Origin: Bacteroidota bacterium
GTDB taxonomy: Bacteria > Bacteroidota > Bacteroidia > Bacteroidales > Prolixibacteraceae
Assembly (NCBI GenBank): GCA_030698405.1
Contig: JAUYMU010000060.1
Span: forward strand, 1-64,000
Length of the DNA: 64,000 nt
Reading direction: 5' to 3'
Shown here: positions 1 through 64,000 of the stretch, piece by piece
Position numbering within the stretch: position 1 is the first letter of the stretch
Layout of the letters: every line of letters begins with the position of its first letter
Translations under genes and position numbers: made by a program
Notes under the pieces: model-generated
Seen by the model: the letters and a program-made list of their open reading frames with translations, nothing else
What the model was told of the DNA's origin: nothing
The model's database searches: none

Positions 1-634
1 GCAACTGAACATTGGCAGATTTGGTTAAACCGATTAAATAAGGTTCGGCTGGCTGGTATCTCAACTGACCCAATGTTTTTACCATTGCAAGCTGTTGCAA
101 GTCCTTTTTGCCGGGGGCATTTATCAGGATTACTGCACCTGCTTCGACGGTTCCGATGCTATTCAGCGTCGAAAGCGCCGGATCGTACAAATCAGTCGAA
201 TTCAGGTATTTTCCCATACGCACAACTGTTTCAGAACCTCCGCAGTATTGAAGCCTGCGGATAAAAAAGGCTTTCACTTCCTTGTCCGATGCTTTTCCGA
301 GCGCTGCGAGTAAAGCCGTTTCGACCAGTTTACGGTCTTTTTCACGGTTTGGAGCTCCGGCATATTGAGCCAGACTTTCCAAAGCCATGCGGGCTTGCGT
401 GTCATTTCCGGTTCCGGGAGGAACAATCATGTCACAAAATTTAGCAATTCCCGGAGCTCCGGTTTCGATCATCTGGAGCATCAGCTTCGAGGTGTGATCG
501 CCATTTTGTGCCGGAAACTGCGCCAGCACATCGGCCACTTTGGTTTCCAACCGGCGGTTATCCTGTGCAAAAGCAGGAGCCATCAGGAAAAAGGCCAATA
601 AAACAGTCAATATATTCTTGGTAATGTTCTTCAT
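1..634 (-). CDS. Exported HEAT-repeat protein, N-terminal part (truncated by window edge)
   Basis: The reading frame opens with ATG at 634 and stays open on the minus strand to the window edge, so only about 211 N-terminal residues are present. It begins with a clear signal peptide (MKNITKNILTVLLAFFLM, then APAFAQ, with likely cleavage after AFA). The mature part is built of amphipathic helices with HEAT-like spacing (for example AALGKASDKEVKAFFIRRL and ALSTLNSIGTVEAGAVIL). It resembles the N-terminal HEAT region of large Bacteroidota exported proteins that often carry a C-terminal DUF1080 (putative 3-keto-glycoside hydrolase) domain. That domain would lie outside the window, so this is inference. 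The adjacent Gfo/Idh/MocA oxidoreductase, transcribed in the same direction, supports a role in extracytoplasmic sugar oxidation or hydrolysis. Confidence 0.75.
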   Translation of the reverse strand, partial: MKNITKNILTVLLAFFLMAPAFAQDNRRLETKVADVLAQFPAQNGDHTSKLMLQMIETGAPGIAKFCDMIVPPGTGNDTQARMALESLAQYAGAPNREKDRKLVETALLAALGKASDKEVKAFFIRRLQYCGGSETVVRMGKYLNSTDLYDPALSTLNSIGTVEAGAVILINAPGKKDLQQLAMVKTLGQLRYQPAEPYLIGLTKSANVQL

Positions 635-744
635 GTTGTTAGTTTTTAATTCTCTTTATCAATTGTTTATGCAATTCCGTCCGTAAGAATATTTTTTCTC
701 TGAAGAACATTTTCCCGCGGACGGCTTTTCCGTTTTCTTTTTGT

Positions 745-834
745 CCCGGGGTTTTGTTCGTTCCTCACTACACCCCGGGTTATTCAGATTCAGCTCCTTC
801 AGAGCTAAGTTTTCCGTTGGCTAAAGCCGAACGG
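745..834. repeat. Triple-hairpin non-coding element
   Basis: Three inverted repeats follow one another. CCCGGGGT (745-752) pairs with ACCCCGGG (772-779). AGCTC (792-796) pairs with GAGCT (802-806). CCGTTGGC (814-821) pairs with GCC-G-AACGG (826-834). It is much more GC-rich and structured than the surrounding intergenic DNA. It looks like a dispersed non-coding repeat or structured RNA, but no second copy is visible in this window. Confidence 0.5.
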
Positions 835-948
835 CAAAGGATAAGTTTGTTAATTATTGGAGATCTCATGCAAAGTATCCAATTTGAAATCTTGAACTAA
901 AAAATATCCAATAACGAATGATCAATATTCAATTTCCAAGTAAAGTCA

Positions 949-981
949 ACTTGGAACTTTGAACCTGAAACCTGGAACTTC
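949..981. repeat. TTGGAACTTTGAAC-type dispersed intergenic repeat
   Basis: The stretch CTTGGAACTTTGAACCTGAA continues with a second GGAACTT unit. A closely similar stretch (CTTGGAACTTTGAACATGAA) lies at about 48700-48730, before the radical SAM gene. Both are preceded by a related ATATCCAAT word. Such degenerate short-word repeats are frequent in Bacteroidota intergenic regions. Confidence 0.55.
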
Positions 982-983
982 TC

Positions 984-2252
984 CTAGATCCTCCATTCTC
1001 CCCGCATCGGCTGATCGATGAGCCTGTTGGCTTCGTCGTCGTTGATGAAGGTTTGTGAAACCGGATCGAATTCGAGTGTGCGCCCCAACCGCAATGCAAT
1101 AACGCCCATGTTTACAATGGTTGCAGAGCGGTGTCCATTCATTTCGTTCAGTGCAAATTTCTTGCGGGTCCTCACCGATTCGCTAAATAAACCGATTTGT
1201 GGTTCAGGATCAGGAAGCGTGTCAATCAGCGCATTCAGGTTTGGAATGTCTGATTTAAAACCTTTGTAAATCTTGCCTTTGGGCCCTTCAATGTATGCAG
1301 CGCTTTGGTCTTTGTTTTCGCCATCCAGTATAATCTGGCAACCATCTGCATACGTGTAGGTTATTTTCCGCCAGGTTCCGATCGCATCGTAATCCTGTTG
1401 CGGCGCGTCCACTTCAACCTTCACCGGACTCGTATTGTCTTTCCCCAGAAAATACTGAACCGGATCGATGTAATGTTGTCCCATATCGCCCAAACCACCT
1501 CCGTCGTAATCCCAGTATCCCCGGAAAGTCTGGTGAACGCGGTGTGCGTTGTATGGTTTTTCGGGAGCAGGCCCGAGCCACATGTTGTAATCTAAATCGG
1601 AAGGAATAAGTTCCGGTGTCAGGTTTGGTTTTCCAACCCAGTAGAATTTCCAGTCGAAACCGGTCACGCCGCTGATCGTCACTTTTAAAGGCCAACCCAA
1701 AACACCGCTTTCAACTACTTTTTTGAGCGGTTTAACAGGCGTACCCAATCCGTAGAAATTGTCTTTAAACCTGAACCATGTATTTAGCCGGAACATTTTA
1801 CCGGTGGCATTGATGGCCTCAACCACCCGTTTGCCTTCGCCGATGGTGCGGGTCATGGGTTTTTCGCACCAAACATCTTTACCGGCCTGCGCAGCCATTA
1901 CCGACATAATTCCGTGCCAGTGCGGCGGAGTGGCAATGTGCACAATGTCGATGTCCGGGCGAAGCAGTACATCCCGGAAATCGGAATATCCTTTCACCTC
2001 TGATCCCACTTTCTGAAGGGTGCTGTTCAGGTGGTTTTTATCCACATCGCAAATGGCAAGCAGGCGCATGCCTTCGTAAACGATGTGACCTTGTCCCATT
2101 CCGCCAACTCCAATGATGGCTTTGGTTAACTGATCGCTTGGGGCAAGGAACCCGTTTCCGCCCAAAACATGCCGCGGAATAATGGTGATCGCTGCAGCTG
2201 CAAACAGCGACTTCTTCAGGAAATCGCGGCGATTGTTGATTTTTTCAGTCAT
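984..2252 (-). CDS. Tat-exported Gfo/Idh/MocA family oxidoreductase
   Basis: This is an NAD(P)-dependent oxidoreductase of about 422 residues. The N-terminus carries a twin-arginine signal (NNRRDFLKKSLFAAAA), so the enzyme is probably exported folded with its cofactor. A Rossmann motif follows (IGVGGMGQGHI), then the family EKPMTRT signature, whose lysine is the usual catalytic or binding residue. The C-terminal half is the alpha/beta substrate domain. ATG at 2252 is preferred over a TTG two codons upstream. Family members oxidise or rearrange sugars and inositols, and exported Bacteroidota forms often sit with DUF1080/HEAT proteins as here. The substrate cannot be read from the sequence. Confidence 0.88.
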   Translation of the reverse strand: MTEKINNRRDFLKKSLFAAAAITIIPRHVLGGNGFLAPSDQLTKAIIGVGGMGQGHIVYEGMRLLAICDVDKNHLNSTLQKVGSEVKGYSDFRDVLLRPDIDIVHIATPPHWHGIMSVMAAQAGKDVWCEKPMTRTIGEGKRVVEAINATGKMFRLNTWFRFKDNFYGLGTPVKPLKKVVESGVLGWPLKVTISGVTGFDWKFYWVGKPNLTPELIPSDLDYNMWLGPAPEKPYNAHRVHQTFRGYWDYDGGGLGDMGQHYIDPVQYFLGKDNTSPVKVEVDAPQQDYDAIGTWRKITYTYADGCQIILDGENKDQSAAYIEGPKGKIYKGFKSDIPNLNALIDTLPDPEPQIGLFSESVRTRKKFALNEMNGHRSATIVNMGVIALRLGRTLEFDPVSQTFINDDEANRLIDQPMRGEWRI

Positions 2253-2405
2253 ATTCAATAATGATTTAGTAAGTTCTGATTTGAATCAATGAATTTACTG
2301 CAAAAAAAGCATCTGACGTGTAAAATGAGGGGTAATAAATGGGGTAATAAGATCAGGTTGCAGTATGTTTTTTACCATAAAAGCATATAAAGTGCAACTC
2401 CCGGG

Positions 2406-4742
2406 TTAAAATTCATGTTCTTTGTCAACCAACGACCTAAAATCGTTGGGGTACTTTTCCTTATAAAGTTCGAAATACAATTTCACGAAATTATCAAAAA
2501 CAGAATGTGCCAGACTCAATTTGCCCTGTCGGATTAGGATGCTGATTTTCTTGCGCAAAGCGGGTTCGTTCAGCGGATCGTTGATACTGATAACTTCGGC
2601 CATGTCAAGGAGTATGGATTCGAATTTTTCTTCCGGAAGTAAACGGAATATTTTGAGCCCAAACTCGATGATCCGGTCACTCATGCGGTCAACATACGGA
2701 TCGACCCACGATTCGCTCATGTTTGGGAAGAGCGTTCCTTTTTTCAGAATAAGCAGCAATTCAGGCAGTTCCTTTTTAATATTTTCAGTATCAGAAGTCA
2801 GGGATTCATTCAGTTTTGCTTCAACATAAAACAGATCAACAAAATAGCCATCGGCAAATTCAAACTTCCAGAATTTATCCTGAAAAACCAGTTTCATTTC
2901 TGAACACGAAGCAAGCAGGGCTTTCAGGTTCTGAATATTTGTGCCACGGATGTTTTTTGCTTTGGGCACACTCATTCCCGGCCATAAATAATCGGATAGT
3001 TTTTTTGAGCTGATGCCTTTTTCGAGCAACCCGCTGTGCAGTAAAATGAGCACGAACAGTTGTTTTATTTTTGGAGAAAATTTTAAGCTGATGTCCTTTC
3101 CTTCGCTGTTGAATACTTTTAAGCCACCGAAACAATTGATTTTTTCAGGAGCATCGTGAATGGATAATTTTTGATTTGGAAGAGCAACCGGAATATGTTT
3201 TACCACGGCTTCAGATGTTCTTTTTCGGCGTATTTGTATGAATAAAATGTATCCCAAAACTCCAAGTAAAATTATTGTCCCAATGATATAGCCTGCAGAA
3301 ACCGGATTTTGGTCCTCTTTTGAAGACAAAAATTCATTTCGTACCTGTTCTTCATTCAATTCCCTGTCCCATATTTTAATTTCGTGAATGTATCCGGTGA
3401 AAAATTCCTCCCACAGGTTGCTCCCGATCAACATTGTATAATCCGACTGGGCATAAGGAGTTAGCAAACTGATCGTTTCGGTTCGTTCGCCGTTCATGTA
3501 AAAACTTACTTGATTTTCAGCTACCGAATGTACCAAAGCGATAAAAGTCCACTGATTGACAGGTATTTTGGTTTTTTCTGAATGGTAATCCTTGATTCCC
3601 TGCACGGTAAAAGTGAGCAATCCGTTGTGAATCTTCAGCACAAAATCTTTCCCTTTTCCAACAATGCAATTGTTTTCACCGAGTTTGACAGGTTTTATCC
3701 ACGCTGTAATACTGAAGTTTGGTTTTAGCGCCGAACGGCTCATCAAACCGCAGTCGGCATAAGCATTTCCGGAGAAATAGGCACAGTTCTCACGGGACTC
3801 ATCATCCTTGAAATCAATGCCGTAATTGATTATCTCAGTATCATTTTTCCGTTGAAGGTTGTGCACTTTTTTTGAAAAGATGTAATGATCCATCAACCCA
3901 AATTCAGGACTAAGCGGAACCACATTGAATACTTTCATGTTCCTGAGATTTTCAGGACTTGGAAGTACAATGTCAGGAGAAAACTGATAGCCAGCTTTGT
4001 AGGGCGCCAATGCCAGGCTGTTTAACGAACTGGTCGGGAAACTGAAGTGCCCATTTGTTCTGCGGTGGGGAAAATCTTTCCACGACACATCGGCAAGCAA
4101 TTCGTTGCCGTTCCTGGTTACCCCGAATATTTTGGTCTGGCTGTTCAGGTTTGAAACAATGCCGGCAGCTTTCCGGATATATTGAGCATCAACCTGAATA
4201 AAATTGGGCAGTTTCCCGGTACGTTCCCAAAAACTTACAAAATAATCGGCAGTAGGAAAGGAATCAGCATCAGCGATCATCCAAAGCAATTCGTTGCAAG
4301 TCAGTTGTTTTAGTTGCAATTCCTGATTTTCTGAGGTCCTGAATTTATCCAGATTACGGCTATTTAGAAAGAACGTTCCTGAAGGAAATTTGCTTTGATT
4401 CAGACTTTCGTCATCAGAAATAATCATGACCGGAAGATTCTTTGCCGGAATTTTGGCCAGCAGACGATCCAATTCATCGTTCGAACTTCCTGAAAAAAGA
4501 AATGCCATTGGAATGTTTTCCTGAAACAACGAGTCGAGCTGGCCCGGTGCGAGCTGTTCAGGCAGAATGAGCAGATGAGATTTTAGTCGAACTGAAATTC
4601 TCAACGAATCAGGAAGTTCTGCAATATTTCCTGTTCCGGTCTGAGCAAAAACCGACAAACAGAATAGCAGCAGGATCAACAAAAACTGATATGATTTTTT
4701 TATCCGGATCAAAATTAGCTGAAGTGATTCGTGAATGCACAA
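2406..4742 (-). CDS. Membrane-anchored LamG receptor with cytoplasmic SARP-like winged helix
   Basis: The protein has up to 778 residues. In order it shows an N-terminal hydrophobic signal segment (about 17-34), an extracytoplasmic region of unknown fold (35-310), a LamG/concanavalin-like domain (about 318-470, with SITAWIKP and an IHEIKIWDRELNEEQV end) and a transmembrane helix (about 483-503) followed by RRKR. A cytoplasmic domain at about 536-632 (FGGLKVF ... KLSDYLWPG ... NIQNLKALL) resembles the winged helix of SARP/BTAD regulators, and a helical C-terminus follows. The topology suggests a one-component sensor that binds a glycan or envelope ligand outside and DNA inside. There is no ATG near the 5' end. 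The start is probably TTG at 4742 or at 4712. The ligand and target genes are unknown. Confidence 0.7.
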   Translation of the reverse strand: MCIHESLQLILIRIKKSYQFLLILLLFCLSVFAQTGTGNIAELPDSLRISVRLKSHLLILPEQLAPGQLDSLFQENIPMAFLFSGSSNDELDRLLAKIPAKNLPVMIISDDESLNQSKFPSGTFFLNSRNLDKFRTSENQELQLKQLTCNELLWMIADADSFPTADYFVSFWERTGKLPNFIQVDAQYIRKAAGIVSNLNSQTKIFGVTRNGNELLADVSWKDFPHRRTNGHFSFPTSSLNSLALAPYKAGYQFSPDIVLPSPENLRNMKVFNVVPLSPEFGLMDHYIFSKKVHNLQRKNDTEIINYGIDFKDDESRENCAYFSGNAYADCGLMSRSALKPNFSITAWIKPVKLGENNCIVGKGKDFVLKIHNGLLTFTVQGIKDYHSEKTKIPVNQWTFIALVHSVAENQVSFYMNGERTETISLLTPYAQSDYTMLIGSNLWEEFFTGYIHEIKIWDRELNEEQVRNEFLSSKEDQNPVSAGYIIGTIILLGVLGYILFIQIRRKRTSEAVVKHIPVALPNQKLSIHDAPEKINCFGGLKVFNSEGKDISLKFSPKIKQLFVLILLHSGLLEKGISSKKLSDYLWPGMSVPKAKNIRGTNIQNLKALLASCSEMKLVFQDKFWKFEFADGYFVDLFYVEAKLNESLTSDTENIKKELPELLLILKKGTLFPNMSESWVDPYVDRMSDRIIEFGLKIFRLLPEEKFESILLDMAEVISINDPLNEPALRKKISILIRQGKLSLAHSVFDNFVKLYFELYKEKYPNDFRSLVDKEHEF

Positions 4743-4833
4743 ACTTATAAAAAACCGCGAATTTTGCCGGTATAATGTTTCCCTTTTTTAGTTTGGAATA
4801 ATATTGGTTAATTGTTTGATAAACAGTAGGTAT

Positions 4834-4866
4834 AGTGAGCGGGTGACTCTAAGTCACCCGCTCACT
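4834..4866. repeat. Perfect 15-bp inverted repeat (copy 1)
   Basis: AGTGAGCGGGTGACT (4834-4848) and its exact complement AGTCACCCGCTCACT (4852-4866) flank a 3-nt loop. The stem is too GC-rich and regular to be chance. There is no U-tract, so it is not a standard terminator. A diverged copy lies about 70 bp downstream. Confidence 0.85.
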
Positions 4867-4937
4867 GAAACACTGGCAAGTGACAACAGTATGTCAGCAG
4901 GGTTGGAAGAGTTGGATTTTTTTGCCTGTGGGTGATT

Positions 4938-4971
4938 AGTGAGCAGGTGTCTCTGAAGTTACCCGCTCACT
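4938..4971. repeat. Diverged copy of the AGTGAGC palindrome (copy 2)
   Basis: AGTGAGCAGGTGTCT (4938-4952) and AGTTACCCGCTCACT (4957-4971) form an imperfect hairpin with three mismatched pairs. Both arms match copy 1, so this is a second copy of the same element rather than an independent structure. Confidence 0.8.
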
Positions 4972-5119
4972 ATTTGACAGAATCAATGACGTAATTAAAA
5001 ATTAGAAGGTAAAATTACATTCTGAAGGGGATGGCCTCTTGACTTGTTGATGCAACTTTTTTGGCTAATTTTGTAGAAACGAATTCATTTTACAGAAACA
5101 CATTGTAAAGACAGTTGCT

Positions 5120-5356
5120 ATGAACATAGAAGCAGAAAAAGCAATGATTATTGAGCAAGTTAAAACGGTAAACGACACCGACCTGATTAGTGCCATTAAA
5201 AGTATGCTTGATTATGCCCGGAATCGTGACCAGAAAAGTTATGATATTCCGGAAGCTCACCAAAATCTGGTTATGGAACGATTTGAAAAGACAAGGGAAA
5301 ATCCTGATGGGCTTTTGGACTGGGAAGAAGCAAAGGAAACGCTGAAAAACCGATGA
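5120..5356 (+). CDS. RelB-type antitoxin (addiction module component)
   Basis: This small acidic protein of 78 residues has a helical N-terminus (MNIEAEKAMIIEQVKTVND) and an acidic C-terminal tail (GLLDWEEAKETLKNR) of the kind antitoxins use to wrap their toxin. Its stop overlaps the toxin start by 4 bp (ATGA), implying translational coupling. The family is small and diverse, so the assignment rests partly on the neighbour. By analogy it should neutralise the downstream toxin and repress the operon. Confidence 0.8.
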   Translation: MNIEAEKAMIIEQVKTVNDTDLISAIKSMLDYARNRDQKSYDIPEAHQNLVMERFEKTRENPDGLLDWEEAKETLKNR

Positions 5357-5667
5357 AGAAGTACCTCCTTAAGATTAATCCCGAGGCTTTGTCAGACATT
5401 CGGGATATTGCCAATTGGTACGATGAGCAAAAAGCTGGCCTTGGGAGTAGGTTTCAAAACACGGTCATAAAACAAATTGATCTCTTGACTGAAGATCCTC
5501 AAATATTTGCAATCCGTTATAAGGAAATTCGCTGTATGTTGGTTAAGAAATTTCCATATATGATTCATTTTTACATCAATTACCAAACTTTCACCGTCGA
5601 AATTCTTGCAGTGATAAGTACCAACCGAAATCCGAAGATATGGCAAGAAAAATCAGCGAAAAATTAA
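5353..5667 (+). CDS. RelE/ParE-superfamily toxin
   Basis: The protein has 104 residues with the compact RelE/ParE fold pattern: strand-helix-helix at the N-terminus (INPEALSDIRDIANWYDEQKAG), then a C-terminal sheet (RCMLVKKFPYMIHFYIN and VEILAVISTNRNP). ParE-like members poison gyrase and RelE-like members cut mRNA on the ribosome. The sequence does not settle which applies. It overlaps its antitoxin by 4 bp. The aldehyde dehydrogenase gene starts only 12 bp downstream and may share the transcript. Confidence 0.83.
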   Translation: MKKYLLKINPEALSDIRDIANWYDEQKAGLGSRFQNTVIKQIDLLTEDPQIFAIRYKEIRCMLVKKFPYMIHFYINYQTFTVEILAVISTNRNPKIWQEKSAKN

Positions 5668-5679
5668 AATCCTTGTACC

Positions 5680-7047
5680 ATGCGATCCATCAATCCATTT
5701 TCAGGAGAAACAATCAGAAATTATCCGGAATATACTTCGGCAGAAGTTGAACAAATCATCGTCCATGTTGACCGCACTTTTCAGCAATGGAAACAAACAA
5801 GCTTTCAAGAGCGGGCGGTTTGCATGAAAAACCTTCAGGCTAAACTACTTGAAAGGAAGGCAGAACTTGCTTCCATCATGAGCGCTGAAATGGGAAAAGT
5901 GTTGCGCGAAGCCATTGGCGAGATTGAAAAATGTGCCTTGGTTTGTGCGTTTTATGCCGAAAATGCCGAATCATTTCTGAAGAATGAATCCATAAAAACG
6001 GAGGCTTCTGAATCGTATATTACCTATCAGCCCATCGGAACGGTGTTGGCCGTGATGCCCTGGAACTTCCCGTTCTGGCAGGTTTTCAGGTTTCTGGCTC
6101 CGGCTTTAATGGCCGGTAATACAGGACTTTTGAAACACGCGTCCAACGTTTCGGGTTGCGCGCTGGCCATCGAGCAGCTTGTTCGCGAAGCTGGCTTTCC
6201 TGAGAATGTTTTCCGAACTCTTTTAATTGGCTCGAAAGGAGTAAAAGCAGTGATTGAGAACCCTTTGATCAAAGCCGTTACACTTACCGGAAGCACTCCT
6301 GCCGGGAAATCAGTTGCTTCGGTGGCTGGTTCGGTTCTGAAAAAATCGGTGCTCGAATTGGGCGGCAGCGATCCGTACCTGATTCTGGAAGATGCCGATG
6401 TTGAAAATGCAGCCCGCTTGTGTGTAACCAGCCGCCTGCTGAATGCCGGACAAAGCTGCATTGGTGCCAAACGGTTTATCGTAGCCGATCAGATTTACGA
6501 ATCGTTCAAAGCTGAATTTGTGCGCTTGATGGCGGCGGCGACTTTCGGCGATCCGCTTGATCCGCAAACTACCATTGGCCCATTGGCACGAACCGATTTA
6601 CGCGACGAACTACACCAACAAGTTGTGAAAAGCGTCGAAATGGGTGCAACCGTTTTGCTTGGTGGTTTTGTTCCTGAAGGCAATGCACCGTTTTATCCGC
6701 CTACAGTTTTAGAAAACGTGGTTCCCGGAATGCCGGCCTATCACGAAGAATTGTTTGGTCCGGTTGCTGTACTTTTCAGGTTTAAAACCGAAGAAGAAGC
6801 CATCCGTATTGCCAACGATACTGTTTTTGGATTGGGTGCCGGAATTTTTACTGTTGATATTCCGAAAGGCAAAATGCTTGCGGAAAATAGATTGGAGGCC
6901 GGTTGCGTGTTTGTGAACGACTTTGTAAAGTCCGATCCCCGACTTCCGTTTGGAGGAATCAAGGAAAGTGGCTATGGCCGCGAATTGTCAGCGGTTGGCA
7001 TTCGTGAATTTATGAATATCAAAACGGTCGTCGTGAGCATTTATTGA
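5680..7047 (+). CDS. NAD(P)-dependent succinate-semialdehyde-type aldehyde dehydrogenase
   Basis: This enzyme has 455 residues, the length of the short Sad/YneI-like branch, and oxidises an aldehyde (probably succinate semialdehyde) to the acid. All catalytic landmarks are present: oxyanion asparagine in PWNFPFW (N129), cofactor lysine in LLKHAS (K152), general base glutamate in LELGGSDP (E227) and nucleophile cysteine in NAGQSCIGAKRF (C260). The C-terminal PFGGIKESGYGRE motif is also present. It follows a toxin-antitoxin pair by 12 bp with no visible intervening promoter or terminator. The gene ends directly in a long hairpin. The enzyme is soluble and cytoplasmic. Exact substrate preference is inferred from family resemblance. 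Confidence 0.9.
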   Translation: MRSINPFSGETIRNYPEYTSAEVEQIIVHVDRTFQQWKQTSFQERAVCMKNLQAKLLERKAELASIMSAEMGKVLREAIGEIEKCALVCAFYAENAESFLKNESIKTEASESYITYQPIGTVLAVMPWNFPFWQVFRFLAPALMAGNTGLLKHASNVSGCALAIEQLVREAGFPENVFRTLLIGSKGVKAVIENPLIKAVTLTGSTPAGKSVASVAGSVLKKSVLELGGSDPYLILEDADVENAARLCVTSRLLNAGQSCIGAKRFIVADQIYESFKAEFVRLMAAATFGDPLDPQTTIGPLARTDLRDELHQQVVKSVEMGATVLLGGFVPEGNAPFYPPTVLENVVPGMPAYHEELFGPVAVLFRFKTEEEAIRIANDTVFGLGAGIFTVDIPKGKMLAENRLEAGCVFVNDFVKSDPRLPFGGIKESGYGRELSAVGIREFMNIKTVVVSIY

Positions 7048-7107
7048 ACCACATAGGCACATAGAGCACATAGTTTTTTCTATTGTGCTCTATGTGCCTA
7101 TGTGGTT
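7047..7107. terminator. Long ACATAGGCACATAG hairpin, probable bidirectional terminator
   Basis: The left arm (7047-7073, AACCACATAGGCACATAGAG and on) is matched by a right arm (7080-7107) that is its complement apart from one extra T. The loop is seven bases (TTTTTTC). The hairpin begins on the last base of the dehydrogenase stop codon and lies between converging genes, so it probably ends both transcripts. The internally repetitive CATAG words suggest a dispersed palindromic repeat used as a terminator. Confidence 0.8.
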
Positions 7108-7182
7108 TGTTTTATTTTTTGACTTTTCGGAGTGGACTCAAGTATTTGAATTTTAAGAAATTTTTCGTGAGATAATCCGGGA

Positions 7183-8199
7183 TTACTCCCCGTATTTCAG
7201 CAAAAACTCCGGATTGATGGCCTTGAAACTTAACCGGCCTGCATCGAAAGTTTCGTTCGATAACACGGAATAACTGATTTCATTTAACGGTCGGATCACA
7301 ATACCCTCAGCCCAAACATCAGGACAGATTTTACTTTTGATAGTGGCCATTCTGACGATGGCGTTGATATCATTTTCAAGCTCATAATCTGTTGAAACAA
7401 TGGGGACAGTTGATAATTCAAGCTGATTCATTAAATCGAGAAACTGCCTGGAAGGAAGATATTCAAAACGATCAATATCGAAAGCGTTGAAAAACAGCAT
7501 GTTCTGCCCTCTCAATTTCAGCTTGTTACTCTGAATACCTTCGCCAACCAATTCGCCCTGAATGGCGAAATTGCCATTTAACGCCCGCAACTTGTTTTCA
7601 ATATCCAGTTCACGTGCAACTTTCCAAAAGCTATTTTCCTCATCTTCCAACAGTTCGAGGTTCCGGCTGCAAACGCCAAATTCACCCTTGTTGATGAAAT
7701 AAGTTCCGGAACTTCCGTCCACTTTTTCGGTCACATAACATTTTGTGCCTTTGTATTTGTCCAGAACATGCTGTAAAACCTGCACCCTTGTTTCATCGGT
7801 TTTGGGAATAAATGAAGGAAATTTGCCTTTCGCAATTCCGGCTAAGCAGGCCGGAATTGGCGGTTCATATTTCTCAATTCCCAATACTTCGGTACAATCT
7901 GCATCTTCCGCAATTTCAAAATCAGGAGGCAAAATTGATAATGGGAAACAGATGCCCTGCGAAATTTGCCCGCGAAGACGAATGGTTCTAACCCGCATTC
8001 CCCGTGGTTTTAAAAATTCAAATTCAGGCTTGTCGGGCATCAAACAATCAACCTCGCAATACACGACCAAATCGCCTACCCGAAATTCGCCTTTCTTTAC
8101 CACCAACTGCCAACCCAAAACAGTAGCTTTTTCAATGGCATCAGCATTTTCAATGGATTCCAATGCTTTTATTTTCTGAATACTTGCAAGTTTTCTCAT
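7183..8199 (-). CDS. RNA ligase, DraRnl/Rnl5-like
   Basis: This 338-residue protein has an N-terminal OB-like domain (about 1-120, with KKGEFRVGDLVVYCEVD and IRLRGQISQGI) followed by a nucleotidyltransferase domain. Motif I is TEKVDGSSGTYF, with the predicted AMP-accepting lysine at K159. Later motifs include CSRNLEL, QGELVGEGIQ, FFNAFDID, AEGIVIRP and RLSFKAIN, matching motifs Ia to V of covalent nucleotidyltransferases. Order and length agree with Deinococcus radiodurans DraRnl, which seals nicks with a 3'-OH ribonucleotide using ATP. Its cellular role is unclear, repair of broken RNA or RNA/DNA hybrids being possible. It is transcribed divergently from the sigma-factor operon and stands alone. 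Confidence 0.88.
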   Translation of the reverse strand: MRKLASIQKIKALESIENADAIEKATVLGWQLVVKKGEFRVGDLVVYCEVDCLMPDKPEFEFLKPRGMRVRTIRLRGQISQGICFPLSILPPDFEIAEDADCTEVLGIEKYEPPIPACLAGIAKGKFPSFIPKTDETRVQVLQHVLDKYKGTKCYVTEKVDGSSGTYFINKGEFGVCSRNLELLEDEENSFWKVARELDIENKLRALNGNFAIQGELVGEGIQSNKLKLRGQNMLFFNAFDIDRFEYLPSRQFLDLMNQLELSTVPIVSTDYELENDINAIVRMATIKSKICPDVWAEGIVIRPLNEISYSVLSNETFDAGRLSFKAINPEFLLKYGE

Positions 8200-8325
8200 G
8201 GCTTATTTTTCCTGAATTTAAAATTCACTAATATACGAACAATCACCCCATTCACGGGTTTTCGTGTTCCCCAAATTTCAACCTCACCAAAAAATTTGTA
8301 GTTTTAGGCCAAATTCTGAAAACCC

Positions 8326-8922
8326 TTGGCCAAAGAAATTACCAGCGAAGAACTCTACATTGTAAAGAAGATGATCGAAGGAGATGTTGACTCCTTCAAA
8401 TACTTCTTCGACAGGTATTACGACGACCTGTGCAATTTTGTGCATATCTATCTTCACGATCAGGCCTTGTCAGAAGAAATCGTTCAGGATATTTTTGTCT
8501 ATTTCTGGGAAAACAAGGAAAAACTGCAAATCAACACTTCAGTAAAATCATTTTTGTTTTCGGCTTCCAAATTTAAAAGCCTGAACCTTCTGCGCGATAC
8601 CAAAACACAAAAGAGAATTGTTGAAAAAATCGGCAAAACCGAACCGCTGATTACTTCGGAAGAAGAAGATTCGTACATCGACACCAATGAATTTAAAAAG
8701 ATACTGGATGCTGCGGTTGATCAGCTTGCCCCTAAATGCAGGGAAATATTTTTGCTGAGCAAATTTGAAGATCTCAGCAACAGGGAAATCGCTGAAAAAC
8801 TTGGCATCTCTGTCAAAACTGTTGAAAACCAGATGACCATTGCCTTGAAAAAACTTCGCGAGTACCTGTTGCCATTCAGGGGAAAAATATTCCTCCTCTT
8901 CCTTTATCATTTTTTGTCGTAG
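8326..8922 (+). CDS. ECF sigma-70 factor, FecI-like
   Basis: This 198-residue sigma factor has region 2 (about 8-75, EELYIVKKMIEGDVDSFKYF and the WENKEKL helix) and region 4 (about 125-180, DQLAPKCREIFLLSKFEDLS then NREIAEKLGISVKTVENQM). The start is taken as TTG at 8326 because it restores the conserved opening of region 2. The first ATG, 15 codons in, would remove part of it. It heads an operon-like series with a FecR anti-sigma factor and a SusC that carries an STN domain. It should direct RNA polymerase to the SusC/SusD genes when the outer-membrane receptor is loaded. Confidence 0.92.
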   Translation: MAKEITSEELYIVKKMIEGDVDSFKYFFDRYYDDLCNFVHIYLHDQALSEEIVQDIFVYFWENKEKLQINTSVKSFLFSASKFKSLNLLRDTKTQKRIVEKIGKTEPLITSEEEDSYIDTNEFKKILDAAVDQLAPKCREIFLLSKFEDLSNREIAEKLGISVKTVENQMTIALKKLREYLLPFRGKIFLLFLYHFLS

Positions 8923-9326
8923 CAAACAGCCACGGATAAAGGATTTCAGTATAGAAATTTTCATTTTTCAAAACCTTATTTGTCAAAGAAACCTTAGTAG
9001 TAATGGTTCGTGAATCTGAATGGGACCTTATTACCTTATTGATTTTCTCATGCATAAATAAGGTTAAAACAAGGGTGATCTATGTTTACTACTAAGGTTG
9101 CTTAAATAGAAATAAGGTTTTTTTAGCAAAGGATTTCCTCGTTTGAAATTATACTTTTTGGTCAGTAAAAATTCTTACCCATACCAAACATGACAAAGCC
9201 TTATTTTTCAACTATTGATTCGTATTAGAAATTTCAGTGGATTAAAAAATTCTCCTGATTTTTTTAAATTTCTTTTGGGGGTATTTCTACTTTTAAGTTA
9301 CTTATTCACGAAAAGCAAATAAAACA
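8923..9326. other. Sigma/anti-sigma intergenic region
   Basis: No gene is seen in this 404-bp gap. The first part is the foldback element. The rest is AT-rich with a conspicuous TTTTGGGGGTATTTCTACTT run about 40 bp before the FecR start, which may be part of the fecR leader. Confidence 0.5.
8972..9119. repeat. 148-bp foldback (MITE-like) element with AACCTTATTT ends
   Basis: The left arm (8972-9003) runs AACCTTATTTGTC to CCTTAGTAGTAA. The right arm (9086-9119) runs TTACTACTAAGG to AAATAAGGTT and is its imperfect complement over about 32 bp. A second inner AACCTTATT/AATAAGGTT pair is nested inside. It sits in the sigma/anti-sigma gap and could be a small non-autonomous mobile element or a regulatory foldback. 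Confidence 0.65.
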
Positions 9327-10304
9327 ATGAACGAGACACCCTGGGAACAGATCCAAAATAAGCTTCGGAATCCGAATGAGCCTGAAGAATACTCACTCAA
9401 AAACTGGTTGAAGGAGGATCAGGAGAACAAAACTGTTTTGGACGACCTGAAAGTAATCTATTCCATCTCCGGAAATGTACCCGAGTCATTTGTTCCGCAA
9501 AAAGAACTGGCCTGGCAAAAAGTAATGAAACGGATATCCATCAGAAAACAGCAACCAAAAATTATCAGGTTTATGCTTCGCGTTGCTGCATCAATTTTAC
9601 TGATTGCACTGGGTGTTGGTAGTACCTTTTACCTGCAAAACAAAATGGCCAATCCTTCCTTTACTGAAGTATATTCACCTTACGGACACAAAACCCGGGT
9701 AATACTTCCCGATGGCTCAATGGTTTGGTTGAACGGTGACACTAAATTAAAGTACAATTCAGATTTTTCGGATGCCAGAAATGTGGAACTAACCGGGGAG
9801 GCTTTGTTCGAGGTAACTAAAAATCCACGTCAGCTATTTACCGTAAACGCTGAAAAACTAAGGCTCGAAGTGTATGGAACGACCTTTAATGTAAAATCTT
9901 ATCCTGAGGACCTTATTTCTGAAGTTGCGCTGGTGGAAGGTAGCGTTGGACTTTTCCGCGACAAACAGTTGCTCAAAAAAATGGTTCCCGGTGAAGTAAT
10001 TTCGTACAATTCAGGCGAAAACAAATTCAGCGCTATTCAGGGAAACATCGGACAAATAACCTCCTGGAGTGCAGACGAACTGGTCATTGAAAATGAAACA
10101 TTCGAAGAGGTGACCAAATACCTGGAGCGTTGGTATGGAGTGGAAATAACGCTTGACAAATCGATTCAATTAAATAACCGGTTAAGCTTTAAAGTCAAGA
10201 CAGAAAGCCTGATGGAACTGCTTTCCATTATCAGTCGCATTACACCTGTGACTTATGAAATAAACGGCAAACAAGTAAAAATATCAATGCCAATAAAAAA
10301 ATAA
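9327..10304 (+). CDS. FecR-family anti-sigma factor
   Basis: The protein has 325 residues. An N-terminal cytoplasmic helical region (1-80) binds the sigma factor, one transmembrane helix spans about 84-104, and a periplasmic FecR domain (about 112-205, TRVILPDGSMVWLNGDTKL and LTGEALFEV) follows. A DUF4974 domain closes the protein (about 248-320, NETFEEVTKYLERWYGVEI). DUF4974 resembles the STN fold and is typical of Bacteroidota FecR proteins. It should hold the sigma factor inactive until the STN domain of the downstream SusC contacts the periplasmic part. Confidence 0.94.
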   Translation: MNETPWEQIQNKLRNPNEPEEYSLKNWLKEDQENKTVLDDLKVIYSISGNVPESFVPQKELAWQKVMKRISIRKQQPKIIRFMLRVAASILLIALGVGSTFYLQNKMANPSFTEVYSPYGHKTRVILPDGSMVWLNGDTKLKYNSDFSDARNVELTGEALFEVTKNPRQLFTVNAEKLRLEVYGTTFNVKSYPEDLISEVALVEGSVGLFRDKQLLKKMVPGEVISYNSGENKFSAIQGNIGQITSWSADELVIENETFEEVTKYLERWYGVEITLDKSIQLNNRLSFKVKTESLMELLSIISRITPVTYEINGKQVKISMPIKK

Positions 10305-10451
10305 AACGCCAATGGGTTAAAAACAAAAAGGTTTGCCGCTAACGACAAACCTTCTAATAGCAAATCAATTTATATTAATCGCAGATTTCACAAGGTTAAA
10401 AGCGCCAACTCGATGGCCTCGTGGAAAATGCAAAAAACATGAGACAAATTT

Positions 10452-13400
10452 ATGAAAAAAAAATTAATTGCAGGAAGAGAACCTCAAAGGTTTTCGCCCT
10501 GGCTAAAGCGACTTCTGATTATGAAAATGCTTGTAATTCTGCTTCTTGTAGTAGGCCTAACGTCGAGTTATGCTGAATCGGATGCTCAAACGGCCAAAGT
10601 GAACCTAAAGCTGAAAAGCGCTACGGTCAAAGATGTGATCCAGGAAATTGAGCGGCAAACCGACCTATCGTTCATGTACGACAACAATGTTTTCAAAGTC
10701 GATCGACCTGTTTCTATCAGTGTTGAAAACGCTACGGTCAAATCGGTGGTCGAAAAACTTATTTCGGGCGAAAACCTGAAATACGAAATGGTGAACCGCT
10801 ATATTGTGATTACATCGAACAACACTCCTTCCGCTTTTTCGCAACAGCAACAATCCGTTTCCGGTAAAGTCACCGACTCAACAGGAGCTTCGTTGCCCGG
10901 GGTTTCGGTGGTGGTAAAAGGTACAACCAATGGAACTATTACCGATGCCAACGGAAATTATTCTCTTTCGAATGTTCCTGAAAATGGAACTTTACAGTTC
11001 TCGTTTGTTGGGATGAAGACTCAGGAAGTTGCAGCGGAAGGTAAACCAACTATTAATGTGACTCTTGCCGATGAAACAATTGGAATTGAAGAAGTTGTGG
11101 CAATTGGCTACGGTTCATCCAGGAAAAAAGATTTGGTTGGGTCGGTTGCTTCGGTAGAAGCCAGCAAAATTAATAGTCAGACAGTGCAAAATGTCACTCA
11201 GGCCTTGCAGGGTAAAGTTGCCGGGCTTCAAATAACCAACAATGGAACTCCGGGAAGCAGTCCTCAGGTTCGGCTTAGAGGTTTGGGTACCGTAACAGAT
11301 GGTTCAGGCCCCTTATATATAGTAGATGAAGTTATTGTACCAAATATCTCTTTCTTGGCACCCGGCGATATAGAAAATGTAACAGTTTTAAAGGATGCAT
11401 CGTCGGCTGCCATTTATGGAGTTCGTGCTGCCGGTGGTGTAATTTTAATTACAACTAAGAAAGGTACTGATTCCAAACCCACTGTTTCATTTAACACCTA
11501 TATAGGTATAAAAAAAGCCGCGCATTTGGTTGATATAGCTAATGGGCCGGAATATATTCAAATGTATAATGAAGCTCTTCAGTACAGGGGACTTACTTCC
11601 GGTCAATTAGATCCTGCAAAGTATTCTTCCCATAATTATTACGATGACATTCTTAATGATAACATTGTGACCAATTCGCAGGACCTGACCATTCTTGGGG
11701 GAACAAGCTCAGCAAAGTATAGTATTGGATTTAGTCATTTGAAGGATGACGGTTTGGTAAAAGATGATAATTATTCCAGAATTGGATTCAGGGCCAAATA
11801 TGACGTTTCGATCAATGACAAACTCCGGGTTGGATTTTCAACTATATTATCATCTGCGAAATCTAATCCGCAAGCTAATTCTATGTCAGCAGTACAAAGT
11901 GTATTGCCTATTTTTCAACCAAAGGATGCGGCTGGAAACTGGACTGATCCGACATCCATTAAAAATGTCATAAATTTAGCTGCTGCTCAATATTATAATA
12001 AAAATACTTTTCAAACATCCCTGAATGCTATTTTGAACGGATATGCAGAACTCGATCTTTTAAAAAACTTTACTTTTAAAAGCAGTATTTCCCTAAATCC
12101 TACCGAAGTAGATAATATCAAATATTCTCCTCTTTATAAAGTTTCTGCTTATCAATCACAGCAACAAAATATTCTTACCAAAACCCGGGGCCAAAATTTA
12201 AATATCAATTGGGATAATACGGTAACTTATTCCATAATAATTGCTGAAAATCACCACTTTAAACTACTTGGTGGTATGTCTTACCAGGAGCAACAATACA
12301 ACAGCCTGAATGCAACTGCCAGCGGACTTCAGGATCTGCCCGAAATTAGTTCCAGTTATCTGTTTTTGAGCTACCCTGGAAGAACTGACAAATATACAAC
12401 TAGCAGTTCAGATGGAGGTGGTAAAACAGTAGCCACATCATATTTTGGCCGTGTTAACTATGATTATAAAGGCAAATATTTATTTAACGCTACATTGAGA
12501 AATGATATTTCAACCAATTTCCCAAAAAACAACCGTAGCGCTATTTTCCCGTCCGTAGGTGGTGCATGGATAGTTTCTTCTGAGGAATTTATGAAAAAAT
12601 CAAAAATTGATTTCCTGAAAGTTCGTGCCAGTTGGGGTTTAATTGGCAATGGAATAATTCCGCCAAACCTTTATGTGCCGGCACTCTATACTAGTAATTA
12701 TAGTGCAGTTATTTTTGGCCCAAATCAAAACAATGGAACTACTGCAGATGTATCAACCATTGCTACTATCAACCAATTGGCTAATCCAAATTTAAAATGG
12801 GAAACTGTTAGCGAATTTGATGCGGGTGTTGATTTGAGATTATCCCAAAACCGTCTTTCTGTAACAGCAGATTATTATAATCGCGATACCAGAGACGCTA
12901 TTTTCCCAATCAGTGCTCTTCCCAGTTCAGGACTAAATACCAGTGGAGTTTGGGGAAACAATGCTACGATCAACAATTCTGGTATAGAAATTACATTAGG
13001 ATGGGATGATCATAAAGGCGATTTTAGTTATAGCTTGAATGGTAATTTTTCCTACAACCAAAATAAAGTAACAGCGCTTAGCGCTGCCAGTGCTGCTGGG
13101 ATATACGGAAAAGCTTCTGGTTATAGCGCTACTTATACTTATAGTACCCTTGGCCATCCTATTGGGGAAATATTTGGTCTTCAGTCAATAGGGGTTTTCC
13201 AAAATCAGAACCAAATAAATAGTACGCCCCATGTATCAGGTGCTCTTCCAGGTGATTTAATATTTGAAGACCTTAACAAAGATGGTAATATTGATGATAG
13301 GGACAGAACTTTCTTAGGCAATCCTAATCCTCCTTTCTATTATGGATTTGATGCTTCCATTGAATACAAAGGATTCGATTTAGGCATTGCGATACAAGGC

Positions 13401-13805
13401 GTTGCTGGTAATAAAATAGTAAATGCTGTAGATATCGAAAGGTTCGGAGGAGAAAACTATACAAAACGTTTTTTTGATAACAGGTGGCATGGCGAGGGTA
13501 CTTCTAATACATTCCCGTCTGCTGTGTTAGCCAATACCACTCAAAATAGTTCATTTTTTGTAGAGAGTGGCAGCTATCTCAGGTTAAAGAACGTTCAACT
13601 TGGTTATACATTAAATGTAAACATGCTTTCTAAGATGGGCATCAAAAAACTGAGATTATATGTAACTGGTGAAAACATTCACACGTTCACGAAATATTCT
13701 GGTACATCACCGGAAGTTACTGGAGGACCCATATTTGGTGGTGTTAATTACTCAACTTATCCATTGTCCTCTTTATATAGTTTTGGTATGAATCTAAACT
13801 TCTAA
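10452..13805 (+). CDS. SusC/RagA TonB-linked outer membrane transporter with STN domain
   Basis: The protein has 1117 residues. A signal segment at about 20-40 is followed by an STN signalling domain (about 50-120, VNLKLKSATVKDVIQEIERQ), a CarboxypepD-regulatory-like domain (about 137-210, SGKVTDSTGASLPGVSVVVK), a TonB plug (about 212-340, VVAIGYGSSRKKDLVGSV) and a large 22-strand barrel to the C-terminus. The STN domain indicates trans-envelope signalling through the FecR/FecI pair just upstream. With SusD it forms the lidded outer-membrane importer for an oligosaccharide or nucleoside-like ligand. SusD follows 12 bp downstream. Confidence 0.96.
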   Translation: MKKKLIAGREPQRFSPWLKRLLIMKMLVILLLVVGLTSSYAESDAQTAKVNLKLKSATVKDVIQEIERQTDLSFMYDNNVFKVDRPVSISVENATVKSVVEKLISGENLKYEMVNRYIVITSNNTPSAFSQQQQSVSGKVTDSTGASLPGVSVVVKGTTNGTITDANGNYSLSNVPENGTLQFSFVGMKTQEVAAEGKPTINVTLADETIGIEEVVAIGYGSSRKKDLVGSVASVEASKINSQTVQNVTQALQGKVAGLQITNNGTPGSSPQVRLRGLGTVTDGSGPLYIVDEVIVPNISFLAPGDIENVTVLKDASSAAIYGVRAAGGVILITTKKGTDSKPTVSFNTYIGIKKAAHLVDIANGPEYIQMYNEALQYRGLTSGQLDPAKYSSHNYYDDILNDNIVTNSQDLTILGGTSSAKYSIGFSHLKDDGLVKDDNYSRIGFRAKYDVSINDKLRVGFSTILSSAKSNPQANSMSAVQSVLPIFQPKDAAGNWTDPTSIKNVINLAAAQYYNKNTFQTSLNAILNGYAELDLLKNFTFKSSISLNPTEVDNIKYSPLYKVSAYQSQQQNILTKTRGQNLNINWDNTVTYSIIIAENHHFKLLGGMSYQEQQYNSLNATASGLQDLPEISSSYLFLSYPGRTDKYTTSSSDGGGKTVATSYFGRVNYDYKGKYLFNATLRNDISTNFPKNNRSAIFPSVGGAWIVSSEEFMKKSKIDFLKVRASWGLIGNGIIPPNLYVPALYTSNYSAVIFGPNQNNGTTADVSTIATINQLANPNLKWETVSEFDAGVDLRLSQNRLSVTADYYNRDTRDAIFPISALPSSGLNTSGVWGNNATINNSGIEITLGWDDHKGDFSYSLNGNFSYNQNKVTALSAASAAGIYGKASGYSATYTYSTLGHPIGEIFGLQSIGVFQNQNQINSTPHVSGALPGDLIFEDLNKDGNIDDRDRTFLGNPNPPFYYGFDASIEYKGFDLGIAIQGVAGNKIVNAVDIERFGGENYTKRFFDNRWHGEGTSNTFPSAVLANTTQNSSFFVESGSYLRLKNVQLGYTLNVNMLSKMGIKKLRLYVTGENIHTFTKYSGTSPEVTGGPIFGGVNYSTYPLSSLYSFGMNLNF

Positions 13806-13817
13806 AAATTGCTTAAA

Positions 13818-15389
13818 ATGAAAAATAATATAATTAAAATATTAGCAATTCCCTTGTTGGGAATCATGGCATTGTCTTGTAGTGAAAAGCTTGACTTTGC
13901 ACCATACAACCAAAAACCGCCAGTTCAATTTTTTCAAAATGCAGACGATGCACAAAAAGCTGTAAATGCTTGTTATGGCGGCTTAACTGGTTGGGATTTT
14001 TTTGATCCTTCTACTTTTGGGGTTTCTGAATTGGCTTCCGGTAATACGGTTAAAGGTGGTGCAGCCAGTGACCAGGTAGTAGTATATCAATTTTCAAATT
14101 TCACAAGCACTTCTACTCATATAAATACAGGAAATAATTGGAGGGGGAGATACGGGGTAATTAATTTTTGTAATCAGGCTATTACCAATATTCCAAATAT
14201 TACTATGGATGAAACAGCTAAAAAATCTTTAATTGCAGAAGCTAAATTTATCAGGGCATGGTTGTATTTTGATCTGGCTAAAACATTTGGAGAAGTAGTT
14301 ATTTATGATGGTCTTCCAAAAGACGGGAACTATAATTTACCTAAATCATCTTTAGCAGATGTTTATAAATTTATTGAAAGCGATTTGGAATATACTGTTG
14401 CTAATGGTAGAACAGCAGCTTGGGACATAAACAATAAAGGTCGGGTTACTTCTAAGGCAGGGTTGGCCCTTTTGGCAAAAGTAAAGATGTATGAAGCCAG
14501 CGGAGCCAATTACACAGATGATGGAAAAGCTATTAACGGAAGGACCTGGACTGATGTAAAAACTACAACAGATGCTGTAATTAGTAGTGGCTTTTATCGC
14601 CTGTTTACAGACAGGGGCGATAGTAGCTTCTTTTATCTCTTCAGGCTTCCATACGAAAATTGTGATGAGTCAATATTTGAGATGCAAAACGGAAGTGTCA
14701 ATATTAGTTATTATGGAACCAACCATAGCTCTGCATGCCAATACCAATGGGCTACTAATTTGAATGGATGGGGATTTAATGCTCCCAGTGATAAACTAAT
14801 CACAGATTGGGCGGCCCGAACAGACGATACCATACGGTTCAGGCAATCTGTTGCTTTCCAGGGTTTAGTTTTACCTGATGGAGATGTTGTTGCTCCAAAT
14901 GGGGTATTTCAGGCAGGAACAGGATCTGTAGCTGCTAATCCAAACGCAACAGGAAATGCGAGGTGCCGGTTTAATTTTAAAGCGTATCAATCAAGGCTTG
15001 ATGACAAAGGTTTTGGTGGTTGGCAACGGTTAATTGAACAAAACCTAAGATTATTCAGATATGCTGATGTATTACTTATTGATGCTGAAGCTGAATTTAA
15101 TCTTGGAAATTTACAGGAAGCAGTTAATTCCATTAATTTAGTTCGGGCACGCGTCAAAGAAACCCCATTAACGACTGGTAATATTTCATTACAAAAAATA
15201 TGGGATGAACGTCGGTTTGAATTGGCATTCGAGAATGATCACTTCTTTGATTTAGTGCGTACTGGGCAGGCAGCAACGGTATTAGCTCCTAACGGGTTTA
15301 AAAAACCCAAAAATAATTTCTATCCAATTCCTCAGACCCAAATAGACATCTCTGCAGGAGTATTAAAACAAAACAAAAATTGGGAATGA
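13818..15389 (+). CDS. SusD/RagB-family nutrient-binding lipoprotein
   Basis: This surface lipoprotein has 523 residues and a lipobox ending LGIMALSC (lipidated Cys at residue 21). ATG at 13818 is preferred over a TTG three codons upstream. The family signatures are present: an early FQNADDAQKAVNACYGGLTGW, the TPR-like IAEAKFIRAWLYFDLAKTFGE helix pair and the C-terminal RLFRYADVLLIDAEA and IWDERRFELAFENDHFFDLVR motifs. It caps SusC and binds the substrate at the cell surface. Confidence 0.95.
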   Translation: MKNNIIKILAIPLLGIMALSCSEKLDFAPYNQKPPVQFFQNADDAQKAVNACYGGLTGWDFFDPSTFGVSELASGNTVKGGAASDQVVVYQFSNFTSTSTHINTGNNWRGRYGVINFCNQAITNIPNITMDETAKKSLIAEAKFIRAWLYFDLAKTFGEVVIYDGLPKDGNYNLPKSSLADVYKFIESDLEYTVANGRTAAWDINNKGRVTSKAGLALLAKVKMYEASGANYTDDGKAINGRTWTDVKTTTDAVISSGFYRLFTDRGDSSFFYLFRLPYENCDESIFEMQNGSVNISYYGTNHSSACQYQWATNLNGWGFNAPSDKLITDWAARTDDTIRFRQSVAFQGLVLPDGDVVAPNGVFQAGTGSVAANPNATGNARCRFNFKAYQSRLDDKGFGGWQRLIEQNLRLFRYADVLLIDAEAEFNLGNLQEAVNSINLVRARVKETPLTTGNISLQKIWDERRFELAFENDHFFDLVRTGQAATVLAPNGFKKPKNNFYPIPQTQIDISAGVLKQNKNWE

Positions 15390-15406
15390 TTTAAATTCCA
15401 TTCAAC

Positions 15407-15445
15407 AAAATCTTTTTGTGGTATTACAGCCACAAAAAGATTTTT
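15407..15445 (+). terminator. Strong hairpin between susD and the GH127 gene
   Basis: AAAATCTTTTTGTGG (15407-15421) pairs perfectly with CCACAAAAAGATTTT (15430-15444) around an 8-nt loop, followed by T. It should stop or attenuate transcription after susD, or protect the 3' end of the susCD message, so that transporter genes are expressed above the enzymes. Confidence 0.8.
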
Positions 15446-15483
15446 AAGACCACTTCAAATAAGAAAATAATTAAATCACTTTC

Positions 15484-18156
15484 ATGAAATATATTTTTTC
15501 TCAAAAATTAATAAGGTATTACCTATTCGTATTTTTTTCGTTAATCATTTTTAAGACCGCACAGGCGCAATTAGTTGAATTGCCCAAAGTATGGAAGTTT
15601 ATGTTAGGTGATAATATGGATTGGGCTGGGCAATCATTTAATGATAATGGTTGGGGCAATAAACAATTAGGCACAAGCTGGTCTGCAACAGGCATGAAAG
15701 ACAATGTTTATGCATGGTATAGAATTAAAATAGTTATTCCTTCAAGTATGAAAAGTATAGCCGAAAAAGGGAAAGGGATAAAACTTAATCTTGGAAAGAT
15801 AGATGATGTTGATCAAACATTTTTCAATGGTAAACTAATTGGACAAACAGGTTCATTGCCCCCTAACTATGAAAGTAAGTCAGATGCGGAACGGGTTTAT
15901 ATTATTTCAGAAAATGAAGTTCAATGGGATAAGGAAAATGTAATTGCAGTCCGGGTTTTTAGTTTGGATATTGGATGGATTGGTATGTATCAGGGACCAT
16001 ATAGTTATGGATCAATCACGTGGGCGGATTATGTTTCAGTTCAACAATCCATTACCGAGACCGATCATTATGGATTTACCACCAATATTAAGTTTGCCAA
16101 CAAAAGTAATAATGCATTTAATGGGACAGTGAAATATTGGATAGCTGATAAGACCAATAAAGAATTATTTACTGAAACGAAATCGGTAGAAGTTAAGCCG
16201 GAAAAAGGTTCTGAGAATATAATATCCTTCTCAAATTATCAACCCACAAACGAAGATATTTTTAAAGTTGGATATCAGGTTACAGAAAATAACAGTTCGG
16301 TTACCGTAAAAAATGAGCAGGTTTATTTAGCCAATAAACAAGTTGAAATTAAAGTTGCCGGTGAACCAGAACCAGTTGTAGCCAATAAAATTAATGATGC
16401 CTTTACTTCCATTCCATTTCAGAATCAAATATTACAAGGGTATCTGGGGAAACGCTTAACGCAAAACCTGGAAGAGCGTCTTTTAAAAGTTGATGAGAAC
16501 GGATTGATGGATGGATATTTACAAAGACCAGGTAATCATCCCTGGGTTGGCGAGCATGTAGGTAAATATTTGGAAGCTGCCTGTAATGTCTGGAAAAACA
16601 CACATGATCCCGCACTAAAAAAACAGATGGATCGTATGATGTATGTATTGATTAACACGCAATTGCAGGATGGTTACCTTGGAACCTACTCTCCAGCTGA
16701 TCGTTGGACAAGTTGGGATGTGTGGTCGCATAAATATAATTTGTACGGATTGCTTGCGTATTATACGACAACCGGTTACCAGCCTGCCCTGGAAGCATGC
16801 AAAAAAATGGGGGATTTGCTATGCACTACTTTTGGGAATAACCCTGGGCAGCTTGATATTATTTTGGCTGGAGAACATGTGGGAATGGCCGCAACCAGTG
16901 TTCTGGATCCAATGGTCGAATTATACAGGTACACCGGTGAAAAAAAGTACCTGGATTTTTGTTATTATATCCTTGAGGCATGGGAGCAACCTAATGGTCC
17001 CAAAATTATTAGCTCATTATTATCAACAGGTAAGGTCAATAAGGTGGCGAACAGGAAAGCCTATGAAATGCTCTCGAATTTGGTTGGATTAATCAAATTA
17101 TACCGTGTTACGGGTAATGATAAATTTTTAAATCCGATTTTAATTGCATGGCAGGATATTGTGACAAATAGACTTTATATTACTGGAACCTCCAGTTCAT
17201 CTGAACATTTTCAAGGTGATGATATATTGCCTGCAGCAGATAAAGACCAAATTGGTGAAGGGTGTGTGACGACCACCTGGATTCAGTTAAATCAGAATTT
17301 ATTAGCGGTTACCGGCGAATTAAAATATGTGGAGCAAATTGAAAAAACAATATACAATCATTTATTGGGAGCTGAAAATCCACAGACCGGATGTGTAAGT
17401 TATTTTACTCCAATGATGGGTAAAAAAATATATACTTGTGGTATCTTTTGTTGTACATCTAGTATTCCCCGTGGAATAGCATTGATCCCATACTTTACAT
17501 TCGGAAATCTAAATAATATTCCGACCTTAATGTTGTATGAACCTGCAACCTATAAAGAATATATTATAATCACCGATCACAAAAACATAAACTTATCCCT
17601 TCAAATTGAAAGTAGTTTTCCTGGAAATGGTGATGCTATGATAACAGTTAAAACTTCGGAGGCTGCATCTTTCCCAATTGCATTAAGAGTCCCAAGCTGG
17701 TGTAGTTCATTTACTGCAACCGTTGGAGGTAAAGCATATAAAGGCATAGCAAATCAATATTTAATGATCGAACGCGAATGGAAATCAGGCGATAAAATTA
17801 AGGTATCTTTTCAAATGCCTGTTCAAATTCTGGATGGTGGTAAAAGTTATCCGGGTCAGATTGCATTTCAACGGGGGCCACAGGTTTTAGCAATTGATGA
17901 TTCTTTAAATACAGAATTCCTGAAAAATCATCAACTGGAATCATCTGAAAAACTGTCTGTTGAAAACCCTGAAGTTAAAAGTAATGCTGATTTATTACCG
18001 AAACAATGGATTGGGAAGCAGGCTTATTCGGTAAGTATAATTGATGAAAAGAAGAATGGAGCGAAACAACATTTGATACTGGTTCCCTTTGCAGATGCAA
18101 GTCAAACCGGGGGAGCTGTAAAAGTATGGATGCCGCTGAGTATAGCTAAGAATTAG
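15484..18156 (+). CDS. GH127/GH146-type glycosidase (beta-L-arabinofuranosidase family, DUF1680)
   Basis: The protein has 890 residues. A signal peptide is followed by a galactose-binding-like domain (about 28-170, VWKFMLGDNMDWAGQSFND), an Ig-like domain (about 185-280) and an alpha/alpha-barrel GH127 domain (about 310-700) with a C-terminal beta domain. The Zn-thiolate catalytic set of the family can be seen: E592-G-C594 in GEGCVTTTW and adjacent C656-C657 in FCCTSSIPRG, the second cluster holding the nucleophile cysteine. The enzyme should release terminal beta-L-arabinofuranosyl or a similar furanosyl residue in the periplasm. In this PUL, next to ribokinase, another pentofuranoside such as a riboside is conceivable, but that is inference. 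Confidence 0.88.
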   Translation: MKYIFSQKLIRYYLFVFFSLIIFKTAQAQLVELPKVWKFMLGDNMDWAGQSFNDNGWGNKQLGTSWSATGMKDNVYAWYRIKIVIPSSMKSIAEKGKGIKLNLGKIDDVDQTFFNGKLIGQTGSLPPNYESKSDAERVYIISENEVQWDKENVIAVRVFSLDIGWIGMYQGPYSYGSITWADYVSVQQSITETDHYGFTTNIKFANKSNNAFNGTVKYWIADKTNKELFTETKSVEVKPEKGSENIISFSNYQPTNEDIFKVGYQVTENNSSVTVKNEQVYLANKQVEIKVAGEPEPVVANKINDAFTSIPFQNQILQGYLGKRLTQNLEERLLKVDENGLMDGYLQRPGNHPWVGEHVGKYLEAACNVWKNTHDPALKKQMDRMMYVLINTQLQDGYLGTYSPADRWTSWDVWSHKYNLYGLLAYYTTTGYQPALEACKKMGDLLCTTFGNNPGQLDIILAGEHVGMAATSVLDPMVELYRYTGEKKYLDFCYYILEAWEQPNGPKIISSLLSTGKVNKVANRKAYEMLSNLVGLIKLYRVTGNDKFLNPILIAWQDIVTNRLYITGTSSSSEHFQGDDILPAADKDQIGEGCVTTTWIQLNQNLLAVTGELKYVEQIEKTIYNHLLGAENPQTGCVSYFTPMMGKKIYTCGIFCCTSSIPRGIALIPYFTFGNLNNIPTLMLYEPATYKEYIIITDHKNINLSLQIESSFPGNGDAMITVKTSEAASFPIALRVPSWCSSFTATVGGKAYKGIANQYLMIEREWKSGDKIKVSFQMPVQILDGGKSYPGQIAFQRGPQVLAIDDSLNTEFLKNHQLESSEKLSVENPEVKSNADLLPKQWIGKQAYSVSIIDEKKNGAKQHLILVPFADASQTGGAVKVWMPLSIAKN

Positions 18157-18221
18157 AAAATTTTCAGGAAAGCCTGATATGAAAATATTATCATTCAAAT
18201 AATTTAAATGAAAAAAAGATA

Positions 18222-19124
18222 ATGAAAAAAATAATCGTTATTGGCAGCTCTAATACCGATATGGTGATCAAAACAAAGAATTTTCCTGCACCTGGCGAAA
18301 CCATATTGGGTGGAAAATTCTTAATGAATTCCGGTGGTAAAGGTGCTAATCAGGCTGTAGCTGCGGCACGATTGGGGGGGACAGTTACTTTTGTCGGTAA
18401 AATTGGTGATGATATTTTCGGTAAACAGGCAGTTCAACAACTGGAAAATGAGGGTATCAATGTAAACTTTGTGGTCGTCGATCCTGAAAACCCGAGTGGT
18501 GTAGCTCTGATTATTGTCGATCGGGAAGGCGAAAACTCAATCGTTGTGGCTCCGGGATCCAACGGAACACTTAGTCCGGCCGATTTTGATAAAGCAATAG
18601 TTCAACTCAATGAATCGGAATATATACTGATGCAGCTCGAAATACCTATTCTGACGGTAGAACACATTGCCCGAATAGCAGTTGAAAAAAGGAAAAAAGT
18701 GGTTTTGAATCCTGCCCCGGCGACCGAACTTTCTGATAAACTACTAAAAAATCTGTATATCATTACTCCAAACGAAACAGAAGCAGAGTTGCTCACCGGA
18801 GTAAAAGTCACCGATGAACAATCGGCTTTGAAAGCAGCAACTATTCTTCACGACAAAGGTGTTGAAATCGTAATCATAACAATGGGTGCTGCCGGTGCTT
18901 TTCTGTTGGTAAACGGAAAGTCTGAAATAATCACAGCGCTTAAAGTGCAGGCTATTGATACCACTGCCGCCGGAGATACTTTCAACGGAGCTTTGGTAGT
19001 AGCTTTATCCGAAGGAAAAACTATACAGGAATCCATTGCCTTTGCCAATAAAGCCGCATCCATTTCGGTTACTCGTATCGGAGCACAATCATCTGTTCCA
19101 TTTCGGAAAGAAATATTAAATTGA
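18222..19124 (+). CDS. rbsK: Ribokinase
   Basis: This 300-residue PfkB-family kinase phosphorylates D-ribose to ribose 5-phosphate with ATP. The N-terminal substrate motif is typical of RbsK (NTDMVIKTKNFPAPGETI, then NSGGKGANQAVAAARLGG). The C-terminal PfkB signature DTTAAGDTFNGALVVAL supplies the anion hole and catalytic aspartate (D252). It lies in the PUL between two exported enzymes and is itself cytoplasmic, which points to ribose as a released sugar. Confidence 0.92.
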   Translation: MKKIIVIGSSNTDMVIKTKNFPAPGETILGGKFLMNSGGKGANQAVAAARLGGTVTFVGKIGDDIFGKQAVQQLENEGINVNFVVVDPENPSGVALIIVDREGENSIVVAPGSNGTLSPADFDKAIVQLNESEYILMQLEIPILTVEHIARIAVEKRKKVVLNPAPATELSDKLLKNLYIITPNETEAELLTGVKVTDEQSALKAATILHDKGVEIVIITMGAAGAFLLVNGKSEIITALKVQAIDTTAAGDTFNGALVVALSEGKTIQESIAFANKAASISVTRIGAQSSVPFRKEILN

Positions 19125-19149
19125 AATATTAACAAATAAATCCAATACA

Positions 19150-20775
19150 ATGAGAGCGAAACTGTCCATTTTTATAATGCTATTTTGTGTGTTAGCAATT
19201 ACTTCATGCAAAACCGAAAAATCTGATACACGAACTATTTCTACTGAAGTCCTGAAAGATAAAATAGCCGGGGGCTGGGCTGGAAAAATGATTGGGGTTA
19301 CATACGGTGCTCCAACAGAATTTAAGGCTCAGGGAAATACCTTTGAAGATTCCATAAAATGGGTTCCTGCAGATGTTAAAGGTTCTATCTGGCAGGACGA
19401 TATCTATGTTCAGCTAACTTTCATGATGACCATGGACCAATATGGAATTGATGCACCGGCGAAAAAATTTCAGGAATTGTTTGCAAAGGCAGGTTATGGC
19501 TTATGGCATGCCAATCTTCAGGGCCGCAAAAATTATTTCGACAGTATTTTTCCTCCACAATCCGGTCACCCCGACTATAACCTTCACGCTGATGATATTG
19601 ATTTTCAGATTGAAGCTGATTACATTGGTTTCATGTGCCCCGGAATGCCTCAGACTGCCAATAAAATTGCAGATAAAATTGGTCATATTATGAATTATGG
19701 TGATGGTGTTTATGGTGGCGTTTTCGTTGCCGCACTTTATGCCGAGGCATATTTTGAAAACGACATACCCAAAATAATCAATAAAGCATTGGAGTCCCTT
19801 CCGGTAGAAAGTGATTATTCTAAAATTGTTAAAGATGTAATTCTTTTGCATCAGCAATATCCTGATGATTGGCGCGCAGCCTGGGCTGAGCTGGAAGCAA
19901 AATGGGGAAAAGTTCACATTTGTGATGCGGGTACTACCTTTAATATTGACGCGAAACTAAACGGTGCCTATATTGTGATGGGCTTGCTGTATGGCGATGG
20001 TGATCCTGCAAAAACCATGGAGATATCAACCCGTTGCGGACAGGATTCGGATTGTAATCCTTCCAACGCTATGGCACTTTTAGGCGTGATCAAAGGGTTG
20101 AGCGGATTACCTGCTGAATATCAGGAGGCAGTAAAATCAATTGGTGATTCTGTGTTCATAAATACTACCTATTCATTCAATAAGGCAGTTGATAAAACCT
20201 TGGAATATGCTCAGAAACTGGCGGTTGAAAATGGTGGTGAAACTACGGAAAATGAGTTGAAAATTAAAGTTCAACAACCTCTTCCTTTTGCTCTTGAAGT
20301 TGCTTTTCCCAAGTTGATTTTTGATAAAAAAGTAAATGTGTTTGCAAATGAAGGTTGGGAGTTGAAAGGCAATTGGGCCAGCTTCACTTATTTCCATCCA
20401 TGGGCTAAAAAAGAAATTAAAAATCAGGCCAGATTCAGCGGAACTGCTGGTGATGAAATCAGTTTTACCTTTGAAGGAACCGGAGTTTCAATTGTTGGAA
20501 ACTGGTTTAAAGATGGTGGAAAAGCAGATGTTTTTGTGGATGGCCAGTTTAAAAGAAGCATCGACTGTTATTTTAATTATGCAACCCAGCAAATCGAGAA
20601 CATGAATTTGTATCACATTACCAATCTTCCGGAGGGAAAACATACAGTCAGTTTAGTTGTAAAAGGAGAAAAACGGCCTGAATCGGTTGCTTTTAATGTG
20701 TACATCTCTGAAGCAGTAGTTTTTAAGACTGCAGATAAAATTAATGAGACCTTTAAGTTTTCTTTTCAGAAATAA
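19150..20775 (+). CDS. ADP-ribosylglycohydrolase-family lipoprotein
   Basis: The protein has 541 residues with a lipobox (LAITSC, Cys at 20), so it is envelope-anchored. Residues about 35-360 form an ADP-ribosylglycohydrolase-like helical domain with GGWAGKMIGVTYGAPTE, the metal-binding pair D83-D84 in WQDDIYVQ and the GQDSDCNPSNAMALLG motif (D299, D301) that replaces the classical D-x-D. A beta-sandwich domain (about 400-540, FEGTGVSIVGNWFKDGGK) looks carbohydrate-binding. Known members cleave N- or O-ribosyl bonds with Mg2+. An exported copy beside ribokinase suggests release of ribose from ADP-ribosyl or ribosyl compounds, as proposed for the rus locus of Bacteroides. Confidence 0.85.
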   Translation: MRAKLSIFIMLFCVLAITSCKTEKSDTRTISTEVLKDKIAGGWAGKMIGVTYGAPTEFKAQGNTFEDSIKWVPADVKGSIWQDDIYVQLTFMMTMDQYGIDAPAKKFQELFAKAGYGLWHANLQGRKNYFDSIFPPQSGHPDYNLHADDIDFQIEADYIGFMCPGMPQTANKIADKIGHIMNYGDGVYGGVFVAALYAEAYFENDIPKIINKALESLPVESDYSKIVKDVILLHQQYPDDWRAAWAELEAKWGKVHICDAGTTFNIDAKLNGAYIVMGLLYGDGDPAKTMEISTRCGQDSDCNPSNAMALLGVIKGLSGLPAEYQEAVKSIGDSVFINTTYSFNKAVDKTLEYAQKLAVENGGETTENELKIKVQQPLPFALEVAFPKLIFDKKVNVFANEGWELKGNWASFTYFHPWAKKEIKNQARFSGTAGDEISFTFEGTGVSIVGNWFKDGGKADVFVDGQFKRSIDCYFNYATQQIENMNLYHITNLPEGKHTVSLVVKGEKRPESVAFNVYISEAVVFKTADKINETFKFSFQK

Positions 20776-20804
20776 TTTGTGTCTTTTAATAATGTGACAA
20801 AACC

Positions 20805-21800
20805 ATGTATATAGTTAGTACTTATTTATTCGCAGTAGTTCTTTGTGTCATTACGATGTTGTGTTGGGGCTCCTGGGCCAATACACAGAAACTTGCTCAG
20901 AAATCGTGGCGCTTCGAACTATTTTATTGGGATTATGTGATAGGAATCCTCCTGATGTCGCTTGTTTTCTCCTTTACCCTGGGAAGTACAGGTGTCCTTG
21001 GCCGCGGTTTTATTGAAGACCTTAGACAGGCCGAAATGAGCAACATTGGAAATGCACTACTTGGAGGAATCATTTTTAATGCTGCCAACATTTTGGTTGC
21101 TGCCGCTATTTCAATTGCTGGAATGTCGGTGGCTTTTCCAATAGGCATCGGCATTGCCTTGGTGCTGGGTGTGATTGTTAATTACATGGCAAGTCCGCAA
21201 GGAAACGCATCGTGGCTGTTTGCCGGTGTTGCTCTGATTACCATTGCCATTGTGATTGATGCTATAGCTTACCGGAAAAAGGCATCCCAATCACATAAAG
21301 TTCCGACCAAAGGGATTGTTTTGTCGGTAGTCGGAGGCGTTCTGATGGCCTTGTTTTACCGGTTTGTAGCCAGTTCCATGGTCAGTAATTTTGAACAACC
21401 CGATGCCGGATTTTTAACCCCTTACACTGCGGTATTTATATTTTCAATCGGAATTCTGATCAGTAATTTTATTTTCAATACTATTCTGATGAAAAAACCT
21501 TTTGAAGGCGCCCCTGTAACATACTCTCAATATTTTAATGGCAGTTTGAAGGAACATTTTACCGGTATTCTGGGTGGAATAATCTGGTGTATTGGAATGA
21601 CTTTAAGTATAATTGCTGCCGGGAAAGCTGGGTTTGCCATTTCGTACGGATTGGGTCAGGGTGCGACTTTGGTGGCTGCTTTGTGGGGTGTGTTTATATG
21701 GAAAGAATTTAAAGGAACTGCAGGGGTAAAAGGATGGTTAGTGGCGATGTTTATTCTCTTTGTGTTGGGTCTTATTTCCATTATTTATGCTGGTCAATGA
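20805..21800 (+). CDS. GRP-family sugar permease (DMT superfamily, ribose/glucose type)
   Basis: This inner-membrane protein has 331 residues and about ten hydrophobic helices. The opening (CVITMLCWGSWANTQKLAQ, then FELFYWDYVIGILL) and the repeated glycine-rich helices (GGIIFNAANILVAAAISIAG, GIGIALVLG) match the glucose/ribose porter branch. It closes the PUL and should carry the released pentose into the cytoplasm, where ribokinase acts. Confidence 0.88.
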   Translation: MYIVSTYLFAVVLCVITMLCWGSWANTQKLAQKSWRFELFYWDYVIGILLMSLVFSFTLGSTGVLGRGFIEDLRQAEMSNIGNALLGGIIFNAANILVAAAISIAGMSVAFPIGIGIALVLGVIVNYMASPQGNASWLFAGVALITIAIVIDAIAYRKKASQSHKVPTKGIVLSVVGGVLMALFYRFVASSMVSNFEQPDAGFLTPYTAVFIFSIGILISNFIFNTILMKKPFEGAPVTYSQYFNGSLKEHFTGILGGIIWCIGMTLSIIAAGKAGFAISYGLGQGATLVAALWGVFIWKEFKGTAGVKGWLVAMFILFVLGLISIIYAGQ

Positions 21801-22199
21801 CATAATCTGAATCTGCATACACCATCTGCATTCGTGAAAGGACAGTTGCGTTGGCATTTTGAAGATTTATCACCCTGCCCTTCGGGATATGCATTAAAAG
21901 CTGGAGCCAGTTAGTGCAAATTTGTAATCAGCACTTTTTATCCAGTGACTTGTAATCCCATAAAACATCAATAATTTATCGAAAATTTAGAAACCCCCTT
22001 TGCTATTGCTGGCAAAGGGGGTTCCTTTTCAAATCACTCCATCATACATTTACACATCAGCCATTTACCATCAGAAGCCATTTGTTAATAATTTTGTTAA
22101 TAAATAATCAGTGTTAAGTATCAATTTATTAATCTGAATGTCGGAACTTGCATATGTAAAGTTCAACTAACACTATTATTCATTAAAAATCACTTATTT
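21801..22199. other. Intergenic region after the PUL
   Basis: There is no gene in this 399-bp gap. It holds the PUL terminator (listed separately) and an AT-rich tail before the next gene. Confidence 0.6.
21992..22028 (+). terminator. Terminator of the PUL operon
   Basis: AACCCCCTTTGC (21992-22003) pairs perfectly with GCAAAGGGGGTT (22012-22023) around an 8-nt loop, followed by a T-rich stretch. It lies about 190 bp after the permease gene and is the only strong terminator on this side. Confidence 0.8.
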
Positions 22200-22691
22200 A
22201 TGGCAAAAACTTCAGAAACAGGTCACGCTAAAAATGTGGCCAATTTTGCGCAACTGGTAGCAATCTGCACATCGTATGGCGCAATTTATCAACCAAGTAA
22301 TTCCGTTATTCAACTTCAGGGCATGGGTGGCCTCTTGGTTCAGGCGAAAGACTGCCTGACTTCCATCAACAGTGCTGAAGGCATTTATTCCAATGCACTT
22401 TCGAAGCGTGGAATGGTATTTAATCCCTTTCGAAAGCTGGTAACCCGTATCGGGAATGCCTTAAAATCATCGGGAGTTTCCAAACAAACGAAAGATCAGG
22501 TTGCAGCAATTATCCGCAAGTTGCAGGGACGCCGCGCCACCCCAAAAATTTCGGAGGAGGAAAAGCAGGCTGCCCTGGCCGCCGGAAAGGAAATCGTTGA
22601 AGTTTCATCGTCACAAATGAGCATCGACAACCAGTTGCCAATATATTATCTTCTTATTGAATCAACCAATCACCAGTTCATGGCAGTTTAG
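22200..22691 (+). pseudogene. Conserved Bacteroidota hypothetical protein, C-terminally truncated
   Basis: The frame encodes 163 residues. The first ~140 (MAKTSETGHAKNVANFAQLV to ISSSQMS-like VSSSQMSIDN) match my memory of a conserved helical family of roughly 240 residues, with the signatures NPFRKLVTRIGNALK and KLQGRRATP. After IDN the frame drifts into unrelated residues and stops. In a neighbouring frame (about 22630-22745) a NQP...SLITHFNNMEKRKQNN segment looks like the missing continuation. This suggests one or more indels and loss of function of the C-terminal half. The protein's function is unknown. Confidence 0.5.
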
Positions 22692-22769
22692 TTTGATCAC
22701 CCACTTCAACAATATGGAGAAGAGGAAACAAAATAATTCGGCACATATCCGTCTATAAAAGAATATTAT

Positions 22770-22777
22770 TACATTTG
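22770..22777 (+). promoter_or_regulatory. Candidate -7 box of the ATPase gene
   Basis: TACATTTG matches the Bacteroidota -7 consensus TAnnTTTG. It lies 17 bp before ATG 22795 and supports that start. No good -33 box is visible, so confidence is limited. Confidence 0.35.
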
Positions 22778-22794
22778 TGATAAAATATTCGTTT

Positions 22795-24063
22795 ATGGAC
22801 GAAACAATTAAAGCGTTAAGGAAATATAATTTCTGGGATAGTAATACCATTGATTTAGGGTATTTAAGAACCGACTATACCGAAAAAATTACTGATTACA
22901 TTGGTAACCGTCTGATAAAAGTTCTTGTTGGCCAACGTCGGGCCGGAAAGAGCTTTATTCTTCGTCAGATCGTAAAACAGCTGATCGAAAAAGGCATTTC
23001 ACCTAATAATACACTGATTATCAACAAAGAATTTTCCGAGTTCGATTTTCTTTCTTCCAACAAGGAGCTTGACGATTTAATAAAGCTGTATAAATCAGAA
23101 CTTAAACCATTCGGGAAGATTTATATTTTTATTGATGAAATACAAAATATATCTGGCTGGGAACGCGTAGTAAATTCATATTCACAAGATTATACCGATG
23201 ATTATGAATTATTTATCAGCGGTTCCAATTCCAAAATGTTGGCGAATGAACTTGCTACCTTGCTTTCTGGCAGATATGTCAAATTCGAGATATTTCCTTT
23301 TAGCTATATGGAGTATCTGGGTATAACTGATGGGCAGAAATCAAAACAAACTTATATTAAATATATGGAGAGCGGAGGGTTGCCTGAACTTTTTATGCTC
23401 TCTAAACAAGAAACAAAGCGGAATTATGTTTCTGCAATTAAAGACACTGTCTTGTTACGCGATATTATTCAACGTCACAATATAAGAGAACCCAGACTCC
23501 TGGAAGATATTTTTGTTTTTCTGGTTAATAATGCTTCCAATTTGATTTCTGTCAGCAGTATTTTTAAGTATTACAAGGGATTGGGCAGAAAAACGAGTTA
23601 CGACATCATTGCTAACTATATAAGCTATATTGAGGAAGCTTTTTTAATTCACCGCTGTGAGCGTTTTAATATCAGGGGTAAAGAGATTATTGCCGGCAAT
23701 GTGAAATTTTATGCCAATGATTTATCCTTCAAAAACTATCTGTTTCCTGGATTTGGGTATGGATTTGGCTATCTGGTTGAAAACCTGATTTATCTTGAAC
23801 TTAGACGAGCCGGATATGAAGTATATACAGGCAGCATTAAGGATAAAGAGGTGGATTTTGTGGCCAGTAAAGCAGACAGGATGATCTATGTTCAATGTGC
23901 ATACCTTTTAGCCGAACCGGAGACTATTTTGCGTGAATACCTGTCGCTTGAGTCAATCAGTGACAATTATGAAAAGTATATCGTATCACTTGATGATTTG
24001 ACATTTCCATCAAATAAAGGAATCCGACATATTCAGGCCTGGAATTTTGGAGAACAACTTTAG
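22795..24063 (+). CDS. AAA ATPase with DUF4143 domain
   Basis: This cytoplasmic protein has 422 residues from ATG 22795. A GTG six codons upstream falls inside a promoter-like box and is rejected. The Walker A is GQRRAGKS (46-53), Walker B is IYIFIDEIQN (D114, E115) and there is a sensor-like ISGSNSKML. The C-terminal DUF4143 region contains a nuclease-like motif (YEVYTGSIKDKEVDFVASK), resembling the D...E-x-K core of restriction-like folds. Such proteins are widespread and often mobile, with poorly known function. The gene stands alone between the PUL and the arabinosidase genes. Confidence 0.88.
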   Translation: MDETIKALRKYNFWDSNTIDLGYLRTDYTEKITDYIGNRLIKVLVGQRRAGKSFILRQIVKQLIEKGISPNNTLIINKEFSEFDFLSSNKELDDLIKLYKSELKPFGKIYIFIDEIQNISGWERVVNSYSQDYTDDYELFISGSNSKMLANELATLLSGRYVKFEIFPFSYMEYLGITDGQKSKQTYIKYMESGGLPELFMLSKQETKRNYVSAIKDTVLLRDIIQRHNIREPRLLEDIFVFLVNNASNLISVSSIFKYYKGLGRKTSYDIIANYISYIEEAFLIHRCERFNIRGKEIIAGNVKFYANDLSFKNYLFPGFGYGFGYLVENLIYLELRRAGYEVYTGSIKDKEVDFVASKADRMIYVQCAYLLAEPETILREYLSLESISDNYEKYIVSLDDLTFPSNKGIRHIQAWNFGEQL

Positions 24064-24185
24064 TCCCGCTTATTGCAATCCTATATCTGCAAAAAGAAAA
24101 AATTATTCCGAAGTATTTGATTTTTCACTTTTTCATAAAGAGACTCATTATATTAACGTCATTTCGACACTTTAAACTATTTACC

Positions 24186-24193
24186 TATATTTG
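24186..24193 (+). promoter_or_regulatory. Candidate -7 box for the GH51/GH43 operon
   Basis: TATATTTG is an exact TAnnTTTG match, 34 bp before the GH51 start. A weak TTTC lies about 20 bp upstream in the -33 position. Confidence 0.45.
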
Positions 24194-24227
24194 GTGACGA
24201 TTGACGAATTACTAAACTGAACCAACA

Positions 24228-26837
24228 ATGAAACAAACTATTTTACTCCTTTGCCTGATCATACTTTTGCTTGGACAAACCGCTTTCGGCGGTGTCACTC
24301 CAATAAGTAATCAACCTGATTCAGTTTATCTTTTTTCTTATGCGACTACTAAAAATTCGAATACAAATGGATTGCATTTTGCCTGGAGCACCGATCAGGA
24401 AAACTGGACTTCCATTGGGCCTGAGATGCGGTTTCTGTTTTGCGACTACGGACGATGGGGAGTTGAAAAACGGATGATTACTCCGTTTTTATTTCTGGCG
24501 TCGGATGGAATTTGGCATTGCGTATGGAGCCTGAACGAGCATACCGGAACTTTCGCCCACGCCGAATCAAAAGATCTGATTTACTGGTTGCCGCAGACTT
24601 ATCCCATTGTGATGGAGAACAACAATTGTCTGGAACCTGAAATCTCATTTGATTCCTCCGGAAATTCATACAGTGTTTCGTGGCTTAGTGCTGCGGACGG
24701 AAAAACACAGGCTTACAGCTCAACAACCACCGACTTTAAAAATTACAGCCCTGCGAAAGAATTGCCAATGGCTAATCGGTTGAATTTGCGTAAAAAAGTA
24801 GTCATTTCAGGAAATACTGAAACCGGAACCGTGCACAAAGTAGCCTGGGAATTGGTTGAAAGTTTGCTGAATAAACAGAAAATAAATGCCTACCGCGATC
24901 TGCAATGGTCGGAAACTTCGAAAACCGATCCGCAGCGATTTGCTTCGCTGAAAACACTGGATGCAACCATCACCATTGATCCTACGAAAAGCAAGAAGAT
25001 CAGCGATTTGCTGATTGGCGTGTTTTTCGAGGACATCAATTATGCTGCCGATGGTGGACTTTACGCCGAACTGGTTCAGAACCGCGGTTTTGAATATGCC
25101 TTAAGCGACAAGGAAGGACGCGACAAAACCTGGAACAGTGAAAAATCGTGGCGATTGAATGGCGGAAATGCCTCTTTTGCAATTGATACCATTTCGTCTC
25201 TCCATGTAAATAACCCACATTATGCCGTCCTGAAAACGACGGAAGTTGGCGCCGGACTGGTCAATGAGGGTTTCGATGGAATTGCCATCAAGTCAGGAGA
25301 GAAATACTACTTTTCGGTGTTCGCCGGCTATCCAGATAAAAAGAGCAAAAAACTGCTTGTCCGCCTGATTGGGAAAAACGGAGAAAACTATGGAGAGACA
25401 ACCGTTTCCGTCAACTCACCAAAATGGAAGAAATTTGAAGCTGTTCTGACTGCCAACCAAACGGTATCAGAAGCTTCTCTGGAAATCGTTCCCCAAACTT
25501 CAGGAATCCTTCATCTGGACATGATTTCTTTGTTTCCGCAGAAAACATTCATGGGACGCAAAAACGGACTGCGTGCCGACTTGGCACAAACAATTGCCGA
25601 TCTGCATCCTCGATTTGTTCGTTTCCCCGGCGGTTGTGTGGCGCACGGCGACGGATTGTGCAATATGTATCGCTGGAACAACACGATTGGGCCGCTGGAA
25701 TCGCGTGTCTCTCAGAAAAATCTTTGGGGATATCATCAAACAGCTGGATTGGGCTATTTTGAATATTTTCAGTTTTGTGCTGACATTGGAGCCGAGCCGC
25801 TGCCGGTTATTGCTGCCGGTGTGCCATGCCAGAATTCTGCTACCGGAGGCGCAGGTCAACAGGGTGGCATTCCGATGTGCGACATGGACGACTACGTTCA
25901 GGAAGTGCTGGATTTGATTGAATGGGCGAACGGCGATGTGAAAACCAAATGGGGAAAGTTACGCGCCGAAGCCGGTCACCCCAAACCGTTCAACCTGAAA
26001 TATGTCGGAATTGGCAACGAAGATCTGATCAACGATATTTTTGAGGAACGGTTTACGATGATTTTCAACGCGGTAAAAGAAAAGCATCCTGAAATTACGG
26101 TCATCGGCACAGTCGGCCCATCGTTCGAAGGAACCGACTACGTGGAAGGCTGGAAAATTGCCACGAAACTGGGAGTTCCGATGGTTGACGAACACTACTA
26201 TCAATCACCGGGCTGGTTTATCCACAATCAGGATTATTACGACAAATACGACCGCTCGAAAGCAAAAGTTTACCTCGGAGAATATGCCGCGCATTTACCG
26301 GGCAGGGTAACCAACATTGAAACTGCTTTATCTGAAGCGCTTTATCTGACTGCCTGTGAGCGCAATGGAGACGTGGTGAGCATGACTTCGTACGCGCCTT
26401 TGCTGGCCAAAGAAGGTCACACCCAATGGAATCCCGACCTGATTTATTTCAACAACACGGAAGTAAAACCAACCGTTGATTATTTTGTACAGCTACTTTT
26501 CGGGCAAAATTCAGGAGATATTTATCTTCCAAGCGCGGTGAAACTTTCAGATCAAAACGAATCCGTCCGCAAACGCGTGGCGGTTTCTGTGGTTCGCGAC
26601 AGCAAAAGCAACGACCTGATTGTAAAATTGGTGAACATGCTTCCGGTGGAGGTAAATACAAAGGTAAATCTCGAAGGACCTGGAAACCTCAATCATTCAG
26701 CAACTAGAACCGTGCTAACCGGAACTCCGGATGATAAAAATGCAAGACCAGTGATTGACAACATCTCGGTAAACAAAGATTTTCCGTGTATTTTACCGGC
26801 CTATTCGTTTACCGTAATCAGGATAAAATCAGAATAA
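24228..26837 (+). CDS. GH51-type alpha-L-arabinofuranosidase with N-terminal GH43-like half-propeller
   Basis: The protein has 869 residues and a signal peptide (LLCLIILLLGQTAFG). Residues about 30-190 look like blades of a GH43-like propeller (SVYLFSYATT, HFAWSTDQENWTSI, ESKDLIYWLPQT). A carbohydrate-binding-like region and the GH51 TIM barrel with C-terminal beta domain follow (about 240-869). The catalytic acid/base is E598 in GIGNEDLINDIFEERF and the nucleophile is E685 in VYLGEYAAH. It should remove alpha-L-arabinofuranosyl side groups from arabinan or arabinoxylan. The GH43 gene starts 13 bp downstream, so the two are co-transcribed. The N-terminal module is too short for a full propeller. 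Confidence 0.9.
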   Translation: MKQTILLLCLIILLLGQTAFGGVTPISNQPDSVYLFSYATTKNSNTNGLHFAWSTDQENWTSIGPEMRFLFCDYGRWGVEKRMITPFLFLASDGIWHCVWSLNEHTGTFAHAESKDLIYWLPQTYPIVMENNNCLEPEISFDSSGNSYSVSWLSAADGKTQAYSSTTTDFKNYSPAKELPMANRLNLRKKVVISGNTETGTVHKVAWELVESLLNKQKINAYRDLQWSETSKTDPQRFASLKTLDATITIDPTKSKKISDLLIGVFFEDINYAADGGLYAELVQNRGFEYALSDKEGRDKTWNSEKSWRLNGGNASFAIDTISSLHVNNPHYAVLKTTEVGAGLVNEGFDGIAIKSGEKYYFSVFAGYPDKKSKKLLVRLIGKNGENYGETTVSVNSPKWKKFEAVLTANQTVSEASLEIVPQTSGILHLDMISLFPQKTFMGRKNGLRADLAQTIADLHPRFVRFPGGCVAHGDGLCNMYRWNNTIGPLESRVSQKNLWGYHQTAGLGYFEYFQFCADIGAEPLPVIAAGVPCQNSATGGAGQQGGIPMCDMDDYVQEVLDLIEWANGDVKTKWGKLRAEAGHPKPFNLKYVGIGNEDLINDIFEERFTMIFNAVKEKHPEITVIGTVGPSFEGTDYVEGWKIATKLGVPMVDEHYYQSPGWFIHNQDYYDKYDRSKAKVYLGEYAAHLPGRVTNIETALSEALYLTACERNGDVVSMTSYAPLLAKEGHTQWNPDLIYFNNTEVKPTVDYFVQLLFGQNSGDIYLPSAVKLSDQNESVRKRVAVSVVRDSKSNDLIVKLVNMLPVEVNTKVNLEGPGNLNHSATRTVLTGTPDDKNARPVIDNISVNKDFPCILPAYSFTVIRIKSE

Positions 26838-26850
26838 TTAATAGAAAAAA

Positions 26851-29010
26851 ATGAAAAAATTAAAGATAACCTTTAAAACTTTTGTGCCAGCAATTCTTTT
26901 GGCAATCATCACGTTAATAAGTGCTTGTACCACAAAGCAGGAAGCCTCGGCCTATCTGTTCGTTTATTTTACAGGAAATGGCCCGGGCGAAGAAGCCATT
27001 CGTTATGCAGTAAGTGAAGACGGATTTCATTACAGGGCGCTCAACAACAACGAACCGGTGCTTGATTCAAAAAAGATCAGTACCTCGGGTGGTGTCCGCG
27101 ATCCACACATTTTACGCGGCGCCGATGGCAAAACCTTTTACATGGTCGTAACCGATTTATATGTTCCTGAAATGGGATGGAAAAACTATGCGATGGTTTT
27201 ATTGAAATCCACTGATCTGATCAATTGGGAATCGTCTTTGATCAATATTCCGGAAACTTTTCCTGATGAATTTGGAGATGTCTGGCGTGTTTGGGCTCCT
27301 CAAACCATATACGATGATGCGACTGGCAAATACATGGTTTACTTTTCGATGAAGCAGGGCGAAGATCCGGACAAGATTTATTATGCCTACGCGAATGCCG
27401 ATTTTACAGGGCTGGAAGCTGCGCCAAAACAGTTATATTTTCCTCCTGAAGAAAGCAATACCCGCGCCTGCATTGATGGTGACATCATTTTTTCAAATGG
27501 TAAATATCATTTATTTCACAAAGCCGAAGATGGCGATCCGGGAATCAAACTGGCCATTTCAGACCGCCTGACTGAAGGCTACAAATTGGTTAGCGACAAT
27601 CGGGTGGACAAGGAAACCAACCCGGTTGAAGGAAGCGGAATCTTCAAGCTAAACAATTCGAACGACTGGATTCTGATGTACGATGTTTATACCAGTGGCC
27701 GATATCAGTTTACAAAAAGCAGCGATCTGCTGAATTTCACGGTGATCGATCAGGAAATTTCGATGAACTTTCACCCAAGGCATGGAACCGTATTGCCAAT
27801 TACTGCGGAAGAATTGAAAAGCTTGCTTTCTGAATGGAGTAGTTTTGATGATTTACTGGCAGATGCAACTTCTGCTTCCCTGAAAAAACAAAACGTCTAT
27901 TTCAAGAATCAGGAAAAATCTATTTACCTGCCGGTGAAACACGATACCGACCTAAGCCATTTTGATCCGGAATTCAAAAGTTTCTCCGGAATCAGTTTCA
28001 TTCCTGAAGGGCCACAGGATTTCTCGAAAGGTCCGGTAAACTATACTTTTACCATCGAAGATAAAGGAAGCCAGACTTACCGGGTTTCGGTTTCAGAAGA
28101 CAACAACCCGGTTTTGGAAGGTTTTTATGCCGATCCCGACATCCTGTATGCCGAAAAAACCGGGAAATATTACCTCTACCCTACCAGCGACGGTTTTAAC
28201 AACTGGTCGGGAACTTATTTCAAGGTTTTTTCTTCGGACAATCTGGTGGACTGGAACGATGAAGGCGTGATGCTCGACCTTAAAAAAGATGTCAGCTGGG
28301 CCGACCGGAATGCCTGGGCACCTTGTATTGTTGAGAAGAAAATAAACGGGGAATTCAAGTATTTCTACTATTTCACTGCGGCGCAGAAAATTGGGGTTGC
28401 CGTGGCCGACAATCCAACCGGACCGTTTGTTGACAGCGGCAAAGCTTTGATTGATTTTAAAACCCTGAACGTTAATCGCGGGCAGGAAATTGATCCCGAT
28501 GTGTTTACCGACCCGGTTTCGGGCAAAAGTTACCTTTACTGGGGAAACGGCTACATGGCTGCCGCAGAACTTAACAGCGACATGATCACAATCAATTTCA
28601 GTACAATTAAACAGATGAACATAGACGATACTTTCCGCGAGGGAGCTTACGTGATTTACCGGAACGGGACTTATTATTTTATGTGGTCGGAAGACGATAC
28701 CCGCAGTCCAAATTACAAAGTTCGTTATGCCACCGCCAAATCGCCGCTTGGAAAACTTGAATTTCCGGAGCAGAATATTGTCATTCAGCAAAATCCGGAG
28801 CAGGAAATTTACGCCACCGGACACAATTCCGTGATCCAGGTTCCGGGGAAAGACGAATGGTATTTGGTTTATCATCGTTTCACCCGTCCAAAAGGCATTG
28901 GGATGGGACGTTCAGGCGGCTTTCACCGCGAAGTTTGCATCGACAAAATGGAGTTCAATGCCGATGGATCGATTAAACAAGTGATACCAACACTTCAGGG
29001 AATAAAGTAA
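26851..29010 (+). CDS. Two-module GH43 lipoprotein (arabinan/arabinoside hydrolase)
   Basis: The protein has 719 residues and a lipobox-like ITLISACTT at the end of the signal segment. Residues about 30-310 form a first five-bladed GH43-like module (GGVRDPHILRG; TRACIDGDIIF, where the usual acid glutamate is not evident). Residues about 420-719 form a second GH43 module with the full catalytic triad: base D428 in YADPDIL, pKa-modulating D548 in IDPDVF and acid E597 in FREGAYVIY. The second module is therefore probably the active one. The substrate is likely an arabinofuranosyl polymer, judged from the GH51 partner. Confidence 0.88.
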   Translation: MKKLKITFKTFVPAILLAIITLISACTTKQEASAYLFVYFTGNGPGEEAIRYAVSEDGFHYRALNNNEPVLDSKKISTSGGVRDPHILRGADGKTFYMVVTDLYVPEMGWKNYAMVLLKSTDLINWESSLINIPETFPDEFGDVWRVWAPQTIYDDATGKYMVYFSMKQGEDPDKIYYAYANADFTGLEAAPKQLYFPPEESNTRACIDGDIIFSNGKYHLFHKAEDGDPGIKLAISDRLTEGYKLVSDNRVDKETNPVEGSGIFKLNNSNDWILMYDVYTSGRYQFTKSSDLLNFTVIDQEISMNFHPRHGTVLPITAEELKSLLSEWSSFDDLLADATSASLKKQNVYFKNQEKSIYLPVKHDTDLSHFDPEFKSFSGISFIPEGPQDFSKGPVNYTFTIEDKGSQTYRVSVSEDNNPVLEGFYADPDILYAEKTGKYYLYPTSDGFNNWSGTYFKVFSSDNLVDWNDEGVMLDLKKDVSWADRNAWAPCIVEKKINGEFKYFYYFTAAQKIGVAVADNPTGPFVDSGKALIDFKTLNVNRGQEIDPDVFTDPVSGKSYLYWGNGYMAAAELNSDMITINFSTIKQMNIDDTFREGAYVIYRNGTYYFMWSEDDTRSPNYKVRYATAKSPLGKLEFPEQNIVIQQNPEQEIYATGHNSVIQVPGKDEWYLVYHRFTRPKGIGMGRSGGFHREVCIDKMEFNADGSIKQVIPTLQGIK

Positions 29011-29055
29011 AATCGAAGGAATAGCTTATCTTCGGAAAAAATTCAGATTTCACCG

Positions 29056-30309
29056 ATGAGCGAAAAAAAGAGCAGAAAAACCTGGCAGCATCCATGGTCG
29101 TACCGCGAAGGAACCATTGTTACGGTGGCAATCATCGTACTCGGATTTGCCCTGCAAATTGCCAGTGGTGGCACTTCATTTCGGTTGGCCGGATTTCCGT
29201 GGAACCTTGTTTCAGGAGTCATTTTTCTGGGCTTTCTTGTATTGCTGTTTTGGTTTCTGAAAAAACATGCTGTAATAAAATGGTTGGGAGGCGTAAAAGC
29301 TGCATTACCCGCCATTTTTGGGTTTACGTTTTTGGTACTTCTGATGGGTTTTGTGAAACAGGATGTGCAATCGAAAAATATGCTGGTTGAGCTGCTGGGC
29401 ATGAATCATCTGGTAAAAACCTGGCCTTTTATCCTGATCAACTTTTATTTGCTTATCCTCCTTGGGCTGGTTACACTGAAACGGCTGACACCATTCAATC
29501 TTAAAAATTTCGGATTTTTCCTGAACCATTTTGGTTTGTTTCTAGTGTTGCTTTCGACGGCACTTGGCAGCAGCGATGTAAAAACCCTGAACATGGATTG
29601 CTACGAAGATCAGACAGAATGGCGGGGCCGCGACTTAAACGGAACCATGGTTGAACTGCCGATTGCCATAAAGCTGTTGGATTTTAACATCGAGGAGTTT
29701 CGCCCGAAGCTGACCATTATCGACAATAAAACCGGAAAAATACTGATTGAGAAAAACCGCCAAAAGTTTGAACTACTCGACCGCGATGCGTTTGATCTCT
29801 TTCAGTATCATCTGGAAGTGGATACTTTTTATGCCTCTTCGGGTCGGGTGGGAGAAAATTATTACCCTGTGAACGAACCGGGTTCGTCGCCATCGGCCAG
29901 AATAAAAGTCACAAATTTGATGGATCAGTCGGTTGCACACGGTTGGGTTTGCAGCGGAAGTTATGCGATGCAGCCCGCAGCGCTGAAGCTCAATGAAAAC
30001 CATTCGCTGATTATGCTTCCAGCCGAACCTAAAAAATTCAGTTCCGAAGTTTCCATCCTGACCAAAGACGGCAAAAGCCAGACTGCGTTGATTGAGGTTA
30101 ACAAGCCATTCAGGATAAACGGTTGGACAATTTACCAGCTCGGCTACAATACAGAAATGGGACGATGGTCGGATTTAAGTATGCTTCAGCTGGTGCGCGA
30201 TCCCTGGCTACCTGCTGTTTATACCGGTATTTTCCTGATGCTGGCCGGAGCTATTTTTCTATTTATTTTCGGTAAACCAAAAAGTGGAGGAACTGAACAT
30301 GTGGCTTAA
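29056..30309 (+). CDS. Cytochrome c biogenesis protein, ResB-like
   Basis: This inner-membrane protein has 417 residues. Four hydrophobic helices lie in the first 170 residues (TVAIIVLGFALQIASG, VIFLGFLVLLFWFL, FGFTFLVLLMGF, NHFGLFLVLLSTALG). A periplasmic ResB-type region follows, then a last helix near 390-407 (AVYTGIFLMLAGAIFLFIFG). ResB works with CcsA in System II cytochrome c maturation, moving haem across the membrane and attaching it to apocytochromes. The downstream CcsA gene overlaps it by 11 bp, showing they form the two halves of the synthase. Confidence 0.85.
   Translation: MSEKKSRKTWQHPWSYREGTIVTVAIIVLGFALQIASGGTSFRLAGFPWNLVSGVIFLGFLVLLFWFLKKHAVIKWLGGVKAALPAIFGFTFLVLLMGFVKQDVQSKNMLVELLGMNHLVKTWPFILINFYLLILLGLVTLKRLTPFNLKNFGFFLNHFGLFLVLLSTALGSSDVKTLNMDCYEDQTEWRGRDLNGTMVELPIAIKLLDFNIEEFRPKLTIIDNKTGKILIEKNRQKFELLDRDAFDLFQYHLEVDTFYASSGRVGENYYPVNEPGSSPSARIKVTNLMDQSVAHGWVCSGSYAMQPAALKLNENHSLIMLPAEPKKFSSEVSILTKDGKSQTALIEVNKPFRINGWTIYQLGYNTEMGRWSDLSMLQLVRDPWLPAVYTGIFLMLAGAIFLFIFGKPKSGGTEHVA
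30286..30290 (+). promoter_or_regulatory. Shine-Dalgarno site deciding the ccsA start
   Basis: GGAGG lies 8 nt before ATG 30299, inside the end of resB. It favours this ATG over a GTG at 30284. Confidence 0.6.
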
Positions 30310-31093
30310 TTTTCCGGTTTTCGCATCAGTTGCCATCTTGCTTTGGATGGCGGCCACTGGCCTGTTCCTGTTTTCGGCGTCAAAAATACTCAACCGCTTG
30401 GCCGCAGGACTCAGCCTTTCAGGAACTGTCGTTTTGCTTGTTTTTGTGATCATGCTTTGGTGGACGATCGATCGCCCGCCCATGAGAACATTGGGCGAAA
30501 CGCGGCTTTGGTACGCCATATTTTTATCCGGAATTGGTCTGGCATCCTATTTTCGCTGGAAATACAAATGGTTGGTTTGCTACAGCCTCACTTTGGCCAT
30601 GATGTTTCTGTCGGTCAATCTGAATCATCCGGAAGCTTATGACAAAACCCTGATGCCCGCGCTGCAAAGTCCGTGGTTTGTACCACACGTGATTGTGTAT
30701 ATTTTTGCGTATGCACTGTTGGGAGCTTCCTCATTGGTTGCCATCAGGAATATTTTTGTGAAGTCTTCAGGAAAAACCACCAGTGAACCCATCCACATGG
30801 CCGATAACCTTGTTTACCTTGGATTTTCATTTCTGACATTGGGTTTGCTTTTCGGCGCACTTTGGGCGAAAGAAGCCTGGGGACATTACTGGACCTGGGA
30901 CCCAAAAGAAACCTGGGCATTCATCACATGGATGTTTTACCTGATTTACATTCATTACCGGTTTAGAAACCCCTTGGCACACAACAAAGCCATGATGATA
31001 CTTGCTGCTGCATTTGTAATACTGCTGATTTGCTGGTATGGGGTGAATTACCTGCCAAGCGCCCAGAACAGCGTGCATGTTTATACGGAGTAG
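30299..31093 (+). CDS. ccsA: Cytochrome c biogenesis protein CcsA
   Basis: The protein has 264 residues and about eight membrane helices. The diagnostic tryptophan-rich haem-handling WWD motif is GHYWTWDPKETWAFITWM, with flanking histidines (HVIVYIFAYALLG, IYIHYRF) as axial ligands. It presents haem to apocytochrome c on the periplasmic side together with ResB, whose gene it overlaps. In many relatives the two are fused and linked to nrfHA. Here they are separate genes with no cytochrome gene nearby. Confidence 0.92.
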   Translation: MWLNFPVFASVAILLWMAATGLFLFSASKILNRLAAGLSLSGTVVLLVFVIMLWWTIDRPPMRTLGETRLWYAIFLSGIGLASYFRWKYKWLVCYSLTLAMMFLSVNLNHPEAYDKTLMPALQSPWFVPHVIVYIFAYALLGASSLVAIRNIFVKSSGKTTSEPIHMADNLVYLGFSFLTLGLLFGALWAKEAWGHYWTWDPKETWAFITWMFYLIYIHYRFRNPLAHNKAMMILAAAFVILLICWYGVNYLPSAQNSVHVYTE

Positions 31094-31615
31094 CTAAACG
31101 ACCCTTATTTCAAGTCGTTTCCCAAGTCCTGTTTCAATAATCTTTCTCAACGTATCTAATTCAATATCCGACCGGTCATTTTCTATTTTTGAAATATATG
31201 TTCTGGAAGTGCCGCTTATAACTGCCAGTTCCTGTTGCGTCATTCCTGATTTGAGTCTTGCGTCACGAACCAATTTCCCTATTTTATTCATCATTTCAGA
31301 TTGTTCAGGCTGACTGAATTTCAACAGAACATCCGCTCCGATCTCAAAAGGAACTTTCAATTGATCTCCGTTTTTAAGACCAATGTATTGTTCTACATTG
31401 CTCCATGATAAAGTACCATTCTGTAATTCAGCTTTTTCAAATTCTTCCTTTCGAAACAAAATTGAAGCTGGTGAATTTTCATCTATCCCGATTTCATTCA
31501 ATAGCTTTTTAAAATTGATTGTTCTTGATTCGCCGTTGTTGAAAACAACAGAAACAGTTAGTTCTTTAAACCAGTTAATTTTAAGTATTCTGGGGATTCT
31601 AATGTTTCGCCTCAT
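31094..31615 (-). CDS. DUF2442 plus XRE helix-turn-helix regulator
   Basis: This 173-residue protein has an N-terminal DUF2442 domain (about 10-90, WFKELTVSVVFNNGESRTIN, FEKAELQNGTLSW) and a C-terminal XRE helix-turn-helix (about 112-170, MTQQELAVISGTSRTYISKI). ATG at 31615 is preferred because a longer frame runs into the upstream gene. It overlaps the DUF4160 gene by 4 bp (ATGA). The pair looks like a toxin-antitoxin-like or regulatory couple in which the HTH protein controls its own operon. A perfect palindrome lies just upstream of the operon. Confidence 0.82.
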   Translation of the reverse strand: MRRNIRIPRILKINWFKELTVSVVFNNGESRTINFKKLLNEIGIDENSPASILFRKEEFEKAELQNGTLSWSNVEQYIGLKNGDQLKVPFEIGADVLLKFSQPEQSEMMNKIGKLVRDARLKSGMTQQELAVISGTSRTYISKIENDRSDIELDTLRKIIETGLGKRLEIRVV

Positions 31616-31848
31616 CGTAAATTCGGGTTTAATTGAAAAAATACATCCAACGCCCAATCTGAATTTTCCGAAAGCCAATCAAAAACTTGTTTCAATTGCT
31701 TGCCAGGTAATTTTCCAGCATAAATCTCATTTGTTTCAATTACGATCAACACTTCATATTCATTGTAAACCGCATGAATATGAGGAGGACGATGATCTCC
31801 ATTGAAAACATTTATCTTGATTCCGTTGAAATGATCGATTGCGGGCAT
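31612..31848 (-). CDS. DUF4160 domain protein
   Basis: This 78-residue protein starts MPAIDHFNGIKINVF and contains the family signature NGDHRPPHIHAVYNEYEVLI with two conserved histidines. The start is ATG 31848, not the TTG at 31866, which lies in the palindrome. The biochemical function is unknown. The partner gene encodes DUF2442 with a helix-turn-helix, a widespread pairing resembling type II toxin-antitoxin organisation. Confidence 0.82.
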   Translation of the reverse strand: MPAIDHFNGIKINVFNGDHRPPHIHAVYNEYEVLIVIETNEIYAGKLPGKQLKQVFDWLSENSDWALDVFFQLNPNLR

Positions 31849-31864
31849 TGAAATGATGTTGTGC

Positions 31865-31888
31865 AAATGTATCTAATTAGATACATTT
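31865..31888. promoter_or_regulatory. 24-bp perfect palindrome, probable operator
   Basis: AAATGTATCTAA (31865-31876) is followed at once by its exact complement TTAGATACATTT (31877-31888), 17 bp upstream of the DUF4160 start. The position over the likely core promoter and the HTH domain in the operon make an autoregulatory operator the simplest reading. Confidence 0.75.
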
Positions 31889-31904
31889 AGCAAAATTTAT
31901 GAAT

Positions 31905-33158
31905 CTATTTTTTCAGTGATAAAAACCACTCAATAGTTGAAATTCCTACCGGAAAAGCGCCATCTTTATGGTTCACTCCTGGAATGGTTATCAGCTCAAT
32001 TTTTTCAGTTGGAGTCCCTGCAGTTTTCAAATCCTGAAACATTTTATTGGTCAAACTAACAGGAATTAATTCGTCCGCACTACCATGGTAGAGTCTTGTT
32101 GGGGTGGAAATTGCCCATGGTGCAACGCTATTGGCGATAAATGCACTTTTTAATCCTGCGAATTTAGTGTTGGTGTCAAATCCCGTACGGAATTCGGAAG
32201 TAAGCAGATTGGCCATATTCGTCGTTAAAGCTGCATTGATGGTTCCTCCAGTGTTCGTTCCGTTGAATAAAGTAGGAATTTTTGTTGCATAAGGTTCCTG
32301 AAATAAATCGCTCAACGGATTGGGAAACAGTTTGAGTGAAGAATAGGAATTCAGCAAATAACCTAAAAAGTATGGCATCGGGTATTCCGCGCTTTTGGCA
32401 ATAAAATCGTTCATAAAACCAATCGAATACGGTCCGGCAGCACACGAACTGGCAATCAGGTTAAACTCCTCTGAATGATTTTTTTCAATCGCTTTCTGAA
32501 GTTGCATGGTTGACCATCCGCCTTGCGAATAGCCAAAAATGTATAGGTCTTTGGTTGGTTTGGCCACGACTTTATCCTCGGAAGTCAATTCGTTTACCGC
32601 CCGCAGCATGTCGAGAATACTTTGTGTGGTCGATTCGGCATGAAGATAAGGATGTGCTAAATTCGCTGATTCGCCAAAACCGATATAATCAGGAACTACC
32701 ACAATAAATCCCATGGATGCCAGAGTTTGCAGCATGAGCCAATTGTCACTGCCGGAACTTTCGCTTGGCGCATCCTTATTTACCGTGTTGGTTCCATTCT
32801 GAAAACTCATTACAGGATAGTTACCGGCCGTTTTTGGCAAATACACCAGTCCTGACGCCCTTATACTTTTTCCTTGCAGTGAAGTTCGGTAGGTAACTTT
32901 ATGAACCAAAACATCATTCGTTGCCTTTGCCGAAAAAGCTGAAAGCATTTGAATTCCAGGAATTTCAGGAAACTGAACTTGTGCGAACAATAATTTTATA
33001 TTTATAGTCTGCGCGGTTACCTCTGATTTGTATTGGTTTGACACATAGTATTCATAATCCGGCGTTTCCGGTTCGTTGTTATCGTTACACGAATTCAGGA
33101 ACAAGCCTGCAAATAAGACAATCAGGAATAACCACTTTCTGCTATTTAAAATTTCCAT
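31905..33158 (-). CDS. Secreted alpha/beta-hydrolase lipoprotein (lipase/esterase type)
   Basis: The protein has 417 residues with a lipobox (LFLNSC, Cys at 24). The alpha/beta-hydrolase fold carries a nucleophile elbow GYSQGG (S211), an acid in HGSADELIP (D362) and a histidine in GVNHKDG (H397). GFIVVVPDYIGFGES is the preceding strand-loop. It resembles the secretory lipase (LIP) branch. It should hydrolyse esters at the cell envelope. FolK begins 11 bp upstream in the same direction, so it may be the last gene of the pterin operon, though its role is different. Confidence 0.85.
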   Translation of the reverse strand: MEILNSRKWLFLIVLFAGLFLNSCNDNNEPETPDYEYYVSNQYKSEVTAQTINIKLLFAQVQFPEIPGIQMLSAFSAKATNDVLVHKVTYRTSLQGKSIRASGLVYLPKTAGNYPVMSFQNGTNTVNKDAPSESSGSDNWLMLQTLASMGFIVVVPDYIGFGESANLAHPYLHAESTTQSILDMLRAVNELTSEDKVVAKPTKDLYIFGYSQGGWSTMQLQKAIEKNHSEEFNLIASSCAAGPYSIGFMNDFIAKSAEYPMPYFLGYLLNSYSSLKLFPNPLSDLFQEPYATKIPTLFNGTNTGGTINAALTTNMANLLTSEFRTGFDTNTKFAGLKSAFIANSVAPWAISTPTRLYHGSADELIPVSLTNKMFQDLKTAGTPTEKIELITIPGVNHKDGAFPVGISTIEWFLSLKK

Positions 33159-33169
33159 TTTCTTGATTT

Positions 33170-33556
33170 TTATAATTCAAAATTTTCAAATCCCAGTTCT
33201 GCTGCCGATTTCCGAAGAAATTCACGGGTGTAATAATCAGGGTCAACCACTTCGTTGTTCCAAATCAGGATGTCGAGGTCAATGTTTCGCGGTCCGAATT
33301 TTTTCTGTGTACGGTCCCTGCCCATAAGGTCTTCCAATTGCTTCAGGTAGGAAGACAATTCTTCAAGTTCCATTTCTGTTTGTATCCTGACGGCTCCATT
33401 CGTATAATCGGGCTGTTCCGCAATTCCGATCGGTTTGGTCTGTACCATTTGCGAAACCTGAACAATGTAAACATCGGCAGCCAAAAGTCTCAACATCTCC
33501 GCGATGTGATATCCGGCTTCGTTGTTTGAACCAATACCGATAATGCAATCATTCAT
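33170..33556 (-). CDS. folK: 6-hydroxymethyl-7,8-dihydropterin pyrophosphokinase (HPPK)
   Basis: The protein transfers pyrophosphate from ATP to hydroxymethyldihydropterin in folate synthesis. The signature FGPRNIDLDILIWNNEVVDP supplies the metal-binding aspartates. The N-terminal IGIGSN and the LEDLMGRDR helix are typical. At 128 residues it is shorter than the usual 155-170, missing part of the loop region and C-terminus, but the core is intact. The start overlaps the upstream pterin gene by 4 bp. Confidence 0.88.
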   Translation of the reverse strand: MNDCIIGIGSNNEAGYHIAEMLRLLAADVYIVQVSQMVQTKPIGIAEQPDYTNGAVRIQTEMELEELSSYLKQLEDLMGRDRTQKKFGPRNIDLDILIWNNEVVDPDYYTREFLRKSAAELGFENFEL

Positions 33557-33906
33557 CTTATTGCCTCCATTTCAAACGAAACCGACTCGGCAAACCGCAG
33601 GGCATGTGGCTTGTCAACTTCCACACGAGCACGGCTTACAAGCGGATCGGACATGATAAGATCCAGAATATTCTTTGTAAGTACCTCCAGCAGCTTGAAA
33701 CGGTTGTTCTGAACCAGATCAATAATTTGCTTGGTGATGGTTTTATAGTTGTAAATTCCAACAGGTTCATCTGCCAGCAATGCTTCCTCCGGAATGTCGG
33801 CCTCAATCTCGATGTTAATTACAACATCCTGCATATTGGCCAGTTCCTCCGGATTAAAACCGATATAAGTGCGCAGCAATAAATTCTTTACGCGAATGAG
33901 TGCCAT
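33553..33906 (-). CDS. FolX/FolB-type tunnelling-fold pterin enzyme
   Basis: This 117-residue T-fold protein has the substrate-anchoring E of the family near the C-terminus (ARVEVDKPHALRFAESV). The segment YNYKTITKQIIDLVQNNRF, followed by KLLEVLTKNILDLI, matches dihydroneopterin triphosphate epimerase (FolX) better than dihydroneopterin aldolase (FolB) as I recall them. It could thus make dihydromonapterin, or serve as the aldolase for the adjoining folK. A strong AGGAGG precedes its start. Confidence 0.82.
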   Translation of the reverse strand: MALIRVKNLLLRTYIGFNPEELANMQDVVINIEIEADIPEEALLADEPVGIYNYKTITKQIIDLVQNNRFKLLEVLTKNILDLIMSDPLVSRARVEVDKPHALRFAESVSFEMEAIR

Positions 33907-33910
33907 GTAA

Positions 33911-33916
33911 CCTCCT
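33911..33916 (-). promoter_or_regulatory. Canonical Shine-Dalgarno site of the FolX-like gene
   Basis: On the minus strand AGGAGG lies 4 nt before the ATG at 33906. Such a strong site is rare in Bacteroidota, which usually lack Shine-Dalgarno sequences. Confidence 0.6.
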
Positions 33917-33962
33917 ATTTGAATATCCGTTTACTTTCCTAATTGAAATATCTTTCTACAAT

Positions 33963-34013
33963 AGTGGTCATTCATTGTTTTTCTTACAACTTAATGACAA
34001 TCAAATGACCACT
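33963..34013. repeat. Inverted repeat with AATGACCACT arms
   Basis: AGTGGTCATT (33963-33972) pairs with AATGACCACT (34004-34013) across a 31-nt loop that also repeats TTAATGACAA. It lies between the SDR and FolX genes. It could be a regulatory hairpin or a degenerate intergenic repeat. Confidence 0.45.
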
Positions 34014-34069
34014 TAATGACAAATTCTATTTGGATTAGTCAACACATGAAAAACTTGTTTATTTAAACA

Positions 34070-34789
34070 CTACCCCAGATTTTCACCACCATCACAAAAC
34101 AAAAGCTGACCAGTTAAATAATCGTTGTTCAGAATATAATCCAGACTTTTCAAAATTGGCTCAAGACCTCCGGGACGTTTCATCGCAATGTTTTCGGCCA
34201 GTTTCCATAGGTAATCATCTCCTTTTTCTTCCGGCGGAAGTGTCAATCCCGGTGCAATCGCATTTACACGAATTTTTGGGCCCAATTCGAGCGCTGTCAT
34301 TTTTGTCAATTCCCACAATGCTTTTTTCGACAGCGAATAGGCCGCAAAGTTCGACTTGTTGTTAACAATCCGCGTATCTACAAAGTTGATGATGGTTCCT
34401 TCTTTTGCCAATTGTGCAAAATTACGGATCAGAATAAATGGCGCCCTGAAATTCACATTCATCTGACGGTCAAGAAATTCAGTAGTTGTGTCAGCAAAAT
34501 CGCCACGATCAAATACCGATGCATTGTTGATCAGCAAATCAACGCTGCCCATTTTTCGTATTACTTGCGGAATAAGGTTTTCCACTTCCGAAGTAACATT
34601 AAGGTCTGCGCTGAAAAGTTCAAACTTCTGATTGGGAAAAGATGACTTCAACTCATCCTGAAGGATTATCGCATCATCTGCTGATGTATTGTAATGAATT
34701 GCGATGTTCCATCCCTGCGCTGCAAGGTGAAGCGCAAGCCCCTTTCCTACCCTTTTGGCAGCTCCGGTAATCAATGCTGTTTTTGTCAT
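34070..34789 (-). CDS. SDR-family pteridine reductase, FolM/PTR1-like
   Basis: This 239-residue short-chain reductase has the variant cofactor motif TGAAKRVGKG (arginine in the loop, the TGxxxRxG form used by pteridine reductases), an NNAS motif and the catalytic Y-x3-K (YSLSKKAL). GLTLPPEEKGDD resembles the FolM substrate loop. Next to the FolX- and FolK-like genes it probably reduces dihydromonapterin or dihydrofolate with NADPH. It is the first gene of the likely pterin operon. I am fairly sure of the subfamily but not of the substrate. Confidence 0.82.
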   Translation of the reverse strand: MTKTALITGAAKRVGKGLALHLAAQGWNIAIHYNTSADDAIILQDELKSSFPNQKFELFSADLNVTSEVENLIPQVIRKMGSVDLLINNASVFDRGDFADTTTEFLDRQMNVNFRAPFILIRNFAQLAKEGTIINFVDTRIVNNKSNFAAYSLSKKALWELTKMTALELGPKIRVNAIAPGLTLPPEEKGDDYLWKLAENIAMKRPGGLEPILKSLDYILNNDYLTGQLLFCDGGENLG

Positions 34790-34827
34790 GCCCTTATAAA
34801 CACTCAGTAATTCCTGAAGTTCAATTT

Positions 34828-35946
34828 TTATTCCTTTGAATGATTTCCTGATCTTTTTGCCAGATTTCTAATGAAGTCGCCTCTTGAAGGAGTATTGCCT
34901 TCCGATTTCGTTGAAATAAAAATCGCTTTCTGCTCAAATGAAGGAACGCTGAATTTTTCTCCTGAAAGAATGAGCTCAATTTGTTTCAATTCAGGAGTAT
35001 TGAATTGCTTATTATCTAGTGCTGCAATATTGTCTTCGAGTTGTTTCACTGAACTGGCGCCAATCAAAACTGAGGTGACCCTTGGATCTTTCATCAGCCA
35101 AACAAGTGCCATTTGAGCCAACGTCTGCCCTCTTTGGATGGCTATTTCATTCAACTTTTTTACTTTTTCAATGGCTGGCTCAACCTGCTCTGGCTGAAGA
35201 AAACCCCACGATTTGGCGGCTCTCGAACCTTCGGGAATACCATTCAGATATTTATCGGTGAGCAATCCCTGTGCAAGCGGCGAAAACGGGATACAGCCAA
35301 TTCCTTCTTTTCCCAGAACATCCAACAAACCATTTTCGACCCAACGCTCAAACATGGAGTATTTGGGCTGATGGATCAAACAGGGAGTTCCCAGTTCTTT
35401 CAAAATGCGCGATGCCTTAAGAGCCAAATCAGCAGGATAATTTGATATTCCGGCGTACAAGGCTTTTCCCTGCCGAACTGCGTGGTCAAGCGCCATCATG
35501 GTTTCTTCAAGCGGCGTATCCGGATCGGGACGGTGCGAATAGAAAATATCAACATAATCGAGCTTCATCCTTTTCAGACTCTGATCGAGACTTGTGAGTA
35601 AACTTTTACGGCTCCCCCATTCTCCGTATGGGCCGGGCCACATCAGGTAACCGGCTTTTGTTGATATGATAAGCTCGTCGCGGTAGGGAGCCAAATCAAG
35701 TTGCATAATTTTTCCGAAGTTTTCCTCAGCCGATCCGGGAGGCGGACCATAGTTGTTGGCCAGGTCAAAATGGGTAATTCCCAGATCGAAAGCACGCCGA
35801 CACAACGCGCGACCGTTTTCAAACACATCAACTCCTCCGAAATTGTGCCAGAGACCCAGAGAAATGGCAGGAAGTTTCAAACCCCATTTACCGCATTTGT
35901 TGTAAGTCATTTTGCTATACCGGTTCGAATCAGCTAAATATTGCAT
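34828..35946 (-). CDS. Aldo/keto reductase, YghZ/Gpr-like
   Basis: The protein has 372 residues. The AKR fold shows the catalytic tetrad: D58 and Y65-region in HFDLANNYGPPPGSAEEN, lysine in ISTKAGYLM and histidine in FYSHRPDPDTP. GASSVKQLEDN at the C-terminus is the NADP-binding loop. It resembles E. coli YghZ, an L-glyceraldehyde 3-phosphate reductase that detoxifies methylglyoxal-related aldehydes. A tail of about 30 residues (STKSEGNTPSRGDFIRNL on) exceeds the usual length. The gene is separate from the pterin genes by 38 bp. Confidence 0.9.
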   Translation of the reverse strand: MQYLADSNRYSKMTYNKCGKWGLKLPAISLGLWHNFGGVDVFENGRALCRRAFDLGITHFDLANNYGPPPGSAEENFGKIMQLDLAPYRDELIISTKAGYLMWPGPYGEWGSRKSLLTSLDQSLKRMKLDYVDIFYSHRPDPDTPLEETMMALDHAVRQGKALYAGISNYPADLALKASRILKELGTPCLIHQPKYSMFERWVENGLLDVLGKEGIGCIPFSPLAQGLLTDKYLNGIPEGSRAAKSWGFLQPEQVEPAIEKVKKLNEIAIQRGQTLAQMALVWLMKDPRVTSVLIGASSVKQLEDNIAALDNKQFNTPELKQIELILSGEKFSVPSFEQKAIFISTKSEGNTPSRGDFIRNLAKRSGNHSKE

Positions 35947-36074
35947 TTTGTATGTTTTTAGTTTTTAAAATTATGGATTAGAAAAAGCCAAATTAATAAA
36001 TAATGTCTGTTCAATGGCTATTAAACCGAACTTTTTTAAATTCAGAGGGTTCATTCTAATAAATAACTGACACA

Positions 36075-36947
36075 ATGAGCGAAATTGAAAAACAAACAGG
36101 GCCCATTTATATCGTTTCGGGAGGTAAAGGGCTAGCCGGAAACAACATGGTACATTCACTGCTCATCCAATATCCGAACAACAATGTGCCGGTAATTATT
36201 GTGCCCAATATTCACGAAGAAGTGCAGTTGATGAAGTTGGTTGAAAAGGCAAAACAGGAGGATGGAATGATAGCCCATACCATGGTGAACCGCGATTTAC
36301 GTAGCTTATTGAGAAAACTTTGCGAAGAGAAAGGTGTGAAACACATCGATTTTATGGGTGAGCTTGCCGACTACCTTGACGAAAAACTTCAAATACCGTC
36401 ATTGCAATCGCCTGGACTTTACAGGGAAATCAATCAGCAATATTTCGACCGGATTGAAGCCATCGAATTTACCTTGAACCACGACGATGGCCTGCAACCA
36501 CAAAAACTGCACAAGGCAGAAATTATCCTGACAGGAGTTTCACGTTCAGGAAAAACACCGCTGAGCGTGTATTTGGCGATGTATGGCTGGAAAGTTGCCA
36601 ACATCCCATTGGTGAACGGTATCGATCCACCCAAAGAATTGTTCGAGGTTGATCCGCGCCGTGTGTTTGGATTGAGCATCAGTCACGGACATTTGATTTC
36701 ACACCGGATAAAACGTTTGCGCAGTCTGGGCAATCCTGAAAATACCAATTATATCGATGAACATTTGGTAATGAAGGAAATCCGCAATGCAAATTTCATA
36801 TTCGAAAAAGGTGGTTTTACAATTCTCAATGTATCGAACAAGCCGGTAGAAACCAGTGCAAACGAAATTCTGAACATTATGGCCAACCGTTTTGAGTACC
36901 GCGGAAGAAGACTTGATTCACCTTATCCGGATGTATTGGTAGAATAA
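36075..36947 (+). CDS. PEP synthase/PPDK regulatory protein (bifunctional kinase-pyrophosphorylase, DUF299)
   Basis: The protein has 290 residues. The kinase P-loop is GVSRSGKT (154-161) in the family motif TGVSRSGKTPLSVYLAMYGW, and an HDDG precedes it (136-139). RVFGLSISHGHLISHRI is the second family signature. Such proteins inactivate PEP synthase or pyruvate phosphate dikinase by ADP-dependent threonine phosphorylation and reactivate it by phosphorolysis, so they govern the switch between glycolysis and gluconeogenesis. The target dikinase gene is not in this window. Confidence 0.88.
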   Translation: MSEIEKQTGPIYIVSGGKGLAGNNMVHSLLIQYPNNNVPVIIVPNIHEEVQLMKLVEKAKQEDGMIAHTMVNRDLRSLLRKLCEEKGVKHIDFMGELADYLDEKLQIPSLQSPGLYREINQQYFDRIEAIEFTLNHDDGLQPQKLHKAEIILTGVSRSGKTPLSVYLAMYGWKVANIPLVNGIDPPKELFEVDPRRVFGLSISHGHLISHRIKRLRSLGNPENTNYIDEHLVMKEIRNANFIFEKGGFTILNVSNKPVETSANEILNIMANRFEYRGRRLDSPYPDVLVE

Positions 36948-37082
36948 CTTCGTTTAAGTGTATTAAGAGATTTTTGCAGTAGTCACCTCTTTACTAAATA
37001 AATTTTCTCTACGTTTGTAATTGTGTTAAATACGAACGATTTATTACAAACTAAGTTACAACAATGAGAATGAACTACTGAT

Positions 37083-38512
37083 ATGATTTCAAAAGAAGAA
37101 CTTGAAAAAAGGTTACTCGATTTAGAAAATTCACGTATTGAACGGACTGTATCGACAACTAAAATGGATAAGTTTGGCGAGGCTATTTGCGCCTTCTGCA
37201 ATGATTTTCCAGATAGTCAGCAAGCTGGCTATCTCATCATTGGGGCCAATGACAATGGCACCCGCAGTGGTTTAAAGGTAACGGATGAAATGCAGCTAAA
37301 CATTGCAGCCATCCGTGGGAACGGAAACATACAGCCACAACCGGCAATGGCCATCGAGAAATTCACCTTTCCTGATGGAGAATTGCTTGTTGCAGAAGTG
37401 CAACCCTCCAGCTTTCCACCCGTGCGTTACAAAGGGGTCATTTGGATTCGTGTGGGTGCTCGCAGGGCTGTTGCCAACGATGCGGAAGAAAAAATCCTCT
37501 ACGAGAAACGTGCAGCTCAAATTAGAACCTTCGATGCCATGCCTTGCACAGATGCAAGCCTGGATGATATAGATATTAAACTTTTTAAAGCTGAATACCT
37601 TCCAAAAGCCTTTCCTGAAGAACTATTGGCAGAAGATAAGCGGGACATCAAGCAACAATTGCAAGCCCTTGGTTTTACGATCTGCGGTTTGATTGCCCAA
37701 CTTATGCGGGGATTATCCTTTTTGGTAACAATCCCACCAAATTTCTCTCAGGATGCTATACCCAATATGTCCGCTTTGCCGGGAAAGACCGTGCAGGAGA
37801 AATCCTGAATGACCATAAGTTTGATGGGAATCTGGTAAAAGCGCTTGGTAAAATGGACACTCTCGTTGAATTAAGCATTGCCAAAGAAAAACCTGTACCG
37901 ATATCGGCATTGCGTGAAATGAAGATCATCAGCTATCCGTATTATGCCACTCGTGAGTTATTGATGAATGCAGTCATGCATCGCGATTATGAATCCAACT
38001 CACCGACCCGTTTTTATGAATTCGACAACTACATTGAGATTCAGAATGCCGGTGGGTTATATGGAAAAGCACGACCTGAAAATTTTCCCAAAGTCAATGA
38101 TTATCGGAATCCTGTGATCGCTGAAGCAATGAAAGTTTTGGGATATGTGAACAGTTACAACAGAGGTATTGTCAGGGTACAAAAGGAACTGGAAGAAAAT
38201 GGAAATGGGAATGCAATTTTTGATTTGACCCTCATTACCGCATTTAAAGTAGTTGAACCCATTTCAACCAGAGTCAATTCAAGGGTAAATAGATTGACTG
38301 ATAGACAATTGACTATTCTTGAATATTGTAAGGAAGCCAAGAGCCGTGAAGAGATTCTTACTTTTGTAGGGTTATAGAATCAAACCAAAAATTTTAAAAC
38401 ACATATAGTACCGCTCATTGAAGCTCAATTTTTGGCCTATACAAAGCCTGAAAAGGCAGATGTCAGGGGACAACAATATATTCTTACTGAATTAGGGAAA
38501 ACCATTTTTTAA
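37083..38512 (+). pseudogene. AlbA_2/Schlafen-type putative transcriptional regulator, disrupted
   Basis: An N-terminal AlbA_2 DNA-binding domain (FGEAICAFCNDFPDSQQAGY, GAYL-like YLIIGANDNGT) is followed by the ATP-binding-like region. Around 37671-37678 the frame shifts by one base at a T-run: after QALGF the expected YDLRFDCPTYAGIILFG continues in the next frame to NDHKFDG and MDTLVELSIAK. At 38375 an in-frame TAG interrupts TFVGL/NQTKNFKTH, after which the C-terminus reads to TAA at 38512 (LTELGKTIF). Both lesions together indicate a pseudogene. The frameshift alone could be a sequencing error, but the stop codon argues against that. Confidence 0.8.
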
Positions 38513-38532
38513 AAAGATGAAAGAATCGTTTG

Positions 38533-38706
38533 CTAGTTACTTTTTGGTTCAACTCTAGTTACTTTTTTAAACAAGCAAACAAATAAATAAATAAACAAAC
38601 ATCTGTCAATTAATGAATTAGTGAATGAATATATTTTCTTAAAGGAGCAATTGCTAGTTACTTGCTAGTTACTTTCGATGATATTTTCAATGATATTTTC
38701 AATGAT
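38533..38706. repeat. CTAGTTACTT repeats and ATTTTCAATGAT tandem
   Basis: CTAGTTACTT occurs four times (about 38533, 38555, 38653, 38663), and GATATTTTCAAT is repeated in tandem at about 38680-38703. An AAATAAATAAATAAACAAAC simple run lies between. The stretch follows the disrupted AlbA-type gene and has no gene. Confidence 0.6.
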
Positions 38707-38784
38707 CGATCGGTATAACAACCAACTACCACCGGTTAGGTTATATTCTCTGCTTGAAAGCCATCAATTTGATCCCATTCCACC

Positions 38785-40623
38785 TTATTCTACCGTAACA
38801 CTCTTTGCCAGATTTCGTGGTTGATCCACATCGCAACCCCGCATTACAGCAATGTAATACGAGAACAGCTGTAAAGGAATAATGGCAAGCAATGGCGAAA
38901 CTGCCGGATGTGATTTTGGAATTTCAAACACGTCGTTCACCATGTTTTTCAGTACATCGTCACCTTCAGTAACAACAGCAATAATATTCCCTTTTCTGGC
39001 TTTTACTTCCTGAATGTTGCTGACAATTTTTTCATAGTAATGATCTTTGGCCGCGACAACAATCACTGGAAGATTATCGTCAACCAGGGCAATCGGGCCG
39101 TGTTTCATTTCACCGGCAGCATATCCTTCGGCATGGATGTACGATATCTCTTTCAATTTAAGTGCGCCTTCCAAAGCAACCGGAAAAAGATAACCTCTTC
39201 CCAGGTAAAGTGCATTTACAGAATCTTTGTATTTGGCAGCAATCTCTTTTATTGCCGGATGTTTTACCAGTATGGATTTTAATTTCTCCGGAATTTCACT
39301 CAATTCTGAAATTAGCTGAAGATACAATTCAGGAGAAATTTGCCCTTTTTCTTTTGCCAGTTTAAGTGCAAAAAGTGTGATTACTGTTACCTGTGCAGTA
39401 AATGCTTTGGTTGATGCAACACCGATTTCGACACCAGCATGGGTATAAACACCTGCATCGGTTTCGCGCGCAATGCTCGATCCTACCACGTTGCAAATAC
39501 CCAGAATGGTTGCACCTTTTTCCTTTGCCATGCGCAAAGCTGCAAGTGTATCGGCAGTTTCGCCGCTCTGTGTGATGGCGATTACAACATCATCGCTATT
39601 AAGTATTGGGTTGCGGTAGCGAAATTCTGATGCATATTCAACCTCAACCGGAACGCGTGCATATTCTTCTATCAGGTATTCGCCCACCAAAGCTGCGTGC
39701 CATGAAGTGCCGCATCCAATGATAATGATTCGCTTTGCTTTCAGAATTTTTGGGAAAACATCCAGCAAACCGCCCAGAACAATGTCTGAATGATCGGGCA
39801 AAATGCGTCCCCTGAAAGTATCTTCAATGGTTTTTGGCTGTTCGAAAATTTCTTTCAGCATAAAATGCTCGAAATCGCCTTTTTCCAGATCACCAATGCT
39901 CATGTCAACTTTCGTGATTTTGAAGGCAACCGGATTGTTCTCAACGGTTTTCAGCGTGAGGCTGTCTCTGGTAATGATCGCCACATCGTGATCGTTCAGG
40001 TAAATTACACTATCGGTATAATTTACGATCGGGGTTGCATCGGAAGCAATAAAATATTCGCTGCGGCCAATTCCGATCACCAGCGGACTACCCTTCCGGG
40101 CTGCTATCAACTGATCTTTTTCATTTTTACAGATAACCACAATTCCGTATGCACCAACAACTTTCGAAAGTGCCAACCTAACAGCAATTTCAGCATTCAC
40201 CTCTTCAGCATTCCGGTAAAAATATTCAATCAGGTTAACCAAAACTTCAGTATCGGTATCCGACTGAAATGTATAACCTTTCTTTATTAAGTCAGATTTT
40301 AGCTCTGCATAATTTTCGATGATACCGTTGTGTACCAATACAAAATCGCCGTTCATTGAAGTATGAGGGTGGGCATTGCGGTCGTTGGGTTCTCCGTGGG
40401 TGGCCCAGCGGGTATGACCGATTCCAATGTGTCCGCTGATGTCTTCGGCGGAAACAAATTTTTCGAGATCGGCAACCCGCCCTTTGCATTTGAAAACTTT
40501 CAGTTCACTGTTATAGATTGCCAGACCGGCAGAGTCGTAACCACGATATTCGAGCCGCTGAAGCCCTTGAATCAGAATGGGATAAACATTTTTATCGCCA
40601 ATGTAACCAACAATTCCACACAT
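38785..40623 (-). CDS. glmS: Glutamine-fructose-6-phosphate aminotransferase (isomerising)
   Basis: This 612-residue enzyme makes glucosamine 6-phosphate for peptidoglycan and LPS. After Met removal, Cys of MCGIVGYIGDKNV is the glutaminase nucleophile. The N-terminal Ntn domain has RWATHGEPND and NGIIENYAEL. Two SIS domains follow (about 290-610, GCGTSWHAALVGEYLIEEYA, TQSGETADTLAALRMAKEKG) and the C-terminal DQPRNLAKSVTVE tail is canonical. Length matches the family. It is the downstream member of a same-direction group with the DUF4270 and GT5-like genes. Confidence 0.97.
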   Translation of the reverse strand: MCGIVGYIGDKNVYPILIQGLQRLEYRGYDSAGLAIYNSELKVFKCKGRVADLEKFVSAEDISGHIGIGHTRWATHGEPNDRNAHPHTSMNGDFVLVHNGIIENYAELKSDLIKKGYTFQSDTDTEVLVNLIEYFYRNAEEVNAEIAVRLALSKVVGAYGIVVICKNEKDQLIAARKGSPLVIGIGRSEYFIASDATPIVNYTDSVIYLNDHDVAIITRDSLTLKTVENNPVAFKITKVDMSIGDLEKGDFEHFMLKEIFEQPKTIEDTFRGRILPDHSDIVLGGLLDVFPKILKAKRIIIIGCGTSWHAALVGEYLIEEYARVPVEVEYASEFRYRNPILNSDDVVIAITQSGETADTLAALRMAKEKGATILGICNVVGSSIARETDAGVYTHAGVEIGVASTKAFTAQVTVITLFALKLAKEKGQISPELYLQLISELSEIPEKLKSILVKHPAIKEIAAKYKDSVNALYLGRGYLFPVALEGALKLKEISYIHAEGYAAGEMKHGPIALVDDNLPVIVVAAKDHYYEKIVSNIQEVKARKGNIIAVVTEGDDVLKNMVNDVFEIPKSHPAVSPLLAIIPLQLFSYYIAVMRGCDVDQPRNLAKSVTVE

Positions 40624-40656
40624 ACGATTATATTTTTAGATGATCGAAAATGGGGG

Positions 40657-41997
40657 CTAATTTATTTTTGAATAGGTAATTTCTAAACGGATACCTGTTT
40701 TGCTGTTTGCTCCTTTTAAAACAACCCTGCCGTAATTGGTATTCCTGTCAGCCATGGATAGGAAAAAACCAAAATTTTCCCTTAAATATCCAACACCATT
40801 GGGTTTTTTAGATATCAATTCCTGCATGTGCTTGGCGATGTTGAAACGGTAAGTTCCGTCTTTTTTGTTATAAACGCCGCCAAAATATGCCTGAGAGAAA
40901 GCAAGGTCAGAAGGGAAATACAAGCTGTCCTTTTCATTAATTGCACTCAAAATCACCTGGTAAGGAGGCAGATATTTAGCTGTGTCAGTATAGAATTGGT
41001 CAACCTGAAAGATCAGTTCGGCCTTGTTGATGGCGATATTGGCGGAATCTCTCCAGAAATTTAAATTTGGAATTAATATTCTACTGCCCAATCCTCCGGT
41101 AGTTTGTAAATAGATTAAACTATCCTGATTTGTTTTTTTATCGAGGTTGGCTGCAAATGCAGTATTTGTATAATCGTGACTAAAACGATTGACCCGTGCT
41201 GAATTTTCATTGATATTGTAATTGTAAAACAGTGAATCTTCTTCGCTGTTGTGGTAATGCATAATCATTCTTGATCCGAAGGCGAGTGCATTAATCCTAA
41301 TAATGGCTCCGCCCTGGTTCAAATCACCTGCTTCAATGTACAAACCTTTAAAATATTTGAGGAAAAGATCATTGTTTGATAAAGTAAGCGAATCGGCTGA
41401 CCATAGTTTGTTTATAAGTGAAGCGTTTAACTTAATCGCAATTTCCTGAATAACAGTGTCTTTTGGTTTTGCTTTCGTCGATCCATATAAATTGGTTAAC
41501 GAATCGAGCTTGAATTTAGGAACATAATTTATATCGGCCAGAACTTCGCCTTTCGAGATAGCTTTCAGGTTTACATCCTGCTCATACCTGGCATCGAACG
41601 ACAGGTCTGATGCAAGCTCATAAACTTTCAATCGTTGCGGAGTGACCGCGTCTCCGAAAAATTCCCGGTATAACAGGTATAGAACCAATGAGTCGGGCTG
41701 TGCATTTTTCGATAAATCGGGATATCTGCTCAACCGGAACTGAACGGCAAAATCGGCAGTTGTTTTCCCGAAAATTGGGTCGTTAAAAGTACCCAGCAAA
41801 TTATAGGTAGTTTCATCTGTTCTTTGCTTCAAATCGGTAACGGTAAATGATTTAATAGTAGTTTTATCAATTTCAGTCTTTTTTACTGAAACCAAATCTC
41901 CCTTATCCAATAAACCATAACCTGTTTTATTCAGTTCTTCCTTGCAACTCCAAAATATAAGTGACAACAATGCAAATCCGGCCACGAATTTGTACAT
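40657..41997 (-). CDS. DUF4270 lipoprotein
   Basis: From ATG 41997 (MYKFVAGFALLSLIFWSC) the protein has 446 residues and a lipobox ending in Cys-18. A TTG upstream is rejected because it adds residues before the signal peptide. The opening after the lipobox (GLLDKGDLVSVKKTEID, LGTFNDPIFGKTTADFAVQF) is the DUF4270 signature. These Bacteroidota surface lipoproteins have unknown function and often sit between glmS and panC/panD genes, as here. Confidence 0.87.
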   Translation of the reverse strand: MYKFVAGFALLSLIFWSCKEELNKTGYGLLDKGDLVSVKKTEIDKTTIKSFTVTDLKQRTDETTYNLLGTFNDPIFGKTTADFAVQFRLSRYPDLSKNAQPDSLVLYLLYREFFGDAVTPQRLKVYELASDLSFDARYEQDVNLKAISKGEVLADINYVPKFKLDSLTNLYGSTKAKPKDTVIQEIAIKLNASLINKLWSADSLTLSNNDLFLKYFKGLYIEAGDLNQGGAIIRINALAFGSRMIMHYHNSEEDSLFYNYNINENSARVNRFSHDYTNTAFAANLDKKTNQDSLIYLQTTGGLGSRILIPNLNFWRDSANIAINKAELIFQVDQFYTDTAKYLPPYQVILSAINEKDSLYFPSDLAFSQAYFGGVYNKKDGTYRFNIAKHMQELISKKPNGVGYLRENFGFFLSMADRNTNYGRVVLKGANSKTGIRLEITYSKIN

Positions 41998-42054
41998 TAC
42001 GCTGAGTTCTTTTTTCACCAATTAATATGTTTTAAATTTGTGTAACCTAATTTC

Positions 42055-42858
42055 TTACAACATTTTATCATACAAGTCATTGTAAGCATCTATATAGGTA
42101 TGTTCAGGTTGGTAATCTAAAAATAATTTTCCCGACGATTGTATGTATTCTGTTAATTCACTGTTAATTTTTGGACTTCCCTGAATAACAGCATCAGAAT
42201 ACTGAATCGCCATTTTGCTTAAGTTTACATAGCTTGGTTCATCAACAAGTTCTGTATCTTCACTTATTATATTGCTCATCTTTAGTTTATTCCTGAAATT
42301 TACATCCAACGACTTTTTAAAGTCATCATGAAAAACAGAATAAACCACTTTCGATTTTACAAACAATGGGTTGTCGTTGTATGCCTTTTTGATGTACAGG
42401 GGCACCAGGGAAGTCAACCATCCGCTGCAATGAATTAAATCGGGCGCCCAACGCAGTTTTACAACTGTTTCAAGTACTCCACGTGCATAGAAAATGGCTC
42501 TTTCGTCATTATCGGCGAATTCATTTCCCTTTGAATCTTTCAAAACTTGTTTGCGCTGAAAATAATCTTCGTTATCTATAAAATAAACCTGCATACGGGC
42601 TGACTGAATAGAGGCCACTTTGATTATCAACGGGTGGTCGGTATCATCAATGATCAGGTTCATCCCCGATAGGCGGATTACTTCGTGCAATTGATTACGA
42701 CGTTCATTCACACTACCATATCTAGGCATAAAAGTCCGGATTTCCTTTCCTCTCTCCTGAATTCCCTGTGGAAGGAACCTTGATTTTTTTGACATTTCTG
42801 TCTCTGGAAGGTAAGGGGTAATTTCTGATGAAATAAATAAGACTTTCTTCTTTTCCAT
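42055..42858 (-). CDS. Glycogen/starch synthase-like GT5 N-terminal domain protein
   Basis: At 267 residues this is only the N-terminal half of a GT5 glycogen synthase: KVLFISSEITPYLPETEMS opens it and DLIHCSGWLTSLVPLYIKKA is the ADP-glucose-side helix. The C-terminal catalytic Rossmann half with its E-x7-E motif is absent. The stand-alone form recurs in Bacteroidota beside DUF4270 and panC, so it is not a fresh truncation but a conserved short protein. Glycosyltransferase activity is therefore doubtful. A regulatory or binding role is possible. Confidence 0.78.
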   Translation of the reverse strand: MEKKKVLFISSEITPYLPETEMSKKSRFLPQGIQERGKEIRTFMPRYGSVNERRNQLHEVIRLSGMNLIIDDTDHPLIIKVASIQSARMQVYFIDNEDYFQRKQVLKDSKGNEFADNDERAIFYARGVLETVVKLRWAPDLIHCSGWLTSLVPLYIKKAYNDNPLFVKSKVVYSVFHDDFKKSLDVNFRNKLKMSNIISEDTELVDEPSYVNLSKMAIQYSDAVIQGSPKINSELTEYIQSSGKLFLDYQPEHTYIDAYNDLYDKML

Positions 42859-42956
42859 TTAATTGCCTGAGTTTAATTGTGCAAAATTAGTAAAATATCG
42901 GCAATATTCAATTCCAGCAGGTTACAGAGGTCTTAAAAAAGCTTAACAAGTTAGGA

Positions 42957-42983
42957 TTGGTGTTAATTTATTTATTTACTTTG
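42957..42983 (+). promoter_or_regulatory. Candidate panC promoter
   Basis: TTG (42957-42959) and TTACTTTG (42976-42983) approximate the Bacteroidota -33/-7 pair with a 16-bp spacer, about 20 bp before the panC ATG at 43005. Confidence 0.4.
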
Positions 42984-43004
42984 CACCCTCATTTTTAATC
43001 CAAA

Positions 43005-43850
43005 ATGCAGATAGTAAAGCATATAAACGAACTTCAGGCAATACTGGACAATAAACGGCAAGAGGGATTGAGCATAGGTTTTGTTCCCACAATGGGTGCA
43101 TTGCACGCTGGTCATCTTTCATTGGTTGAGAAGGCTGGACAGCAGTCCGGGTTCGTGGTAGCGAGTATTTTTGTTAATCCTACACAGTTTAACGACAAAG
43201 GTGATCTGGAACGATATCCACGCGATCTTCAGAAAGATGTTGATTTATTGGAACCGACATCCTGTCAGTTAATTTTTGCTCCTGAAGCCGATGAAATTTA
43301 TCCTGAACCTGATACCCGGCAATTCAATTTTGGGAACCTCGAACAGGTGATGGAAGGTAAATTCAGGCCCGGACATTTTAACGGAGTGGCACAGGTGGTA
43401 AGCCGTTTGTTCGAAATCGTTCAACCCGACAAAGCTTTTTTCGGCCTGAAAGACTTTCAGCAACTGGCGATTATCAACGAAATGGTCAGGAAACTGGAAC
43501 TTCCTGTTGAAATTGTGCCCTGCCCGATCGTACGTGAAACCGATGGACTGGCCATGAGTTCACGCAATATGTTGCTAAGCAAAGAGCAACGACTCAATGC
43601 CGTGTTAATTTCGGCTACTTTGTTTGAAGCGACAAACAAAACCGGAGAATTAAACGTAGAAGAACTCACCTATTGGGTAATCAACCGCATCAACGAAAAC
43701 GAATATCTGAACACAGAGTACTTCGAAATTGTTAACTCAATGACCCTTCAGCCCATTAAAAGCTGGAACGATCCTTGCCTAAAAGTGGGATGCATCGCTG
43801 TTCAATGCGGAAAAATAAGGTTGATAGACAATGTGAAGATTGACAATTAG
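43005..43850 (+). CDS. panC: Pantoate-beta-alanine ligase
   Basis: This 281-residue cytoplasmic enzyme condenses pantoate and beta-alanine with ATP. Seen motifs are FVPTMGALHAGHLSLVEKA with the HxGH nucleotide site, VASIFVNPTQFNDKGDLERY, FFGLKDFQQLAII and the KMSKS-like MSSRN. Length matches the family. The panD gene for its beta-alanine supply lies 86 bp downstream. Confidence 0.97.
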   Translation: MQIVKHINELQAILDNKRQEGLSIGFVPTMGALHAGHLSLVEKAGQQSGFVVASIFVNPTQFNDKGDLERYPRDLQKDVDLLEPTSCQLIFAPEADEIYPEPDTRQFNFGNLEQVMEGKFRPGHFNGVAQVVSRLFEIVQPDKAFFGLKDFQQLAIINEMVRKLELPVEIVPCPIVRETDGLAMSSRNMLLSKEQRLNAVLISATLFEATNKTGELNVEELTYWVINRINENEYLNTEYFEIVNSMTLQPIKSWNDPCLKVGCIAVQCGKIRLIDNVKIDN

Positions 43851-43853
43851 ACC

Positions 43854-43905
43854 ATTTACGATTTACAATTTGTTGCCTTGATGAACGTTCCCCTAAATCG
43901 TAAAT
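43854..43905. repeat. ATTTACGATTTA inverted repeat between panC and panD
   Basis: ATTTACGATTTA (43854-43865) and TAAATCGTAAAT (43894-43905) are exact complements around a 28-nt loop. Similar degenerate AT-rich words occur in other gaps of this window. Confidence 0.6.
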
Positions 43906-43936
43906 AGTAAATAAAAAAATAGTAAATAATAATATC

Positions 43937-44287
43937 ATGATCATAGAAGTTTGCAAATCGAAAATACATAAAGTTACTGTAACCGAAGCCAATTTGCAGT
44001 ACGTAGGAAGTATCACCATCGATCAGGATTTGATGGATGCTGCCAATTTAATTGAAAATGAAAAAGTTCAGGTAGTAAACATCAACAATGGCGAACGCCT
44101 CGAAACCTACGTGATTAAAGGAGAACGTGCTTCAGGAGTAATCTGCCTGAATGGCCCTGCAGCACGAAAAGTGGCTGTTGGAGATGTAGTCATCATTATC
44201 TCATACGCTCAGATGGATTTCGAAGAAGCCAAAACTTTTAAGCCATGGCTGGTTTTCCCTGACACTGAAACGAACAGATTGATTTAA
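43937..44287 (+). CDS. panD: Aspartate 1-decarboxylase (pyruvoyl enzyme)
   Basis: This 116-residue proenzyme makes beta-alanine from aspartate. The self-cleavage site is the Gly-Ser of [14 protein letters not shown], which forms the pyruvoyl group on Ser-25. [19 protein letters not shown] and [18 protein letters not shown] are family signatures. It follows panC and completes the beta-alanine branch of pantothenate synthesis. Confidence 0.97.
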
Positions 44288-44297
44288 AAGAATTCTA

Positions 44298-44693
44298 TTA
44301 TTTTATTTCGAGAATGTTTGTTGCAAAACTTCTGAATTCCTGAGAAATTTCTATTGCAGACTCAATTTCTTCCTTTGTTGGTTTTACTATTTTATTTGGA
44401 TACCTGATTTGTACTCCAAACCCATTTAACAAAACGGCTTTTCTAAATTTGGATTCATCTATTTCAATCTTTACTGAAAGTAATTCTAACAGATAGATCA
44501 AATCATGTGAACGCGAAAATCCAATCTTGTAATAAATCAATAATGCTTTTAGATATTTCTCAGAAGCCTGCTGACAATGAAACGCAATGGTATCAAAATG
44601 ATCGGGTAAGTGGAGATAAATTATTTTAGCAGATGCCAGATCATGGTCAGCTTTCTCAATCCATTCCAGTATATCCTCAAACTGCTCGTTCAT
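44298..44693 (-). CDS. HEPN domain protein (partner of MNT)
   Basis: This 131-residue four-helix HEPN protein shows WIEKADHDLASAKIIYLH, AFHCQQASEKYLKALLIYY and SRSHDLIYLLELL. It overlaps the start-side MNT gene by 17 bp, the usual HEPN/MNT arrangement. The canonical R-x4-6-H ribonuclease motif is not evident (the relevant segment reads IRYPNKIVK), so RNase activity is uncertain. In such pairs the nucleotidyltransferase may modify and silence the HEPN toxin. Confidence 0.85.
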   Translation of the reverse strand: MNEQFEDILEWIEKADHDLASAKIIYLHLPDHFDTIAFHCQQASEKYLKALLIYYKIGFSRSHDLIYLLELLSVKIEIDESKFRKAVLLNGFGVQIRYPNKIVKPTKEEIESAIEISQEFRSFATNILEIK

Positions 44694-44997
44694 ACATTAC
44701 TTTTGAGTTTTTAATGGCCGAATTAAGAAATGAAAAGCTTTTATTTTTTTCCCGTTCAAACTCGGATTTTGTATAAACTAAAAGATCAATTGGAATTTTA
44801 GAACCTATTAACGATAGGCGAATATCAATTCCTCTTTTGTGCATAGGAAGGTCTGTTTCCTGAACAATCAGTAAATCAAGATCACTGTCTTCATTTGATG
44901 TTCCGTTTGCATAAGAGCCAAACAAAATAATCCTTTCAGGGTTGAATTTATTTGCAATCCTGCTAACAACTTCGTTTATTTTTTTGGAATCAATCAT
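44677..44997 (-). CDS. Minimal nucleotidyltransferase (MNT) antitoxin-like protein
   Basis: From ATG 44997 (MIDSKKINEVVSRI) it has 106 residues. The pol-beta fold motif is ILFGSYANGTSNEDSDLDLL, with the G-S and D-x-D metal ligands. PIDLLVYTKSEF supplies the third acidic residue. It precedes and overlaps the HEPN gene. A TTG seven codons upstream is rejected. Confidence 0.88.
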   Translation of the reverse strand: MIDSKKINEVVSRIANKFNPERIILFGSYANGTSNEDSDLDLLIVQETDLPMHKRGIDIRLSLIGSKIPIDLLVYTKSEFEREKNKSFSFLNSAIKNSKVMYERAV

Positions 44998-45032
44998 ATC
45001 TTTTAAAAGTTGGTACAAGATACAAAAATTTA

Positions 45033-45062
45033 AACCTCATTGCTTCGGTTAGCAATGAGGTT
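45033..45062. terminator. Perfect 12-bp hairpin in the divergent gap before the heptose adenylyltransferase
   Basis: AACCTCATTGCT (45033-45044) and AGCAATGAGGTT (45051-45062) pair around TCGGTT and are followed by TTTTG. It looks like an intrinsic terminator, yet it lies between two divergent starts, only 31 bp before ATG 45093. Confidence 0.6.
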
Positions 45063-45092
45063 TTGTTATTTTTACAGAAATACTTTTTTGTG

Positions 45093-45590
45093 ATGACACC
45101 ATCAGAAATTATTCAATCAAAAATATATACAGATGCCAGTTCCTTTGCCTTGGTTCTGAAAGAATGGAAGCAAGAAGGTAACAAGGTGGTTTTTACCAAC
45201 GGCTGTTTCGATTTGGTACACCGCGGACACATCGACTCGCTTGCCAAAGCGGCTGAATTTGGCGACCGGCTGATTATTGGCCTCAACTCAGATATTTCGG
45301 TAAAATTGCTGAAAGGCGAAAACCGTCCGCTCATCGATCAGCAATCGCGCGCTGTTTTACTTGCTTCATTACTGATGGTAGATGCGGTGATTTTGTTTGA
45401 TGAAGATACTCCTTACGAGCTGATTAAAGATATTATACCTGATGTTCTGGTAAAGGGAAATGAATACCAAATTGAAGAAATTGCCGGATTCGACATTGTT
45501 CTGGCTTCAGGAGGAAAAGTTGAACGTATTGAGCTGACCGAAGGTTTTTCTACTTCCAAATTGATTAAAAAGCTAAAAGACACTTTTTAG
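45093..45590 (+). CDS. rfaE2: D-glycero-beta-D-manno-heptose 1-phosphate adenylyltransferase (RfaE2/HldE C-terminal type)
   Basis: This 165-residue nucleotidyltransferase has FTNGCFDLVHRGHIDSLAKA with the HxGH ATP site. GLNSDISVKLLKGENRPL is the heptose-phosphate loop, and LVKGNEYQIEEIAG and TEGFSTSKLIKKL finish the family pattern. It attaches AMP to heptose 1-phosphate for LPS inner-core heptose. It exists as a separate protein rather than the bifunctional HldE. ATG 45093 is preferred over a TTG ten codons upstream, whose added residues do not belong to the fold. Confidence 0.92.
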   Translation: MTPSEIIQSKIYTDASSFALVLKEWKQEGNKVVFTNGCFDLVHRGHIDSLAKAAEFGDRLIIGLNSDISVKLLKGENRPLIDQQSRAVLLASLLMVDAVILFDEDTPYELIKDIIPDVLVKGNEYQIEEIAGFDIVLASGGKVERIELTEGFSTSKLIKKLKDTF

Positions 45591-45657
45591 CCAGTATATA
45601 CGAACTCCGAAAATTTCCTATAATCAATAACGAATAACCAATATCCAAAAAATACCG

Positions 45658-47025
45658 ATGGCCAAAGTTAAAACCAGTTTTTTCTGTCAGAATTGCGGTG
45701 CACAGTCGCCCAAGTGGGTTGGAAAGTGCAATTCGTGTGGCGAATGGAATTCGTTTGTTGAAGAAATTGTGGAGCGAGAAAGCACCAAAATTGCATCCTT
45801 TTTAACCGGAACTGGCAATCAGCCCAAACTGCTGCACGAAGTTTCGTCGGAACACACTGAACGTATTGATACCTGCAATCAGGAACTCAACCGGGTGCTG
45901 GGCGGCGGATTGGTTCCCGGATCGATGGTTTTGATTGGCGGTGAACCCGGAATCGGCAAATCAACGCTGGTTTTGCAACTTGCTCTTGATATGAAAGGCA
46001 AAAAGATACTTTATGTTTCCGGAGAAGAAAGCATACAACAAATCAAAATACGGGCCCAGCGACTTCAGAAAGAAAACCAAACCTGTTACTTTCTGAGCGA
46101 AACTTCGCTCGAACATATTATTGCACAAAGCAAACAGATTGTTCCCGAATTACTGATCATCGACTCCATCCAAACCGTTTCTACCGAGCTGATCGAATCA
46201 TCGCCCGGTTCGGTTGGGCAAATCCGGGAATGTACCCACGGCATTCTGAAATACGCCAAGGAAAACAATGTACCTGTAATCCTGATCGGGCACATCACCA
46301 AGGAAGGAAGCCTCGCCGGCCCAAAAGTACTGGAACACATTGTTGATACTGTTTTGCAGTTCGAAGGCGAAAATCAATACATGTACCGTATTTTGCGCGC
46401 CATTAAAAACCGTTTCGGCTCAACTTCGGAGTTGGGTATTTTTGAAATGGGCAATTCGGGTTTGCGCGAAGTATCCAACCCATCTGAATTGCTGATCAAC
46501 CGTGCACACGAGGGTTTGAGTGGAACGGCCATCGCTGCAGCCATTGAAGGAATCCGACCGCTGCTGATTGAAATTCAGGCGCTGGTAAGCACTGCCGCAT
46601 ACGGAACTCCGCAGCGATCGTCCACTGGCTTCGATTTGCGGCGCCTCAACATGTTGCTCGCCGTTCTGGAAAAACGTGCAGGTTTTAAACTGGCCACCAA
46701 AGATGTTTTCCTGAATATTGCCGGAGGAATTAAGGTCGATGATCCGGCGATCGACTTAACAGTGATTACTGCAATACTGTCATCAAACTTCGATTTACCG
46801 ATCAGAAAAAATGTTTGTTTTGCCGGAGAAGTTGGACTTTCAGGAGAAATTCGTGCGGTAAACCGTCTCGAACAACGTATTGCAGAAGCCGAAAAATTGG
46901 GTTTCGACAGTATTTTTATTCCAAAAGCCGGAAAAGGAATCAACCTCAAGAAGTTTTCAATCGAAATTTTGCAGTTCGATCGGGTGGAAAGCTTTTTCAG
47001 GCATGTATTCAGCAAAAAAGGCTGA
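45658..47025 (+). CDS. radA: DNA repair/recombination protein RadA
   Basis: The protein has 455 residues. An N-terminal C4 zinc finger (FFCQNCGAQSPKWVGKCNSC) is followed by a RecA-like ATPase with Walker A GGEPGIGKST, the RadA-specific KNRFGS motif (AIKNRFGSTSELG) and a C-terminal Lon-protease-like domain lacking catalytic Ser/Lys (GGIKVDDPAIDLTVITAILS). It drives branch migration of recombination intermediates. Confidence 0.97.
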   Translation: MAKVKTSFFCQNCGAQSPKWVGKCNSCGEWNSFVEEIVERESTKIASFLTGTGNQPKLLHEVSSEHTERIDTCNQELNRVLGGGLVPGSMVLIGGEPGIGKSTLVLQLALDMKGKKILYVSGEESIQQIKIRAQRLQKENQTCYFLSETSLEHIIAQSKQIVPELLIIDSIQTVSTELIESSPGSVGQIRECTHGILKYAKENNVPVILIGHITKEGSLAGPKVLEHIVDTVLQFEGENQYMYRILRAIKNRFGSTSELGIFEMGNSGLREVSNPSELLINRAHEGLSGTAIAAAIEGIRPLLIEIQALVSTAAYGTPQRSSTGFDLRRLNMLLAVLEKRAGFKLATKDVFLNIAGGIKVDDPAIDLTVITAILSSNFDLPIRKNVCFAGEVGLSGEIRAVNRLEQRIAEAEKLGFDSIFIPKAGKGINLKKFSIEILQFDRVESFFRHVFSKKG

Positions 47026-47036
47026 GAATGAAGATT

Positions 47037-47615
47037 TCACCAATCATCTTCTGACTTTGTCATTTGGTAATGCAATTTGGTAAGTAAATCCATCATCTCG
47101 GATTCAGTTTTGCTGATCAAATTATAAAGGATCTGATTTGGCCGTGCAGCTATTCTGGCTGCGGCTTTGCCAATTTTAACTCCGGCAGGAGGATTCTTTA
47201 TGTACCACTCCGGATCGCTTATCATTTTATAGGTTTCTTTTTTATCGAAGTACTCTTTAAAGGGTTTTGTAATTCCGATACTATATTCCGAAACTCCTGT
47301 GGTAACCGAAATATCTGTGATTTCGGCTTTATACCTTCCATCTTTAAATGAGACTTTAATTGTGAAATTTGGATACCAGTCAACAGATTTGGTACTATCT
47401 GAAATCTGAATCGATCCTTTAGCTATAATTTTACCGGAAATCAGATCATCCATCAGCAATGGATTGTTTTCAGAAATAAATGATCTGGCAAACCATTCTC
47501 TTGCGGAACTGTAAAGTTGACCGGCTGTTTTTCCAGGCACTTCGACTACTTCGGTATATTCCTGGGCAAAAGTGATGAACGGGAAAAATGCAAGCAGTAG
47601 TAATAGTTTTTTCAT
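47037..47615 (-). CDS. Exported DUF4468 protein
   Basis: The protein has 192 residues and a signal peptide (MKKLLLLLAFFPFITFA). The DUF4468 region spans about 24-110 (GKTAGQLYSSAREWFARSF and IKVSFKDGRYKAEITDI). It is a single-domain periplasmic or outer-membrane-associated protein of unknown function, common in Bacteroidota. The gene converges with radA. Confidence 0.85.
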   Translation of the reverse strand: MKKLLLLLAFFPFITFAQEYTEVVEVPGKTAGQLYSSAREWFARSFISENNPLLMDDLISGKIIAKGSIQISDSTKSVDWYPNFTIKVSFKDGRYKAEITDISVTTGVSEYSIGITKPFKEYFDKKETYKMISDPEWYIKNPPAGVKIGKAAARIAARPNQILYNLISKTESEMMDLLTKLHYQMTKSEDDW

Positions 47616-47740
47616 CTCAATTGTTTTTTTTGTTTTCAGTGCAAGTTATGAAAAACAAACCAATTGTAAAGCTAAAACTCAAACAACTATTCAACAAAAA
47701 GAAACGAGTTCTCTGAGCATCTGCTTTTATCCCAGTTACA

Positions 47741-47772
47741 TTGTTTTTTGTAAATTTTTCGGGTTACCTTTG
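47741..47772 (+). promoter_or_regulatory. Candidate promoter of the DUF4296 operon
   Basis: TTG (47741-47743) and TACCTTTG (47765-47772), an exact TAnnTTTG box, are 21 bp apart, about 23 bp before the ATG at 47796. Confidence 0.5.
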
Positions 47773-47795
47773 GCATTCTAAAACTGGTTGAAAGA

Positions 47796-48176
47796 ATGAA
47801 ACAAATCATTGTTATATTGCTTTTTGCAGCTATTATGTCAGGACTTTCATCGTGTTATAATACCACGGTTCCAAAACCTGACAAACTCATCCCCAAAGAT
47901 AAATTTGTAAAGATGATGATCGATGTCTATCTTATTCAGGGAATCACCATCGGACCAGATACTTCAATGCATCTGAAGAATGTTACTCAAACCGATTTGT
48001 ATTTTTCGGTACTGAATAAATATTCGGTGGCCGATTCGGTTTTTATACGTTCACTCATTTATTACTCCAGTTTTCCGCGCGAATTTGAAAAAATACACGT
48101 TGAAATTATGAACAGTCTGAACGAATCGGAACTCCAATTCAAGCCGAAAGAGAAACTGAATACGGAAACAAAATGA
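47796..48176 (+). CDS. DUF4296 lipoprotein
   Basis: This 126-residue protein has a lipobox (IMSGLSSC, Cys at 20). The DUF4296 signature starts at PKDKFVKMMIDVYLIQGITI and continues with LYFSVLNKYSVADSVFIRSL, followed by YYSSFPREFEKIHVEIM. It is a small surface or periplasmic lipoprotein of unknown function. It overlaps the next gene by 4 bp. Confidence 0.88.
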   Translation: MKQIIVILLFAAIMSGLSSCYNTTVPKPDKLIPKDKFVKMMIDVYLIQGITIGPDTSMHLKNVTQTDLYFSVLNKYSVADSVFIRSLIYYSSFPREFEKIHVEIMNSLNESELQFKPKEKLNTETK

Positions 48177-48643
48177 GGAAATTTGCTGCCAACTATCTTG
48201 TTTCTGAAGATGGCGTTTTTTTGAAGAACGGAATTTTAGAGGCCGGAGAAGATGGATTCGCAATAAAATACATCGACACAAAAGGCGATTTAAGGGAGAT
48301 TGCTCAACTCACTTTTCTCAATGGAATTTTAATGTCTGGTTGCAGATTAAAAAAAACAGATGCGGCAATCTCTCATCCTAACCAACCATTAGAATCGATT
48401 ATAATGAGGCATTTAGCAGCAAAAATCCAATTTTCAATACACGAACTGATCGATCTGGGCAAACTTGTTCAGCTTCAATTTCCGGAGATAAATATTCCTG
48501 AAATATTGAATAAAATAACCTCAACCCTGCAAACTTACGGAGGATTTTCAATGGAAAGCCAACCCGGATTTTTTTTACTTTCCGGCGCAGATTTGGTTAA
48601 TTTGCATTTTACAACTAAAAGCCGGTTGAAAAAAATGCTATAA
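48173..48643 (+). CDS. Hypothetical protein, translationally coupled to the DUF4296 gene
   Basis: This soluble protein has 156 residues and starts MRKFAANYLVSEDGVFLKNG. The first strands (FLKNGILEAGEDGFAIKYID) resemble the N-terminal composite domain of amidohydrolases, but no metal-binding HxH follows. The rest is helical (IIMRHLAAKIQFSIHELIDL). I do not recognise a function. The 4-bp ATGA overlap with the DUF4296 gene suggests a shared job. Confidence 0.7.
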   Translation: MRKFAANYLVSEDGVFLKNGILEAGEDGFAIKYIDTKGDLREIAQLTFLNGILMSGCRLKKTDAAISHPNQPLESIIMRHLAAKIQFSIHELIDLGKLVQLQFPEINIPEILNKITSTLQTYGGFSMESQPGFFLLSGADLVNLHFTTKSRLKKML

Positions 48644-48699
48644 GTAATAAACTTTGAAATGTTCTCTTGAAATATCCAATGGCCAAATTCAAGGCAAAA

Positions 48700-48730
48700 C
48701 TTGGAACTTTGAACATGAAACATTAAACTT
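48700..48730. repeat. TTGGAACTTTGAAC repeat, second copy
   Basis: CTTGGAACTTTGAACATGAA followed by ACATTAAACTT closely matches the stretch at 949-981. It lies in the leader of the radical SAM gene and marks the sequence before ATG 48738 as intergenic rather than coding. Confidence 0.6.
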
Positions 48731-48737
48731 TTCTCAC

Positions 48738-49517
48738 ATGTCAACATTTCTATTTGATCAAATCATATTCGGGCCGGTAAAAAGCCGGCGATTGGGAGTT
48801 TCTCTCGGAGTAAACCTTTTGCCCACCGACAGCAAAGTCTGTTCGTTCGATTGCATTTATTGCGAATGTGGCTGGACTCCGCGCAAGCGCGAGAAAAAAG
48901 CAGTTTTGCCACCGCGCACACTCGTCAGGCAAAAGATGGAAGAAAAGCTGAAGGACATGATCCTGAACAATGAATACCCCGATGTGATTACCTTCGCCGG
49001 AAATGGTGAACCGACCTTACATCCTGAATTTGAAGGAATTATTGACGATACAATAGAACTTCGAAACCAGCTCACGCCCAATGCACGAATTGCTGTTTTA
49101 TCGAACGCCACCATGTTGCACAAACCCGGTGTGGTAAGGGCTTTGCTAAAAGTAGAGGACAATATTCAGAAACTGGACTCTGCTTTCGAGGAAACCATCC
49201 GGAGAATTGATTGCCCGAATTCAAATTTCAAGCTGGAAGAAGTGGTTGAAAACCTGAAATCATTCAATGGGAAAGTGATCATTCAAACCATGTTTCTGAA
49301 GGGAAATTTCAAAAACGAAATAATCGACAATACCACGGAAGCTGAGGTCGTTGAATGGATGAAGCTCGTTGCTGAAATAAAACCCTCGCAGGTAATGATT
49401 TACACCATCGAACGCGATACACCGGCTGCCGGGCTCGAAAAAGTAAGGTTGGATGATTTGGAGAAAATTGCAGAAAGAGTTCGCGCAATTGGTTTTGAGG
49501 TGCAGGTTTCCGGATAA
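48738..49517 (+). CDS. Radical SAM protein
   Basis: This 259-residue protein from ATG 48738 starts MSTFLFDQIIFGPVKSRRLG. The radical SAM cluster is CSFDCIYCECGW (the C-x3-C-x2-C motif) and the SAM-binding loop is FAGNGEPTLHPEF. It belongs to the small-molecule or tRNA-wybutosine-like radical SAM group often annotated only as radical SAM protein. The reaction cannot be stated. A longer frame upstream would translate a dispersed repeat and is rejected. Confidence 0.88.
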   Translation: MSTFLFDQIIFGPVKSRRLGVSLGVNLLPTDSKVCSFDCIYCECGWTPRKREKKAVLPPRTLVRQKMEEKLKDMILNNEYPDVITFAGNGEPTLHPEFEGIIDDTIELRNQLTPNARIAVLSNATMLHKPGVVRALLKVEDNIQKLDSAFEETIRRIDCPNSNFKLEEVVENLKSFNGKVIIQTMFLKGNFKNEIIDNTTEAEVVEWMKLVAEIKPSQVMIYTIERDTPAAGLEKVRLDDLEKIAERVRAIGFEVQVSG

Positions 49518-49542
49518 ACGAAAAAAAGCCTCATCCCGATAG

Positions 49543-49700
49543 CCCCCTTCCCGTTCCCCCAAGGGGGAAAGCTTTGGAAAAAGAAACTCTGATCATTTCG
49601 CCCAAATTAGAAATCTATCAAGGTTTTAGCAATAACAGAAAAGGATTCGGGAACCGGTTCCTTAAGCCCCCTCTTGTGGTGGGGGTTTGGGGGAGGCCGC
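49543..49700. repeat. GCCCCCTT...AAGGGGG palindromic repeat halves
   Basis: CCCCCTT (49543-49549) pairs with AAGGGGG (49561-49567), and a related C/G-tract hairpin (AAGCCCCCTC then GTGGGGGTTTGGGGGAGG) occupies about 49664-49696. These are typical Bacteroidota intergenic palindromes, lying between converging genes and probably serving as terminators. Confidence 0.6.
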
Positions 49701-49703
49701 CTC

Positions 49704-50150
49704 TTATTTGGTCACCCGGGTCCATGCAGTTGACCTACCCAGCCATTTGATTCCTGCAACATAACCTTTAAGGTTCAGCACATTGGGATCCTTGTCAAAC
49801 CAGGCAAAACAATCGTAGGTTTTCCCATTGTCCGGATCGTAAATACTGCCATTCTGCCATTGTTTGTCGGAAGTATTGTACTTCAATCCCGATAAAATCT
49901 GAAGGCCAAGTCTGGATTTTGACCTTAGTTTAGCATCTGGATTGTTAAAATCCTTTTCCGGCTCGCCATTCACGTATTTCTCCGGATTAATGTAGATCAC
50001 TGTTCCAATGAACTTTCCGTTTTCTTCTTTTACTTCAATTTTCGAAGTCTTTTTGTCATTCCACCAAATGCCGGCAATTTTCATTGCATCCTGTGCAAAT
50101 GCTTGCGAAATAAACAAGCCAAGAAATAAAACCAATCCAATCTGTTTCAT
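49704..50150 (-). CDS. Exported DUF2147 protein
   Basis: The protein has 148 residues and a signal peptide (IGLVLFLGLFISQAFA). The DUF2147 domain follows (IAGIWWNDKKTSKIEVKEEN, LKYNTSDKQWQNGSIYDPDN, LNLKGYVAGIKWLGRSTAW). It is a periplasmic calycin-like beta-barrel protein of unknown ligand. Confidence 0.9.
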   Translation of the reverse strand: MKQIGLVLFLGLFISQAFAQDAMKIAGIWWNDKKTSKIEVKEENGKFIGTVIYINPEKYVNGEPEKDFNNPDAKLRSKSRLGLQILSGLKYNTSDKQWQNGSIYDPDNGKTYDCFAWFDKDPNVLNLKGYVAGIKWLGRSTAWTRVTK

Positions 50151-50307
50151 ATGCTTAGTATTTTTTCAGCAATTTAAAGTTTTTTTCTGAAGTATTGAAT
50201 TTCAGCCAGAAAATAGATTTTTCTGAATACTTTTTTATTTTGCCCGACTTGATAAAAATCCTTTTGTGACACGTTGTTTGTGAATAAGTTTATCAAAAAA
50301 TAATTGT

Positions 50308-51003
50308 ATGTACCCATATTGCTGTTTATTGCTGTTTATTTTAGGTTCGTTGGCCGCTTCAGGTCAGAAATTGGCTGGAGAGGCTGAGATCCTCCTGCTA
50401 AGTCGTCATATTTGGCGCGGTAACCAGTTGGGCGATGCAATAGCTGTTGAACCATCAGTCACCATTTCAGGAGGGCGGTTCAGTTTTAATATTTGGGCAG
50501 CAAGAACAACCAATAACAGTTATTCTGAGATAGATTTGATTCCATCATACCAGTTTAATCATTTCAGCCTTACTTTATTGGATTACTACAATCCTGTTCC
50601 GGGAGAAATCAATCAATACCTGAATTTTCAGGAGGGGAAGAACAGGCATTCAGTAGAACTGAACATTGACAACTATTCGATTGATAAGCAACGGTTTAAA
50701 TGGATGGCCGGAACCTTTATTCTGGGCGATAAAAATGAAGAAACCGGAAAGCCATTCTATTCTACCTATCTTGAATTCAAATATCCGGTTACTATTTTTG
50801 GGATTAAAACCGAGCCTTTTGCCGGACTAACTCCCTTCAAAGGATATTATGCTGATAAATTTGCCATCATCAATGCCGGAATTTCGTTCAGCAAAGAAAT
50901 TGACCTGAAATTGCCTTTCACCTTTCCACTCAGTCTTTCATTCATTTCAAATCCATATTCAAAGCAGAGTTTTGTTATTTTTGCCGGAGGAATAGCCTTT
51001 TAA
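50308..51003 (+). CDS. Exported outer-membrane beta-barrel-like protein
   Basis: This 231-residue protein has a signal peptide (LLFILGSLAASG). The rest alternates hydrophobic and polar residues with aromatic strand ends (FSLTLLDYYNPV, RHSVELNIDNYSID, ending FVIFAGGIAF), a pattern of a small outer-membrane barrel. The ligand or function is not recognisable. It lies 12 bp before a flavin reductase gene. Confidence 0.72.
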   Translation: MYPYCCLLLFILGSLAASGQKLAGEAEILLLSRHIWRGNQLGDAIAVEPSVTISGGRFSFNIWAARTTNNSYSEIDLIPSYQFNHFSLTLLDYYNPVPGEINQYLNFQEGKNRHSVELNIDNYSIDKQRFKWMAGTFILGDKNEETGKPFYSTYLEFKYPVTIFGIKTEPFAGLTPFKGYYADKFAIINAGISFSKEIDLKLPFTFPLSLSFISNPYSKQSFVIFAGGIAF

Positions 51004-51015
51004 AACAACAACCCA

Positions 51016-51588
51016 ATGGCAAAAGTAAATTGGAAACCCGGAACCATGATTTATCCGCTTCCGGCGGTATTGGTTACCTGCGGCGAAACACCCGAAGAAT
51101 ATAACCTGCTAACCATTGCCTGGACGGGCACTATCAGCAGCGATCCGCCGATGTGCTACATTTCGGTTCGTCCTGGCCGTCATTCGTACGAAATCATTAG
51201 ACGGACGGGCGAATATGTGATCAACCTGACCACCGAAGAACTGGCCCGCGCCACCGATTGGTGTGGTTGTCGTTCGGGCGCGAAATACAACAAATGGAAG
51301 GAGATGGGATTGACACCGGCACCTGCAACCATTGTGAAAGCGCCGATTTTGGCCGAAGCGCCTGTCAGTATCGAGTGCAAGGTGAAACAAATCATCGAGC
51401 TGGGTGTTCATCACATGTTCATTTCAGAAGTGGTAAACGTGATTGCCGACGATCGGTACATCGACCCGGAAACCGGGGCATTCAGCCTGAAAAAATCGAA
51501 TCCGCTGATCTATTCCCATGGTCATTATTTCAAAATGGGCGACCCGATTGGAAAGTTTGGCTGGTCGGTGGAGAAGAAAAAGAAGTAA
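51016..51588 (+). CDS. Flavin reductase-like FMN-binding protein
   Basis: The protein has 190 residues. The FMN-binding split barrel begins PLPAVLVTCGETPEEYNLLT and continues with DPPMCYISVRPGRHSYEIIR, GEYVINLTTEELARATDWCG and the core EAPVSIECKVKQIIELG. It probably binds FMN and reduces it with NAD(P)H or acts as a flavoredoxin. There is no partner monooxygenase nearby. Confidence 0.9.
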   Translation: MAKVNWKPGTMIYPLPAVLVTCGETPEEYNLLTIAWTGTISSDPPMCYISVRPGRHSYEIIRRTGEYVINLTTEELARATDWCGCRSGAKYNKWKEMGLTPAPATIVKAPILAEAPVSIECKVKQIIELGVHHMFISEVVNVIADDRYIDPETGAFSLKKSNPLIYSHGHYFKMGDPIGKFGWSVEKKKK

Positions 51589-51643
51589 GCAGTGGTCGGT
51601 CGCAGTTGGCAGAAAAGGTACAAAGGAAGAATACTGCAATTTA

Positions 51644-51733
51644 CTCTTCCCAGAAGATTTTATGTTCCAGTTAACTGAGCAGGAATTTAAAGATTGGAGG
51701 AGCCAATTTGGTACCTCAAATATTAAATATTAG
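51644..51733 (+). pseudogene. ORF6N gene fragment
   Basis: LFPEDFMFQLTEQEFKDWRS followed by QFGTS nearly repeats residues of the full ORF6N gene downstream ([20 protein letters not shown]). It then ends at TAG. No start or N-terminal part is present, so it is a decayed partial copy. Confidence 0.75.
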
Positions 51734-51756
51734 TTTCACCATTAAACTTTTCAATA

Positions 51757-52290
51757 ATGAGCGAAAACAATATAATTGTCATACCGGAAGAGGTCATAAT
51801 GAGTAAAATTTATCTCATTGGGGATCAAAAGGTAATGTTGGATAATGATCTTGCTGAACTCTACGGGGTAGAAACAAAGCAGCTAAAGAGAGCTGTGAGA
51901 CGTAATATAAAACGATTTCCTGAAGATTTCATGTTTGAGTTATCGGAAACCGAATTCTCAAACTTGAGGAGCCAATTTGGCACCTCAAGTTGGGGTGGGA
52001 TACGTTATGCGCCCATGGCCTTTACAGAACAGGGAGTTGCTATGTTATCAAGTGTATTAAGCAGTGAGCGTGCGATAACAGTAAACATTTTGATAATTCG
52101 CATATTTACAAAGATGCGTGCAATACTGTCTACGCACAATGAAATACTGCAAAAGCTCGAACAGCTTGAAAAAAAGGATATTGAACAGGATGATAAAATC
52201 ATGCTCATTTTTGAATACCTGAAGCAGTTTGAACAAATAAAACAACAAGAATTAGAACAAAAGAACCGCATAAGGATAGGATACAAATAG
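51757..52290 (+). CDS. ORF6N domain protein
   Basis: The protein has 177 residues. The ORF6N DNA-binding domain spans about 14-100 ([58 protein letters not shown]). A coiled-coil tail follows (about 120-175). The domain is common in phages and mobile elements. The partial copy just upstream suggests local duplication or recombination. Confidence 0.88.
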
Positions 52291-52411
52291 AAAAAACAAA
52301 CCACAGCTCCACCCATACCCTCCGAAAAGAGGGGGCTTAAAAAAGACAACCACAACATCAAGGCATCAAAAAAGGAAAGGTGTCTGAAAAAAAATTAACC
52401 TTATTTAATTC

Positions 52412-54520
52412 ATGGAAAATGACCAAATGTTAAACGAAAAAACTCCGCATACCGATTCTTTCGCCCCTCCTGTGGAGGGGTTGGGGGATGCTTCCAATCC
52501 CTTATTAACCCCCTTTCAGGGAATTCACCAAACAGCGCCGTTCGGGGCGGTTAAAATAGAACATTATCTTCCGGCATTTGATGCAGCCATCGAAGAAGCG
52601 AAGCAGGAAGTTCAGAAAATTATTGACCTTCCGGAGAAGCCTGATTTTGCCAATACCATCGTGGCGCTGGATCTGGCCGGAGAACGACTGGAGCGCATCA
52701 AAGGCATTTTCTTTAACCTGAATTCGGCTGAAACCTGCGACGAAATGCAGAATATTGCACAGGAGGTTGCACCAAAGCTTTCGGATTTCGGGAACGACAT
52801 TACACTGAATGAGCAACTTTTCGCCCGGATAAAAGCGGTTTTCAATCAGCGCGAAAGCCTTGTTTTAAATGCCGAAGAAACTACCTTGCTCGAAAAAACA
52901 TATCGCCGGTTTGTTCGCAGCGGCGCCAACCTGAACGAAACTGACAAGGAAAAATACCGTGCGATCACCAAAGAATTGTCGCAATTGGGACTCACCTTTC
53001 AACAAAATGTGCTGGCCGAAACCAATGCGTATGAGTTGCTTATTACTGATGAAAACGATCTGGGCGGACTTCCGGAGTCGATTGTAGAAATGGCTGCCCA
53101 AACTCCAAAGTCGAAGGAAAAGGAAGGCTGGCTGTTTAATTTACAATACCCGAGTTACGTTCCTTTCCTGAAATATGCCGACAACCGCAGTTTACGCGAG
53201 CAAATGTTCCGTGCATCAAGTTCAAGGGGAAACCACGGAAATGAATTTGACAACAACGATGTCATTAAACGGATTGTTGAGTTGAGGCTGGAAAAGGCGA
53301 AATTGCTTGGTTTTAAGACCCATGCCGAATATAAACTTCAGGAAAGAATGGCAGAAACTCCCGAAAAAGTGATCGGGTTCTTGGCTGATCTGCATCTGAA
53401 ATCAAACACTTTTGCTTCGGCAGAGTTTAAAGAAGTTCAGGAATATGCTGAAAAATCAGGATTTACCGAAACTGTTCAGCGATGGGATTGGGCGTATTAT
53501 TCGGAGAAATTAAAGTTGGAAAAATATGATTTTACGGATGAAGAGGTGAAACCCTATTTTCAGCTTGAAAAAGTGATTGACGGTGTTTTTTCGCTGGCAA
53601 AACGTCTTTACGGACTTCATTTAAAGGAGAATAAAAGCATAGAAGTTTACCATTCTGATGTAACTGCTTACGAAGTGCTCGACGAAAATGACCGGTTTGT
53701 GGCGGTGTTGTATCTCGATTTTTTCCCACGCGAAGGGAAACGTTCTGGAGCATGGATGACCGACTACCGAACACAATCAAATGTCAGCGGAAATCAAATC
53801 AGGCCTCATGTTTCACTGGTTACCAATTTCTCGAAACCGACCGATAATGCGCCTTCGTTGCTCACTTTCGACGAAGTAACCACTTTTTTGCACGAGTTTG
53901 GACACGGATTGCACGGCATGTTGTCGCAATGCCAGTTCCCCGGAACTTCAGGAACCAATGTGTATTGGGATTTTGTTGAGCTGCCCTCGCAGATTCACGA
54001 AAACTGGGCCTACGAAAAAGAGTGGCTCGATCAGTTTGCCGTTCATTTCGAAACCGGTGAAACGATGCCGGAAGAACTCATTCAAAAAATACAGAAAGCG
54101 CAGAATTTTCAGGCCGCCTACATGATGGAAAGGCAATTGGGTTTTGCGATACTGGATATGGCTTATCACAACAGTGCGGAGCCTTTAAACGGCGATTTAA
54201 AAGCATTCGAGATGCAGGCGATTGCGTCTACCGACTTGTTCCCGCCGGTTGAAGGAAGCCTGCAAAGCACCTCGTTTTCTCATATTTTCTCCGGCGGATA
54301 CGATGCAGGATATTACAGCTACAAATGGGCCGAAGTGCTGGACGCCGATGCTTTTTCGGTCTTCAAGGAAAAAGGCATTTTCGATCGCCAAACAGCAGAC
54401 TCGTTCAGGAAAAATATTCTGGAAAAAGGTGGAAGCGAGCATCCGATGATTTTGTACAAGGCATTCCGTGGCCAGGAACCAACTGTAGCGGCATTGCTGA
54501 AACGAAACGGATTGATGTGA
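52412..54520 (+). CDS. M3-family zinc metallopeptidase (Dcp/oligopeptidase A-like)
   Basis: This 702-residue peptidase has the zinc motif in TTFLHEFGHGLHGMLSQ, with a downstream glutamate in FVELPSQIHENW. The C-terminal SFSHIFSGGYDAGYYSYKWA is family-specific. It cleaves oligopeptides and dipeptides in the cytoplasm or periplasm. About 30 residues before NPLLTPFQ are not part of the family; they include FAPPVEGLGDA, encoded by a palindromic repeat (see the repeat at 52463-52490). The true start may be the internal ATG at 52427, which does not change this. Confidence 0.93.
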   Translation: MENDQMLNEKTPHTDSFAPPVEGLGDASNPLLTPFQGIHQTAPFGAVKIEHYLPAFDAAIEEAKQEVQKIIDLPEKPDFANTIVALDLAGERLERIKGIFFNLNSAETCDEMQNIAQEVAPKLSDFGNDITLNEQLFARIKAVFNQRESLVLNAEETTLLEKTYRRFVRSGANLNETDKEKYRAITKELSQLGLTFQQNVLAETNAYELLITDENDLGGLPESIVEMAAQTPKSKEKEGWLFNLQYPSYVPFLKYADNRSLREQMFRASSSRGNHGNEFDNNDVIKRIVELRLEKAKLLGFKTHAEYKLQERMAETPEKVIGFLADLHLKSNTFASAEFKEVQEYAEKSGFTETVQRWDWAYYSEKLKLEKYDFTDEEVKPYFQLEKVIDGVFSLAKRLYGLHLKENKSIEVYHSDVTAYEVLDENDRFVAVLYLDFFPREGKRSGAWMTDYRTQSNVSGNQIRPHVSLVTNFSKPTDNAPSLLTFDEVTTFLHEFGHGLHGMLSQCQFPGTSGTNVYWDFVELPSQIHENWAYEKEWLDQFAVHFETGETMPEELIQKIQKAQNFQAAYMMERQLGFAILDMAYHNSAEPLNGDLKAFEMQAIASTDLFPPVEGSLQSTSFSHIFSGGYDAGYYSYKWAEVLDADAFSVFKEKGIFDRQTADSFRKNILEKGGSEHPMILYKAFRGQEPTVAALLKRNGLM
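52463..52490. repeat. CCCCTCC-TGT-GGAGGGG palindrome inside the peptidase coding region
   Basis: CCCCTCC (52464-52470) and GGAGGGG (52474-52480) form a perfect 7-bp hairpin followed by TTGGGGG. It is the same style of repeat as the palindromes at 49543-49700 but read in frame as APPVEGLGDA. Confidence 0.65.
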
Positions 54521-54544
54521 AAAATTTATTCTGCGGTATTTGAG

Positions 54545-54606
54545 CTGCCTGAGCGCAAAGCTAGTCGAAGGGGCCGCTGCCTGAGCGCGAAGCTCGTCGA
54601 AGGCAG
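54545..54606. repeat. Two tandem copies of a CTGCCTGAGCGC...GTCGAAGG palindrome
   Basis: CTGCCTGAGCGCAAAGCTAG (54545 on) and CTGCCTGAGCGCGAAGCTCG (54577 on) are near-identical, each ending GTCGAAGG. The second is self-complementary at its ends (CTGCCT/AGGCAG). They lie between converging genes and could act as a terminator or be a mobile palindromic repeat. Confidence 0.75.
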
Positions 54607-54612
54607 GTCCAA

Positions 54613-55230
54613 TCAAATAAACATGATGACAAGACCGATGATGAGAAATCCAAGCGTAAATCCGGCGTAAACCTGTGAATTGGTGTGTTTTAAAAGGATC
54701 AGGCGAGAGGTTGCAACCAGTCCGGCCACGAGAATAAGTACAGATAAAATCACTACCGGATTTTCCTGAAGCCGGAAAGACAAAGCGCTGACTCCGCCAA
54801 TCAAACCGCCGATTGCTGCTGAATGCGCGCTAATTTTCCATTTCAGGGATACAACGATAAGTGAAATTTGTACAAGAATGGCGGCAATCAGGAATAGGTT
54901 GTAAATTGGATAAACCTGCACCCGTTCAAGCACCAGGTATCCGAGGTAATAAAAAACGGAACTAAGTAACATTGGCAAAATCCGGTCGGTACTTTTTTCC
55001 ATGTTCAGATCGAATTTTGGACTCATCGAAAGAATGAGTATGCTCAGCGCCGGCAAGATACAAGTAGAAAGAAACACGGTTAACAGCATAAATTTCTTCA
55101 CGCTCCAGGGCAAAAGTGCAAAATAAAAATTGGAATTTAAAAGCAGCACGAATCCCAGTGTTGGTATCAGCAACGGGTGAAAAATGATGGAAGTTACACG
55201 GGCAGAAGTGGTTAATATTTTATTTGACAT
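54613..55230 (-). CDS. PAP2-like integral membrane protein
   Basis: From ATG 55230 (MSNKILTTSARVTS) the protein has 205 residues and five or six membrane helices. It resembles a divergent PAP2 phosphatase: KISAHSAAIGGLIGG matches the SxH motif and RLILLKHTNSQVYAGFTLG matches the R-x5-H motif. Possible roles are dephosphorylation of a lipid or isoprenoid pyrophosphate. The longer TTG start is rejected. Confidence 0.75.
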   Translation of the reverse strand: MSNKILTTSARVTSIIFHPLLIPTLGFVLLLNSNFYFALLPWSVKKFMLLTVFLSTCILPALSILILSMSPKFDLNMEKSTDRILPMLLSSVFYYLGYLVLERVQVYPIYNLFLIAAILVQISLIVVSLKWKISAHSAAIGGLIGGVSALSFRLQENPVVILSVLILVAGLVATSRLILLKHTNSQVYAGFTLGFLIIGLVIMFI

Positions 55231-55241
55231 TTTATCCTGAT

Positions 55242-55387
55242 TAACGATCAACGATTAACGATTAACGATTTTTGATTGAAAGATTTGTTTCACTTGGTCA
55301 TTCGATGAATTCATAATTCGATTTTCGATTGGAGGATTTGGCTGATTTCCTTCGTTAATCGTTAATCATCCTTCGTTAATCGTTAAT
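55242..55387. repeat. TTAACGAT-word foldback
   Basis: The left side repeats GATTAACGAT three times (about 55240-55270). The right side carries TTCGTTAATCGTTAATC twice (about 55350-55387), its complement. It lies between rpoN and the PAP2-like gene. Confidence 0.65.
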
Positions 55388-56833
55388 CTAAAGTTCTTTT
55401 CTCATTCGGGCGACCGGAATCCCCAGTTGTTCACGGTATTTGGCAACCGTCCGCCTTGCAACAACGTACGATTTTTCTTTCAGTATAAGCGCCAGTTTTT
55501 CATCTGTTACCGGATGGCGTTTGTCTTCATTGTCAATACATTCTTCCAGAATTTTCTTGATTTCGCGGGTCGAAACTTCTTCGCCGGTATCCTTTTGCAT
55601 TCCTTCAGAAAAGAAATATTTAAGCGGGTAAATTCCAAAATGTGTTTGAATGTATTTGCTGTTCGAAACGCGCGAAATGGTTGAAATGTCCAGCCCGGTT
55701 ATATCTGCAATGTCTTTCAGGATCATTGGCCGTAGCTTGGTTTCGTCGCCATCCTGAAAAAATTCTTTCTGAAATTTAACGATCTCGGTCATGGTAACCT
55801 CCAAAGTTTGATGTCGTTGTTTGATGGCATCAATAAACCACTTGGCCGAGTCGAGCTTTTGTTTCATGAACAGCATGGCATCTTTCTGTTCTTTCGAAGC
55901 TGCGTTCTTGTTCACCGAATAGGTTTTCATCAGATCGAGATAGGTGCCGTTCAGGTGCAAATCGGGAACATTTTTCTGATTCAGGCTCAGATGCAGCTCG
56001 CCTTCCAGGTTGTCGAGCAAAAAATCAGGAACAATTACCTGGTTCGATTTGCTCATCGGATTGCTGTATGAACTTCCGGGTTTCGGATTCAGTTTCAGGA
56101 TTTCATCAATGGCTTCCTTGAGATCTGCTTCCGAAATTTCAAATTTCCGGATAATCTTGTCATAATGTTTTTTGGTAAATTCTTCAAATGTTTCCTGAAG
56201 TATCTTTGCTGCCATACTGGTGGAATCTTTGCCTTTTTTCCGGAGAATCTGCAACAGCAAACATTCCTGAAGGTCGCGTGCTCCGATTCCCGGCGGGTCA
56301 AAATCCTGAATGAGTTTGAGGTAGCGTTCCAGATCTTCAAGTTTTACCTCCATGTTGAGGTGAAAAGCCAGGTCATCGGAAATCGAAAGTAAATCGCGGC
56401 GCAAATAACCATCCTCGTCAATATTACCGATAATGTATTCTGCGATCAATTGTTCCTCTTCATTCAGATTGGCAAGCCCGAGCTGTTCGATGAGCGAATC
56501 GTGGAAGCTGATGCCCGAAGAATAGGGCATATCAATCAGTTTGTCGTCTTTTGAGTAATTATTGGCCGATAAACGGTAGCTGGGAACATCTTCATCATTC
56601 AGGTAATCTTCGAGCGAAAATTCGTCGTCAGAGGAAGAATCATCCGATTCATCGAATTTTTCGTCCTCTTCGCTTTCTTCCGTCATCTCCAGAATCGGAT
56701 TTTCCTCCAATTCGCTTTTTATCCGCTGTTCGAGTTGAATCGCAGGAATTTCAAGCAACTTGATAACCTGTATCTGTTGCGGGGAAAGTTTTTGTAATAA
56801 CCTTTGTTGTAAACTGAGTCTCTGGTCTGCCAT
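55388..56833 (-). CDS. rpoN: RNA polymerase sigma-54 factor
   Basis: The protein has 481 residues. Region I is Q-rich (LSLQQRLLQKLSPQQIQVIK then EENPILEM), an acidic linker follows (about 50-80), the core-binding region is central, and the C-terminus carries the RpoN box ARRTVAKYREQLGIP preceded by the HTH. It binds -24/-12 promoters and needs bacterial enhancer-binding proteins, none of which lie in this window. Confidence 0.97.
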   Translation of the reverse strand: MADQRLSLQQRLLQKLSPQQIQVIKLLEIPAIQLEQRIKSELEENPILEMTEESEEDEKFDESDDSSSDDEFSLEDYLNDEDVPSYRLSANNYSKDDKLIDMPYSSGISFHDSLIEQLGLANLNEEEQLIAEYIIGNIDEDGYLRRDLLSISDDLAFHLNMEVKLEDLERYLKLIQDFDPPGIGARDLQECLLLQILRKKGKDSTSMAAKILQETFEEFTKKHYDKIIRKFEISEADLKEAIDEILKLNPKPGSSYSNPMSKSNQVIVPDFLLDNLEGELHLSLNQKNVPDLHLNGTYLDLMKTYSVNKNAASKEQKDAMLFMKQKLDSAKWFIDAIKQRHQTLEVTMTEIVKFQKEFFQDGDETKLRPMILKDIADITGLDISTISRVSNSKYIQTHFGIYPLKYFFSEGMQKDTGEEVSTREIKKILEECIDNEDKRHPVTDEKLALILKEKSYVVARRTVAKYREQLGIPVARMRKEL

Positions 56834-56987
56834 TCTAATTCAACTTTCCCCAAAAATAAGATTTTTAATTGAACCTTGTAACTTCTGTTCCCAAAAAGAG
56901 GAAAAGGCCGGAAAAGCAGATGGACTCCGAAAAGTTCAGAAACGAGGATTTAGTCATCCGATGAATCCGAAATTACAGATAATAAAA

Positions 56988-58433
56988 CTACGTTTTACTG
57001 AACAGTCTGGGCTTCTTTCGTTTGAAGAAAGGCAAATATTCCAGTGGATCTTTGTATTTCACTTTCCCTGTGAAAAGGTAGAAACAGGTGCCGAATGAGA
57101 TACCAGAAAATTCGGAACTTTTCGACAGAAATGAAAGTACGTTATCTGTCCCTAAATAGGTCTGGCCGCCATCCCGTTTGTAAAGAATAGCAATCGGAAT
57201 GTTGCTGAATGAATTTCCAATAATTGAATAGCCTGTGATTATTGAAAGTTTTTGGGTTGCTTCGTAATGCGCTGTCAGCGAAAAGCTATTGTAATTCAAA
57301 CCTTTGGTTTTTGAAAACCGGTTAACTGCCCCGATATTTAGTTTTGGGTTGACCTGGTATTTTAATCCGGCATAAAAAATGGTTGGCAGCGATTTCGAAA
57401 ACGCGGTTTCATCTAAAGTTAAGCTAAACGAGATTGTATCTGCAAGAGGTTTGTCATTGAATTTTGTAAGGACCGGGACACCGTTTTCATCCAACGTTAC
57501 ATCGATATTTTCTTCAGGGAATGGATATTCATCATTAAAAAGTAATGTGTTAATATTTTGTTTCCAATTTATTTTTCCCAGGTCAACCACGCTTGCAGAA
57601 AATTCAATTTCAGGAGTAATTTTATATTTAAATCCGAAGTCAATCCCCACCCCAATATTCCCGGCATTGGTGATATAATTGCCTATGTTAAAGTTCTTTG
57701 CCATGTTCAGGTCTACGAGGATTCCATTGTCGAGATCAGGATTTGCCGGAATTGACAACCGCATTGGCCCGGCAATCTGAGTGAAAAAAGTGTCAGACCG
57801 CTCAACGATCTTTCCTGTTACTTCTGAAAAAAGGATTGATTTTCCGTAATATATTTTTGCACGTCCGCCTACCGATAACTTATCTTTTATAATCTCCCTG
57901 GCGAACCCCAAACTGTATTCGCGGTAGTGAAGCGCTTCGGCACCGAAGAGTTGCGGTTTATTTATTGCCATATCCTGAAAAGCCGGGTTCATCAGAAAAT
58001 CGGAAAGATCACCTTTAAAGTCGGTCATCAAAAGTACATTCTCCCGAATCCGAAAGTTAAAAGATCCAAACGCTGAATTGTATCCAAAGCTGAACAGGTT
58101 GGTTTCATAATTCAGGAAAAACAAATCCTGATTCACCAGACTGTTGAAAACACCTTTAAAGTCCTGGGTTGTTTGATTGCCTTTGAGAAACTGGTTCATC
58201 ACATCTTTTATCACTTCCTGATTGTTGAACCCAAAAGTCATACCTGCCAAAGGGAAAATGCTGAAAGTGAATTTCTTCTGTGATGTTAAAAATGCAGGAT
58301 TAAAATTTGAAGCGTTAAACTGTTCATCCTCATTGTAAAAAACCAGGTTCGACTGAGCATTGCCCAAAATAGAAAAAACCGACATCAATGCCAGTAAAAC
58401 CACTATCTGTTTAATTCTCATTCCCGGTTTCAT
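56988..58433 (-). CDS. DUF5723 outer-membrane protein (paralogue 1)
   Basis: The protein has 481 residues and a signal peptide (IVVLLALMSVFSILGNA). The DUF5723 opening FNASNFNPAFLTSQKKFTFS and the C-terminal GISFGTCFYLF are shared with the next gene. Alternating strands such as FSFGYNSAFGSFNFRIRENV suggest an outer-membrane barrel. Function is unknown. It follows its paralogue in the same direction. Confidence 0.87.
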   Translation of the reverse strand: MKPGMRIKQIVVLLALMSVFSILGNAQSNLVFYNEDEQFNASNFNPAFLTSQKKFTFSIFPLAGMTFGFNNQEVIKDVMNQFLKGNQTTQDFKGVFNSLVNQDLFFLNYETNLFSFGYNSAFGSFNFRIRENVLLMTDFKGDLSDFLMNPAFQDMAINKPQLFGAEALHYREYSLGFAREIIKDKLSVGGRAKIYYGKSILFSEVTGKIVERSDTFFTQIAGPMRLSIPANPDLDNGILVDLNMAKNFNIGNYITNAGNIGVGIDFGFKYKITPEIEFSASVVDLGKINWKQNINTLLFNDEYPFPEENIDVTLDENGVPVLTKFNDKPLADTISFSLTLDETAFSKSLPTIFYAGLKYQVNPKLNIGAVNRFSKTKGLNYNSFSLTAHYEATQKLSIITGYSIIGNSFSNIPIAILYKRDGGQTYLGTDNVLSFLSKSSEFSGISFGTCFYLFTGKVKYKDPLEYLPFFKRKKPRLFSKT

Positions 58434-58594
58434 AAATCAGGATATTGCAAAATGGTCGATCTGTTAATTTGGGGGATAATCTGTGTGACTAATTTAGGTT
58501 ATTTCAGACAGATAAACGGTATGAATTTTTGCTTATTTAATATGAATATATCCGAAGTTGAAAAAACGCAAAAATATGTTTCAAAACCAGTACA

Positions 58595-60076
58595 TTAGTT
58601 ATCAGGATATGCCCTTCTGATCAACCCGTTTTTACGGTTCTTTTTTATTATCCTGGATTTATAAAACGGACCTTTATCGGAATTGGAGGAATAATTCGAG
58701 TCCCTGTTTTTAAAAAGGTAAAAACAAGTTCCGAAAGAAAAACTGGCATAATCAGAAATTGAAGGTAGCAGAAACGAAGCAATGTTATCGGTTCCGAAGT
58801 ACATCTGTCCAAAATCTTTTTTTAGCAGCACGGCAAAAGGAAGGTTAAAATAGGAATCTCCGATGATGGAATAACCTGTATTTATTGAAAGTTTTCTATT
58901 GACATCGATAGTGGCGGCAACAGAAATACTGTTGTAATTCAAATTTTTGACTGCCATGAACCTGTCAGTCAAACTGATTGTGAGTTTTGAATTAACCCTG
59001 TATTTTATACTGGCATAAATGGATAAAGGCATTTGTCTCGAAAAAGACGATGGAATTGAATCTTCATTCAGATAGGTGGGCAGTTCTTTGGAATATTTAT
59101 GACCTTCCATTTTAACTATCTTATTTGCGCCAATTTCGGGTGCAAAGTAAGTTGTATCAGGAAGAATATATGGTTCGAAATACTTTAAACTCAGATTGTT
59201 CTTCCAGGTTATTTTCCCAATATCGATTGCACTCAACGAAACCGACAGGTCGGGAGTAAAACGGTATTTGAGACCAAGGTCAACGCCCATGCCCGGATTG
59301 CCGGTATTCAGCAAATAATCAAGTATTTTCGATCCATCTATTTTTGTAAAGTCCGGAGTTTCTGAATCGGATTGTTTTGTAGCTTCAGGAAATGACGTAT
59401 TAATTGCTCCATCGGTATTAAATACGTAATCCGAACCTTCCTGATTTATCGCACCGGATAAAGATGAATACATTGCAGCTTTGCCAAAATACAGTTTCGC
59501 TCTGATTCCTGCCGAAAACCGGTTCATTGGCGACTTGTACGAATACCCAAGGCTATATTCCCTGTAATGCAGTACCTGAGTTGGCAAAAACTGGACTTCG
59601 TCAATAATGACACTCTGGCTTTCCTCCTTTATTATAAATTTAGTGAGGTCGCCTTTGGCAGATGCTGAGAAAGTCTGAACGTCTTTTATCCTGAAATTAA
59701 AAAAACCAAGCTTCGAACGGTAAGTAAAATTCAGCATGGCGCTTTCAATATTCTGGTTGAACATCGGCTTGCTGGCCATGCTTTCGAGTGCATTCATGTA
59801 ATAATCGTCATCTGGATTACCCCCCGAGAGAACTTTTGTTAACAGATCCTTGATTAAAGCCTGGTTATTGTATCCGATAATTGTACCTCCCATGGGCACA
59901 ATGCTGAAAGTAAATTTCTGGGGCGAGGTTAAAAATGCCGGGTTGTAATTAGATGAATTAAACTGATTCTCAAACGGATAAAATGCCAGACTTGACTGAG
60001 CTTTGACCATCGTAACCATTAAAGTCATCAACATCAGCAGAAACAATTTCCGTCTGCAATTAGATCCGTGCATCAT
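58595..60076 (-). CDS. DUF5723 outer-membrane protein (paralogue 2)
   Basis: This 493-residue protein has a signal peptide (LFLLMLMTLMVTMVKA). Its opening FNSSNYNPAFLTSPQKFTFS and end SFSFGTCFYLFKN match the downstream gene, so the two arose by tandem duplication. The central portions have diverged strongly, as expected for exposed loops. Confidence 0.87.
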   Translation of the reverse strand: MMHGSNCRRKLFLLMLMTLMVTMVKAQSSLAFYPFENQFNSSNYNPAFLTSPQKFTFSIVPMGGTIIGYNNQALIKDLLTKVLSGGNPDDDYYMNALESMASKPMFNQNIESAMLNFTYRSKLGFFNFRIKDVQTFSASAKGDLTKFIIKEESQSVIIDEVQFLPTQVLHYREYSLGYSYKSPMNRFSAGIRAKLYFGKAAMYSSLSGAINQEGSDYVFNTDGAINTSFPEATKQSDSETPDFTKIDGSKILDYLLNTGNPGMGVDLGLKYRFTPDLSVSLSAIDIGKITWKNNLSLKYFEPYILPDTTYFAPEIGANKIVKMEGHKYSKELPTYLNEDSIPSSFSRQMPLSIYASIKYRVNSKLTISLTDRFMAVKNLNYNSISVAATIDVNRKLSINTGYSIIGDSYFNLPFAVLLKKDFGQMYFGTDNIASFLLPSISDYASFSFGTCFYLFKNRDSNYSSNSDKGPFYKSRIIKKNRKNGLIRRAYPDN

Positions 60077-60238
60077 GAATTAAAATTATAATTAGAGGAT
60101 TGCTGAAGTTCCCCGCTATAAAATCTGCCTATACAGAACAAGTTTTATCCAACTGTTTTTATGTTTTTATAGTAACGTTGCAATCAACTTAATATTATTG
60201 CTTGTCTATAATTGGTGCTAAATCGAGTAACGATTCTC

Positions 60239-61675
60239 CTAAAACTCCGCGTTTTTTGGTGTTCTTGGGAAGGCGATTACGTCGCGAATGTTGCCCATTC
60301 CGGTTACAAACAACATTAACCTCTCGAAACCCAAACCAAAACCGCTGTGAGGAACTGTTCCGAAGCGGCGGGTATCGAGGTACCAATCCATTTCGTGCAC
60401 CGGAACGCCCATTTCTTCCATGCGCTTTACCAGTTTGTCGTAGTTTTCTTCGCGTTGCGAACCTCCGATAATTTCGCCAATTCCGGGGAAAAGCACATCC
60501 ATAGCCGAAACAGTTTTGCCGTCATCATTCTGTTTCATATAGAACGACTTGATTTCTTTCGGATAATTGATCAGGATAACCGGCTTCTTGAAATGTTTTT
60601 CAACCAGGTAACGTTCGTGTTCGCTTTGCAGATCGGTTCCCCAATCAACCGGATACTGGAATTTACCCTTTTTGTATGGTTTTGAATCTTTCAGGATATT
60701 TATGGCTTCGGTGTATGGCAAACGTACAAAATCGTTTTCCTGAACAAACCTCAGTTTTTCAATCAGTTCCATCGAGCGTTCGTCCATCGGTTTGTTTTTT
60801 TCTTCTTCCTGAAGTCGTTTGCTAAGGAAATCCAGATCGTCCATGCAATTTTCGAGCGCATATTTGATCAGGCTTTTCAGAAAATCTTCTGCCAAATCCA
60901 TGTTGTCCTGCAATTCATAGAAAGCCATTTCTGGTTCAATCATCCAGAATTCGGCAAGATGGCGGGCAGTATTCGAGTTTTCGGCCCGAAAAGTTGGTCC
61001 AAAAGTATAGATGTCGCTCAAAGCTGTTGCACCCAATTCACCCTCCAACTGTCCTGAAACTGTCAGATTGGTGGCTTTTCCGAAGAAATCCTGAGAATAA
61101 TCAACGCTGCCATCTTCCAGTAAGGGAGGGTTTTTTGCATCCAAAGTCGAAACACGAAACATTTGCCCGGCACCTTCTGCATCCGATCCGGTAATGATGG
61201 GCGTGTGCAGATATATAAAACCTTTGCTGTTGAAATAGTTGTGAATGGCAAAAGCCATTGCATGCCGAATGCGGAAAATAGCGCTGAATGTGGCAGTGCG
61301 AAAACGCAAATGGGCATTCTCACGCAAAAATTCGAGGCTGTGTTTCTTTGGCTGAATCGGGTATTTATCAGGATCGGCTTTGCCATAAATTACAATTTCA
61401 GTAGCATTCAGCTCAACAGCCTGTCCGCTTCCCTGCGACGCAACCAAATCGCCAATGATCGCCAATGAAGCACTCGTATTAATATCTTTCAGAAATTCTT
61501 CGCCAAATTTTTCAACATCAGCAACAACCTGCAAATTATGAATGGTTGAACCATCGTTTAAAGCGATGAAATTTACGTTTTTACTACCTCTTTTGGTTCG
61601 CACCCACCCTTTGACCAGTACCTGGGTACCAATCAGTTCTCCACCGATTATTTCTTTTATTTTAAGCCGCTTCAT
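60239..61675 (-). CDS. asnS: Asparagine-tRNA ligase
   Basis: The protein has 478 residues. The N-terminal OB anticodon domain ([20 protein letters not shown]) is followed by a class II core with motif 2 [20 protein letters not shown] and motif 3 [20 protein letters not shown]. Its direct product partner, tRNA-Asn, is encoded about 1.3 kb away. Direct Asn charging means tRNA-dependent amidation is not required for Asn. Confidence 0.97.
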
Positions 61676-61817
61676 TCTGTATGTTATTTACTGATTGTTG
61701 TTTGTATAATGCTGTTTTCAAAAGTGTACAAAAGTATGTATTTCTGAATGAAAATCGAACAGACCCCCCGAAAATCCGGGGCCGGTCGCGAAAAATTAAG
61801 ATGATGCAAGGCGACCA

Positions 61818-62831
61818 CTAATTGCTTTTAAGCCATTCAATTTGCGGAAGCAGTATTTCCCATGTTTCTGAAGGAATTTTGGCGCCCATCACTTCCACCA
61901 CGCTTGCGGCCAGCAGTGAACCGATTTTACCGGCGACTTCAAGATCGAGGTTTTCGGCCAGTGCATACAAAAATCCGGCGGCATAAATATCGCCGGCGCC
62001 AGTGGTATCAATACTATTGGCCGGAATGGCATCAATCCGGATTACACGATCACCAGTTTTTATCATCGAACCATTTGCGCCAAGTTTGACAACAGCAATA
62101 CTGCACATTTCGGCTATTTCGTACAATGCTTCTTCCGGATTTTTACCAGTCAAAGCCAAAGCTTCCTCTTCGTTGGCAAAAACAATGTCAACATATTGGC
62201 GGATCATCCGATGAAGAAATTCAATGTTTTGCTCAACAATATTAAAACTAGCCATATCAATTGCAACCAGCAGACCGTTTTCTTTGGCGGTTTTCATTGC
62301 TGCTTCGATGAGCGCATGGTTTTGCACCAAATAACCCTCGATATGCAAAATACCATAACCCATGAAAATCTCCGGGGTCATTTCTTCTGCCGTTAATTCC
62401 AATGCTGCTCCAAGGTAAGTTCCGAAAGTACGCTCAGAATCGGCGCTGATCAATGCCGTTGCATGGCCGGTTCCGGTTTCACTGTAGAAAAAATGAGTAT
62501 TGATATTGTTGGCGGCAAAATCGCTCACAAAGAAATTACCCATTTCATCGTCCGATATTTTACCGATGTACCCGCATTTTCCGCCTAATTTGGCGATACC
62601 ATTAACAGTATTGGCTGCCGAACCGCCAGTTTGAATGATTCGGGCAACATTTTTTGTTTCTTTTTTTATTTCTGCGGAAAGGACTGAATCAACCAAAGTC
62701 ATGCTCCCTTTTGGAAGTCCAAATTTTTGAAGTACAGCATCATCGGTAATATTGATTAAGACATCAATGAGAGCATTCCCGATTCCGAGAATTGATTTTT
62801 GGCTGTTTCCGGCGTTGATAAATTTGTCCAT
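61818..62831 (-). CDS. Adenosine kinase-type PfkB sugar/nucleoside kinase
   Basis: The protein has 337 residues. The PfkB fold has LGIGNALIDVLINITDDAVL at the N-terminus, IQTGGSAANTVNGIAKLGGK and the anion hole with catalytic Asp in DTTGAGDIYAAGFLYAL. It resembles the adenosine kinase branch of the PfkB family, so adenosine is the probable substrate, but ribose-type sugars cannot be excluded. A separate ribokinase lies in the PUL. Confidence 0.85.
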   Translation of the reverse strand: MDKFINAGNSQKSILGIGNALIDVLINITDDAVLQKFGLPKGSMTLVDSVLSAEIKKETKNVARIIQTGGSAANTVNGIAKLGGKCGYIGKISDDEMGNFFVSDFAANNINTHFFYSETGTGHATALISADSERTFGTYLGAALELTAEEMTPEIFMGYGILHIEGYLVQNHALIEAAMKTAKENGLLVAIDMASFNIVEQNIEFLHRMIRQYVDIVFANEEEALALTGKNPEEALYEIAEMCSIAVVKLGANGSMIKTGDRVIRIDAIPANSIDTTGAGDIYAAGFLYALAENLDLEVAGKIGSLLAASVVEVMGAKIPSETWEILLPQIEWLKSN

Positions 62832-62876
62832 AAAAATTTTTTATGCAAAAATATTTTTTCTTTTCGGAAAAGCTAC

Positions 62877-62884
62877 TATTTTTG
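62877..62884 (+). promoter_or_regulatory. Candidate -7 box of the tRNA-Asn gene
   Basis: TATTTTTG matches TAnnTTTG, about 52 bp before the mature tRNA start. A T-rich tract lies in the -33 position. The GCAACGC that follows is often seen at stable-RNA promoters in the phylum, as I recall. Confidence 0.5.
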
Positions 62885-62936
62885 CAACGCTTTTAAAGGA
62901 AACGTTCACCAATAAAGGCGTTCAAATAAGATAAAT

Positions 62937-63010
62937 TCCTCAGTAGCTCAGTTGGTTAGAGCGGCGGACTGTTAATCCGTAGGTCGTAGGTTCAAGTCCT
63001 ACCTGAGGAG
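62937..63010 (+). tRNA. tRNA-Asn (GTT anticodon)
   Basis: The acceptor stem TCCTCAG (62937-62943) pairs with CTGAGGA (63003-63009), with G as discriminator. The D-arm is AGCTCAGTTGGTTAGAGC, the anticodon loop is GACTGTTAATC (anticodon GTT), and the T-arm is GTAGGTTCAAGTCCTAC. The length is 74 nt. CCA is not fully encoded. The gene for the cognate synthetase lies nearby on the opposite strand. Confidence 0.97.
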
Positions 63011-63025
63011 CAGAAAAATACAAGC

Positions 63026-63060
63026 AAAACCATGTAAGTAAAACACTTGCATGGTTTTTT
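63026..63060 (+). terminator. Terminator of the tRNA-Asn transcript
   Basis: AAAACCATGTAAGT (63026-63039) pairs with ACTTGCATGGTTTT (63045-63058), with one G-T pair, and is followed by T residues. Confidence 0.8.
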
Positions 63061-63205
63061 ATTTTGTCAGCTAAAGAATAACTAAAGAAAAGTAAAGCTT
63101 TAATCAAGTCTTGAAGGTTCTTATATTCTACTTTAGAAGTTCATTTTTCCTGATATTGTTGCCCCTGTAATCCGCAAATTAGCTTTTCGTTATACGAAAT
63201 TTGCT

Positions 63206-64000
63206 TCATTTGGAAAGCTCAATCTCCCCCGGACGCCATGTCTTATCAAACCATGGTTCCAGCGGACCATAGAGCCGCAAAATGGTGAACCATCCTTTTC
63301 CCGGAATGGTTTGAATCCAATTGTTCTCTTTGCCGGCAGGAGCTTTCGGGCCAAAATAAACATCCACAGACTGGTCAGGGTTGATGATCAATTCCTTGTT
63401 CTGGCTGCTGACCATTGGAAATTGCTGATCTGTTTGAAGCAGCGAACGGGTCTGATAATCGTATATCCGTCAAGGCTCATAACACCCGGCAAGGCATCAA
63501 ACTTATAACCCCCCAGAAAAAGACCGCGCCAGGAACTGTTTTCATAGAAGTAATTTTCTTTTTGCCGCATCTTATAGGTGATAGTGCGTGCGGTTGCATC
63601 GCCTACAACAGCTGCTTCGGTCAGGATTTTTTTCATGCGGGCATCCGGCAAAAAAGGCTTTCCTTTTTCTATTCCTATCGAGGCAAAGTACCCGAGGCTA
63701 ACCCTGTCGAACGATTCTGACGGTTCTCCCTGCACAACTGCATTCAAATATTCCCAGAACCTGCTATCAGCCGGAGCAATGCCATTGAATTCCTTTCCCG
63801 AAACATTGATGAAATTATTCTTTGGCGGATTTTTGGCCTGCGACAATGGATAAATCAGGGTAAGCTTCTTCATACTCTCTATAGCCGGTTTAAAATCGCC
63901 ATTTACCGCAAAATGGCGGAAGAAATACATACACTCAAAAGTGGAGGATGTAGCAACAAAGTAGCCTTCAGGAATGGCACCCTCATGCCCGGGAGGCAAT
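63206..64000 (-). pseudogene. DUF1254 family protein, disrupted (also cut by window edge)
   Basis: The C-terminal portion of a DUF1254/DUF1214 protein is present in two frames. The first (63999 down to about 63470) carries YFVATSSTFECMYFFRHFAV and FLGGYKFDALPGVMSLDGYT. The second (about 63469 to 63206) carries YDYQTRSLLQTDQQFP and SVDVYFGPKAPAGKENNWIQ, ending GPLEPWFDKTWRPGEIELSK. Between DGYT and YDYQTRS the family normally has about 60 residues, so an internal deletion with loss of frame has occurred. Its N-terminus lies past the window edge. Confidence 0.8.

Follow-up and report, generated by a model that had tools for sequence, protein, structure and literature searches.

A candidate rus-type ribose acquisition locus with sigma/anti-sigma control in a Prolixibacteraceae genome

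The rus ribose-utilisation PUL of Bacteroides thetaiotaomicron, BT2803-BT2809, is reported to be described in Glowacki et al. 2020. The locus includes a PF03747 enzyme; the annotation listed is DUF4969. In a table of PMC10434189, the row for this locus is given as ribokinase, TonB-dependent receptor, SusD, DUF4969 protein, nucleoside hydrolase, and DMT transporter permease, and PMC12596196 describes the RusR regulon BT2803-2809 as well as RusT. Searches of open-licence papers for PULs combining a nucleoside hydrolase with ribose, and for rus terms, returned none.

The window, that is, the whole stretch of 64,000 nucleotides analysed here, carries a row of eight genes on the + strand. It opens with an ECF sigma factor of the FecI type (8326..8922; TIGR02985, 168.6 bits for a cut-off of 126.4) and a FecR-type anti-sigma factor (9327..10304; PF04773, PF16344), followed by an STN-containing SusC TonB-dependent transporter (10452..13805; TIGR04056, 851 bits; STN domain PF07660), a SusD-type lipoprotein (13809..15389; PF07980, PF14322), a GH127-family enzyme (15484..18156; PF07944, 183.5 bits; PF20736), a ribokinase (RbsK; 18222..19124; TIGR02152, 375.6 bits for a cut-off of 299.65), a presumably exported PF03747 lipoprotein, hereafter ARH, with a C-terminal carbohydrate-binding-like domain (19150..20775; PF03747, 106 bits), and a RusT-like sugar permease of the DMT superfamily (20805..21800; PF07168, 67.8 bits; PF06800, 34.3 bits). 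All eight genes, FecI, FecR, STN-SusC, SusD, and GH127 included, stand where a previous sequence-only reading had placed them and belong to the families it had named. From SusC to the permease, the intergenic gaps deduced from the coordinates are 3, 94, 65, 25, and 29 bp. The SusC-SusD-GH127-RbsK-ARH-permease order is also found in genome G014 (locus L039), so the arrangement did not arise by chance; among the 61 genomes searched, the full locus occurs in one genome besides the source.

Compared by annotation, the window shares with rus a SusC/SusD pair (here TIGR04056 and PF07980), a ribokinase, a DMT-type permease, and, probably, a PF03747 enzyme. The nucleoside hydrolase of rus, on the other hand, has no homologue among the ORFs of at least 110 aa in the 64-kb window, its absence from the locus having already been noticed in the sequence-only reading, as had the presence of FecI/FecR in place of a RusR-like gene; a RusR-like profile, which need not equal B. 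theta RusR, found no match in the window. The window also adds a GH127 enzyme. We regard it as probable that this is a rus-type locus for acquiring ribose and that it arose when the ribose cassette of the genus was duplicated and rebuilt as a PUL controlled by a sigma/anti-sigma pair. Observed directly are the gene identities, their tight spacing, an ancestry shared with the genus operon, the linkage of this branch of GH127 to ribokinase and permease, and the kept active-site residues. Most likely, the cluster imports a ribose-containing compound, frees its ribose, and feeds it into metabolism. In the predicted working, which extends to substrate, specificities of the enzymes, localisation, transport, and induction, SusD would bind a glycoside or oligosaccharide that contains ribose, and the STN-SusC would import it and, when occupied, signal via FecR to FecI; in the periplasm, GH127 and the ARH lipoprotein would cleave ribofuranosyl (or similar furanosyl) bonds, and free D-ribose would cross the inner membrane via the DMT permease, to be phosphorylated by the ribokinase to ribose 5-phosphate. 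The locus would then be a variant of rus-type scavenging with another switch and an added sugar-cutting enzyme.

The genus possesses an RbsK-ARH-nucleoside hydrolase-permease operon, present in the source genome itself (L006) and in 17 further stretches of relatives. Its RbsK, ARH, and permease are similar to those of the window, from which it differs by its nucleoside hydrolase and by the lack of GH127; the operon stretches examined contain no GH127 or SusC-sized ORF, and a divergent RusR-like gene was found in 7 of these 18 stretches. Window and operon copies are 80-86% identical for RbsK and 81-87% for the permease, and the window ARH is 75-83% identical to that of species with the same ARH subtype: the three window genes share ancestry with the genus operon. 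Only two ribokinase genes of the source genome exceed the TIGR02152 cut-off, one in the window and one in L006. The genome offers a natural example of a ribose cassette that has been retained in two differently controlled copies.

Among 80 named loci, 40 have both a ribokinase and a permease close to ARH (29 of the 53 that have 5 kb on both sides); starting from the permease, a ribokinase is at most three genes away in 10 of the 16 loci from 14 other genomes of the class. A nucleoside hydrolase accompanies only 13 of the 29 loci with RbsK and permease and so looks optional in them. With the 14 of 18 genus operons that contain a ribokinase, these counts bear out the rus-like part of the sequence-only reading, namely, a rus-type ribose cassette, but not the ADP-ribose target discussed below. 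The same reading had assigned the permease to the GRP family; since the protein scores 42.4 bits against the RhaT/GlcU profile, below the cut-off of 319.6, this is true only at the level of the superfamily, and a possible match to RusT is suggested by membership in the DMT superfamily and by the proximity of ribokinase in loci of the class. A rus-like PUL linked to FecR is L145, from a Prolixibacteraceae MAG, where FecR, SusC, SusD, ARH, RbsK, and permease stand in a row as they do here, whereas GH127 is absent.

A nucleoside hydrolase gene comes directly after ARH in all 18 genus operons that were sorted, and the source genome has three PF01156 genes over cut-off, which would suit a cassette for nucleoside use, where the partner of ARH would be a nucleoside hydrolase from another part of the genome and SusC would import nucleosides or RNA fragments. 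The window copy, however, lacks the nucleoside hydrolase and has GH127, a domain search found no nuclease or nucleotidase domain in the cassette proteins, and GH127 is not known to cleave nucleosides; we consider this use very improbable. The closer tie of ARH in the genus to the nucleoside hydrolase than to the ribokinase nevertheless counts against a ribose reading.

The GH127 enzyme has the catalytic and middle domains of beta-L-arabinofuranosidases and other GH127 members, as well as their acid/base and zinc-cysteine residues. Its E574, E592, C594, C656, and C657 correspond to E322, E338, C340, C417, and C418 of 3wre (hand-counted on the alignment); the acid/base Glu and the zinc-binding Glu-x-Cys and Cys-Cys residues are invariant across ten aligned sequences, and the catalytic domain belongs to GH127. 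The enzyme differs from these family members by an additional N-terminal region of ~300 aa, by the lack of a Glyco_hydro127C match in a domain search, and by its ribokinase context. Against the aceric acid hydrolase profile, it scores 132.9 bits, far under the cut-off of 950. A structure model computed from five sequences reached a mean pLDDT of only 55.5 and, given this low confidence, was set aside.

Close orthologues, i.e., those with at least 70% identity, number five with the window copy. RbsK and permease stand beside GH127 in three of them (window, G014, G004), and ARH does in three (window, G014, G042); the G042 gene (L056) lies without ribokinase in a PUL with ARH, GH16, GH27, GH30, and GH3, and the fifth orthologue stands at a contig end. 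In 40 further GH127 loci that were read, no RbsK or ARH turned up near GH127, which makes the link specific to the window's own GH127 branch, and the recurrent ribokinase and permease neighbours tie this branch to ribose; relatives of 52% and 49% identity (L095, L096) are without ribokinase. The G004 GH127 is 72% identical to that of the window, but its RbsK only 44%, and the ribokinases linked to GH127 do not form one clade in a tree. This tree counts changes and not gains; its starred branches force two changes, for which one gain and one loss would be possible. Named locus L142 has GH127 with two ARH genes, ribokinase and permease not being in view, and Petrimonas L171 reads ARH-PHP-RbsK-ARH-GH127-permease-GH127, with GH127s only 24-29% identical. 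A third named locus, L114, was rejected because the profile had matched an AXE1-type esterase there, and solely in the shared N-terminal region; this leaves two loci (L142, L171) with GH127 catalytic genes among the 80 named ones.

The G042 PUL fits another explanation, in which GH127 would act as a usual beta-L-arabinofuranosidase or show some other activity of the family, the locus would target a plant or algal polysaccharide, and the ribokinase cassette would either deal with a side sugar of minor importance or simply be carried along. So do a GH51 gene (24228-26837) ~2.4 kb downstream of the cassette and the GH43 gene that follows it (26851-29010), the closest SusC/SusD relatives (60% and 67% identical, in G038), which adjoin GH16 and GH116, and the polyspecificity of GH127, to which the Zobellia carrageenan enzymes belong according to PMC5698469. 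Yet, two ORFs (22200-22691 and 22777-24063) separate GH51/GH43 from the cassette, neither gene was seen in ~6 kb behind the equivalent cassette of G014, the GH51 of relative L202 pairs with a different, standard-architecture GH127 that is only 24% identical, and the 40 other GH127 loci lack a neighbouring ribokinase and ARH, so that such linkage marks the window's branch of GH127; we hold this explanation to be rather unlikely. Placement of homologues in plain arabinan PULs, which the sequence-only reading had named as contrary evidence, is mostly not what we observed, three of the five GH127 orthologues having ribokinase and permease, but GH51/GH43 do lie nearby. We counted these two genes, the GH16/GH116 beside the SusCD kin, and the GH127 loci lacking a ribokinase (L056, L095, L096, L142) against the ribose reading.

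The start of ARH, MRAKLSIFIMLFCVLAITSC, was read manually as a probable lipoprotein signal. The ARH model (pLDDT 88.1) has the ARH/DraG fold, with DraG and ARH3 as top structural matches (E value of 5.9e-06 at best; target-normalised TM between 0.52 and 0.71 among the DraG/ARH matches listed), and the paired aspartates D83 D84 and D299 D301 are kept; weaker matches include CE2/CEX esterases and a xylan-binding module. Such a fold would suit scavenging of ADP-ribose, NAD, or ADP-ribosylated protein, the PF03747 enzyme removing ADP-ribose or ribose; ADP-ribose was one of the targets suggested in the sequence-only reading. Aligned solved ADP-ribosylhydrolases, however, have Thr or Ser after the second aspartate of the D-x-D metal motif, whereas the window ARH and its kin have Cys (motif D[SA]DCN, 126 of 130 gathered members). 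Furthermore, the C-terminal part is similar to carbohydrate-binding modules, another ARH encoded in this genome (L007; 67% identical) lies inside a PUL with GH27, GH16, and GH29, and a domain search found no Nudix or phosphatase/pyrophosphatase domain in the cassette proteins. ADP-ribose as the target is not supported and is very improbable. The DxDCN subfamily of PF03747 is widespread and uncharacterised; when searched as single sequences, ARH, the nucleoside hydrolase, and the permease matched no solved relative.

Returning to the rus-type reading, a bolder form of it is that the GH127 branch was recruited, apparently more than once, as a D-ribofuranosidase for the ribokinase and that DxDCN PF03747 proteins are a new class of ribofuranoside hydrolases, both acting on a ribose-containing polysaccharide; we put this forward as a tentative possibility. 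Open-licence papers yielded neither a GH127-ribokinase pairing nor a ribofuranosidase described as a glycoside hydrolase. Should these readings hold, the bacteria concerned would scavenge ribose from ribosylated glycans as well as from nucleosides, zinc-cysteine retaining glycosidases would gain a new specificity, and the two branches would offer testable ribofuranosidase candidates.

Promoter-like sites (60 vs. 52.5, sd 6.7) and terminator-like sites (17 vs. 13.9, sd 3.7) were near shuffled background, and tRNA-Asn was the sole match of an Rfam search. Ribokinase/ARH/permease cassettes bearing SusCD were also found in named genomes, namely, those of Massilibacteroides, Larkinella, Olivibacter, and Prevotellaceae MAGs.

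The eight genes that a sequence-only reading had claimed at 8326-21800 are all there, on the + strand and in the families proposed: FecI (8326-8922), FecR (9327-10304), SusC (10452-13805), SusD (13809-15389), GH127 (15484-18156), the ribokinase RbsK (18222-19124), an exported lipoprotein of the ADP-ribosylglycohydrolase-like family PF03747, here called ARH (19150-20775), and a DMT-type, RusT-like permease (20805-21800). Between SusC and the permease, neighbouring genes are separated by 3 to 94 bp; a 13-pair hairpin lies between FecR and SusC (10326-10355). The window ribokinase is a curated-equivalog match, and it is one of two ribokinase genes above the equivalog cut-off in the 5.49 Mb genome, the other being on contig C113. 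SusC/SusD, the sigma factor of Bacteroidetes type, and the named kin point to Bacteroidota as the host.

On present evidence, this PUL works like the rus ribose locus of Bacteroides thetaiotaomicron, as described in PMC10434189, PMC12596196 and PMC12548429. Two features of the rus reference are absent, the nucleoside hydrolase (no homologue among window ORFs of at least 110 aa, as had been claimed) and a RusR-like gene; we, thus, call the locus “rus-like” rather than a strict member of the class. The original rus paper reportedly describes many rus variants, and this one may therefore already be listed there. The added GH127 is the part of the locus worth testing.

Using the ARH protein, we searched 61 genomes and examined 40 stretches around its matches plus three from the window's own genome; an operon RbsK-ARH-nucleoside hydrolase-permease recurs in these stretches. 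We sorted 18 of these genus operons (L006, which is the own-genome copy, L040-L051, and L059-L063), leaving out L058, where the contig ends inside ARH. The nucleoside hydrolase follows ARH in 18/18, the ribokinase is present in 14 (missing from L046, L049, and L050; cut in L051), the permease in 12 (missing from L046, L048, L049, and L050; cut in L059 and L060), and a divergent RusR-like gene in 7; none of the 18 stretches holds a GH127 orthologue or a SusC-sized ORF. The window arrangement was seen in one other of the 61 genomes, G014 (locus L039, whose contig starts inside SusC). Because the window and L039 ribokinases pair within a clade of genus operon ribokinases, the most suitable reading of the window PUL is a duplicate of the genus cassette, lacking the nucleoside hydrolase and extended by FecI/FecR, SusCD, and GH127. 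The own genome also retains the ordinary operon L006, with an ARH of a different subtype (40% identical to the window ARH over 552 columns). Within one genus, species differ in which of two ARH subtypes, 40-49% identical, occupies the ARH position of this operon (L006, L040-L063). A third rus-like group of the own genome, apparently decayed, lies on contig C132 (locus L235, 6399-11041) and combines a 773-aa protein having a nucleoside-hydrolase domain, short ORFs for ribokinase (198 aa) and permease (154 aa), and a DeoC-family aldolase.

Scanning the genome collection with an ARH alignment confirmed at least 583 relatives, and we examined the loci of the best 80. Within these stretches, which represent the most similar relatives and not a random sample, 45 have the ribokinase and 44 the permease, 40 of them having the two together; SusC was found in 20 and, with a widened profile, the nucleoside hydrolase in 22. 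When at least 5 kb was available on both sides, ribokinase and permease occurred together in 29 of 53 loci, 13 of these 29 having the nucleoside hydrolase and 6 SusC. Apiosidase-like (PF13204) proteins adjoin ARH and permease in L074, L077, and L115, with a ribokinase in the first two and a DeoC-family aldolase in L074. We also searched 395 genomes of the class with the permease and examined 16 loci from 14 genomes besides the window's own. Ten of these loci have the ribokinase, nine the RusR-like gene, eight ARH (with weak scores of 102-121 bits in three), four SusC (in one at a weak 26 bits), and three the nucleoside hydrolase. Neither ribokinase, ARH, nor RusR-like gene was found in the strong permease loci L236 and L246 or in the four weakest (L248-L251).

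The RusR-like family (about 500 aa; L006 6732-8231 and 23 other sequences) gave no Pfam match in the two members scanned. Present in 14 of the best 80 of at least 583 ARH loci, it is divergent and directly adjoins ribokinase (11) or SusC (3) in all 14, four of which served to build its profile. In the class-level set, it adjoins ribokinase in 9/9 loci having it but is divergent in only six, the orientation being the same in L240, L242, and L244. This family upstream of ribokinase or SusC is a candidate RusR-type regulator, the name resting on gene position and not on identity with the B. thetaiotaomicron protein. Its profile has no match in the window, which carries FecI and FecR, in agreement with the proposed sigma/anti-sigma control in place of a RusR type. 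Such control is not unique to the window, since a Prolixibacteraceae MAG (L145) has a FecR-led cassette without GH127.

GH127 is polyspecific: it includes the 3,6-anhydro-D-galactosidases of Zobellia carrageenan use (PMC5698469). In the window enzyme, E574, E592, C594, C656, and C657 align with active-site residues of solved GH127 enzymes and are invariant in ten aligned sequences. Orthologues of at least 70% identity occupy five loci in the 61 genomes: RbsK-ARH-permease lies behind GH127 in the window and G014; esterase-RbsK-permease in G004, where the contig stops on the 5' side of GH127; in G042, GH127 sits in a PUL with ARH, GH16, GH27, GH30, and GH3, no ribokinase being in view; and in G001, the contig breaks off immediately downstream of GH127. 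Two relatives at 52% and 49% identity are without ribokinase, ARH, and permease neighbours. As a control, we took 40 other GH127 loci from the top of the search lists (24 stretches of at least 19 kb, the rest cut by contig ends); permease occurred in one (L283) and SusC in nine. Ribokinase lies near GH127 in 3/5 close-orthologue loci versus 0/40 controls, and ARH likewise, figures given without a probability because the loci are related. L283 (G029:C17) has a GH127-family gene and a RusT-like permease on one short contig, with no ribokinase in view. Two of the best 80 of at least 583 ARH loci hold catalytic GH127 genes: L171 carries two such genes alongside ribokinase and permease, and L142 combines GH127 with two ARH genes, neither ribokinase nor permease being in view. 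The GH127-adjacent ribokinases do not group as a single clade: a quick tree requires three changes, two of them forced by starred branches. These may be gains or losses, and 39/500 shuffles gave an equally low count. The control count and the tree pull opposite ways, and the odds of the readings are unchanged.

Several observations count against a ribose-acquisition PUL. A GH51 arabinofuranosidase and a GH43 enzyme (24228-29010), preceded by an AAA/DUF4143 gene, start 2.4 kb behind the permease, past two ORFs; both families are typical of arabinan use. Relatives L202 and L204 have the same GH51 close to other genes of SusC/SusD type, and in L202 it is accompanied by a standard GH127 (24% identity). 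The nearest SusC/SusD kin (60%/67%, G038) adjoin GH16 and GH116. Genome G010 shares the left flank up to an RNA ligase, beyond which its FecI and FecR are different ones (35% and 33% identical). The site, thus, seems to be one where PULs are swapped, which makes neighbourhood by itself weak evidence.

The ARH model (pLDDT 88.1, 48 sequences) best matches DraG and ARH3 (E from 5.9e-06; TM by target 0.52-0.71 among the DraG/ARH matches listed). It further matches esterases of CE2/CEX type and a xylan-binding module, over a length that suits the C-terminal beta domain; residues 427-516 match CE2_N in Pfam below its cut-off. The paired aspartates are retained, but in 126/130 gathered members the second pair is followed by Cys, where the aligned solved relatives have Thr/Ser. 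A 67% identical ARH on own-genome contig C17 (L007) belongs to a PUL with GH27, GH16, and GH29. ADP-ribosyl bonds as the target were not borne out, given this Cys, the carbohydrate-type C-terminal matches, and the GH-rich PUL kin; we infer a putative furanoside hydrolase rather than an ADP-ribosylhydrolase. GH16 is represented by two genes in the L007 PUL, one of them a fusion with GDPD, and the PUL also encodes a 588-aa protein that matches no Pfam family and has relatives in L056 and L008. In two genomes (L070, L073), three clustered ARH genes are accompanied by genes of esterase type and by a SusC/SusD-like pair.
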